From NCBI GenBank assembly GCA_034717495.1, contig JAYELL010000050.1:1-40317 (forward strand): a DNA stretch of 40,317 nt. The letters are read 5' to 3'. The DNA is from Chloroflexota bacterium. Its GTDB lineage: Bacteria > Chloroflexota > Anaerolineae > JAAEKA01. The stretch's first letter is position 1; the number at the start of each line of letters is the position of its first letter. A program made the translations under genes and the position numbers. Under the pieces are notes generated by a model. That model made no database searches and had not been told where the DNA came from. It saw only the letters and a list, made by a program, of their open reading frames with translations. Below, piece after piece: positions 1 through 40,317 of the stretch.

Positions 1-2
1 CC

Positions 3-59
3 AAGGTGAAGTGCAGCGAATTTGGCCAGGCATTGATCGATAATATGGTGGGCGAGTAG
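3..59 (+). CDS. C-terminal end of an upstream gene (partial)
   Basis: An open frame enters from the left edge and ends at TAG (57-59), giving an 18-residue tail ending DNMVGE. The other two forward frames hit stops earlier. The fragment is too short to assign a family. It is followed directly by the purine-rich tandem repeat. That it is real coding sequence is an inference from the clean frame and gene-like composition. Confidence 0.4.
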   Translation, partial: KVKCSEFGQALIDNMVGE

Positions 60-60
60 G

Positions 61-192
61 CAAGGAAACAAGGAAACAAGTAGACAGGGAAACAGGGAAA
101 CAGGGAAACAAGTAGACAGGGAAACAGGGAAACAAGTAGACAGGGAAACAAGGAAATAAGTAGACAGGGAAACAAGGAAATAAGGAAATAAG
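61..192. repeat. Octanucleotide purine-rich tandem repeat
   Basis: About sixteen 8-bp units follow each other, mostly AGGGAAAC, AAGGAAAC, AAGGAAAT and AAGTAGAC. The + strand is almost pure purine, broken by one pyrimidine or two per unit. No reading frame uses it. It looks like a slippage-prone array behind the upstream gene. Confidence 0.8.
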
Positions 193-440
193 GCAAGAAC
201 TCAGGTGCGACGCACTTGGTCTACAAGATCAAGCCGATTTGAATAAGAATCCGATAATGACGCCTTTGGAGCCATGTGAGCAAGTGCGTTGCACCTTATG
301 GCTGGCTGTCCGGCATCCTGATGAAGGAAAATGGGGATGCGGTGGACACCAACATATCTCCGGCCTTTCAGGCGTCTTGCAGACAGGCCACCTGGCCGCT
401 TTACTCCCGCATTCCCCGCGTCCGCGAGGATGACGATTAC
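193..440. other. Intergenic stretch with no recognisable gene
   Basis: Overlapping short frames exist on both strands, but none has a ribosome binding site or recognisable product. A GC-rich segment near 409-435 has a small hyphenated inverted repeat (CGCG-TC-CGCG), resembling interspersed repeats rather than a gene. Nothing else could be supported. Confidence 0.4.
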
Positions 441-479
441 GCACCTTCAATGGGGCTGTTTTCAAAGCAGGGAAGGTGC
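441..479 (-). terminator. Candidate hairpin behind the phosphoesterase gene
   Basis: GCACCTTC (441-448) and GAAGGTGC (472-479) form a perfect 8-bp stem, with a smaller CTG/CAG stem inside the loop. It starts just past the stop codon of the - strand gene ending at 483, where a terminator is expected. No U-tract follows on the - strand, so it may instead protect the 3' end or act with Rho. Confidence 0.35.
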
Positions 480-482
480 TGA

Positions 483-2096
483 TTATTTCATCAGCATGGG
501 CAAAAAGATATACATGGGTTGGGGGGACGGCGTGGCGGTCGGGCTTGCGGTGGGTGTCCGGGTCGGCGTTTCCGTCGGTGTGGGCGTGGGCGTTTCTGTT
601 GGGGTCCTGGTCGGTGTAGGACTGGGTGTGGCGGTGGGGGAGGGGGTGTTGGTGTGCGTCGCGGTCGGCGATGGGGTCGGTGTGGCGGTGGAGGAAGGGG
701 TGTTAGTGTGCGTCGCAGTCGGCGACGGGGTCGGCGTGACGATTGGTTTGGTGAGCGTGAAGGTATCCAGTTGCTCGCCAAGATTGGACAGGAAGATGGC
801 CGTTATCTGATTCTCGTGGATGTCCAGGACAACAGAGCCCAGGATATTCATGGAGGTGAACATGGCTGGATGGTTGAGCGCGCCGTAGCCAAGCCTGGCT
901 GAGCTGCCAGCCACCACGTAAACGGCGCCGCCGTGCGGCCCGATCGTCTTGTCATAGGCACCGTCGCCGGCGGGCCGTCCGTCGCCGTCATCGAGAACCA
1001 TCGAGTCCTGCAACGTGGTGGATAAGCCGTAGTGGCCGTCCAGCAGAAAAGACCGCTCGTAGCTGTGGCTGTGACCGGTGAAAACCAGGTCCACACCAGC
1101 CTCTTCCAGGACCGGCAGGAACAGCTCGCGCATCTTGATCATGCCCCACTCCTCGTCGGAGTCGTGGCTGCCCTTGCTGTAGGGCGGGTGGTGCCAGAAG
1201 GCGATGATCCAGTCGGCCTGGGTGGCATTCGCATCGGCCACGGTCCAGTCAAGCATTACGTCGCGCTGGAAGTGCAGAGATTCCGTCGAATCGAGCACGA
1301 TGAAATGGATGTTGCCGTAGTCGAACGAGTAGAAGGCCTCAGTTCCTGATGCGACGCCACCTGCCTCGCCCATGGTGGGCAGGGTGAAGACGTCGAAATA
1401 GGGTCCGGTCTGGGTGGCAGCGGATGCACTGACAGCGTCGTGGTTGCCGTAAGCGGGCCACAGGACACTGGTTTTCAGCGTTTCCGGATAGGTGTTGAAC
1501 ACGCCTATCTGGAATTCGGGGTCGGTGCCCGAGTAGTAGGCATTGTCGCCCAGCATCAGCCAGAGGTCGGTGTGACGGTCACCGGCATAGGCGTAATAGG
1601 CGTCACGCACCTGACGGGCGCCGGTGCCACCCGAGCCGGAGTCTCCCAGTATCCAGAGACGGGTGTCACGCGACTGGCCGAGCGGTGGAGACGTGATGAA
1701 GTAGGTGCCTGGATCGCCTCCAACCAGGATCTGGGTCGTCGTCCCGACAGCGTAATAATAGGTCGTGTCGGGGGTCAGGTCGCTGAGGGTAATCTCGTGT
1801 TCCGTGGTTCCGGCCTCATTGCTCACGCTCCAGATCAAGTTGTCCGGGGAGGGGCCATACAGTACACGACTGTAGGTTACCAGGTTGGTACGCCAGCGGA
1901 TGTTTATGCTGGTTGACGTGCCCATCTGCAGGTAAGGCCCGCGGGTGACATAGAGGGTCTCGACCTGGGCGGCGTTGGCCGGTCGAAGTACCATGGATTG
2001 GCTGGTATCAGCCACATTTTCCTGGATGATCGGCAGTCGAACAAGACTGGCGAACAACAGAACAAAAAGGATCTTCACTGGGGTTCGGATAGTCAT
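483..2096 (-). CDS. Secreted purple-acid-phosphatase-like metallophosphoesterase with Pro/Thr-rich C-terminal tail
   Basis: This 537-residue protein has an N-terminal hydrophobic export segment, then a fibronectin-like purple acid phosphatase N-domain (about 50-135; [18 protein letters not shown]). The calcineurin-like metallophosphoesterase domain (about 145-440) keeps the metal-binding motifs GDSG (151-154), GDNAYY (183-188), GNHD (217-220), the His pair at 302-303 and GHSHSYE (341-347). It should hydrolyse phosphate esters outside the cell; the substrate is unknown. Residues 454-526 are a Pro/Thr/Ser linker built from tandem repeats, followed by the hydrophobic end IFLPMLMK. I infer from family knowledge that this tail, common in exported Chloroflexota proteins, is a surface-retention or sorting signal. 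It lies 25 bp behind the CotH/lamin-tail gene and is probably co-transcribed with it. Confidence 0.88.
540..745. repeat. GT-rich/AC-rich low-complexity coding repeat
   Basis: The DNA encoding the Pro/Thr linker of the phosphoesterase is a degenerate GT-rich repeat on the + strand. A roughly 58-bp unit containing GTGTGCGTCGC and GGTCGG occurs twice (near 650-690 and 708-745). It is likely to vary in length between strains by slippage. Gly/Val-repeat frames on the opposite strand are shadows. Confidence 0.7.
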
Positions 2097-2121
2097 AAAG
2101 TCAATTCCCGGGCTGATTTTC

Positions 2122-5100
2122 TTACCGCCAGCCCCAGCGGGTGGCGGTCGCGATCAGGTCACCAACTGTGACGTAAGCTCCCAGGCCGTCGACATTGAAG
2201 GTAGCCGGGCAACCTGCGGTGCCAATCGGCTGGTTCCAGCAGGCAGTCACCCGCTGGATGTCGGCGACATCCACATCGCTATCGCAGGAAGCGGGCGATG
2301 TGTGGTCGGCGTTGGGCTGCAGATCGGCGAAATAGCAGGCGTCGTTGGGCAAACCAGGTGTGCCGCCAACGGCAGAGGCGTGCCAGGTGACGGGGTCGTT
2401 GGCATAGGTGGGACCGGAAAGGCGTTCCAGGGATGGACCGGAGCCGTCGGGCGTGCCTGGCCAGGGAGAGCTATCGCTGTAGAGAATGCGATCCACAGGG
2501 ATGTAGGGAGGAATGCCGGCCACGGGCGTGTCGGGCCTGGCGAGGGTCAGACCTTCGCCCCCGTTGCTTAGGCTGCCGTCGTAGGGACCGAAGACAGGCA
2601 CCTCGGCAGGCACATTGTAGATGCCGGCAAAAAGAATTGGATCGATGTCGACGACCAGAGCCAGGCCACGGGCCGGGATCATGGCGGCGGGCGGGAAGGC
2701 GAAGTCTATGCCGTCGGTGAGGCGCCAGGTGTTGCCGGGGTAGACAGGATCGAAAAGCGGGATCGGGCTATCGGTGATATTGAGCAACTCGATGTATTCC
2801 AGGGCGCCGGGTGCCGGATGGTACATGAGCTCGTTGAACACAACGGGGCCGACCAATGGATAGCCGTTGGGGGCGCCGGTGCCGGTTCTGAACTGCTGGA
2901 GGGAGGCGGGGTTCTCGACGCCAAAGGTGCTTCGGCTCAAGGCAACGAAGTCGACGCCGGTGGAAGTTGGGTACCGTCCCATGGACCTGTTGGTCTCGGA
3001 GGGGCCGAAGCGCACGCCGGTGGAGTAGGGGATCAGCGTGCCATCGGGCTGGGCCGCGGAGAGGAAAAGCCGCTCTCCATCGGCGCTGAGCGCGAAGCTG
3101 GGCGGCAGGCCGGGCGTGGGGTTGAACTGATACTCGTAGAAGACGTAGAAACCGTTGGCGGGAATGGTTGTGCCATTGGGGATACGGTATTTCTTCAAGG
3201 TGTCGTTATCATCGCTCAGGAACCAGCCGCCGACGTCGATGGGGCTGCCTGTGGGATTGATCAGTTCGATGGCATCCTCGAAGGGTGCGTCGCTGTGAGC
3301 GAGAAGTTCGTTGATGAGTACCCCACCGTCAAAGGGCAGCGGGTCTTCCTCGCCAGGGGAGCCATTGGGAAAGGTGCTGGCGCGCCAGTTGGAGCCGGCA
3401 TTGGGATCGCCGTTGGGATCAACGATGACCAGGGAATAACCAACGCCATCGGGGGCCTCAGGCCAGCCTGGTTCCTCATCGTCGTGGTAGCGGACGGACA
3501 TGAATATCGTGCCCGAAACGGGGTCGAAGAAGTCCAGGTTCTCGCCTTCGTTGGCCAGATTTCTGTCGAATTGGCCTGCCATGGGAATGCCGGGGTAACG
3601 GATCGGGAAGAACCCGGAGTCGTTGACCAGGACGGCAAACTGGGAGGGGGCCAGCGATGCGCCGGGCGGGAAGGTGAAGTCGATGCCATCGCGAATCTGG
3701 ACGCCTGACAGGTCGAGGGTTGTCGGGCCGATGTTCTGGAGCTCGATGAACTCGTAGTCACTGCCGCCGGCCGGGTTGTACATGATCTCGGTTACCTTGA
3801 GGGTTGAAAGGCCCTGAGGAGCCAGAAAAGTCGCTTCATTCAGGGCGCTCCATGTATCCCCGCTCAAGACGCGTGCCTTGACCAGAGATGTGCCCGCGGG
3901 CAGGAATACCGGCGCGGTGTAGAGGGTGGCAGCGGGTGACACCGTGCCAGAGATCGGGATACGAGGGTCTGAGCCATCGGTGGTGAAGTAGATAAGCCCT
4001 TCGGGAGCGGTGATCGTAAGTTGGAAATCAGGCGGCACGGAACCGCCATGTTGGTTGAAGCTGGGGGCCTGCACCGCCGGGTAGAGATCAAGATAATGCA
4101 GTTGCTGGAGCACAATTGCTGAGCGTTGCGGGAAAAACTCGTTCAGCATCCGGTTGTGCTCGATGACCCAATCGTCATCCCGATTAAAGGATGTGCCGGG
4201 GTTCACCACATCTCCCCAGCGGGCGGACTCGGGCACCACGGCGCGATCGACCAGATCTGTCAATTGCGTCAGGCGATAGGCGGGCAGATTGCGTTCCGGA
4301 TGGGCCGGATCCCAGCTGGGGTTGGCCGGGTCGACATAAAAAACACCACCGTTGAAGAAATGGCGATGGACGCGGTCGGCAAATAACAGACGAAATTCCG
4401 GATTGTCGCGCAGTCGCCAATAGAGGTAAGCGGGGGTGTTGCCGTCATCTGCGCCCGAGCCTACATCGGAGTCGTCCAGGTAGGCGCTTTCCAGGAAGCT
4501 GCCGTTGTCCCAGCAGAGGAAGTCGAATGTTTCCCCGGGTGCACGGCGCCGGATAGCCTTCCAATCGACATCCTTCCATGGGATCGTATTGCCGCTGTAG
4601 ATGTGGACCAGCATGAAATCACTCAGGTCGGCCAGGTCCAGGTATTCCTGAACAGCCTGATAACGAGCCGGGTCGGCAAGGCCCGCCTCGGCGAGATCCA
4701 TCATGGCATTCCATGCCACGGTGTCGCCGTTGACCGCCCTGACGATTCCGACGCCGACATCATAGATCACGTCGAAATCGTCCTCGTTTCCACCGAAGTA
4801 TGAGGCGGCAAAATCGCCGTCGATGCGTTCGGTGATGGCATAGAGTCCCCAATACAGCCCGTCGAGGTAGAGATGAACCGGCTTGTAATGGGCTGCCAGG
4901 CGACCCATGGCGGTCTCGGTGCCGCCGACCCAGGGGTTGCGCACGTACAATGCGCGCTCGCCGCGCAGGATCCAGCCATCGTCCAACAGGGCATACAGCA
5001 CCAACTTTTCAAAGGTGTCAACCGGGGAATCGGGAAACAGGGGATATTCAAAGACAGAGGCACCGTAATCGCCCCGGAAGTGCAAGCGGAAGGAATGTTT

Positions 5101-6282
5101 CGGTGTCACATCAGGCTGACGGGTGGAATTGCCATGGATGCGCAATCCCGCGTCGATTTGAAAGGCGGTGGAACCGTCCGGATTGATCAGTTCCACGGAG
5201 GCAGGGCGTTCCCACTCCATGCCGCTCTGAACAGGGTTTGCGTAGATGCCGGTAACCGGATCGAACAAGTCCGCGCGGCTGGCTGAAATAGTCAAGGCAG
5301 GCAGTGAACGCAGATCATCCGGAAGGGTGTCGGAGTAATCATACACCACTGTGGGATCCATCTCGTAGTCTGCCGGATAGGCTCCCCAGGTAGAAGGAAA
5401 GCCTACGGGATCCGCCGGCTGTTGCATGATCCGGGCAGGCATGAGGTAGGTGTGGGTTCCAACGTGAGATTCCAGGTAGCCAGATTTGTGGGCTACGGCG
5501 CGCAGCGGCATCGAGTCATAGATGCTTACCGGGCCATTGTAGACTGCGCCGGAGGTGGCATCGGGTGCCAGGCCGGAGCGGCTATGGCGAATGGACGCGC
5601 CTGGTGTGCTGGTCTGCAGTTCAACGGTAAACTGGGTGCTGTCGTAGTAGCCTCTGGAAACGCTATAGTTGACATCGGCCACTACGCCAAGGTATGCGCT
5701 GCCGGTGTCGTTGGCTGATCCGGGCGTGGGGTGGGAAAAGTAGCGATACTCGCCGGCCGCGTCGTATCTGCCGTATGACACATCGCCATATTGTGTTGGA
5801 AATTGGGGGGAGAACTGGTCCACCACCTGGCGTGGAATGGCGTTGTCGAGCAGGGCCAGGTATTCCCCCGAGGCGCTGAGTTTGAAGTTGGTATGCAGCT
5901 GGCCGCTGGCCGGGGTACGGTCCTTGCCGGAGGCGAAGATCACCAGGTATTGGTTGGCGTCCAGGATGCGCGCGGGCAGGACCCACTTGTCGAGGTCGCC
6001 GGCATTATCGGTCAGGGCCCAGCCGGTCAGATCGACCGGGCTTGCCATCGGGTTAAACAGCTCGATCCAGTCGCTGCTATCGCCATCCTCATCCAGCAGG
6101 TCGTTCTGGTTCGAGGCCAAAAATTCGTTGACCACGATGGCCTGAGATTGCGGACTGTGCAGGGGCCGGGATGCCGTGCCCAGCGGGGCTGCCGCGGCCG
6201 GGATTGGCAGGATGGTGCCTGTGAACATCAACAGGACTGCTAAAATTGCACGCAATTGGACGCTGAACCCCTGATTCTCCAT
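2122..6282 (-). CDS. Large secreted CotH/lamin-tail-domain protein with dockerin-like C-terminus
   Basis: This 1386-residue protein starts with a signal peptide (about 1-32, ending PIPAAAAP). Visible modules in order: a lamin-tail domain (about 46-190; [17 protein letters not shown]), a chitobiase C-terminal-like beta-sandwich (about 205-285), a CotH kinase-like domain (about 330-720; [33 protein letters not shown]), a second chitobiase-like module (about 740-830; [11 protein letters not shown]), three more lamin-tail modules (near 835-960, 975-1090 and 1125-1270), and a C-terminal pair of dockerin/EF-hand-like segments ([11 protein letters not shown] and [14 protein letters not shown]). CotH-family proteins are atypical kinases in spore coats; in such exoproteins their role is not established. 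The layout fits a surface or extracellular scaffold or adhesin. The start is supported by an AGGAGG-like site (CCAGGAGGGA) upstream. It is the first gene behind the - strand promoter. Confidence 0.88.
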
Positions 6283-6347
6283 GAAATCCCTCCTGGTTGT
6301 CTTGCCCCTGAGTTACCCATGATGGTTTACCTTTCAAATGTTGAGCC

Positions 6348-6376
6348 AGCATACCATGGACCATGACCCGTGTCAA
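6348..6376 (-). promoter_or_regulatory. Sigma-70-type promoter for the secreted-protein pair
   Basis: Read on the - strand: TTGACA (6371-6376), a 17-bp spacer, then TATGCT (6348-6353). Transcription would begin near 6340 and leave a leader of about 58 nt before the CotH gene. A 5-1-5 palindrome (CATGG-A-CCATG, 6355-6365) lies inside the spacer and could be a repressor site. Confidence 0.75.
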
Positions 6377-6377
6377 A

Positions 6378-6390
6378 ACCGGAATCCGGT
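6378..6390. promoter_or_regulatory. Palindrome between the divergent promoters
   Basis: ACCGGA-A-TCCGGT is a perfect 6-bp inverted repeat around one base. It sits between the two outward-facing -35 boxes (6371-6376 and 6401-6406), well placed for a regulator controlling both directions. Which protein binds it is not known. Confidence 0.5.
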
Positions 6391-6400
6391 GAAAATTCTA

Positions 6401-6429
6401 TTGACAGAGCAAAAAGAATGTGATATGCT
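6401..6429 (+). promoter_or_regulatory. Sigma-70-type promoter for the GntR regulator and catabolic island
   Basis: TTGACA (6401-6406), a 17-bp spacer, then TATGCT (6424-6429). Both hexamers and the spacing are identical to the opposite promoter. Transcription would begin near 6436, inside the palindromic operator, leaving a leader of about 55 nt before the GTG start at 6491. Confidence 0.8.
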
Positions 6430-6450
6430 GGTCAGGAATTGGTCTGACCT
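6430..6450 (+). promoter_or_regulatory. Candidate FadR/GntR-type operator
   Basis: The core GGTC-T-GACC (6441-6449) sits within TTGGTCTGACCT and closely resembles FadR-subfamily operators of the TGGTNNNACC type. A second GGTC half-site at 6430-6433 makes a wider inverted repeat (GGTCAG-N8-CTGACC, 6430-6449). It lies directly behind the -10 box, over the expected start of transcription, so a bound repressor would block it. Autoregulation by the adjacent GntR protein is an inference. Confidence 0.65.
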
Positions 6451-6490
6451 ACGAGAAAACGCATAGCCGTATAACGGGAAGGGATTTCTT

Positions 6491-7231
6491 GTGCAGGCAA
6501 ACCTAGCAGGATTATCTTTGGAGCCGATTGAGCAGAAGACGGCAACTGAGCTTGTCGCTCAACGGTTGATGGGTCTGTTGTCGACAGGGGCATTGAAACC
6601 GGGGGATCGGTTACCGCCAGAGCGCGACTTGGCGCGGCAGTTGGATGTTGGACGGACCACAGTGCGTGAAGCGTTGAAGCTTCTGACGCTCTCCGGTCTG
6701 CTTGAGGCTAAACGAGGGGATGGCACGTATGTAACCCGAAATTTCTACAATTTCCTATCGAATCAAATCAAGTGGCCTCTTCTTCTAAATGTAACAGAAG
6801 TCGACAGGATTGTCGAGGTACGGGAAGCGCTGGAGGCTAAGGCTGCTTTTCTGGCAGCCCGGCGGGCCACGCCGGAAGAGATTGAGAAAATCTGTGTTTT
6901 CCAGCAGTTGTTGGAGATTGAGGGCAGGGACCTCGAACGAGAAACTGAAATTGACCTGAAATTTCATCATGCCATCGCAAGAGCCTCTCACAATGAGTTG
7001 CTGTGTCGCCTGATGCTCTCGTTGCAGGACATACTTCGAGAGTACATCACATTATCCAACCAATACACTGAAAGAATCGAGTCGACGGTGGCGGAGCATC
7101 AGGCGATTTACGATGCCATTGCTTCCAGAAACCCCAAAGAGGCTGAACAAGCCATGATTGAGCATCTTGCGATCAGCAAGACGTGGATTCTGAAGGCTAT
7201 TGATCGTGAGATAGGCACGAGAGAGACCTGA
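6491..7231 (+). CDS. FadR-subfamily GntR transcriptional regulator
   Basis: This 246-residue protein combines an N-terminal winged helix (about 12-84, with PGDRLPPERDLA and VGRTTVREALKLL) and a C-terminal all-helical FCD ligand domain (about 103-235). The FCD metal ligands are in place: Asp155, His159, His203 and His225. Such proteins usually sense small carboxylic acids or sugar acids through the bound metal. The GTG start at 6491 follows an AAGGGA-type ribosome binding site and lies behind a strong promoter with a FadR-like operator. It opens the co-directional catabolic island and is its likely regulator; effector unknown. Confidence 0.92.
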   Translation: MQANLAGLSLEPIEQKTATELVAQRLMGLLSTGALKPGDRLPPERDLARQLDVGRTTVREALKLLTLSGLLEAKRGDGTYVTRNFYNFLSNQIKWPLLLNVTEVDRIVEVREALEAKAAFLAARRATPEEIEKICVFQQLLEIEGRDLERETEIDLKFHHAIARASHNELLCRLMLSLQDILREYITLSNQYTERIESTVAEHQAIYDAIASRNPKEAEQAMIEHLAISKTWILKAIDREIGTRET

Positions 7232-7258
7232 CACCGGGCCCGGTGGTTAGATTTCGCT

Positions 7259-8353
7259 ATGAATTCCAAAGAACGTGTTTTGGCAGCTTGTTCATTCAGA
7301 CCACCTGATGCGATTCCCCGAGTTGAGCATTTCTGGGGATATTCAGAGTCCTGGGAAAAGAGGCTGGGACCTGTCGAGAGGGTTACCGACGTCGTCATCT
7401 GGTCCCCAAACGAGGGTGCGTTTCCGACAAAGGCACGCAAGATCAAGAAGGAAAAGGGTCACATCTATGAGGTTGATAAATGGGGGCGGACTGTTCGATC
7501 CAGAGAAGGTGCTTTCTTCGTCGAAATACTTGGGGTGCCCATTACGGAGGGCAAGGATTTAGATACTGTCGAGTTCGATTCTCCAGACCTCGATGTTCGA
7601 TTCATAGAGGTCGAGACCGAAACGATTCTTGATGTTCCATTGATCAACGGAACGCCAAGCCTGTCCAAAGTTGAAAAGGCCCTTCAGCAAGCCAAGCAGC
7701 AAGGCTGTGTTTTTGGCAAGACAGGTGGGCCATACCTTCGGTCGACGTATGTGCGTGGCGAGATGCAGTTCCTGACGGATATTGCCAGTGATTCCGGACT
7801 GGCCAAAGCCATTGCTGACAAGATGGCTGATCATTTGATGGCGGTGGGTGTTCAGGAAATTGAGCGTTGGTCACTGCAGGACACGGGCATTTGGATTTTC
7901 GATGACATAGCCTACAACACTGGCCCGATGATCAGTCCTATCTCGTTTGAGAGGATTTTTCTGCCGGCCTATCAGCGAATGATCAAGGCCTACAAAAAAG
8001 CCGGAGCCAGGTACGTGCTTTTTCACTCAGATGGCGATATCCGTCTGATTCTGGATATGCTCATCGACGCGGGCATCGATGGCATCAACCCGGTGGAGCC
8101 TCGCGCCAATATGAAGGTGGTCGAACTACGGAAATGCTATCCCAAGCTGATTTTGGCGGGGGGGATGGACAATTCGGGGATTTTGATCAACGGCCCGATC
8201 GAAGAAATTCAGGCCTCGACGCGTGAGATCATCGATGTAGCCCGCGACGGGGGGGTGCTCATTGGATCGGGTTCCATCGGACCAGATATTTCGCTCGAGA
8301 ATTATGCGGCCTACCACGAGGTCTGTATGACATACGGGAATTTCGGGAGGTAA
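7259..8353 (+). CDS. URO-D-superfamily (methyltransferase-like) protein 1
   Basis: This 364-residue TIM-barrel protein opens with NSKERVLAACSFRPPDAIPRVE, typical of the uroporphyrinogen decarboxylase/cobalamin-dependent methyltransferase superfamily. It lacks support for true heme synthesis: there are no hem neighbours and it sits in a catabolic cluster. The MtaA/MtbA-type zinc ligands His-X-Cys and a later Cys are replaced here by His256-Ser-Asp258 and, near the usual SPGCG position, GSGSI (336-340). It is 28 bp behind the regulator and its stop codon is next to the ribosome binding site of the LarA-like gene. Function unassigned; a methyl-transfer or decarboxylation role is possible. Confidence 0.8.
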   Translation: MNSKERVLAACSFRPPDAIPRVEHFWGYSESWEKRLGPVERVTDVVIWSPNEGAFPTKARKIKKEKGHIYEVDKWGRTVRSREGAFFVEILGVPITEGKDLDTVEFDSPDLDVRFIEVETETILDVPLINGTPSLSKVEKALQQAKQQGCVFGKTGGPYLRSTYVRGEMQFLTDIASDSGLAKAIADKMADHLMAVGVQEIERWSLQDTGIWIFDDIAYNTGPMISPISFERIFLPAYQRMIKAYKKAGARYVLFHSDGDIRLILDMLIDAGIDGINPVEPRANMKVVELRKCYPKLILAGGMDNSGILINGPIEEIQASTREIIDVARDGGVLIGSGSIGPDISLENYAAYHEVCMTYGNFGR

Positions 8354-8355
8354 GA

Positions 8356-9648
8356 ATGATTGGAATTCGATATGTAGACCGGGATATTGCACTGAATATC
8401 CCAGACAAAAACATCATCTTTGATTTAAGTCCACTTGACATGCCGCCGGCAGCCGACCTTGGTCGAAAACTTCAAGAAGCGCTGGCAGCCCCGATTGGCG
8501 CCCCCCCCCTGCATGAAATAGTCCAGCCGGGCCAAAAAGTCACCCTTATCATAGACGATAATACGCGTATCACGCCGACCATGCAGATAGTGCCGGTTGT
8601 CCTGGATACACTGAATCGGATAGGGATTCCCGACAGTGACATTCAGGCAGTCATTGCTTCCGGCACGCATCGTCCCATGACAGCCGAAGAAAAGGATGAA
8701 AAATACGGCGACCCGATCCTGTCGCGCATCCCGGTATTGAACCACAACTACAAGGATCCGGCCAAACTGGTGGACTACGGGACGACCGAGCGGGGGACGC
8801 GCATTCTGGTCAATAAGGATGTCGTCGAGGCCGATTTTCGCCTGGCTATCGGCAACATCATCCCCCATCATCCTACCGGCTGGAGCGCCGGCGCCAAAGC
8901 AGTGTTGCCGGGCGTGGGCGGTGAGGAGACGGTGGCCCAGATGCACTTTCTTGGCAGCCGGGAACCCTCCCTGGGCCGGGTTGACACGCCCATGCGCCGG
9001 GAGATGGAAGATTTTGCCGGTAAGATTGGCCTGAACTTTATCCTGAACGTTATTTTGAATCGTGAGGGGGAACTGGTGGATGCGGTGGCAGGGCATTTCA
9101 TTCAGGCCCATCGTGTGGGTGTCGAGATTTCCAAACAAGTGTACGGCTTGCCCATTCCCGAACTGGCCGATCTGGTGATCAGCAGCACTTCCCCCGTGGA
9201 CTTCGATTTCTATCAGGCAGATAAAGGTATTACTTCAGCCGAACCGGCCACCAAACCGGGCGGCGAAATCGTATTGGTGTCTGGCTGTATCGAAGGTATC
9301 AGTCCGGCTCATCCTGAATTGGCCGACTATGTGGGGAAGATGACAAACGATCAAGTTTGGAAACTGATCGATGCGCATAAAGCCCCTGATCCCCTGACGG
9401 CGGCTGAAGCCATTGTGTTCAACGACATCAAGGATAAGATGAACATCACTTTGGCGACCGAGGGGATTTCGCCGGCGGTATGCCAAAGTATGGGGTTTCG
9501 TCATGTCTGGCCCGGCAAGTTGAACGAATACATCGGCCAACGGTTGAACGAGTCGCCAGATCTAAAGATCGGAATCTTGCGCCAAAGTGCCGAGGTCCTG
9601 CCTATTCTTACTCTGACTGCTGGTAGGGGGAGAAAGGAGGACGGTTAG
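8356..9648 (+). CDS. LarA-family nickel-pincer racemase/epimerase
   Basis: This 430-residue protein matches the lactate racemase LarA family (former DUF2088). Residues that correspond by motif to the L. plantarum enzyme are present: Asp68 and Arg71 (DDNTR), His105 (GTHRPMT), His171/172 and Lys181 (IIPHHPTGWSAGAKAVLPG; Lys covalently holds the nickel-pincer nucleotide), His197 and probably Lys290. Family members racemise or epimerise 2-hydroxy acids, including sugar acids. The context (FadR-type regulator, sugar importer) favours an aldonic/uronic acid or other hydroxy acid rather than lactate. The cofactor genes larB, larC and larE are not in the window. The start at 8356 has a GGGAGG site overlapping the upstream stop. 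Confidence 0.85.
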   Translation: MIGIRYVDRDIALNIPDKNIIFDLSPLDMPPAADLGRKLQEALAAPIGAPPLHEIVQPGQKVTLIIDDNTRITPTMQIVPVVLDTLNRIGIPDSDIQAVIASGTHRPMTAEEKDEKYGDPILSRIPVLNHNYKDPAKLVDYGTTERGTRILVNKDVVEADFRLAIGNIIPHHPTGWSAGAKAVLPGVGGEETVAQMHFLGSREPSLGRVDTPMRREMEDFAGKIGLNFILNVILNREGELVDAVAGHFIQAHRVGVEISKQVYGLPIPELADLVISSTSPVDFDFYQADKGITSAEPATKPGGEIVLVSGCIEGISPAHPELADYVGKMTNDQVWKLIDAHKAPDPLTAAEAIVFNDIKDKMNITLATEGISPAVCQSMGFRHVWPGKLNEYIGQRLNESPDLKIGILRQSAEVLPILTLTAGRGRKEDG

Positions 9649-9708
9649 TATCACTATTCCCGTGACATAGCCAGCGATTCTCTTTTTCGCCTACTTGCTC
9701 TCGTATTC

Positions 9709-9732
9709 GAGGAGGTTTGTACAATGAAATAA
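9709..9732 (+). other. Strong ribosome binding site followed by a two-codon mini-ORF
   Basis: GAGGAGG (9709-9715) is followed 8 nt later by ATG AAA TAA (9724-9732). The site is stronger than the one used by the next gene. It could be a regulatory minigene or the remnant of an older start. The next real start is at 9799. Confidence 0.35.
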
Positions 9733-9798
9733 GCAGTCTATTGATTGTTGTTGTCGCCATGTAGAAACCCAAGCGCAGAGAATTGGAGGATAACGCTG

Positions 9799-11106
9799 AT
9801 GAGGAAAAATCTGTTCACGCTGGTTGTTTTGCTGATGCTCACGATGCTGATTGTGTCATGTGCTCCACCGCCACCTCAGGTGATTGAGAAAGAGGTGCTT
9901 GTCACCTCCACTCCAGAACCAGAAGGCCCGGTGAAGCTGGTGTTCTGGAGCTTCCTCGACCAGGAATACCCTGGCATGTATCCCTTCTTTGAGGAAAAGT
10001 TGGCCGGGTTCCAGGAGAAGTACCCCGACGTAGATATCGAATTCGTGCCCATTCCCTACGAAGGAAGTGATGCCAAGTATCTGGCCGCGTTTGCCGGCCG
10101 AGAGAACGCACCTGACATGTGGATGGGAAAGGTTCCTTATTTTGCTGGTGGCCTGAAGGTGGCGGCCCCCGCTCCTGATGACGTAAATGAGGCGTGGGAT
10201 GAGATTCTCGTTGACAACATCAAACCATATCTTCAGTGGGAGGACCACTACTACGGCTTTCCCATCGAGTCCGACCTGGGGGTGATGCTCTACTACAACA
10301 CCGATCTGTTCGAGGCAGCGGGACTGGATCCTGCTAAACCACCCCAGACAATGGACGAACTTCTTGAATATGCACAGAAGCTCAGTGATAGCGGCGAAGT
10401 GGGCTTTGGTGTCCGTTACTCGGGCAACCCGCGAGGAATCGCTGACAAGTGGCTACCGTTCTTGCACGCCTGGTGCGGCCAATTATATTCCGAGGATGGC
10501 ACAACATCCGACGGGTATCTAAACAGTCCTGAAGCGATCGAATCGCTGCAATTCTATGGCGACCTGGTCAATGAGCACGGCGTGTCCAGCCTCACTGTAG
10601 GCAAGCCGATGGATGCATTCTCACGCGGGCAGGTCGGTATGTTCTTCCGTGAGGCCTGGACGGTGGGTGTCCTTCGAGATTCGGCCCCGGACATCAACTA
10701 TGCTGTAGTGCCCATCCCACAAGAGGATTGTAACCCTGGCTTGAGCCTGTTATTCCAGACGTCGATGATGGTCAACAAGTTCAGCCCGAACGAAGACATG
10801 GCCTGGGAATGGATACGCTACATGACGCTCAATCCTGAATATGATATGGAAATGGCCCAGATCAACGGCACACTGCCGTTGCATAATGCCAATTTTGAGA
10901 CAGACTACTTTACCACCCGTCCGGATTATGAGGCCGAGCTGGAGATCATCAATAACCCGGCGAGTCCCTACTACGGTGAGCCGTTTATCAACGAGATATC
11001 GTTTCGCGTTGGTCAGGCAGTTGAAGAGGTGTTGTTCGGCCAGAAAACCGCCGAGGAAGCGCTTAACGATGCGGTTCCAGATGTGGATGAGCTACTGAAT
11101 AAGTAG
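9799..11106 (+). CDS. ABC sugar importer, solute-binding lipoprotein 1
   Basis: A family 1 extracellular solute-binding protein of 435 residues. The N-terminus is a lipoprotein signal peptide with the lipobox LIVSC, followed by a Pro-rich linker (APPPPQ). The body has the usual two-lobe pattern, with VKLVFWSFLDQEYPG as first strand and motifs such as YYNTDLFEAAGLDPAKPPQTMDEL and FSRGQVGMFFREAW. It should bind an oligosaccharide or sugar derivative at the outer face and hand it to the permeases downstream. I chose ATG 9799 because it has a TTGGAGGA site and begins the signal peptide; upstream in-frame sequence does not look like protein. A perfect hairpin follows at 11125-11152. Confidence 0.93.
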   Translation: MRKNLFTLVVLLMLTMLIVSCAPPPPQVIEKEVLVTSTPEPEGPVKLVFWSFLDQEYPGMYPFFEEKLAGFQEKYPDVDIEFVPIPYEGSDAKYLAAFAGRENAPDMWMGKVPYFAGGLKVAAPAPDDVNEAWDEILVDNIKPYLQWEDHYYGFPIESDLGVMLYYNTDLFEAAGLDPAKPPQTMDELLEYAQKLSDSGEVGFGVRYSGNPRGIADKWLPFLHAWCGQLYSEDGTTSDGYLNSPEAIESLQFYGDLVNEHGVSSLTVGKPMDAFSRGQVGMFFREAWTVGVLRDSAPDINYAVVPIPQEDCNPGLSLLFQTSMMVNKFSPNEDMAWEWIRYMTLNPEYDMEMAQINGTLPLHNANFETDYFTTRPDYEAELEIINNPASPYYGEPFINEISFRVGQAVEEVLFGQKTAEEALNDAVPDVDELLNK

Positions 11107-11124
11107 TCTGCCGACTTGAACGAT

Positions 11125-11152
11125 GGCTTGGCCTCCGGCCGGAGGCCAAGCC
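11125..11152 (+). terminator. Perfect GC-rich hairpin between binding-protein and permease genes
   Basis: A 28-nt perfect palindrome: GGCTTGGCCTCCGG and its complement, so 12 bp of stem with a GGCC loop. It lies 19 nt past the stop of the solute-binding gene and no long U-run follows. This fits a partial terminator or 3'-stabiliser that lets the binding protein be made in excess over the permeases. Confidence 0.7.
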
Positions 11153-11263
11153 CCTGGAGGGGTTTTCAACCTACAAACTATTACCATATCCAAACAGAGT
11201 TTGCAGTGAGCCTTCCGGCGCACTTGTTTCTCACGGAAGTGTGATCCTCAAGAGAGAAAATGA

Positions 11264-12172
11264 ATGAATAGGGCTGTCAATATCCTGATGGGGAAGAGTA
11301 TGCGTGATCGGCAGATCAGAACAGCCTATCTCTTCATTCTTCCGGCCATCCTGTATTTTTTGCTGACATTTACCTATCCTACTCTCCAGGCTTTTTGGCT
11401 TTCTCTTAACACCTGGGGCGTTGCGGGAGGTTCAGAATTTGTCGGTCTCCAACAGTACGCGGAAGTGCTGAACGACAAGCTGTTTTGGGTCAGCATGAAG
11501 AACACCTTCGTACTGGCGCTTCTCAGTGTACCGCTGACGATGGCCTTAGCCATCTTAGCAGCAGTACTTTTCCATTCCGCATCCAATTTCCCGTTCAGGA
11601 ACCTGTTTCGAGCTATCTACTTTTTGCCTGTCATCACTTCTGCGGTGGCTGTTGGTTTTGTTTGGAGTTGGATTTTTCAGCCCGACATCGGTCTTTTGAA
11701 CGCCCTTCTCGAAGCTCTGGGCATCAAAGGTCAAATGTGGCTTTCTAGCCCCAGTCAGGCTTTGCCCAGCCTGGCGATAATGAACATCTGGATGCGGCTC
11801 GGCTTCGATATGATTATCTTTTGGGCTGGCTTGCAAGGTATTCCATCCGTATACTACGATGCGGCCAAAGTTGATGGCGCCGGGGCTGTGGCCCGGTTCC
11901 GGCACATTACTTTTCCCCTGCTCAATCCTCAAATCGTACTGGTGGCAGTCATCGAGATCATCAATGCGCTCAAGGTGTTTGACCTGGTCTTCATCGCCAC
12001 CAGCGGCGGTCCGGTCAACTCCACCCGGGTGGTTGTTTTACATATCTACGATCTGGCGTTTTCGTGGAACAAGATGGGGGAAGCTTCGGCTGTTGCCATC
12101 TGTCTCTTTGTGATCGTCATCATTGTGACCGTGGCGCAATGGAAACTCCTGAGTCGACGAGTGGAGTATTGA
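11264..12172 (+). CDS. ABC sugar importer, permease 1 (MalF/UgpA type)
   Basis: A 302-residue inner-membrane permease with about six transmembrane helices. The cytoplasmic EAA loop that docks on the ATPase is clear: YYDAAKVDGAGAVARFRHITFPLL. It belongs to the CUT1 carbohydrate permease family and pairs with the next gene. The start at ATG 11264 follows an AAGAGAGA site; an overlapping out-of-frame ATG at 11260 gives only three codons. A start at 11288 is also possible. Confidence 0.9.
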   Translation: MNRAVNILMGKSMRDRQIRTAYLFILPAILYFLLTFTYPTLQAFWLSLNTWGVAGGSEFVGLQQYAEVLNDKLFWVSMKNTFVLALLSVPLTMALAILAAVLFHSASNFPFRNLFRAIYFLPVITSAVAVGFVWSWIFQPDIGLLNALLEALGIKGQMWLSSPSQALPSLAIMNIWMRLGFDMIIFWAGLQGIPSVYYDAAKVDGAGAVARFRHITFPLLNPQIVLVAVIEIINALKVFDLVFIATSGGPVNSTRVVVLHIYDLAFSWNKMGEASAVAICLFVIVIIVTVAQWKLLSRRVEY

Positions 12173-12195
12173 TCGGCAATGCAAGCACCAGAAAA

Positions 12196-13038
12196 ATGAA
12201 ATCCTTAATGAACACAAAACGACTGCAGCAGTCTGTTCTGATCATCATGATAGTCATTGGGGCAATTATTATGGCCTTCCCCTTCATCTGGATGGTGCTG
12301 ACCTCGTTGAAACATTCAGACGAGATCTACCGACTGCCTGTGACCATTCTTCCCGATGATTTTCTGAATTTCGAAAACTACGTTACCGTTTTTGAACGCC
12401 AGCCATTTCTGCGCTTCTTTCTCAACAGCTTCATTGTCGCGAGCAGCTCTACGATGGTTACCCTGTTTTTTTCCTCTCTGGCCGGTTACGCCTTTGCCAA
12501 GTTCGAATTTCCGGGCAAAGAAGTCTTGTTTTTTGTCTTCATTTTGGCAGCTCTGATGATACCGTTTGAGATAATTGTTATCCCGCTGTATCTGTTATTC
12601 AATCGTCTGGGATTGGTGAATACCTACCTGGGGATAATGGGACCTGCCATGTTGAGCGCCTTTGGTATTTTCATAATGCGCCAGTTCATCGTTTCGATCC
12701 CGAATGATTATCTCGATGCGGCGCGCATTGATGGGCTGTCTGAATTCCAGATATTCTTACGCATTATCATACCTTTGTCGGTACCGGCTTTGGCCACTCT
12801 GGGTACTATCAAGTTCATCTGGACGTGGAACGAGTTCCTGTGGCCGTTGGTTATGGTCACCAGTGAAAAGATGCGGACGGTTACGCTGGGACTATCGACC
12901 TATACCGGAATGTGGCATACAGATTACACCATCATCACGGCTGCCGCGTTTCTGAGCGTTATTCCGATGTTAATCATCTACCTGTTTTTGCAGAACTTTG
13001 TAATCGAAGGTATGACGATGACTGGGGTTAAAGGATAA
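12196..13038 (+). CDS. ABC sugar importer, permease 2 (MalG/UgpE type)
   Basis: About 280 residues with six predicted helices and the EAA loop YLDAARIDGLSEFQIFLRIIIPLSVPAL. It completes the heterodimeric CUT1 permease with the preceding gene. I placed the start at ATG 12196, 23 nt behind the upstream stop; the open frame extends upstream to 12064, but that part overlaps permease 1 and does not resemble a permease N-terminus. ATG 12208 is an alternative. No ATPase gene follows, so the complex must borrow one. Confidence 0.88.
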   Translation: MKSLMNTKRLQQSVLIIMIVIGAIIMAFPFIWMVLTSLKHSDEIYRLPVTILPDDFLNFENYVTVFERQPFLRFFLNSFIVASSSTMVTLFFSSLAGYAFAKFEFPGKEVLFFVFILAALMIPFEIIVIPLYLLFNRLGLVNTYLGIMGPAMLSAFGIFIMRQFIVSIPNDYLDAARIDGLSEFQIFLRIIIPLSVPALATLGTIKFIWTWNEFLWPLVMVTSEKMRTVTLGLSTYTGMWHTDYTIITAAAFLSVIPMLIIYLFLQNFVIEGMTMTGVKG

Positions 13039-13045
13039 CACCACG

Positions 13046-14506
13046 ATGTTTGAATCATCTATTCACGTTCTATCTCAGGCCAACATGGATTTAATTCATG
13101 GGTCAGCGATTGAAATCCTGCGCGATGTGGGGGTACGAGTGGATCACCCCCGGATGCGTGACTTGCTCTCAGATTTTGGCTGTCTGGTCGAGGGTACGGT
13201 CGTAAAGTTCCCCGAGGCGGTAACCGAGGATGTGGTCCGCAGTATGCGGGATCCTGGCAACCTGGTGGATGGATACGTGGGCACTCTGCCACTCGATCGG
13301 AATCGTATTCCTGATGATGCCCGGATTGTGCCTGTAGCAACTGCCCAGGCCACCATTGCGCACGATCTTGAAACCGACGAACTGCGCCCGGCAACGCAGC
13401 AGGATTTGGTCGATGCCTGCCGGGTGGTAAATTCACTGCCCGGTGCAGTGACCGCGCATCCTGTTTTTTTGCCGCAAGATGCGCCGGAGATGGTACAAGA
13501 CCTGTACGCGCTCAGGGTGACGGCTCAACACTACCCCTATTCTGATTTTGTCGAGATATACAGCCCGGAGGTGGTTCCCTATTTCCTGGAAATGGGGCGG
13601 GTGATCTGTGATTCCGATGAAACGCTCAAGGAATCGCCTCCTTTTTGTTCGTGGGCGTTTGCAACCCCTCCGCTCCAGTTTGGCCGCCATGGTTTTGATA
13701 TCGTCTTCGAACTCAAGGATTTTGGCCTAAAAAAGGGATACGGTGTAGGAGGTGTGATGCCTATTCTGGGTGCATCAACTCCCCTGACGTTATCAGGTTA
13801 TCTTGTGATGCAATCTGCAGAGGTATTAGCCTGCAACATCATGAACTGGGTCTTATTGGGACGGATTGTAGGCTATAGTGGCGGGCCGGCGATTATGGAT
13901 ATGAGGCGGGGAGCAGCCAGTCAAAGCGCTGCGGAGGCAAATCTGCTCTTTCTGGCTTGCATGGACTTACAGCGCTATTACGGTGATCCCGATCCAATCT
14001 ACCCTTATGCGCTCAGTGCCGATGCCAAGTTTCCTGATGTGCAAGCTGGAATCGACAAGACCTTCAGTGCGACTGTTGCCGTCTTGGCGGGCAGCCGTAT
14101 TCTCTCCGCGGGTTTGGGGATACTTGGTCTAAGCGGAGTAGCCAGCCTGGCCCAGCTTGTTATCGACTACGAGTTATGCCAAAGCCTGGAGCATTTCGTT
14201 CGAGGGTTTGAGGTGGACGAGGCTCATATCGGCCTTGAAAATATTAAGAAGATCGGTATTGGTGGCAGCTTTCTGGCCGAAGACCATACCTTGGAGTATA
14301 TGCGTGAAACGCTATTCTTTCCCGAACTTTTCGACCGGCGTATGCTGGGCAGTTTCCAGCAGGACCGAAAGGGTATGTTAGATCACGCAAAAGACAAAGT
14401 TCGGGGCATCCTGAAAAACGGCGAGCATCGGGAATACCTGGACCGGGAGCAAGTCAGGGAACTTGACCGAATCGCGCAACGGGCCAAAGAAGAAATCCAG
14501 GGATGA
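13046..14506 (+). CDS. MttB-family (non-pyrrolysine) methyltransferase
   Basis: This 486-residue protein has the trimethylamine methyltransferase (MttB) family pattern and a length close to the family norm. Recognisable segments include the N-terminal LIHGSAIEILRDVGVRVDHPRMRDLL, the glycine-rich GYGVGGVMPILGASTPLTLSGYL and the late HIGLENIKKIGIGGSFLAEDHTLEYMRE. There is no in-frame amber codon, so it is one of the pyrrolysine-less members, some of which demethylate quaternary amines such as glycine betaine, carnitine or proline betaine by moving the methyl group to a corrinoid protein. No corrinoid protein or reactivase gene lies in the window, so the partner must be elsewhere. It follows permease 2 after 7 bp and is probably in the same operon. 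Confidence 0.85.
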   Translation: MFESSIHVLSQANMDLIHGSAIEILRDVGVRVDHPRMRDLLSDFGCLVEGTVVKFPEAVTEDVVRSMRDPGNLVDGYVGTLPLDRNRIPDDARIVPVATAQATIAHDLETDELRPATQQDLVDACRVVNSLPGAVTAHPVFLPQDAPEMVQDLYALRVTAQHYPYSDFVEIYSPEVVPYFLEMGRVICDSDETLKESPPFCSWAFATPPLQFGRHGFDIVFELKDFGLKKGYGVGGVMPILGASTPLTLSGYLVMQSAEVLACNIMNWVLLGRIVGYSGGPAIMDMRRGAASQSAAEANLLFLACMDLQRYYGDPDPIYPYALSADAKFPDVQAGIDKTFSATVAVLAGSRILSAGLGILGLSGVASLAQLVIDYELCQSLEHFVRGFEVDEAHIGLENIKKIGIGGSFLAEDHTLEYMRETLFFPELFDRRMLGSFQQDRKGMLDHAKDKVRGILKNGEHREYLDREQVRELDRIAQRAKEEIQG

Positions 14507-14537
14507 TTTGGGATTTCTGGCCTGTACCGAGGAGAGG

Positions 14538-14570
14538 ATGATGACCGAGCTAACTGGAATGAAATGGTGA
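14538..14570 (+). CDS. Short leader frame overlapping the next start (or frameshifted N-terminus)
   Basis: GAGGAGAGG (14529-14537) directly precedes ATG ATG, opening a 10-codon frame (MMTELTGMKW) that ends at TGA 14568-14570. The stop overlaps the ATG at 14564 of the URO-D-like gene. Either translation terminates and re-initiates, or one base is missing and these residues belong to the N-terminus of the larger protein. Confidence 0.35.
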   Translation: MMTELTGMKW

Positions 14571-15748
14571 TAAATCCCCCCTTGACCGGCAAAGAAAGGG
14601 TAAAACTGGCTCTGGCTCACAAAGAGCCGGACAGAGTTCCCATTGGAGAAATGGGAATTGACTACCCGATCATCGAGCAGGTGTTGGGACGTGAAACGTA
14701 CTATCGTGCCCAGGGTAAAGAGCGCCGGGCAATCTGGGAAGGGCGGCGCGACGAAGTGGTGCGCAGCCAGAAAGAGGATCTGGTAGCTCTGGTGCAAGCT
14801 CTTGACTGGGATATTGTCCCGGTCTGGTTGACGTACAGCGACCGTGTAGATTACCGTCCCCGACGGTTTCTGGCTGAGGATAAACTCAAATGGCAAGACG
14901 CTGACGGCAATATCTGGCAGGCCCCGGACCAGACAGGCGATGCTCTGTGCATCGACTCACACAGAATCACTCCAGCCATTTTGGATGAGATGCATCGCAC
15001 CCCACCAGCAGTTGACCAGTCTCAGTTGGAACTGGTCAACTACGTCGTTCAGGAATTGGGTGAGACTCACTTCATTATCGGGCGCGGCTGGCATGCTCCC
15101 TCGACCTGGACCGACGGCTCATTTCCTATCCCGGGCGAGGGCTTGTCTATTCCGATTGACACGTTCCTGATGATGATGTATGACGACCCTGATGCAGTGC
15201 ACGCGATTTTGGCAGCGTATACCAGGCGGGCGATTGAATATGGCAAAATCCTTATTGCGGCAGGGGTTGACGCCGTGCAAATCAACGTCGATTACTGCAT
15301 CAACACTGGCCCCTGGCTGTCACCCTCTCAGTTTGAAACATTTATCCTGCCCTATATGCAGCAACAGGTGGATGCCTTCAAGCAGGAAGGGGTATACGTT
15401 CTCAAACATAGCGACGGCAATACCTGGGCACTGATTGATATGATGGTGGGTACCGGGATAGACGCCCTGCATGGAATTCAACCGAGCGTCGGCATGGATA
15501 TCAAGCGTCTAAAAGAGAAGATTGGTGACCGGGTGGCTCTCTTCGGTGCCATTGAAGCTGAAACGCTTATCAACGGCATGCCTGAGGATGTTGAGCGCGC
15601 AGTTGAGTATTGCCTGAAGCATGGAGCGCCGGGGGGGGGATTTGCTCTCACCACAAGCAATTCGGTGCAGGTCGGAACCAAATATGAGAATTATATGACC
15701 ATGCTCCGTGTAGCCGGCGAAAAAGGGACGTACCCCATTTCTTTGTGA
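14564..15748 (+). CDS. URO-D-superfamily (methyltransferase-like) protein 2
   Basis: A 394-residue TIM-barrel protein beginning PLTGKERVKLALAHKEPDRVPIGEMG, a classic URO-D superfamily opening. The zinc-site region reads KHSDGN (281-286), so the methyltransferase His-X-Cys is His-X-Asp; the late Cys is replaced as well (LTTSNSVQVGTKYENYM). It follows the MttB-like gene and could be its partner, but the altered ligands make this uncertain. The assigned ATG overlaps the stop of a 10-codon frame with a strong ribosome binding site (14538-14570), pointing to translational coupling or to a frameshift at the true N-terminus. Confidence 0.8.
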   Translation: MVINPPLTGKERVKLALAHKEPDRVPIGEMGIDYPIIEQVLGRETYYRAQGKERRAIWEGRRDEVVRSQKEDLVALVQALDWDIVPVWLTYSDRVDYRPRRFLAEDKLKWQDADGNIWQAPDQTGDALCIDSHRITPAILDEMHRTPPAVDQSQLELVNYVVQELGETHFIIGRGWHAPSTWTDGSFPIPGEGLSIPIDTFLMMMYDDPDAVHAILAAYTRRAIEYGKILIAAGVDAVQINVDYCINTGPWLSPSQFETFILPYMQQQVDAFKQEGVYVLKHSDGNTWALIDMMVGTGIDALHGIQPSVGMDIKRLKEKIGDRVALFGAIEAETLINGMPEDVERAVEYCLKHGAPGGGFALTTSNSVQVGTKYENYMTMLRVAGEKGTYPISL

Positions 15749-15784
15749 AGGTTTACGTAATGCATGAACAGCAAGGCGGAAACG

Positions 15785-16960
15785 ATGTTAGCAATTGAAA
15801 ATGGCGATGTTTTCATCGTTGATACCTTTATTCAAGATGGGGTTGTGCTCATCGAAGGAGGCATTGTTCAGGCAGCTGGGCCGCGAAAAGAGGTGGAAAT
15901 CCCTGGCGGCACAAGTCATCTGGATGCCAGGGGCGGGACCATTGTGCCCGGTTTCATCGATATGCATACAAATGGCGCTCTGGGTTACGAGTTAGCGAAT
16001 GCAGAACTGGCTGACCTGGAAAAAATCACAGGATATTTGCCGCAACAGGGAGTAACGGCTTTTGTGCCCACGATCGTAAGTGCTGCCATCGAAGATATTC
16101 TCCAGGGGTTGGAACTGGCGCGCCAGGCTATGTCAGGGCCGCGTCTTTCGGGTGCTGAAATCCTCGGTGTTCATATTGAAGGCCCCTATATCAACCGGGA
16201 AATGAGGGGAGCGCACAACAACGACATCATTCGCAACCCGGATCCGGATGAATATGGGGCTATCCTTGAATACCCGGATGTTATTCTGTGGGTCACCCTG
16301 GCGCCCGAACTGCCTGGAGCTTTGGAGTTGATTCGAGTTCTACGAGAGAACGATATACTGGTCAGCGCCGGGCACACAATGGCCCTCGAGCAGGATATCG
16401 AGATGGCAGTTGAAGCAGGATTAAGCAATGCGACACACCTCTATGGCAATATGACGACTCTGCAGCGGGAGAACATCACCCGCGTTGCCGGCTTGGTTGA
16501 ATATACTTTGCTGGATGATCGGCTCACTACCCAGATCATCGCCGATGGCTATACCTTTTCTCCGAACCTGATGAAGCTGGCATACAAGATCAAGGGGGCG
16601 GACAAGTTGGCCATCATAACGGATAACAGCCCTCTGGCGGGACTTCCGCCGGGCGTGTATAACCTGTGGGGGGTGGATGTGGTCGTAGAAGAGGAAATAT
16701 CATACCTGCCGGACCGCAGTGCCTATGCGGGATGCATAACCACCATGGACAGATGTTTGCGCAACGCTATCCACTTGATGGATGTTCCACTTGGAGATGC
16801 CCTACGTATGGTCAGTACAACTCCCGCCAGTATTCTGGGAGTTGCTGACCGCAAAGGCAGCCTGGAACCGGGCAAGGATGCAGATGTCACTGTTCTCAAC
16901 TCGGAGCTGGAAGTGATCCATACGATTACGTCCGGTCAACTTGCATTTTCTACGGGATAA
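15785..16960 (+). CDS. nagA: N-acetylglucosamine-6-phosphate deacetylase family amidohydrolase
   Basis: About 391 residues, with the NagA order of motifs: PGFIDMHTNG, HIEGPYINREMRGAH, VSAGHT, NATHLYGNM and AIITDNSPLAG. The metal-binding Glu of HIEGP and the His of AGHT and ATHLY are present, as is the catalytic Asp of ITDN. The first motif is HTN rather than HxH, compatible with a one-metal site as in E. coli NagA. It removes the acetyl group from N-acetyl-amino-sugar 6-phosphates in the cytoplasm. I prefer ATG 15785, which has AAGGCGG at 5-nt spacing; ATG 15764 is in frame too and would add seven residues. It implies that an N-acetylated sugar is part of the pathway. Confidence 0.9.
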   Translation: MLAIENGDVFIVDTFIQDGVVLIEGGIVQAAGPRKEVEIPGGTSHLDARGGTIVPGFIDMHTNGALGYELANAELADLEKITGYLPQQGVTAFVPTIVSAAIEDILQGLELARQAMSGPRLSGAEILGVHIEGPYINREMRGAHNNDIIRNPDPDEYGAILEYPDVILWVTLAPELPGALELIRVLRENDILVSAGHTMALEQDIEMAVEAGLSNATHLYGNMTTLQRENITRVAGLVEYTLLDDRLTTQIIADGYTFSPNLMKLAYKIKGADKLAIITDNSPLAGLPPGVYNLWGVDVVVEEEISYLPDRSAYAGCITTMDRCLRNAIHLMDVPLGDALRMVSTTPASILGVADRKGSLEPGKDADVTVLNSELEVIHTITSGQLAFSTG

Positions 16961-17021
16961 TTCATTCGATTCCGGTTATCGACAGGGAATTCACGTTGGC
17001 ACGATGCCCATGCTTCAACAA

Positions 17022-17046
17022 AGGAGGAAAAATTATGTATCAGTGA
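17022..17046 (+). other. Strong ribosome binding site followed by a three-codon mini-ORF
   Basis: AAAGGAGG (17020-17027) leads to ATG TAT CAG TGA (17035-17046). The intergenic repeat array begins six bases later. It resembles the two-codon mini-ORF before the first solute-binding gene, and may be an original start cut off by repeat insertion. Confidence 0.35.
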
Positions 17047-17051
17047 CTGAT

Positions 17052-17245
17052 GTTACGCAGGTAACAGTTGGACCAAGGCTTCCAGAAGACAGCAGACGAC
17101 TTCCAGAAGACAGCAGACGACGGACCGCAGACGGCTTTCGGAAGACGACGGACGGCTTTCAGAGAACGGCGACACGGCGACGCAGCGATACGGCGATACG
17201 GCGATACGGCGGTCAGCGGTCGGCGGTCAGCAGTCGGCGGTCGAG
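17052..17245. repeat. Composite intergenic repeat upstream of the second binding-protein gene
   Basis: It starts with GTTAC-GCAG-GTAAC (17052-17065), a short palindrome shared with the repeat at 21541. Then come two perfect 21-bp tandem copies (17079-17099 and 17100-17120; CTTCCAGAAG...AGACGA) and a degenerate array of GACGG, CGGCGATA and CGGTCAG units. It fills most of the 345-bp gap 16961-17305. No gene is seen in it. Confidence 0.75.
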
Positions 17246-17305
17246 ATTTCGGTTTTCAATTTGGCGGTGAAGTTGTGCCGCATCACACGTCTTAGGAGGA
17301 CGATC

Positions 17306-18646
17306 ATGAAGAAGTTGTTTCGTGTTTTTGGGTTATGTTCTTTGCTTGTGATCGTGTTGTTGGTCACTGTGCAATGTACCGCCGTGCCAGCTGGACAACC
17401 AGCGGCTGAAGCCCCGGTTGTCGAAGAGGCTCCTTCAGTTGCAACTGAAGCCCCGGTGGCCGAAGAGGAGACCGGTGAGCCTACAGCACTGAAGATTGCC
17501 TGGATGGGGGCTGAGTACGACACCTACCAGCAGTGGAAGGCAGATTTTGAAGCAGCGTATCCCAACGTGACTATCGAATACCAGTTTATTCCCTACGCCG
17601 AGGGCCCGACTGTTTTCAATACAATGATCGAAGGAGGCAATACACCGGATCTGGCCTATCTGTTCATGGGGCTGATTTCGGAATATGCCGAACGAGAAGC
17701 TCTTGAACCGCTTGACAACTTCATGAGTGATGAAGAGCGGGCGGAGTGGGTGGCTGCAGGCCTGGGTGCCGGTGAATACAAGGGCAAGACCTACGCAGTG
17801 CCACTGTTAGGCGCCAACAGGACCCTCTTTGTGCGCTCCGATCTGATGAAAGCAGCAGGTTACGACGAGCCGCCGACTACATGGGATGAGGTCATGGATC
17901 TGGCAAAGAAGATGAACAACCCGCCGGAGGTTTACGGTTTCTGCATCGGCGCTGGTCGCCAGAAACACATTATGCAAGAGCAAATCGGCATGATGTGGGG
18001 CTATGGAGCCAGTTTCTTTGACGAGGATGGAAAACTGGCTATCAACAGCCCGGAGGCAATCGAGTATGTGACCGATTTAACGAACATGCAGCTGGTGGAT
18101 GGGGCGATGCCACCTGGGATTCTGACTCTGAATGCCAACGAGTGCTATGCTGAGATGGCCGCCGGCAAGGTTGCTATGATGTTCAGCGGCCCCTGGCAAG
18201 ACAAACAGTGTCGGGATGCGGGTCTCGAATGCGAAGCCATTCTGCTTCCAGAACCGAATCCGGGTGGAGATCACAACATGCTGTTGATCGTAGATCTATT
18301 CGGAATGTTCTCTGCCTCGGAGAACAAAGAAATGGCCTACGAGTTCGTCAAATTCATTCAGCAGCCGGAGAACCGCGTTCTGTTCGACAAGGAATTCGGA
18401 GGTGTGCCGCTCACCCATAAGGTAGCGGATGACTCTTACTACCAGTCACAGCCAATTCAGAACTACATTGAGCAGACCGATCTTCTGCGCCTGACCCCCA
18501 AGCACCCAGAGTGGACGAAAATCCAGGATGGCTGGGGCGAAGCGGTGCAGATGGTTCTGGCCGGTGACGCGACCGCCGAGGAAGCCCTCAACAAAGTTTA
18601 CGATCGCCTGGTGAACGAACTTGAGGATCCGAACTTACCGCAATAG
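17306..18646 (+). CDS. ABC sugar importer, solute-binding lipoprotein 2
   Basis: A 446-residue family 1 solute-binding protein. The signal peptide (MKKLFRVFGLCSLLVIVLLVTVQC) ends at a Cys followed by an Ala/Pro/Glu-rich linker, as in a lipoprotein, but the lipobox has Gln at -1 instead of Gly, Ala or Ser. The body starts with LKIAWMGAEYDTYQQWKADFEAAYPNVTIEYQFIPY and has the usual GKVAMMFSGPW segment. The start at 17306 has a consensus TAGGAGGA site. It is a distant paralogue of the first binding protein, so the two importers likely take up different compounds. A hairpin separates it from the permeases. Confidence 0.92.
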   Translation: MKKLFRVFGLCSLLVIVLLVTVQCTAVPAGQPAAEAPVVEEAPSVATEAPVAEEETGEPTALKIAWMGAEYDTYQQWKADFEAAYPNVTIEYQFIPYAEGPTVFNTMIEGGNTPDLAYLFMGLISEYAEREALEPLDNFMSDEERAEWVAAGLGAGEYKGKTYAVPLLGANRTLFVRSDLMKAAGYDEPPTTWDEVMDLAKKMNNPPEVYGFCIGAGRQKHIMQEQIGMMWGYGASFFDEDGKLAINSPEAIEYVTDLTNMQLVDGAMPPGILTLNANECYAEMAAGKVAMMFSGPWQDKQCRDAGLECEAILLPEPNPGGDHNMLLIVDLFGMFSASENKEMAYEFVKFIQQPENRVLFDKEFGGVPLTHKVADDSYYQSQPIQNYIEQTDLLRLTPKHPEWTKIQDGWGEAVQMVLAGDATAEEALNKVYDRLVNELEDPNLPQ

Positions 18647-18661
18647 CAAAGTGCTTTGAAC

Positions 18662-18697
18662 CTAGATCTGTGTGGGCGAAATCTCACACAGATCTAG
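18662..18697 (+). terminator. Hairpin between second binding-protein and permease genes
   Basis: Arms of 13 bp (CTAGATCTGTGTG at 18662-18674, complement at 18685-18697) with a 10-nt loop, 15 nt past the stop codon. No U-run follows. It has the same position as the hairpin in the first importer cassette but an unrelated sequence, which suggests selection for the structure. Confidence 0.7.
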
Positions 18698-18733
18698 ACC
18701 TGGCTGACGATTGTTTGAAGAGAGGGCGTGTTT

Positions 18734-19603
18734 ATGGAAAAACAGAAACGTCGCCTGGCATATCTGTTGATAGCGCCCAGTGCCCTATGGTTACTGTTGT
18801 TCATTGGGTTGCCCATCGTAGATACGATTCGCACCAGTTTCTATCATACTTCCTATAAAGGGGTGCGTTTTGTTGGCCTGGAAAACTACTTCAATATTCT
18901 ATTCAAAGATGACTTGTTTCGTTTGGTTCTCAATAACTCGATTATTTGGACCGGTGCTTCTGTATTCTTGAACGTGGTTTTCGGCCTGCTTATCGCGCTG
19001 CTCCTTAGCCGCTCGTCGATTTTCAGTGAAATTGCGCGGGGGACGTTGATTCTCGCCTGGGCTACGCCTCTGGTTGTAGCCGGAATCATATGGAAATGGA
19101 TGTACAACGCGGAGTATGGCCAATTGAATTCGCTGTTATTCTCTCTTCATCTTATCGATGAACCTGTTCAATGGCTTACAAATGCTCGTTCGGCATTTGT
19201 AGGGGCTCTGATCGCTCGCTTCTGGACAGCGTTCCCATTTACAACATTTGCTTTCCTATCGGGATTACAATCGATTCCCACCGATCTGTATGAAGCGGCA
19301 ATTGTAGATGGCGCATCGGGCTGGCAACGATTTTGGAAGGTTACCTTGCCTCTGCTGCGCCCAGTGACCCTGGCCGTCTTATTGATCAGTGTCATTTGGT
19401 CTTTCAACAGTTTTGCTTTCATTTATGTTATTACCGGTGGAGGGCCAGCAAACAAGACTCAAATCATGGTTACAGAGATTTTTCGACGCGGCTTCGCTTA
19501 CTTCAACTTTGGTTCTGCCAGTACATTGGCTGTAATCTCCTTCTTCTTCTTGCTCATTGTAAGTATCGTGCAATGGAGGCTCTTTTACCGGGAGGAAGCT
19601 TGA
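18734..19603 (+). CDS. ABC sugar importer, permease 1 of second system
   Basis: A 289-residue CUT1 permease with six predicted helices and the EAA loop LYEAAIVDGASGWQRFWKVTLPLLRPVTL. ATG 18734 has an AGAGGG site at 7-nt spacing; a GTG two codons earlier is an alternative. Its stop codon overlaps the start of the next permease (TGATG), so the two are translationally coupled and should be made in equal amounts. Confidence 0.9.
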   Translation: MEKQKRRLAYLLIAPSALWLLLFIGLPIVDTIRTSFYHTSYKGVRFVGLENYFNILFKDDLFRLVLNNSIIWTGASVFLNVVFGLLIALLLSRSSIFSEIARGTLILAWATPLVVAGIIWKWMYNAEYGQLNSLLFSLHLIDEPVQWLTNARSAFVGALIARFWTAFPFTTFAFLSGLQSIPTDLYEAAIVDGASGWQRFWKVTLPLLRPVTLAVLLISVIWSFNSFAFIYVITGGGPANKTQIMVTEIFRRGFAYFNFGSASTLAVISFFFLLIVSIVQWRLFYREEA

Positions 19604-20439
19604 TGAACATTTTTAGTACCAGGTGGTTCGGTAACGCGGCACGTTTGATTGGCATAACGATGATCGTCAGTTTTGCAGTGTTTCCGTTTCTGGTCGTGGT
19701 GGGAACCTCATTGAAAACGATGGGCGAAATCTTCCGCTCGCCAGCTACGCTAATTCCGGAGGTCGTCGTCTGGCAGAATTACGTAGACATCTTTGTTCGA
19801 ATTCCGATGGTTCGACACCTGGTGAATACGTTTATCATAGCAGGTGCAGTCACTGCTCTGAATATCCTTGTTTCAGCACCGGCGGCATACGCTATTGCGA
19901 GAATCGATTTCGCTGGCAGAGGGGCGTTTGGATTGGGCATACTGATCACTCAAATGTTTTCACCCGTTATCATACTCATTCCCCTCTTCAAAGTCATGAA
20001 AACTATGGGCCTGCTGGATACGTATGCCTCCCTTATCTTCGTAAATTTGGCTTTTGTCATTCCCTTCTCGATCTGGATGTTGACCGGTTTCTTCCGGAAC
20101 ATTCCTGAAGAACTGGAGGATGCTGCCATGATCGACGGCCTGTCCAGATTTCAGACTATGATAAGAATTGCCTTGCCGTTGACGATGCCCGGCCTGATCA
20201 CAACGTCGATCTTCGCATTTATTACGGCCTGGAACGAGTTTATTTTCGCCCTGGTTTTCATCTCTGATCGGGACATGCAGCCGATCACGATGGCGCTATA
20301 TTCCTGGGAAAAAAACAATGTTGTAGAATGGAATTACCTTATGGCCACCTCCGTTGTCGCCACGATTCCAACTGTTTTTCTCTTCCTTCTCGTCAGGAAA
20401 CGTCTTACAGCGGGATTGATGGCCGGGGCAATAAAGTAG
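19603..20439 (+). CDS. ABC sugar importer, permease 2 of second system
   Basis: A 278-residue CUT1 permease. The EAA loop is LEDAAMIDGLSRFQTMIRIALPLTMPGL and about six helices are predicted. I chose ATG 19603, which sits in the TGATG overlap with the preceding gene and follows GGAGGAAG; the frame is open to 19333, but that part overlaps permease 1 in another frame. As in the first system, no ATP-binding subunit is encoded nearby. Confidence 0.92.
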   Translation: MNIFSTRWFGNAARLIGITMIVSFAVFPFLVVVGTSLKTMGEIFRSPATLIPEVVVWQNYVDIFVRIPMVRHLVNTFIIAGAVTALNILVSAPAAYAIARIDFAGRGAFGLGILITQMFSPVIILIPLFKVMKTMGLLDTYASLIFVNLAFVIPFSIWMLTGFFRNIPEELEDAAMIDGLSRFQTMIRIALPLTMPGLITTSIFAFITAWNEFIFALVFISDRDMQPITMALYSWEKNNVVEWNYLMATSVVATIPTVFLFLLVRKRLTAGLMAGAIK

Positions 20440-20461
20440 AAGGGAATCTGGTTAATTGAGG

Positions 20462-21535
20462 ATGATTCAAATCGATACACGCATCGAACGCTACAAAAAG
20501 TGGCTGGAGCGGGAATCTGTGGAGCGGCCAATGATAGGGCTTGCCTGGGAACCGGACATAAGTCCGCTCCCGGAAATGCTGGAGCAGTTCGGTATGGGAA
20601 AACCAGTATTTCCGGACCAAATTCAGCCGGAAGTGATATTGGATTGGGTTGAACACTGCTACGGCGAGGATGCCCGGCTGCAAAGCGATGTAATTCAGGG
20701 ATTTGCCCCCGCTTTTGGCGTTCCCTGGGTTGAGGCGATTGCCGGGTGCCCGGTGGTGGCTCAACCAGGATCACTGTGGGCCGAGCCTTGCCTGGATAGC
20801 TACGCGGATCGCCAGCGAATCACCTTTGATCCCGACAATCCCTGGCTGCAGAGGCTGATTGAGTTCACCAGAGTGCTGGTTGATTTATCTGATGGGCGCT
20901 TTCCAGTCACGCTTCCGCAGACGCGAGGTCCACTGGACACGCTGGCAGCCATGCGCGGGCCTGAGCGAATGGGGCTTGATCTTATCGACTGCCCCGATGA
21001 AGTTGCCGCTATTCTCGATGAACTTACCGACCTCTGGATAGGCATTTGCGAAGCGGTCAGGCCGTGGATTCCACCGTTTCATGGCGGCTATTGCAGCCGG
21101 ATGAAAATGTTTGCACCTGGCTACGCCGTCACACCGCAGAACGACATTTCTTCCATCGTCTCGGCCAGAATGTACAGGGAGTTTGCTTTGCCCTGCGACA
21201 GGCGAATCACGAGTCGTTTTCCTTACCACTCTTTTCATACGCACGACACAGAGTACCACCAGATAGAAAACTTGCTCGAGTTGGAAGCGCTTACGGTTAT
21301 CCAGATCTTTCTTCAGCCAGATAGCGGCGGTCCACCTTTTGAGAGGATGTTACCCATAATAGAGCAAGCGCTTGAGCGTAAACCGGTGCTTCTGGGCGCT
21401 CAGAACATTGAAACAGCCGAACGCTGTCTTGAATCATTGCCCTGCACTGGATTGTTCCTGATGCTTGAAACCGAACCTCTGGAACCGATTCCCGAAAGCC
21501 ACAGGCGGTGGCTGCTGGAGCACTGTCTTATGTAA
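20462..21535 (+). CDS. URO-D-superfamily protein 3
   Basis: About 357 residues. The N-terminus (IERYKKWLERESVERPMIGLAWEPD) and later blocks (QTRGPLDTLAAMRGPERMGLDLIDCPDEVAAILDEL) fit the divergent URO-D-like group seen near ABC importers. The region of the zinc site reads FHTHDTEYHQIENLLE, with neither His-X-Cys nor a clean His-X-Asp-Gly, so it differs from the other three copies. ATG 20462 was preferred to TTG 20456; the ribosome binding site is weak for both. The TAA stop lies within the first copy of the 21-bp repeat starting at 21528, so the gene's last codons are part of the repeat. Confidence 0.72.
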   Translation: MIQIDTRIERYKKWLERESVERPMIGLAWEPDISPLPEMLEQFGMGKPVFPDQIQPEVILDWVEHCYGEDARLQSDVIQGFAPAFGVPWVEAIAGCPVVAQPGSLWAEPCLDSYADRQRITFDPDNPWLQRLIEFTRVLVDLSDGRFPVTLPQTRGPLDTLAAMRGPERMGLDLIDCPDEVAAILDELTDLWIGICEAVRPWIPPFHGGYCSRMKMFAPGYAVTPQNDISSIVSARMYREFALPCDRRITSRFPYHSFHTHDTEYHQIENLLELEALTVIQIFLQPDSGGPPFERMLPIIEQALERKPVLLGAQNIETAERCLESLPCTGLFLMLETEPLEPIPESHRRWLLEHCLM

Positions 21536-21736
21536 CTGGAGTTACGCAGGTAACAATGTGCCCGGAAGACGGCGACCTTGCGACACGGCGACCTTGCGAC
21601 GCGGGGACACGGCGACACGGCGACGCGGGGACACGGGGACACGGCGACGCGGGGACACGGCGACACGGCGACGCGGCGACCGAGGACCACGGACGGTAGA
21701 ACTGCGTAACATGAGTTATGTAACTGGAGTTACGCA
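21528..21736. repeat. Composite intergenic repeat bounded by perfect 21-bp direct repeats
   Basis: A 21-bp sequence beginning TTATGTAACTGG and ending GTTACGCA occurs identically at 21528-21548 and 21716-21736. Each copy has the inner palindrome GTAAC-TGGA-GTTAC. Between them lies a degenerate array of GACACGG, CGACGCGGG and CGACCTTG units (about 21567-21690). TGCGTAAC (21703-21710) and GTTACGCA (21729-21736) form a further inverted repeat. The left copy overlaps the end of the URO-D-like gene. It fills most of the 317-bp gap up to 21852, and no gene is seen in it. Confidence 0.8.
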
Positions 21737-21852
21737 ATTGGAGTGCTTTCCTGCCGACCACCGACCACTGAAAGCCGACCATTGACCGCCGACCGCTGAC
21801 TGATATCCGTCATTCTTTCTTCAAATACTTGAACATACAAGGAGAACTACTT

Positions 21853-22755
21853 ATGAAGATCGGTTGTGCCGCACTCTATCCCATTACCCGCTACGGATTC
21901 CCTTACACGCTGGACAATTACCTGAAAGCTGTGGCCGAAATGCACTCGGCCGGTTTCGAGTACTGCGAGCTGGAGATCAACGTCGATAACGACCTTGATG
22001 AGTATATCGAGCGAACCGGCGAGGTCGAGCGTGTTCTGGCCGACAATCAAATGACCGTCTCGGCGATCATAGGTGTGGTAGATGGCGCCTTTTCTACTAA
22101 CCCCGTTATAGCGGACGCCTATCTACGCAAGTATGAACAGCTCTGTCGATTTGGCAGGGGCATCCACTGCGACATGATCTGCATTTGCGCCTATATGCCG
22201 CCCGAAATCGAAGGTGTTGCCGGAACCGAGCCCTATTCTGGCGCTCCCCCCATGCAGGTCAGAGAGCCGGAAGATTTCGACTGGGATCTGTTCTGGGACA
22301 ACGCTGTCCATCGTTTTGCCCAGATGGCGCGCATCAGTGCCAAATACGATCAAAAACTGATCATCGAGAATCGGGTGGGCGATTGGGTCAGCACAAGCGA
22401 TGGTGTATTGAAACTTATCGAAGACGCCGGAGAGCCGAATGCAGGCTGTCTGCTTGATGTAGCTCATACCAACGCAACCAAGGAGCATCTTAACCTGGTT
22501 ATTCCCAAACTCAAACATCGGCTGATGTATGTCCATCTTGCTGACAATGATGGCACACAGCCCTATCATCTGCCTGCCGGCCAGGGTACCATCGACTTTC
22601 CTTCTGTATTTGGAAGCCTTGAATCAATTGGCTATGACAGCTACGTCAATGTTGACTATGGTGGCGTGCCGTCCGACCAGATTCTGGAAGAAGTGACAAA
22701 AGGTCGAGCTTATTTTCAGGAATGCCTTGAAACTGCTAGCCAGGACCATGGGTAG
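21853..22755 (+). CDS. Xylose-isomerase-like TIM-barrel protein (sugar isomerase/epimerase) 1
   Basis: A 300-residue AP-endonuclease-2/xylose-isomerase-fold protein. Putative metal and catalytic positions are Glu172 (LIIENRV), Asp202 and His205 (LLDVAHT), His228 (VHLADND) and, at the place where the family usually has Glu, Asp268 (VNVDYGG). Members isomerise or epimerise keto-sugars, or dehydrate inositols. It is clearly a paralogue of the gene at 23712 (shared CAYMPPEI, HYHLP-like and PAGQGTIDFP segments), with the AEC permease between them. The start at 21853 follows AAGGAGAA. Confidence 0.82.
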   Translation: MKIGCAALYPITRYGFPYTLDNYLKAVAEMHSAGFEYCELEINVDNDLDEYIERTGEVERVLADNQMTVSAIIGVVDGAFSTNPVIADAYLRKYEQLCRFGRGIHCDMICICAYMPPEIEGVAGTEPYSGAPPMQVREPEDFDWDLFWDNAVHRFAQMARISAKYDQKLIIENRVGDWVSTSDGVLKLIEDAGEPNAGCLLDVAHTNATKEHLNLVIPKLKHRLMYVHLADNDGTQPYHLPAGQGTIDFPSVFGSLESIGYDSYVNVDYGGVPSDQILEEVTKGRAYFQECLETASQDHG

Positions 22756-22778
22756 GAAAACAAATCAACACTGAATCT

Positions 22779-23684
22779 ATTCCGGAACTGATCGCCGCCT
22801 TCACCACCGTATTCTTCATATTTGGCCTGGGATTCGCCATCCAACGGTTGCGGCCATTGAGCGAACAGACACTGGCCCAACTTTCCTGGTTGGTCGTTGA
22901 GGTCTTGCTGCCGTTTTATCTCTTCTTCATTATGGCAACCAGCGTCACATTTGAGTCGCTGAGCGCGGCGCCGGTGCTTATCGCTATGGGCCTGGTGGTT
23001 ACACTGACCAGCTACGTGTGGGCAACGCTGGCGCAAAAGCCGGCCCGGGTTGCGCCGGAGCAGCGATCGGCTTTCCGCTTTTCAATCATGATCGCCAATA
23101 CAGCTTTCCTGGGCATTCCTATTTGCGCGGCCCTGTTTGGCCCTGTGGGCGCTGTTTACGCTGTATTGTACGATTTTGGCACGACCATAGTGATACTGAC
23201 GCTTGGGATTTGGGTGCTTAACGGGGGGCATCTCGATAATTGGCGACCCCTGTTTTTTAATCCTTTGATTTGGGGCGTCGTGGCCGGATTGGGGTGGGCT
23301 TTCAGTGGTTGGCCGTTCCCGGAGTGGCTGGCCGGCCCCTTCTCGACCCTGGGCGATGCCACATTGCCGTTGGCGTTGTTGGTAGGCGGCGCCCAGATCG
23401 GCAATATCCAACCAGCAGGATTGAGGCAACTGCCATTGGCGGGATTGATTACAACTCGACTGATTGTTGTTCCCATAACTGTTTTCGCCGCTCTGGCGAT
23501 CCTGGGCTGGCATGGGCTATTTGCGCAAGTGACCATTCTCCAGGCAGCTATGCCGGTGGGGATTACAACTGTAATCCTAGCCAAAAACTACGGGGCTGAT
23601 GCCAAGTTTGCAGCATCGGCCATATTCTGGTCAACCTTGTTTGCTATTGTCAGTCTGCCCATAATCGTTATATTGCTAATTTGA
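22779..23684 (+). CDS. AEC-family (auxin efflux carrier-like) permease
   Basis: A membrane protein of about 300 residues with the AEC pattern: two similar halves, each with about five helices, conserved PFYLFFIMATS, RFSIMIANTAFLGIPICAALFG and the late ITVFAALAILG...LQAAMPVGITTVILAKNYGAD. Bacterial members move organic acids such as malate. The N-terminus is odd: the frame is open upstream of the first TTG (22848) and encodes a needed first helix (ELIAAFTTVFFIFGLGFAI), but no ATG, GTG or TTG precedes it. I tentatively use ATT 22779. CTG 22788 or a frameshift from ATG 22748 are alternatives. Confidence 0.8.
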   Translation: MPELIAAFTTVFFIFGLGFAIQRLRPLSEQTLAQLSWLVVEVLLPFYLFFIMATSVTFESLSAAPVLIAMGLVVTLTSYVWATLAQKPARVAPEQRSAFRFSIMIANTAFLGIPICAALFGPVGAVYAVLYDFGTTIVILTLGIWVLNGGHLDNWRPLFFNPLIWGVVAGLGWAFSGWPFPEWLAGPFSTLGDATLPLALLVGGAQIGNIQPAGLRQLPLAGLITTRLIVVPITVFAALAILGWHGLFAQVTILQAAMPVGITTVILAKNYGADAKFAASAIFWSTLFAIVSLPIIVILLI

Positions 23685-23711
23685 ACCATCAATAGTTCTA
23701 AGGAGAAAAAC

Positions 23712-24593
23712 ATGAACATTGCTTGCGGTTATACCATTCCCATTACCCTGTTTGGAATTCCCCCGTCACCTGCAGACCATCTCAAAGCGATGGAAATTGT
23801 AGGCCAGGCCGGCTTTGAGGCGATAGAGCTGGAGCTATATGATGAGTTGATCGAGCAGCATCGGCGTGATCTCGACCAGATGAAAGCCATCCTCTCAAAC
23901 TATGGGATGGTCGTTCCATCCGTCATGGCAGTCGAAGAAAAAATGTTCAGTGTTAACCCGGACATCAAGGCCAAGGCATTGCATGATTTCGCCGCGCTGA
24001 CCGATATGATCGCTGAATTGGGAGCACCGATTGTATCAATTTGCGGGTATATGCCGCCAGAGATCCGTCCCATGGGCACCGAGCTATATGTGGGCGGCCC
24101 GCCTACTGCTGTCAGCGTTGGCGACGATTTCTCCTGGGACGAGTTCTGGAGGAACGCGGTGGATGTGGTGACTCAATGCGCCGCCATCGCCAAGCGCAAG
24201 GGGTTGAGGCTCATTATCGAGACACGAGCCAATGACGTCTTCAGTTCGACGGATGCAATACTGAACCTGATAAAGGAGTCGGCAGCGGATAATGCGGGCG
24301 TGTTGTTCGACATCGCCCATGTTCATGCCGGCAAGGAATACCTGGCACTGGTTATCCCCAAATTAGGGGATCAAATCGCCTTGGTTCACTTTTCTGACAA
24401 TGACGGCTCCCAGGCTTACCACTATCCTCCAGGTCAAGGTATCATTGATTTTCCTGCTGTGGTTGGAAGCCTGAAACGCGTGGGGTTCGATGGAACGATT
24501 GTTGTCGACATTTCCGGCGTGGATAACATTGTTGAGGAAGCAGTCAAAGCCCGCGACTTTTTTCTATCGCTGATCAACGAAGTCCAGGCATAG
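23712..24593 (+). CDS. Xylose-isomerase-like TIM-barrel protein 2
   Basis: A 293-residue paralogue of the protein encoded at 21853. Corresponding residues are Glu170 (IIETRA), Asp200 and His203 (FDIAHVH), His226 (VHFSDND) and Asp266 (VVDISG), again with Asp where Glu is usual. The start at 23712 follows AAGGAGAAA at good spacing. Similar length and motifs imply related but not identical sugar substrates, or a hetero-oligomer. Confidence 0.82.
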   Translation: MNIACGYTIPITLFGIPPSPADHLKAMEIVGQAGFEAIELELYDELIEQHRRDLDQMKAILSNYGMVVPSVMAVEEKMFSVNPDIKAKALHDFAALTDMIAELGAPIVSICGYMPPEIRPMGTELYVGGPPTAVSVGDDFSWDEFWRNAVDVVTQCAAIAKRKGLRLIIETRANDVFSSTDAILNLIKESAADNAGVLFDIAHVHAGKEYLALVIPKLGDQIALVHFSDNDGSQAYHYPPGQGIIDFPAVVGSLKRVGFDGTIVVDISGVDNIVEEAVKARDFFLSLINEVQA

Positions 24594-24603
24594 GGGACAA
24601 ACG

Positions 24604-25428
24604 ATGAGACTAAGCCTATCATCCTTCATCTATTACAACTATCCTCTCTCCGAGGCAATCCGGCGCACGGCTGCTGCCGGATTTGACGGAATCGACATCT
24701 GGGGAGGAAGGCCCCACGCCTACCGGAAAGACCTGGGCGACAAAGAGATTGCCGACCTGCGCCAAACCCTTCAATCCGAGGGACTGGCTGTTGCCTCCTT
24801 TATCCCAGCTCAATTTCGCTATCCGACCAGCCTGTGCAGCCCGATAGAGAAGATTCGCCAGGACAGCGTATCCTACATCCAGGATAGCATCGAAACGGCG
24901 GTAGCCCTCGGCGCCCCGGTCGTAAGCGTGTGCCCCGGTCATACCCTTTTCGGACAAAGTACCGAGGATGGCATTGAGCGCTTGAGCGAAAGCCTGTGCG
25001 CTATCGCCGAGTACGCCACCAGCTATGAACTGCTTATTGCCATTGAACCGGCGGACAGATATGAAACGGATCTATTGCCTACCTGCGCAGCCACTCTGGA
25101 TCTGGTCAACAAGCTTGGATATGCGTACTTAGGCGTACTGCTCGACAATGGGCATGCCCATGTGGTGGGTGAGCCGGCGGCGGACGCAGTGCGCTTGCTG
25201 GGTGACAAACTGTTCCACGTGCACGTCGATGACAACGATGGCGAACGAGATCAGCACTTAGTGCCAGGAGATGGCAGTTTCGAATTTTCGCCGTTCATGG
25301 TGGCTCTGCGCCAGACAGGATATGATGGTTTTTTGGCTGCGGAACTGGGTTGGGACTATACCATAGATCCCGACCCAGCCGCCCGGCTTACCGTCGAGAG
25401 GATGAACGACATCCAAAGCCAGGGTTAA
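24604..25428 (+). CDS. Xylose-isomerase-like TIM-barrel protein 3 (canonical metal site)
   Basis: A 274-residue member of the same superfamily but of a different branch. The complete ligand set can be seen: Glu148 (IAIEPAD), Asp181 and His184 (LLDNGHAH), His207 (HVHVDDNDG) and Glu247 (LAAELGW). It should be a functional keto-sugar isomerase or 3-epimerase of the tagatose-epimerase type. It lies 10 bp behind the preceding gene with an AGGGGA site, so it is in the same operon. Confidence 0.85.
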   Translation: MRLSLSSFIYYNYPLSEAIRRTAAAGFDGIDIWGGRPHAYRKDLGDKEIADLRQTLQSEGLAVASFIPAQFRYPTSLCSPIEKIRQDSVSYIQDSIETAVALGAPVVSVCPGHTLFGQSTEDGIERLSESLCAIAEYATSYELLIAIEPADRYETDLLPTCAATLDLVNKLGYAYLGVLLDNGHAHVVGEPAADAVRLLGDKLFHVHVDDNDGERDQHLVPGDGSFEFSPFMVALRQTGYDGFLAAELGWDYTIDPDPAARLTVERMNDIQSQG

Positions 25429-25464
25429 CCCTCAGTTGTCGAACACTTTCTTAACGGGGTGCCG

Positions 25465-26658
25465 ATGATGGTTCTAAAAGCAGGTGATTACTTCGATCCG
25501 GAGGCATACCACCAACGAGTAGCGCATGCTCACCAGGCCTGGGACGAACTTCTCGCCGGGAAGCGATCTCATTTGGTGTTCATGAATCTTTGCGCTCCCT
25601 TCCTGTGCGATCTGTTTGGGGTTGAGCCTTTCGACTATTACACCAGCCTGGAAGTAATGGCCGACACCCAGTTGAAAGGAATTGCCTGGCGTCTCAAGAA
25701 TCTTGACGAAGATGAGATTCCACTGGCGATCTTCCTGGACCAGGCAACAGTTCACGAAGCTATCGCCTTCAATCTGCCCATTGAATATCAAAAAAGCTCT
25801 ACCCCTTGGGGCGGGCATCTCATCGATGAAATCGAGCAGGTTGACACGCTGCAAATGCCTGATCTGACCCGGCACAGGAATTTGCACGAGACGCGTCAGA
25901 AGCTTGAACTGCTACGCTCACTTGTGGACGGCTTGCCGGTTTTGACCAGCGTTCACCTGCATGCGCCGTTTACAATGGCTGCTCAACTCTTGAATGCCCA
26001 AGACCTGTTCCTGGCTTGTTTTGAGCAGCCTGAGCGTGTCCATAAGCTGCTGGAGAATTGTCTTCGCTTTTTCTTGCACTTTGAGCGAGTTAAATGGCAG
26101 TACGGCATCTCGCCCGACCCGCTGGATGAGTTTGTCTGCTGGCGAGAAGGTCAGCGTGGCCTGACCCGAGTCTGGACAAGCGACGATACGGCAACGATGA
26201 TGTCACCCCAGTTATATGAGGAGTTTGTCTTACCCTATAACCAAATCCTGTACAGCGATTTTGAATATGTTCATCTCCATATGGACGGCCGCTGGAATCA
26301 CTTGATCCCCCACGTGCAACGATTGCAACCTGATTACTGTGAAGTCGGGGGGGAGACGGATTGGCGTGCGGTTGTCGAGGCTCTGGGTCCCACCACGGTT
26401 TTACAGGGCGGCATTCTGGCCGAAATAGCGCGAGATGGTTCACCGGATGACTGCGCCCAAGCTGCTGCAACGGCACTCGATATTGCCGTGGGAAAAGCGG
26501 GCGTTGCCTTGACCATTGCCAACGAAGTTCATCCGGGCACACCGTTGAGAAACATGCAAAAAATCATCGAGACTGCCCGTGATTATCAACACAAGGCACT
26601 GAAAAATGCCTCCTGGCAAGGGCCAGAGGAACGCAAATGGCACGCATCGCGCAGTTAA
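25465..26658 (+). CDS. URO-D-superfamily protein 4
   Basis: About 397 residues. The TIM-barrel order of the URO-D family is visible (SVHLHAPFTMAAQLLNAQDLFLACFEQPERVHKLLENCL; WTSDDTATMMSPQLYEEFVLPYNQILY), and the metal-site region reads HLHMDG, again His-X-Asp instead of His-X-Cys. ATG 25465 was preferred to GTG 25459; ATG 25468 is possible. The last 22 nt overlap the start of the fusion gene at 26637. Function unassigned. Confidence 0.75.
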   Translation: MMVLKAGDYFDPEAYHQRVAHAHQAWDELLAGKRSHLVFMNLCAPFLCDLFGVEPFDYYTSLEVMADTQLKGIAWRLKNLDEDEIPLAIFLDQATVHEAIAFNLPIEYQKSSTPWGGHLIDEIEQVDTLQMPDLTRHRNLHETRQKLELLRSLVDGLPVLTSVHLHAPFTMAAQLLNAQDLFLACFEQPERVHKLLENCLRFFLHFERVKWQYGISPDPLDEFVCWREGQRGLTRVWTSDDTATMMSPQLYEEFVLPYNQILYSDFEYVHLHMDGRWNHLIPHVQRLQPDYCEVGGETDWRAVVEALGPTTVLQGGILAEIARDGSPDDCAQAAATALDIAVGKAGVALTIANEVHPGTPLRNMQKIIETARDYQHKALKNASWQGPEERKWHASRS

Positions 26659-28694
26659 TCGATATCCTACAAGGCAGCGGCATTGACGCTGGCGATGTAT
26701 TAGTTTTCGAGGCACCTGGGCTGACGCCATCCAACGTCGAGGGTGGGTTGGAGAACCTGGCCATTGCTCTGCAAGCGCTGGTCGGGCCCAGCGGAACCCT
26801 GGTAGTCCCCACCTGCACACCCGCCGAAGGCTACCCCAAACCCGTCTTCGATCCCCTGCAATCTCCGTCCGAAATGGGTCCATTCCCGGAGATGTTCAGG
26901 GCATTGCAGGGCGTCGTACGCAGCCACAGCCCGACGCACTCTGTTTCCGCCCGCGGTCCCTCGGCCGACAACTTGATTGCCGGTCATCGAACAGCGGCAG
27001 GGAGACCAACCCCCTGGGGAGGCGGCCCTTTTGGCTATGGCAGCCCCTGGGACTTGCTTTACGAATGCAACGCCTGGTGGGTTTTGGTTGAGACGGACGA
27101 AATGTCGCCCGATTCCTGGACACAGACGCCTTTCACGGCCTATGTTCAAGCCCTTTTCGCCGACCGGCAACGTGGTCTCACAAAACACACTGCTTTCCCA
27201 CGCTTCAATCCCGCCATGCTGGGCCGAAAATTGCAACAGCTTGGCTGTCTGCATCGAGCAGTTTGGGGGCCGAATACCGTAATGGCTTTCCAAACGCGCC
27301 CGGCCATCGATACTGCTCTCGCTACTTTGCAGGATTCTCCCTCTTCCCTTGAACCCGCCCCGGAGGTCAGCCAGTGGCTGGCGACGGTCCACTACCTGAA
27401 GCAGCATGGCTACCTGCAAGCGGGGATAGCTAAAAAAAAGATCACGCCGCCTGTGCCTTGCCTGCGTTGGGAGGGAAAACAACTCACTGGTGTCTACCGA
27501 GATCTGTATGTTCGAGTGGTTGTCCTGGCGCATGGCAGCGATAAGATCGCTTTGGTCCTGTGTGATCTACTTGGCATCTCGCGGGAACTCGTTCAGCGCA
27601 TCAGAACAGAAATTCAGGCCAGGATCGACTTTCCTGCCGGGGCGATTCAAATCGCCTGCACCCATTCACACTCCACTCCCGATACCGTTGGCTCCGGCTT
27701 CGAGGACCCCGTCTACCTCGACTCCATGGTCGATACCATTGTCGACGCCGTATGCAAAGCAGCTATCAATACTCAACCGGCTCGCCTGGGTTGGGATCGC
27801 ATCCCTATCCGGGGTTTGGCTCGCAACCGTCGAAAAAAAATGACCGATGGCACGGTTTTCACGACTCGCTACGGCGTGCCCTCAACCTGGCGGGTCGCCC
27901 CTGAAATCATTGTCGGCGAGGGGCCCACAGACCCAGACCTGACAGCGGTCAGGATTGAGGATCTGAGCGGCGAGGTCCTGGCCGCCGTCTCCAACTTTGC
28001 CTGCCATCCGAGTGTGGCTCTGATGAGTCCCAATATCTCCGGAGATTTCTTTGGGGAAGCTATGGCAATTCTGGAAGAAATCATGGGTGATCCCAGCGTA
28101 GTTCTATGCACTAACGGCGCTGCTGCCGATGTCGATCCCACAGCGGAGATGCCCTGCTGGGGACCCCGTGATGACCGGATGGCGCGTCGCCTGGGACGCA
28201 TTTTTTCCGCCCAGGTTCTGGAATGTCTGGAACGAATCGAGGTACAGGAGATCACCCCGGTGGGCTTCGCCCAGGAGCTGGTTGACCTGCCGGTGCGGCC
28301 TGATTGGATTCAACTGTTCGAGAGCGGACAAGAACGCATGCAGCAGGAGTTCTCGAAAGGATGGCAGCTCAGTTCCGTTACGAAACAGATTTTACGAGAG
28401 CGAATCATCCACACTGAAGTGCAGGCTCTACGCCTGAACGACTTGATTTTGTTCGGTTTCCCTGGTGAGGTTTTTGCCGAAACCGGTCTGCAGCTCAAAG
28501 CGAAGAGCCAAAACTGTTCTGTCGCCGTTGTAGAATTAGCAAACGACGATATTGGATATATTCCCACCGCACAAGCTTTCCTTGAGGGCGGCTACGAGGT
28601 GGGCCAACACCTCTGGGGTCGGATCACGCCGGAAGCTACCGATTTGTTAGTAGCTGCTGGTGGACGTGTGATTGAAAGGCTGACGGATGATTGA
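26637..28694 (+). CDS. Fusion of AAC(3)-like acyltransferase and neutral-ceramidase-like domains
   Basis: This 685-residue protein joins two domains. Residues 1-250 resemble the aminoglycoside 3-N-acetyltransferase/YokD fold, with the family motif RSHSPTHSV (95-103), but the usual later His/Glu pair is not evident. Residues 261-680 match neutral/alkaline ceramidase: AGIAKKKITPP (262-272), THSHS (342-346), ACHPS (455-459), FPGEVF (608-613) and GYIPT (640-644), so all four zinc ligands have counterparts (His343 or 345, His457, Glu611, Tyr641). The catalytic Ser of true ceramidases is replaced: the motif reads ADVDP (497-501). No signal peptide is seen, so it is probably cytoplasmic. Perhaps it acts on N-acyl groups of an amino sugar. 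It overlaps the upstream gene by 22 nt. Confidence 0.82.
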   Translation: MARIAQLIDILQGSGIDAGDVLVFEAPGLTPSNVEGGLENLAIALQALVGPSGTLVVPTCTPAEGYPKPVFDPLQSPSEMGPFPEMFRALQGVVRSHSPTHSVSARGPSADNLIAGHRTAAGRPTPWGGGPFGYGSPWDLLYECNAWWVLVETDEMSPDSWTQTPFTAYVQALFADRQRGLTKHTAFPRFNPAMLGRKLQQLGCLHRAVWGPNTVMAFQTRPAIDTALATLQDSPSSLEPAPEVSQWLATVHYLKQHGYLQAGIAKKKITPPVPCLRWEGKQLTGVYRDLYVRVVVLAHGSDKIALVLCDLLGISRELVQRIRTEIQARIDFPAGAIQIACTHSHSTPDTVGSGFEDPVYLDSMVDTIVDAVCKAAINTQPARLGWDRIPIRGLARNRRKKMTDGTVFTTRYGVPSTWRVAPEIIVGEGPTDPDLTAVRIEDLSGEVLAAVSNFACHPSVALMSPNISGDFFGEAMAILEEIMGDPSVVLCTNGAAADVDPTAEMPCWGPRDDRMARRLGRIFSAQVLECLERIEVQEITPVGFAQELVDLPVRPDWIQLFESGQERMQQEFSKGWQLSSVTKQILRERIIHTEVQALRLNDLILFGFPGEVFAETGLQLKAKSQNCSVAVVELANDDIGYIPTAQAFLEGGYEVGQHLWGRITPEATDLLVAAGGRVIERLTDD

Positions 28695-28771
28695 TCGGTA
28701 ATTCAGGCGTTTTCAATGAACAAACGGACGGGCGTCCCATCCCCATTGGATCAAATTCAGGAGGAACAACG

Positions 28772-29761
28772 ATGGCTAAAAAATTGCGTGGCGGATTGAT
28801 TGGATGTGGCAGTATTGGAAAGGTGTTTGCCGAGGCGGTCGGTGAGATAGAGGGCATGGACATGGTAGCTTTTTGCTCCCGCACCAAAGCCAAGGCCGAG
28901 CGGTACAACGAAAGCTATCATGGGGAATACAGCACCACTAACGTGCAGGATATTTTTGACGACCCCTCGATCGACGCTGTTTATATCAGCACCTGGCACG
29001 ATAGTCATGCTGACCTGTGCATTCGGGCTGCGAAAGCGGGGAAGCATATTCTGGTCGAGAAACCGCTGGCGCTGACTGTGGAGGAGTGTCAGGCCGTCGG
29101 CAGAGCGGTTGAGGAGAGTGGTATCAGGCTGATGGTCGCCTTCAAAATGCGCTATTACGATATGATTCTCAAGGCCAGGGAACTGATTCCAAACCCGGTG
29201 ATGGTCACGATGCAAATGATGGATAATCGCTGGCCCGACGACTTCTGGGCCAGCGATCCCATTACCGGTGGGGGCAACGTTTTGAGCCAGGGCTGTCATT
29301 CATGCGACATCCTGCGGTTCGTGGCCGGTCGCGATCCCATAGAAGTTTACGCCGCCGGAGACAATTATTACACCTCTACGGGGGTGGTCGACAATCTGTG
29401 CGCTACCTTCCGCTTCGAAGGGGGTATAGCCGGTAATTGGGTCCAGGGCGACGCCAATTGCCCACCGTTGACCAGCAAATTTTACCTGCAACTCTTTGCG
29501 GAAAACAAATCTGTTACCCTCAGCGACCGGCTTTGCACATTGACCTATAATGAGGCGGGCCAAGAAACTCAGGTGTTCAAAGGAACCGAAAGCGGTTTTG
29601 TCGAGGAGAACCGGGCCTTCATCGATTGTCTGATCAATGGCACCCGACCGCCGATCGATCATATCGATGGCTTAATGGCGACGTTGATGGTCTTGCAAGC
29701 ATTCAACAGTCTCAAGAGTGGCCGACCTGAACCGATTGCCTCGGTGCTGCGAGATCTGTAA
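28772..29761 (+). CDS. Gfo/Idh/MocA-family oxidoreductase 1
   Basis: A 329-residue NAD(P)-dependent dehydrogenase. The Rossmann motif GLIGCGSIG (8-16) and the catalytic-lysine motif VEKP (near 94-97) are intact; QGCHSCDIL carries the expected active-site His. Family members oxidise or reduce pyranoses, inositols or amino sugars. ATG 28772 was chosen because of the GGAGGAA site; the open frame starts earlier at 28691, but that stretch lacks protein-like sequence. It precedes the two deacetylase-like genes and is likely part of the same pathway. Confidence 0.9.
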   Translation: MAKKLRGGLIGCGSIGKVFAEAVGEIEGMDMVAFCSRTKAKAERYNESYHGEYSTTNVQDIFDDPSIDAVYISTWHDSHADLCIRAAKAGKHILVEKPLALTVEECQAVGRAVEESGIRLMVAFKMRYYDMILKARELIPNPVMVTMQMMDNRWPDDFWASDPITGGGNVLSQGCHSCDILRFVAGRDPIEVYAAGDNYYTSTGVVDNLCATFRFEGGIAGNWVQGDANCPPLTSKFYLQLFAENKSVTLSDRLCTLTYNEAGQETQVFKGTESGFVEENRAFIDCLINGTRPPIDHIDGLMATLMVLQAFNSLKSGRPEPIASVLRDL

Positions 29762-29772
29762 CTGGAAGTCGC

Positions 29773-30810
29773 ATGATGTCTCAGCCAGATCATTCTGTGC
29801 AAATCGCACAATGGAAAGATGATAAGCGTTTCGCGTACTCCATCACCTACGATGAAGGTCTGGTGGAAACACTGGGGTTCGCCAGACGAATCCACCACCG
29901 CTATGGAATCCCCGGCCATATCAATGCCTTTCCTGAGATGCTGGGTAAACTGGTGGGTGATACCTCAGCCGGATTCTTGCAGAGCCTCTGGAATCTGCAG
30001 AAGTATGCTGACCCGGAACATCTGCAATTCATGATGAGTGAGGGTTGGTCGGTCGGTTGCCAGATCTCCTCGTCCGGGGATGGCAACCAGGCCCCCTCTG
30101 CCGCTTCTTTGCTTGAGATGCGTTTATCGCTGGAGAAGGCCATCGGGTGTTCCGTTCGGTCCCTGGCCTTCTCCGATTACACCTATTGCGAAACAGTCCA
30201 GGATGTGGCTCAAGAAGCGGGTTTCCACTGGCTTTTTGCCCTCTACGATGACTTGAACAGCGCCGGCGAGGACGCCAGCATCATCAAACGGTCGCCGTTG
30301 TACCATCAAAGCCCCGTTCCGCTTCAACTTGGGAACGACCCCTACCGCCTGCTGGCCCTGGGGCAGGATCAAGGCGCCTGGGTTGTTGATGTGGTCCGGC
30401 GGGTCGACCTGCATCCTCTGGATGCCAGCAAAGATTGCACGCTATCTGAACTGGAAGCTCGTTTCAAAGCTGTTCACCGGATAGGCAAAGACAGGGTATG
30501 GACCGCTCTGCCTGAGACAATAGCCGGCTATCGCGCCCTGCGCCTGTCTACCCAAATAAAACACTGCACGTGTACACCTGACCAGATCGCCTATACGCTC
30601 GCGGTGACCGGTCCCGGTGATTCTTTGACCGAGGCTGAACTCACGTTTGTGGCCAGGCTACCTGCTACCTGGCTCTCCCCGAGAGCGGTTGTTGGCGAGG
30701 ATACAGTCAATTTGCAGCCCGGCCCCGAAGCGGGAACCTGGCTGTTCACCCATCGGGTCAGGGAGGGTCTTCAAGTCAGATTGGCCAACAACAACGGGAT
30801 GTCAGTATGA
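29773..30810 (+). CDS. Polysaccharide-deacetylase-like protein with degenerate active site
   Basis: A 345-residue NodB-fold protein, a tandem paralogue of the next gene. Motif 1 is kept as ITYDEG (24-29), but where the next protein has the zinc-binding HSMTH, this one reads CQISSSG (96-102), so both metal His are lost. The third motif is changed too (LAFSDYTYCE against FHLPGANFSF). It has no signal peptide, so both would act in the cytoplasm. It is probably not an active deacetylase; a regulatory or structural subunit of the next protein is a natural guess. Its end overlaps the next start by ATGA. Confidence 0.82.
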   Translation: MMSQPDHSVQIAQWKDDKRFAYSITYDEGLVETLGFARRIHHRYGIPGHINAFPEMLGKLVGDTSAGFLQSLWNLQKYADPEHLQFMMSEGWSVGCQISSSGDGNQAPSAASLLEMRLSLEKAIGCSVRSLAFSDYTYCETVQDVAQEAGFHWLFALYDDLNSAGEDASIIKRSPLYHQSPVPLQLGNDPYRLLALGQDQGAWVVDVVRRVDLHPLDASKDCTLSELEARFKAVHRIGKDRVWTALPETIAGYRALRLSTQIKHCTCTPDQIAYTLAVTGPGDSLTEAELTFVARLPATWLSPRAVVGEDTVNLQPGPEAGTWLFTHRVREGLQVRLANNNGMSV

Positions 30811-31826
30811 GTGTTCAAGTATGCCGTTGGAAACAGGGCAACGCTTTTGCTTACAGCATTACCTATGACGAAGGATTTGTGGAATTGATCGAGCACGCCC
30901 TGCCGGTTCACCAGAGATATGGGGTTCCCGGTCACCTGGTGATGGTCGCCGGCCAACTGGGGCAGTTGAGAGAGATGCCTTCCAGCACCTACCACGGTCT
31001 GCGCTGCCATTTGAGTCCTCCACAAATCCGCGATTTCATGCACGAAGGCTGGTCGGTGGGGGATCACAGTATGACCCACGGCGATCTCAATGTCGACACC
31101 TACACTGAAGTTGTCGGATCCAAGCTGCTTCTCGAAGCGGCAATTGGGGAACCTGTGAATACCTTCCATCTGCCTGGTGCCAACTTCAGTTTCGCTCCGG
31201 CAGCGAGATATTTGGAAGAGGCCGGCTTTCTGGCGGTGTTCTTTGCCAACGACGGGGTCAACAGCTATGACCCCGATCTCTTTGCTTTGAGTCGCACCCT
31301 GCTCTACGTGGTCGAGGGGGAACCCTTCTGCCCGCTTTACAGCCCGTTTCCCCGGGTGTACGATCCATATTACAGACTGCACGAAGCCCTCGACAGCGGA
31401 GGCTGGATTGTAGATGTCACGCACTCGGTGGAACCTGTTCCCCTGGCCTTGTGGAAGGATGGTACCCCTGACATCCTGGATGCCCGCTTCGATTGCCTGC
31501 GCCGGGTAGGGAGCGGGCGCGAATGGGCGGCCGAGCCCGAAGAAATCATAGATTACATCCTCGTTCGCCGGGCCGTTTCTATAATGACCCTGACGGCGGA
31601 GAGGGGTCGCTTGAGCTTCCGGGTTGAGCTGGGCGATGTACCCAATCAGGTCAAGTATCGAGAGATCAGCGTGACGGCCCAATTGAGCCCGATTCCGTCC
31701 GATTGGCCGACGATATTGATCGATGGGAAGGCTGAGGCGACGCTGGATAGCTTTTCAGGCGAGCGTGTGACCTTTACCTGGCCGGTCAAAAACAATCAAG
31801 TAGTCGACCTGCACTGGCAGGCCTAG
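30807..31826 (+). CDS. Polysaccharide-deacetylase-like protein with intact metal motif
   Basis: A 339-residue NodB-fold protein. Motif 1 is ITYDEG (18-23) with the catalytic Asp, and motif 2 is HSMTH (87-91), the zinc-binding H-S-X-X-H of active CE4 deacetylases; FHLPGANFSFA follows as a motif-3 counterpart. It should hydrolyse N- or O-acyl groups from a sugar. No signal peptide or membrane segment is seen, which is unusual for enzymes acting on cell-wall glycans and suits a small imported substrate. The ATGA overlap couples its translation to the degenerate paralogue. Confidence 0.85.
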   Translation: MSVQVCRWKQGNAFAYSITYDEGFVELIEHALPVHQRYGVPGHLVMVAGQLGQLREMPSSTYHGLRCHLSPPQIRDFMHEGWSVGDHSMTHGDLNVDTYTEVVGSKLLLEAAIGEPVNTFHLPGANFSFAPAARYLEEAGFLAVFFANDGVNSYDPDLFALSRTLLYVVEGEPFCPLYSPFPRVYDPYYRLHEALDSGGWIVDVTHSVEPVPLALWKDGTPDILDARFDCLRRVGSGREWAAEPEEIIDYILVRRAVSIMTLTAERGRLSFRVELGDVPNQVKYREISVTAQLSPIPSDWPTILIDGKAEATLDSFSGERVTFTWPVKNNQVVDLHWQA

Positions 31827-31854
31827 ATCAGATTGATGAAGGGAGAAGGAATTG

Positions 31855-32679
31855 ATGCCGGAGACTGATTGCCACAGAGCGAATACCCGGTGGCAGCTGC
31901 CTTGCTACCTGGCCCCTGCGATTGATATGCACGCCCATCCACCCTATGATCGCTGCCAAACGGAGCCAATGCTGGAGGCTGCTCGCCGGGTGGGGGTAGA
32001 ACGCTTGATCCTGTGCTCCATCGGCCATAGCGATATGATTCCCTATCCTCCGGTCGGGGAGGTCAGGCAGGGAAATGATGAGGTCTTTGATTTGATCGAC
32101 CGGCATCCAGGCTTTGTGTTCGGGTTGGTGTATGTCAATCCTAATCATCCGGAGACCCTGACTATTCTGGAAGAAGGTTTTCAGCATTCCGGTGTGGTTG
32201 GCATCAAGCTGTGGATTTCCTGCCGCGATGAGTATGGCCGGCTGGACCCTGTATATCCTGTGTTTGAATTTGCCGCCGCTCGCCGCGTACCTGTGCTGTG
32301 TCACTCATTTTATCGAACGGGAGGCAATCTACCCGGCGAGCTATCGCCCTCAGATATTTCCCATCTGGCCACCCGCTACCCGGCAGCGCGCCTGGTGATG
32401 GCTCATATGGGAGGGCAGTGGCTTCGGGGCGTGAGAGCAATCAAACCCTACCCGAACGTGTGGACCGACTTCTCCGGCGGCCGGGCTTACATGGGTAGCC
32501 TGGAGTTTGCCGTCAGGGAACTGGGAGCAGATCGGGTGGTGTATGGTTCCGACGCCTTTATTCGCGCTTTTGCCCCGATGCTGGCTAAGGTTGCTGCAGC
32601 CGAACTTGATTTGGCTGCGAAACGGCAGATCGTTTGGGATAATAGCGCTGCCCTATTCTTTAGCGGGAAATCGAAATGA
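31855..32679 (+). CDS. Amidohydrolase-2-family metal-dependent hydrolase
   Basis: A 274-residue TIM-barrel amidohydrolase with a full set of likely metal ligands: IDMHAHP (His26, His28), LCHSF (His150), MAHMGG (His184) and YGSDAF (Asp233), plus Lys118 in GIKLW. Such enzymes hydrolyse lactones or amides, or decarboxylate aromatic or sugar acids; a sugar-lactone role would fit the cluster. ATG 31855 follows GGGAGAAGGA. The gene ends in an ATGA overlap with the next gene, whose N-terminal domain is a metal-less relative. Confidence 0.86.
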   Translation: MPETDCHRANTRWQLPCYLAPAIDMHAHPPYDRCQTEPMLEAARRVGVERLILCSIGHSDMIPYPPVGEVRQGNDEVFDLIDRHPGFVFGLVYVNPNHPETLTILEEGFQHSGVVGIKLWISCRDEYGRLDPVYPVFEFAAARRVPVLCHSFYRTGGNLPGELSPSDISHLATRYPAARLVMAHMGGQWLRGVRAIKPYPNVWTDFSGGRAYMGSLEFAVRELGADRVVYGSDAFIRAFAPMLAKVAAAELDLAAKRQIVWDNSAALFFSGKSK

Positions 32680-34802
32680 TCATTGATTTTTGTGCCTACC
32701 TTGGAAACTGGCCACTCTATCAACTGCCTGCCGGCGATGCTCCAGCGCTGATCAGCGTAATGGACCGCTGCGGGATTGGGGCTGCCTTTGTCTCGCTGGC
32801 TGAAGGCCCGTTCCTGCTCAATCCAGGCGAGGCCAATGAGCGACTGGTGAACATGGTCGCGGCGCATCGCGATCGTTTGTGGCCGGTGGGAACGGCCGAT
32901 CTGAATGCCCCGTTCTGGCGTGAGGATGTGGTGGCCGGCATCGAGCGTCAGAAGCTGGCGGGCTTTCGTGCGTACCCCACCTATCATCGCTATGCCCTTG
33001 ACTCGGCGGAGGCAGTGGCCCTGGCGGCGACCCTGGCCGAATACCAACGTCCCTTGTTTATTGCCGCCTTCATCGATGAAGAGCGCTTTCAGCATCCGGC
33101 GATTCGCGTTCCCCCTGTTCGCGTCCCTGAATTGGCAGGCCTGATTCGCCGTGTCCCCCAGACAACGCTTGTGCTGAATAACCTGTCTGTTGAAGAAGCC
33201 GCCATGCTTTTTGACGCCCCGGAGCTATCACTTGAAAATGTATTCATCGATGTCAACGCGATGGACAAGCCCTTCAATGGATTGGCTCAATTGGTTGAGG
33301 ATTACGGCGCCGAGCGACTGGTTTTTGGTAGCCAGGTTCCATTTCTGTACCCGGAGGCAGCGCTGGCCTTAGTGCAGGAATCTGGTATTTCGCAGGAAGG
33401 TGTTGAAGCGATCCTGGCACAAAATTACCACACAAGTGCAACTATCAACAGTCTGTTGTCCAGATCCGGAAAGGAAAAAAGCATGTTTTCAGCAACTACG
33501 AAATTAACACTTGACAAGTCTGTCGAACCTGGTTTGCGAGCCGGTGAGTTTATCCCCGGGATAACCCAAACCATCAGCAAACGGCCGGCCGCATTTGCCC
33601 CCGGCTATTTCCCGGATTTTATCGATTACGGTAAAGGGTCTCATGTGTGGGATGTGGACGGGAACGAATACATAGACTATGTAATGGCCTGTGGCCCGGT
33701 TACTTTGGGATATTGCTATCCAGCCGTCGATCAGGCGATTCGGGAACAACTGGCCCGGGGAATCATCTTCACGCGGCTGACGGCTCTGGAAGGAGAGGTG
33801 GCCGAGATCCTCTCCGACGTTGTGCCCTGCGCCGAGATGACCCGTTTCTTCAAAGGTGGCGTCGAGGCTAATTCGGCCGCGCTGCGCCTGGCGCGAGCCT
33901 TCACCAACCGGGAGAAGGTGGTATCGTGCGGCTATAGAGGCTGGCATGACCAGTGGGCAGTGACCCACTCCCCGCAGGGCATTCCTGCCTGCCTGGCCAA
34001 TTTGATCACTGAGTTCGAGTATAACAACCTGGACTCCTTGGAGGCAGCACTCAGCGCTAATCCCAAACAGGTTGCCGCCGTTTTTATCGATCCGGTATCC
34101 GGCGAACGGCCCAAAGAAGGTTTTCTGGCTGGGGTCGAAGAGTTAGCCCATAAGCACGGCGCCTTACTAATCTTCGATGAAATCGTAACGGGATTCCGGC
34201 TCGCTGTGGGCGGTGCCCAGGCCTATTACAATGTAGTGCCAGATATAGCGGTTTTTGCCAAAGGAATTGCCAACGGTATGCCGCTTTCGGCGGTCAGCGG
34301 CCGGCGCGACGTCATGAAGATGGCTACCGAAGTGTTCATGACCCTGACCTATGGCGATGAGGCGCTCTCACTGGCGGCGGCGCGGGCTACGCTGAATGTG
34401 CAACGCCAGGAGGACGTTTCGGGCCACATCTGGGATGTAGGCACGGCCCTGGTGAATGGCGTGAAACAAGCTCTTGTCGAAACAGGTGCGCCATTCACCT
34501 TCAGCGGAATCGAGGCGATGCCGGCCTTTGTCGCCGCCGCTGACTTTCGCGGCAGGCCCCTGGATGAGGCAACCCAGCAAGCCGCATGGGTCTATCTCCT
34601 GAGCGAGTTGGCCCGCCGCGGGATCATCTGGCGCAGACACAGTCTGATATTGCCCAGCTACTCCCACAGCCATGAAGACGTTAGCGACACCGTAGAAGCG
34701 TGTCATGAAGTGTTCACCAACCTGGCCCAGTTGCTCGAGTCCGGGACACTTCATGACGCAATCCAGTTGACCGAATTGCCGAGCGGGTTCAAGCGGGTCT
34801 AA
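32676..34802 (+). CDS. Fusion of metal-less amidohydrolase-like domain and class III (GSA-like) aminotransferase
   Basis: This 708-residue protein has an amidohydrolase-2-like domain (1-265) fused to a glutamate-1-semialdehyde-aminomutase-like PLP domain (270-708). The PLP domain looks active: VWDVDGNEYIDYV (324-336), IFDEIVTGFR with Asp501, and FAKGIANGMPL with the PLP Lys529. In the first domain all metal ligands seen in the neighbouring enzyme are changed: His-X-His becomes Cys6-X-Tyr8, His150 becomes Ala131, His184 becomes Asn169 and Asp233 becomes Gln220. Met270 has a good internal ribosome binding site (GGAAAGGAAAAAAGC, 33468-33482), so a free aminotransferase may also be made. It could aminate or isomerise a keto- or aldehyde sugar handed on by its neighbours. 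Confidence 0.85.
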   Translation: MIIDFCAYLGNWPLYQLPAGDAPALISVMDRCGIGAAFVSLAEGPFLLNPGEANERLVNMVAAHRDRLWPVGTADLNAPFWREDVVAGIERQKLAGFRAYPTYHRYALDSAEAVALAATLAEYQRPLFIAAFIDEERFQHPAIRVPPVRVPELAGLIRRVPQTTLVLNNLSVEEAAMLFDAPELSLENVFIDVNAMDKPFNGLAQLVEDYGAERLVFGSQVPFLYPEAALALVQESGISQEGVEAILAQNYHTSATINSLLSRSGKEKSMFSATTKLTLDKSVEPGLRAGEFIPGITQTISKRPAAFAPGYFPDFIDYGKGSHVWDVDGNEYIDYVMACGPVTLGYCYPAVDQAIREQLARGIIFTRLTALEGEVAEILSDVVPCAEMTRFFKGGVEANSAALRLARAFTNREKVVSCGYRGWHDQWAVTHSPQGIPACLANLITEFEYNNLDSLEAALSANPKQVAAVFIDPVSGERPKEGFLAGVEELAHKHGALLIFDEIVTGFRLAVGGAQAYYNVVPDIAVFAKGIANGMPLSAVSGRRDVMKMATEVFMTLTYGDEALSLAAARATLNVQRQEDVSGHIWDVGTALVNGVKQALVETGAPFTFSGIEAMPAFVAAADFRGRPLDEATQQAAWVYLLSELARRGIIWRRHSLILPSYSHSHEDVSDTVEACHEVFTNLAQLLESGTLHDAIQLTELPSGFKRV
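33468..33485 (+). promoter_or_regulatory. Internal ribosome binding site and start within the fusion gene
   Basis: GGAAAGGAAA precedes an in-frame ATG at 33483 exactly at the domain boundary. It suggests that the aminotransferase was once, or still is, translated separately. Confidence 0.5.
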
Positions 34803-34848
34803 ATCTGGCTATTCCGGCGAGATAGCTCTCAAGAATGGAGGATTTTTG

Positions 34849-35838
34849 ATGGATGTTATCAGATGGGGAATTATTGGTTGTGGAGACGTGGCGGAACAAA
34901 AGAGTGGCCCGCCGTTGTACCAGACTCCTGGTTCGGAACTGGTTGCGGTTATGCGTCGTGATCAGGAAAAAGCGGCGGACTTTGCCCAACGTCACGGGGT
35001 CGGACGCTGGTACACCGACGTAACATCTTTATTGGCCGACCCTGACGTCAACGCAGTTTATATCGCGTCCCCACACTATTTGCACCCGGCCCACGCCTCA
35101 CAGTCAGCCCTGGCCGGCAAAATTGTGTTGTGTGAAAAACCGATGGGGACCAACCGGGAGGATGCGCAAAAAATTGTAGATGTGTGCCGAAGCTCTGGTG
35201 TGCCGTTAACCGTGGCCTATTATCGTCGTTTCTGGCCGGTTGTGCAGAAGATGAAGGCGTTGCTAGCTGAGGATGCCATTGGTCGGGTAGTGTCTGCCCG
35301 GGTGCAACTGGCCGACTATTATGACGGCGACCCGGAGCGTCTCTGGCTCACCTCTTTGAGAGAAGCGGGTGGCGGCGCGTTGGCAAATGCCGGCAGCCAT
35401 TGGGTCGATTTGATCCGCTACCTGTTGGGAGAGGTTATGGAGGTGATGGCCTATTGCTCGTCAACCGCGGGCTTTGAAGTAGAAGACACTGCTGCCGCCA
35501 TCATGCGCACCGAGACTGAGGCGTTCGTGTCATTCTCTTCGACCTGGCAAGAACGTGTCGGGGTCAACGACTTTGACATCTGTGGCACCGACGGACGCAT
35601 ATTGGCCAGTCCCCTGTCTGACGGACGATTGAAGCTGGTTCGCTTTGGCAAAGAGCCAGAAGTATTTGAGCTGGCGCGCTCCGGTCCGGCCCACCGGGAA
35701 TTGATCCAAGAGCTGATACCACGTCTCCAGACCGGCCAGAGTTCACCGGTTCCAGGTGAAGAAGCGGTGGCAGTCTGGCGGATTATTGAAGCGACTCACC
35801 GCTCCAGCACAGAAGGTTGTCGGATCAGAATAGTTTAG
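34849..35838 (+). CDS. Gfo/Idh/MocA-family oxidoreductase 2
   Basis: A 329-residue NAD(P)-dependent oxidoreductase with an intact Rossmann motif GIIGCGDVA (7-15), CEKPMGT containing the catalytic Lys, and NAGSHWVDLIRY containing the active-site His. The ATG at 34849 follows TGGAGGA at good spacing. It likely oxidises a hydroxyl of the imported sugar or its derivative. The following gene is a diverged relative without a clear nucleotide-binding motif. Confidence 0.9.
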   Translation: MDVIRWGIIGCGDVAEQKSGPPLYQTPGSELVAVMRRDQEKAADFAQRHGVGRWYTDVTSLLADPDVNAVYIASPHYLHPAHASQSALAGKIVLCEKPMGTNREDAQKIVDVCRSSGVPLTVAYYRRFWPVVQKMKALLAEDAIGRVVSARVQLADYYDGDPERLWLTSLREAGGGALANAGSHWVDLIRYLLGEVMEVMAYCSSTAGFEVEDTAAAIMRTETEAFVSFSSTWQERVGVNDFDICGTDGRILASPLSDGRLKLVRFGKEPEVFELARSGPAHRELIQELIPRLQTGQSSPVPGEEAVAVWRIIEATHRSSTEGCRIRIV

Positions 35839-35857
35839 CACCACAGGAGAAATTCCA

Positions 35858-36895
35858 GTGTCAAACTCAGCAAAACCGTTAAGGCTAGGAATGGTCACAG
35901 TTGAACCTCACGGCCGGCCGTGGGCCGAGGTGTTGGCTCAAATGCCGGAGGTCAGAATGGAATATGCCTGGGACTATGACCTGGATCGGGCCAACGGGTA
36001 CGCGGAAAAATACGATATTCCCCACGTTGTCAAGGAAGTGGAGGAGATGGCCGGAAAGGTTGATGCTGTGCTCATCGGCGGGGGACGCCGGATGCCCACG
36101 GGCGATGGCATTTGGGGCGAGGAACCGGACGATCATCTGCGTCTGTCCCGGCCGTTTCTGGAAAAAGGGATGCCGGTGCTTATCGATAAGCCCTTTGCCG
36201 ACAGGTTAGAGGAGGCCATCGAAATGGTTCGATTGGCTCGCAGCAACGGAGCTTTGCTGATGTCCTGTTCGGCTATGCGCTATGCCAGCGAAATCGCCGG
36301 ATTGAAAGAAGTGGTAGATGATGGTGGATTTGGAAATATCTCTGGCGCGAGTTGTATGATTGGCACGGGCGTCGCTACGCTCAAATGGTATATCATCCAT
36401 ATCCTGGAAGCTCTGTATGTACCGTTTGGCCCCGGCATCGAGTCGGTCTTTGCACTGCCCAGCCACGCGCCTGTGGTGGTCGGCAAGGCCCAAACGCCGC
36501 GGGCTTATGGATTGGTATTTCGCTGGAACAACGGCCGGGTGGCTACCATGCTGATGGTAGAAGACGAGACAGACGCGGCAGAAGGGGGCGCGTACGAGGA
36601 TCGGCCGCCCCGTATTTTGTGGCCCACGGCCACGATTGTTCCGCCCTACCTACCTTTTCATTACAGCATCCGCATTTTTGGGGATATGGACTGGGCCGAT
36701 GTACGGACCGTAGGCAAAGGGTGCTACCGCCGCAAACTAAGGGCATTCTTGAATATGATCAAGACAGGCCAGGAGGCGATTCCCCTGGAACATACCCTGG
36801 AGCTGACCCAGGCTATCATCATGGCCGAAAAATCAATCGAGTCGGGTAAGTTGGAATGGCTGCGGCCCACCGGGGAGATCATGGCCGAAACTTAG
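35858..36895 (+). CDS. Divergent Gfo/Idh/MocA-like protein lacking the Rossmann glycine motif
   Basis: A 345-residue protein with the overall Gfo/Idh layout, including DKPFADR in place of EKP and a C-terminal beta-sheet region. The N-terminus reads LGMVTVEPHGRPWAEVLAQ, with no GxGxxG or GxGxxA, so NAD(P) binding is doubtful. The usual active-site segment is KWYIIHILEALY. It starts at GTG 35858 behind CAGGAGAAA, 19 bp from the active-looking relative. It may be a non-catalytic partner or use another cofactor mode. Confidence 0.8.
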   Translation: MSNSAKPLRLGMVTVEPHGRPWAEVLAQMPEVRMEYAWDYDLDRANGYAEKYDIPHVVKEVEEMAGKVDAVLIGGGRRMPTGDGIWGEEPDDHLRLSRPFLEKGMPVLIDKPFADRLEEAIEMVRLARSNGALLMSCSAMRYASEIAGLKEVVDDGGFGNISGASCMIGTGVATLKWYIIHILEALYVPFGPGIESVFALPSHAPVVVGKAQTPRAYGLVFRWNNGRVATMLMVEDETDAAEGGAYEDRPPRILWPTATIVPPYLPFHYSIRIFGDMDWADVRTVGKGCYRRKLRAFLNMIKTGQEAIPLEHTLELTQAIIMAEKSIESGKLEWLRPTGEIMAET

Positions 36896-37005
36896 CCTTG
36901 CAGATAGAAAGAATGGCGCAAACTCAGTACTCCGCGATGGCGAGGTGCGAGATAACGGAAGTCCTCGATTGGGGCAACGCGCCATCGTAGAAAGGAATGG
37001 ATAAT

Positions 37006-37878
37006 ATGACCGGCAAGAGAGCATTGGTGCTGGGGGTTACGGGACGTATCGGCAGTGTCCTGGCGAAGTCCCTTGTTCAAGACGACTGGCGCGTTTACGG
37101 CGCGGCGAGATTGCACAGTGAGAACGCTCACAAGCACATCGCAGCGGAGGGCATCACACCTATCCGTTTTGACGTCACCCAGGACGATCCGGCGGGATTG
37201 CCGGATGTGGATGTGGTGTTTTTGGAGATATGGGACCCGGGGCAACCCGCCCTGATGTGGGATGTCAATTTCTTTGGTGTGGGGCGCGTTGTCGAACGCT
37301 ATGCCGGAAGTGCGGATATTGTCAACGGAAGTACTATCAACGTTTATGGGGACAGCCCGAATCTGTCCAGCGAAGAAACCCCGCCTCGCCCTGGCAATGA
37401 TTACGGGCGAAGCCGTTTTGCCCAGGAGAAGCTGATTGACTACTTCTGTTGGCGCGGGGGCAAAAAAGGGATTCATGTTCGTTACGCCCACGCCAACACG
37501 GAGCATGCAGGGCTGCTGCGTCGGATGGCGGATACCATTCTCGCCGGGAAGTCGTTGGGTCCCAATCCAGATGCCCGGGTGCAGGTAATAACACTTGAAG
37601 ATGCCGTGCGCGTCACACAGGCAGCTGTGTCCCGCGCAACCTGTCCGCCGGTCGCCGTCAACTGCTGTCATCCCCGCGTCTGGACCTACCGGCAACTGGC
37701 TGAAACGCTGCAAGCGCGTTTGGGGCGAGGGGAGGTTATTTTTGACCGGGAGTCAGGTGGTGTTGAACACTCGGCATACGCCGATGTCAGTCGTATGCTT
37801 GCCTGGTTTGGAGAACCCCAAGTCTCGCTGGAGACGATGTTTGAGCGCATTACACAAGCAGTGGATGACGGGCAGTGA
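37006..37878 (+). CDS. Extended SDR / NAD-dependent epimerase-like protein
   Basis: About 290 residues. GVTGRIG (10-16) is the nucleotide-binding GxxGxxG, and NGSTINVYGD supplies the SDR Ser/Thr position. The catalytic YxxxK appears as Tyr133-GRS-Arg137, with Arg in place of Lys, so normal SDR chemistry is uncertain. Such proteins epimerise or dehydrate nucleotide sugars or reduce sugars. ATG 37006 has AAAGGA at 9-nt spacing; ATG 36997 lies directly on the site and is less likely. Confidence 0.8.
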   Translation: MTGKRALVLGVTGRIGSVLAKSLVQDDWRVYGAARLHSENAHKHIAAEGITPIRFDVTQDDPAGLPDVDVVFLEIWDPGQPALMWDVNFFGVGRVVERYAGSADIVNGSTINVYGDSPNLSSEETPPRPGNDYGRSRFAQEKLIDYFCWRGGKKGIHVRYAHANTEHAGLLRRMADTILAGKSLGPNPDARVQVITLEDAVRVTQAAVSRATCPPVAVNCCHPRVWTYRQLAETLQARLGRGEVIFDRESGGVEHSAYADVSRMLAWFGEPQVSLETMFERITQAVDDGQ

Positions 37879-37988
37879 GGAAAGCGACTTATTCGGCCAG
37901 TATCCAGCCGCGGTCGACGCCTCGATTTCCGCTTCTGATGCAGTGGTAGTATTATTGGGCGATCTCTCCACCAGACGTCCGATATGGC

Positions 37989-38003
37989 CCGGCTCACAGC
38001 CGG
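37989..38003 (+). other. Small GC-rich hairpin before the MFS gene
   Basis: CCGGCT-CAC-AGCCGG forms a 6-bp stem in the 156-bp gap between the SDR and the MFS gene. No U-run follows, so it is not a convincing terminator. Confidence 0.3.
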
Positions 38004-38034
38004 TGGTTCCCGGAAAGAAACAAGAAAGATAAGC

Positions 38035-39273
38035 ATGAAACTTGGCAAAGTTGACCGCCGACTGCTGACCATTCTGTTGATTGTTTTCGTGCAGATGGTC
38101 GGCGCGGCCATGATCATGCCGATCCTGCCGCTGTATGCTCAGCGGGAGTTCGACATGTCTCCTCAGGTGATCACGCTGTTGGGAACGGCGTTTTTTGCCG
38201 CTCAATTCATCGCGGGTCCCTACCTGGGCCGGCTTTCGGACAAATATGGTCGTGTACCTGTGCTGATTGTCAGTCAAATCGGCACGGCTATCAGCTTTCT
38301 TATGCTGGCTTTTGCTCCAAGCGTCGGGATACTTTTTCTGGCGCGTATTGTCGATGGGATCACCGGCGGCAATATCATCGTCGCTCAGGCCTATTTGACT
38401 GACATCACACCCAGGGAGCGGCGTACCGAGGCGCTTGGTTATATCTTCGCCGTTTTTGGGCTGGGCTTTATCATCGGTCCGGCGCTGGGAGGCATACTGG
38501 CGGCGGCATTTGGACCCAGGGTGCCCTACATGATCGCGGCCGTGGTTGCGGGGATCGTGGTTCTGTTGACCTGGTTCACGCTGGACGAATCGTTGACACC
38601 GGAGCAACGGGAGCATAACCGTGCCTACAAAAAAGCCAGTCTTCGTCCGGGGCAGATTCTTCGAAATGGTCCGCTGGTATTGATGCTGATCATTGCGTTT
38701 GTAGGCCAGTTTGGCATGGGGATGTTGCAATCCACTTTTGCGCTGTTCGGCGCTGCTGTGCTCTTCGATGGCTCCAGCGACAAAACCGTCAATCTTGGCA
38801 TTGGGCTGCTGCTGGCTGTAATCGGCCTGTCGCAATTCGTCACCCAGGCGTTTCTCCTGAGACCGCTGCTCAGGCGCTATCAGGAACCCTGGCTGGTTGT
38901 TGGTGGCAATATCCTGCGGACGTTTGGCTTCGTGTTGTTGGCCATCATTGCAACTCCGGTGTTGGGTGCCCTGGCCGGTATGTTCGTTGCGGTGGGTATG
39001 GCACTCATTATGCCGCCCCTGCAGTCGATGTCCACAACCACGGTGGACGATGAACTGCGGGGTGGTGTGCTGGGCATTTACCAATCAACCCTGAGTCTGG
39101 CCATCATCTTCAGTTCAGCAATCGCCGGGGTGATTTTTGCCCGTGATCCCAGCTATCCCTTCTGGGCGGCCGCGCTGCTGTCGGCTGTCGTTATGGTACC
39201 TGCGGTGATGCTATTGCGCCAATATCAAAATACCCCGCCCAAGGCCACACCGGCAGCCATCGGTCCAGATTGA
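38035..39273 (+). CDS. MFS transporter, DHA1/TetA-like
   Basis: A 412-residue transporter with twelve predicted helices. MFS motif A is visible as GRLSDKYGRVPVL between helices 2 and 3, and the antiporter motif C region reads FGLGFIIGPALGG, as in drug:H+ antiporters. ATG 38035 follows AAGAAAGAT; the frame is open to 37984, but that part is not protein-like. It ends the co-directional block and might export a by-product or unwanted analogue, but a general multidrug exporter is as likely. Confidence 0.88.
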   Translation: MKLGKVDRRLLTILLIVFVQMVGAAMIMPILPLYAQREFDMSPQVITLLGTAFFAAQFIAGPYLGRLSDKYGRVPVLIVSQIGTAISFLMLAFAPSVGILFLARIVDGITGGNIIVAQAYLTDITPRERRTEALGYIFAVFGLGFIIGPALGGILAAAFGPRVPYMIAAVVAGIVVLLTWFTLDESLTPEQREHNRAYKKASLRPGQILRNGPLVLMLIIAFVGQFGMGMLQSTFALFGAAVLFDGSSDKTVNLGIGLLLAVIGLSQFVTQAFLLRPLLRRYQEPWLVVGGNILRTFGFVLLAIIATPVLGALAGMFVAVGMALIMPPLQSMSTTTVDDELRGGVLGIYQSTLSLAIIFSSAIAGVIFARDPSYPFWAAALLSAVVMVPAVMLLRQYQNTPPKATPAAIGPD

Positions 39274-39317
39274 GAAACAGCAATAGGTACTAAACTAAGG
39301 TGTTGAGGTGTTGATTC

Positions 39318-39725
39318 ATGAGTGAAAAAAAGATTCAAAAGACAGAGGAAGAGTGGCGTGCGGAGCTCACCCCGGAACAGTATCGGATCCTGCGGGAGAA
39401 GGGCACGGAACGCGCCTTCACCGGCGAGTACTACCGGGCCAGGGATGCAGGGACTTATCTCTGTGCCGCCTGTGGCGCCGAGCTGTTTAGTTCGGAGGCC
39501 AAGTACGACTCCGGGTCAGGGTGGCCGAGTTACTGGGAGCCTGTGTCCGAGGGCGCGGTGGCAACCGAGTCCGATGACAGCCACCTCATGCAGAGAACCG
39601 AAGTGCTATGCAGCCGCTGTGGTTCTCATCTGGGCCATGTCTTTCAAGATGGCCCTCAGCCTACAGGTTTGCGCTATTGCATCAACTCGGCGTCCCTGAA
39701 TATGAAACCGGATGGGGATGGATGA
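39318..39725 (+). CDS. msrB: Peptide-methionine (R)-S-oxide reductase
   Basis: A 135-residue MsrB. The zinc-binding CxxC pairs (Cys49/Cys52 in CAAC, Cys98/Cys101 in CSRC), SGSGWPSYW and the catalytic Cys121 in RYCINSASL are all present. It reduces methionine-R-sulfoxide in the cytoplasm. It is unrelated to the catabolic island and lies 44 bp behind the MFS gene, tail to tail with the next gene. Confidence 0.97.
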
Positions 39726-39734
39726 GACGGGGTC

Positions 39735-40133
39735 CTATTCGAAATAATCCCACTTGTCTCCTCTTGTCAGGATATAGGCCAGAATCGCAGGCAGGACGAT
39801 ATCGTGGAAGACGATCAACTGGGTGCGGTAGACGACTAATCCGATGGCGATTCCGGCAATAATGGAGACTGCATAGAGGTAAAGCCCCCACTTTTTCCAA
39901 TTCCACATGCCGAGCACGGCTACGATATCAGCCAGGGCCAGCAGAACAATGGCAGCCCACAACCAGGGCGCCGCGGGTTCGCCGGGGTTTTTTCGCAGCG
40001 AGAACATCAGTATCGAGGAAAAGACTCCCTGGATTGCGATGAGAATCAGGATCGCAGAAAGCCATCCTCCTCGCTCCTTCTCGATTTCCTGGGTCTCATG
40101 GTCAGCTTTGCTGTGCGGTTTTTCTCTGCTCAT
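39735..40133 (-). CDS. Small four-helix membrane protein of unknown function
   Basis: 132 residues: a charged N-terminus (about 1-22), then four predicted transmembrane helices (near 24-44, 56-76, 82-102 and 108-126), with KWGLYLYAVSIIAGIAIGL as the clearest. No family was recognised. An AAAGGAG site lies 11 nt before the ATG on the - strand. It converges on msrB with only 9 bp between the stops and no clear terminator. Confidence 0.75.
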   Translation of the reverse strand: MSREKPHSKADHETQEIEKERGGWLSAILILIAIQGVFSSILMFSLRKNPGEPAAPWLWAAIVLLALADIVAVLGMWNWKKWGLYLYAVSIIAGIAIGLVVYRTQLIVFHDIVLPAILAYILTRGDKWDYFE

Positions 40134-40199
40134 TTGAATGAATGCTCCTTTCGCGGATTATTTGGACCCCATTATCACGCCAAGGGGAAGAAGTGTCAA

Positions 40200-40317
40200 G
40201 AATGCACGAAGGGGGCGGAGGACGCGGGGGTGGGGTGAAACGGAGACACGGCGAGGGAGGGACGCAGGGATGCCGTCCACGAATAGGGCCACGAATGCAC
40301 GAAGGGGGCGGAGGACG
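40200..40317. repeat. Intergenic repeats at the right edge
   Basis: A 25-bp sequence beginning GAATGCACGAAG and ending GGAGGACG occurs identically at 40200-40224 and 40293-40317 (window edge). Between them lie degenerate units such as GACACGGCGAGGG that resemble the arrays at 17120 and 21600. No gene is seen. Confidence 0.7.

Follow-up and report, generated by a model that had tools for sequence, protein, structure and literature searches.

A metal-ligand-less amidohydrolase-2 domain encoded beside an intact paralogue: a candidate non-catalytic subunit in Chloroflexota

What does an amidohydrolase domain do once its metal ligands have been replaced, when it is encoded directly after an intact paralogue and, in this genome, in one frame with an aminotransferase? 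The locus that raises this question lies in a 40,317-nt stretch of Chloroflexota DNA, which was analysed as a whole and is called the window here. The features needed to follow the argument are given below; L037 and L038 are the two nearest relatives with which the locus was compared.

28772-29761 (+): Gfo/Idh/MocA oxidoreductase of the same operon (Pfam), with a counterpart in L037
29773-30810 (+): protein that resembles the next gene in its opening sequence, with no Pfam match of its own and a counterpart in L037
30807-31826 (+): polysaccharide deacetylase-like protein (PF01522), with a counterpart in L037
31855-32679 (+): active-type amidohydrolase-2 partner, DxHxH, H, H, D intact (PF04909, 94.7 bits; ligand alignment)
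32676-33482 (+): ligand-less amidohydrolase-2 domain, the candidate pseudo subunit, N-terminal half of the 708-residue frame (PF04909; five ligands replaced; AF2 model; fold matches)
33465-33482 (+): junction, open in this genome, with a stop in the orthologue L037
33468-33475 (+): Shine-Dalgarno-like sequence before an internal ATG
33483-34802 (+): class III (GSA-like) PLP aminotransferase, C-terminal half, Lys529 kept (PF00202, 160 bits; PDB neighbours; separate gene in L037 and L038)
34849-35838 (+): Gfo/Idh/MocA oxidoreductase (Pfam)

The 708-residue frame and its ligand-less barrel

The initial annotation had described a single 708-residue frame in which an amidohydrolase-2-like domain precedes a GSA-like PLP domain with a retained Lys529, joined to the preceding amidohydrolase gene by an ATGA overlap and carrying an internal ribosome-binding site at the junction, and all of these points were borne out. 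The frame at 32676-34802 (+) starts with ATG and has no stop inside; its N-terminal half matches PF04909 (Amidohydro_2) at 39.6 bits when scored alone (Pfam cut-off 26.4), and its C-terminal half matches PF00202 (Aminotran_3) at 160.3 bits (cut-off 30.5), with the PLP lysine at position 529. The ATGA overlap joins the frame to 31855-32679, and the Shine-Dalgarno-like GGAAAGGA lies at 33468-33475 (+), ahead of the internal ATG at 33483. The aminotransferase half is assigned to class III by its profile and its PLP lysine. The nearest solved chains in the PDB are glutamate-1-semialdehyde aminomutases, and this half shares its fold family and PLP lysine with the class III aminotransferases that resemble them; it differs from these aminomutases in scoring far below all equivalog cut-offs (327.9 versus 486 bits for NF004856, 242.8 versus 527.3 bits for hemL), and the HemL equivalog score is not reached.

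Structure prediction and comparison with amidohydrolases, as proposed in the initial annotation, placed the N-domain where its profile did. An AF2 model built on 47 aligned relatives is a confident TIM barrel (pLDDT 95, pTM 0.93) that matches amidohydrolase-2 structures at Z 21-23, the best solved matches being 3cjp (Z 23.3), dihydroxybenzoate decarboxylases (23), ACMSD (22.5) and AibH1H2 (21.6). With a profile score above the cut-off and a predicted TIM barrel, the domain belongs to the amidohydrolase-2 (PF04909) fold family. The metal-dependent set of this family (ACMSD type; HxH, His, His, Asp) is present in 31855-32679 and absent from the N-domain, where the five positions hold Cys6, Tyr8, Ala130, Asn169 and Gln220 in place of His, His, His, His and Asp. 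The annotated replacement of all five ligands thus stands, with the third position corrected from Ala131 to Ala130 (both are alanine). The domain still has its first-strand Asp (D4) but has lost the His at position 6, the His of beta5 and the Asp of beta8. The orthologues are ligand-poor as well, with one His (H6) kept in L037 and none in L038.

Metal ligands elsewhere in the N-domain, the finding under which the initial annotation would have given up its assignment, were looked for in the fold model and the 47-row alignment. Both place the same barrel positions, no compensating His set was found in either, and displacement of the ligands was rejected. An HxY after beta4 and an ExR..H after beta5, from which metal binding cannot be inferred, are conserved in part of the family.

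The aminotransferase fusion

Close relatives of the locus, the only kind that the method detects, were sought in a scan of ~85,000 genomes. The nearest one found, the Anaerolineales MAG L037, has the gene order of the window: Gfo/Idh, the matches to 29773-30810 and 30807-31826, the intact amidohydrolase, the ligand-less amidohydrolase and the aminotransferase. Its last two genes share a frame but are separate, divided by a TAA that falls in the stretch matching 33465-33482. The two genes are separate in L038 too, with a gap of ~54 bases and in different frames. The search for the same two-domain architecture, which the initial annotation had proposed, found no relative with the ligand-less barrel fused to an aminotransferase among the close relatives that the scan detects. 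Within the retrieved stretches, a class III aminotransferase adjoins an amidohydrolase pair at only 4 of ~60 pair loci (window, L037, L038 and L151). We rejected a conserved fusion because the two nearest relatives keep separate genes, and for the same reason we attribute the 708-residue frame to the loss of a stop codon in this genome or its assembly. Judged from these sequences, the fusion is either a local event (stop-codon loss) or an error in the sequence and does not define the system, and the retained internal start and ribosome-binding site suggest that separate production of the aminotransferase is still possible.

The fusion may be nothing more than a mistake in base calling or assembly, the genes being really separate; we give this possibility a little less than even weight, and it is compatible with the two-subunit reading set out below. 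Relatives have separate genes, the L037 stop lies exactly within the junction stretch, the assembly is a 120-contig draft and one substitution would be enough; however, both flanks are in one frame, in L037 too, so that a real single-base loss of the stop is equally simple. We consider it unlikely that the frame encodes a genuine two-domain enzyme, in which the metal-less barrel would supply the aminotransferase with substrate or dock it onto the intact amidohydrolase. The open frame would fit such an enzyme, as would the position of the pseudo gene between the other two in both the active-pseudo-aminotransferase order (window, L037, L038) and the aminotransferase-pseudo-active order (L151), and its close spacing or overlap with the aminotransferase gene in the window, L037 and L151. 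The separate genes of both nearest relatives argue against it, as do the few pair loci with a class III aminotransferase, the good ribosome-binding site kept at the internal start and the lack of a fused relative among the close relatives scanned.

At L151 3237-5978 (-), the order is reversed to aminotransferase, ligand-less member and intact member, and the aminotransferase stop overlaps the pseudo start. The pseudo gene thus lies between the aminotransferase and active genes in both arrangements (two independent ones are known), a gene order suggestive of a link. Docking of pairs to aminotransferases as a general rule was rejected, given the 4 loci. As a substrate-binding or docking module for the aminotransferase, the pseudo subunit is a weak, though possible, candidate.

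Tandem pairs of intact and ligand-less members

Relatives of the N-domain were searched in 396 genomes of the class, most surveyed genomes being drafts. All PF04909 matches in nine Anaerolineae genomes were taken into a census (nearly all could be retrieved), further pairs were added, and the five ligand positions of each domain were read with a joint profile. Every one of the 34 tandem same-strand clusters in Anaerolineae combined one ligand-less member (0-2 of 5 ligands) with at least one intact member, as did 28/28 tandem clusters of the nine-genome census, proportions that are not population estimates since the census genomes were picked for holding matches. Ligand counts were bimodal, 0-1 versus 5. 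The intact member scored 5/5 in 33 of the 34 clusters; in the remaining one, L230, the alignment failed at the first strand, which does contain AHGHL. An intact and a ligand-less member were likewise paired in 21/21 tandem clusters retrieved from Planctomycetota and in 5/7 from Bacillota, which, like the pairs outside the census, were found through the pseudo profile, so that these frequencies are no population estimates either. Together with the window, 59 further tandem active/pseudo clusters were thus found in three phyla.

Two Bacillota tandem pairs, L326 1039-2491 and L327 1314-2864, have all or nearly all ligands in both members and are possibly outgroups that still show the ancestral state. 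A 249-genome sample of the phylum of the alphaproteobacterial record gave only 4 matches at the same threshold, and the two of these that were inspected are single genes with four of five ligands. Pseudo genes with no partner in the retrieved stretch were seen in L156, L297, L307 and L312, of which several lie at a contig end or close to one. The comparison of singletons with tandem members (p=0.003) is supporting only, the ligand columns being partly misaligned in divergent low-scoring singletons. The window's own genome holds a second active/ligand-less pair (L165 3845-5304, contig C64), beside ABC permease genes and a UroD-like gene.

Both gene orders occur within pairs. In addition, five pairs are fused in one frame with the pseudo half first (L210 1190-2917, L230 1233-2927, L234 1228-3036, L293 2202-3860 and L294 2260-3861), and such pseudo-active fusions occur in Chloroflexota and Planctomycetota. 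An AF2 model of the natural fusion L234 gave two barrels whose docking is not confident (pTM 0.55), the pseudo half having only three aligned rows. Two-domain alignments A4 and A5 were excluded from modelling, as MAFFT had aligned rows with the pseudo domain only to the wrong half.

A maximum-likelihood tree of 84 domains placed the pseudo members in few groups, with 3 label changes compared with 26.6 after shuffling, and the pseudo and intact partner clades largely mirror each other. The distance matrices of the partners are correlated (r=0.69; 0/5000 permutations reach this value, with a maximum of 0.30), and 23 of 34 pairs have a nearest neighbour common to both partners. In sister comparisons, dN/dS was ~0.13-0.37 for pseudo and ~0.13-0.31 for intact members; synonymous sites are saturated between the window and L037. 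Pseudo members have conserved residues of their own (Gly10 in 31/31, Pro101 in 30/31, Pro222 in 28/31), a PxxHx[YWF] motif following strand four in 22/34, and Arg98 where intact partners have Lys. Judged by these substitution rates, the ligand-less genes are under purifying selection.

The neighbourhoods of the pairs contain sugar-type ABC transporters, Gfo/Idh enzymes, a sugar kinase, an isomerase and an aldolase, and therefore the predicted substrate of the pair is likely a sugar or sugar-acid. Elsewhere in the window (7259-15748 and 20456-26658), genes for sugar ABC transporters, LarA and NagA are interspersed with several UroD-like genes of methyltransferase type and an MttB-like one, an unusual mix of methyl-transfer and sugar genes. 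One gene, 26637-28694 (+), combines aminoglycoside 3-N-acetyltransferase-like (PF02522) and neutral ceramidase-like (PF04734) parts, and its counterpart in L037, at 8102-10141 (-), is of equal size and similar sequence. A Val-Gly-repeat-rich frame at 331-810 (+), opposite the repetitive 3´ end of the other-strand gene 483-2096, is probably not a gene.

A proposed two-subunit enzyme and its known counterparts

We propose that the N-domain is probably one of two subunits of an amidohydrolase-2 enzyme, the non-catalytic one, with the product of the intact upstream gene as its partner. This heteromer reading draws on fold, ligand loss, pairing, co-diversification, purifying selection and natural fusions. 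The initial annotation had raised a complex between a pseudo-hydrolase and the active amidohydrolase of the preceding gene; the association of the two genes was strengthened by recurrent pairing in 60 clusters of three phyla, by co-diversification, by the five fusions and by purifying selection. The physical complex, the division of labour and the substrate are inferred. The chemistry would fall to the intact partner 31855-32679, as the sole bearer of a metal centre; the reaction may be a hydrolysis or a step of the lactonase or decarboxylase type, within an operon for a sugar or sugar-acid. For the ligand-less subunit we envisage either a structural part, in which it completes or stabilises the quaternary structure, or a second pocket that takes up a ligand or selects the substrate. 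In this genome, no stop stands between the ligand-less subunit and the class III aminotransferase, which gives the 708-residue frame.

Two further explanations concern the ligand-less gene itself. It might be a metal-independent amidohydrolase-superfamily enzyme in its own right, like LigI, and some characterised PF04909 enzymes work without a cofactor (PMC10811679, citing LigI). The pseudo members' own conserved motif and the purifying selection on them would agree with this explanation. We nevertheless hold it to be quite unlikely, since neither the catalytic histidines nor the barrel Asp are left, the replacements vary from clade to clade, and independent activity would leave the obligate pairing with an intact copy unexplained. 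A decaying duplicate without function might also have lost all catalytic residues and might evolve somewhat faster than its partner, as the pseudo members do; frames that stay intact in dozens of pairs from three phyla, the low dN/dS values, the pseudo-specific invariant residues and the mirrored trees make decay highly improbable.

A broader form of the two-subunit proposal is evenly poised in our judgement: obligate heteromers of a metal-bearing amidohydrolase and a metal-free, co-evolved paralogue would be widespread in Chloroflexota, Planctomycetota and some Bacillota, with the metal-free subunit holding its own ligand-sensing or specificity pocket and able to recruit enzymes such as an aminotransferase. 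The genomic pattern suggests that such two-part active/metal-free amidohydrolases are common but undescribed. The sugar operons of uncultured bacteria contain many amidohydrolase-2 genes, most of them without an assigned function. If one member of each pair is indeed metal-free, tests of single genes will fail, the pseudo members are wrongly annotated as metal-dependent hydrolases, and the pairs are dozens of natural replicates for studying what an enzyme gains from an inactive sister subunit.

Inactive paralogues that serve another enzyme are known from more distant systems. In trypanosomes, the AdoMetDC prozyme, a dead paralogue, heterodimerises with the enzyme and activates it (PMC6221367), an analogy only, from an unrelated eukaryotic family. 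The pseudo-dihydroorotase (pDHO) of the Pseudomonas aeruginosa ATCase complex is an inactive amidohydrolase-superfamily chain that is needed for ATCase activity (PMC7053772). It resembles the ligand-less subunit by analogy, as an inactive chain of this superfamily serving another enzyme, but its partner is a transcarbamoylase rather than an active amidohydrolase, and it belongs to the dihydroorotase branch rather than to amidohydrolase-2. Closer in fold, ACMSD and the dihydroxybenzoate decarboxylases match the N-domain at Z ~22-23; they differ in being homomers with a metal in every subunit and without a ligand-less paralogue. ACMSD needs Arg239 from the neighbouring subunit to complete its active site (PMC11650718), and dimers are therefore functional units in the amidohydrolase-2 family. 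A conserved Arg or Lys at the offset of ACMSD Arg239 was sought in the pseudo subunits and not found, and donation of an arginine in trans by the pseudo subunit was rejected.

Among open-access papers, where absence is not proof, the only paired active/inactive amidohydrolase-2 system found was AibH1H2, the 2-aminoisobutyric acid hydroxylase of Rhodococcus wratislaviensis (PDB 6M1W, 8FUL). Its two PF04909 subunits assemble into an alpha2-alpha'2 heterotetramer, in which one subunit is catalytic and the other is required without being catalytic (PMC7782822, PMC12141560). The differences are several. AibH1 keeps a mononuclear site (Asp24, His26, His201, Glu255, Asp328) that binds Zn or Mn, whereas the ligand-less subunit lacks such a site; the other AibH subunit, AibH2, is an oxygenase with a dinuclear Mn/Fe centre and DxH-type ligands that works with a Rieske ferredoxin, whereas the partner here is of the mononuclear HxH/H/H/D type. 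The AibH1H2 subunits are also longer, at ~375 residues versus ~265 here. As to the Rieske ferredoxin and reductase of the AibH1H2 operon, neither was seen among the Pfam-scanned neighbours, which cover part of the window's frames. What the two systems share is a pair of adjacent genes for paralogous PF04909 barrels and a fold to which the N-domain model matches at Z 21.6.
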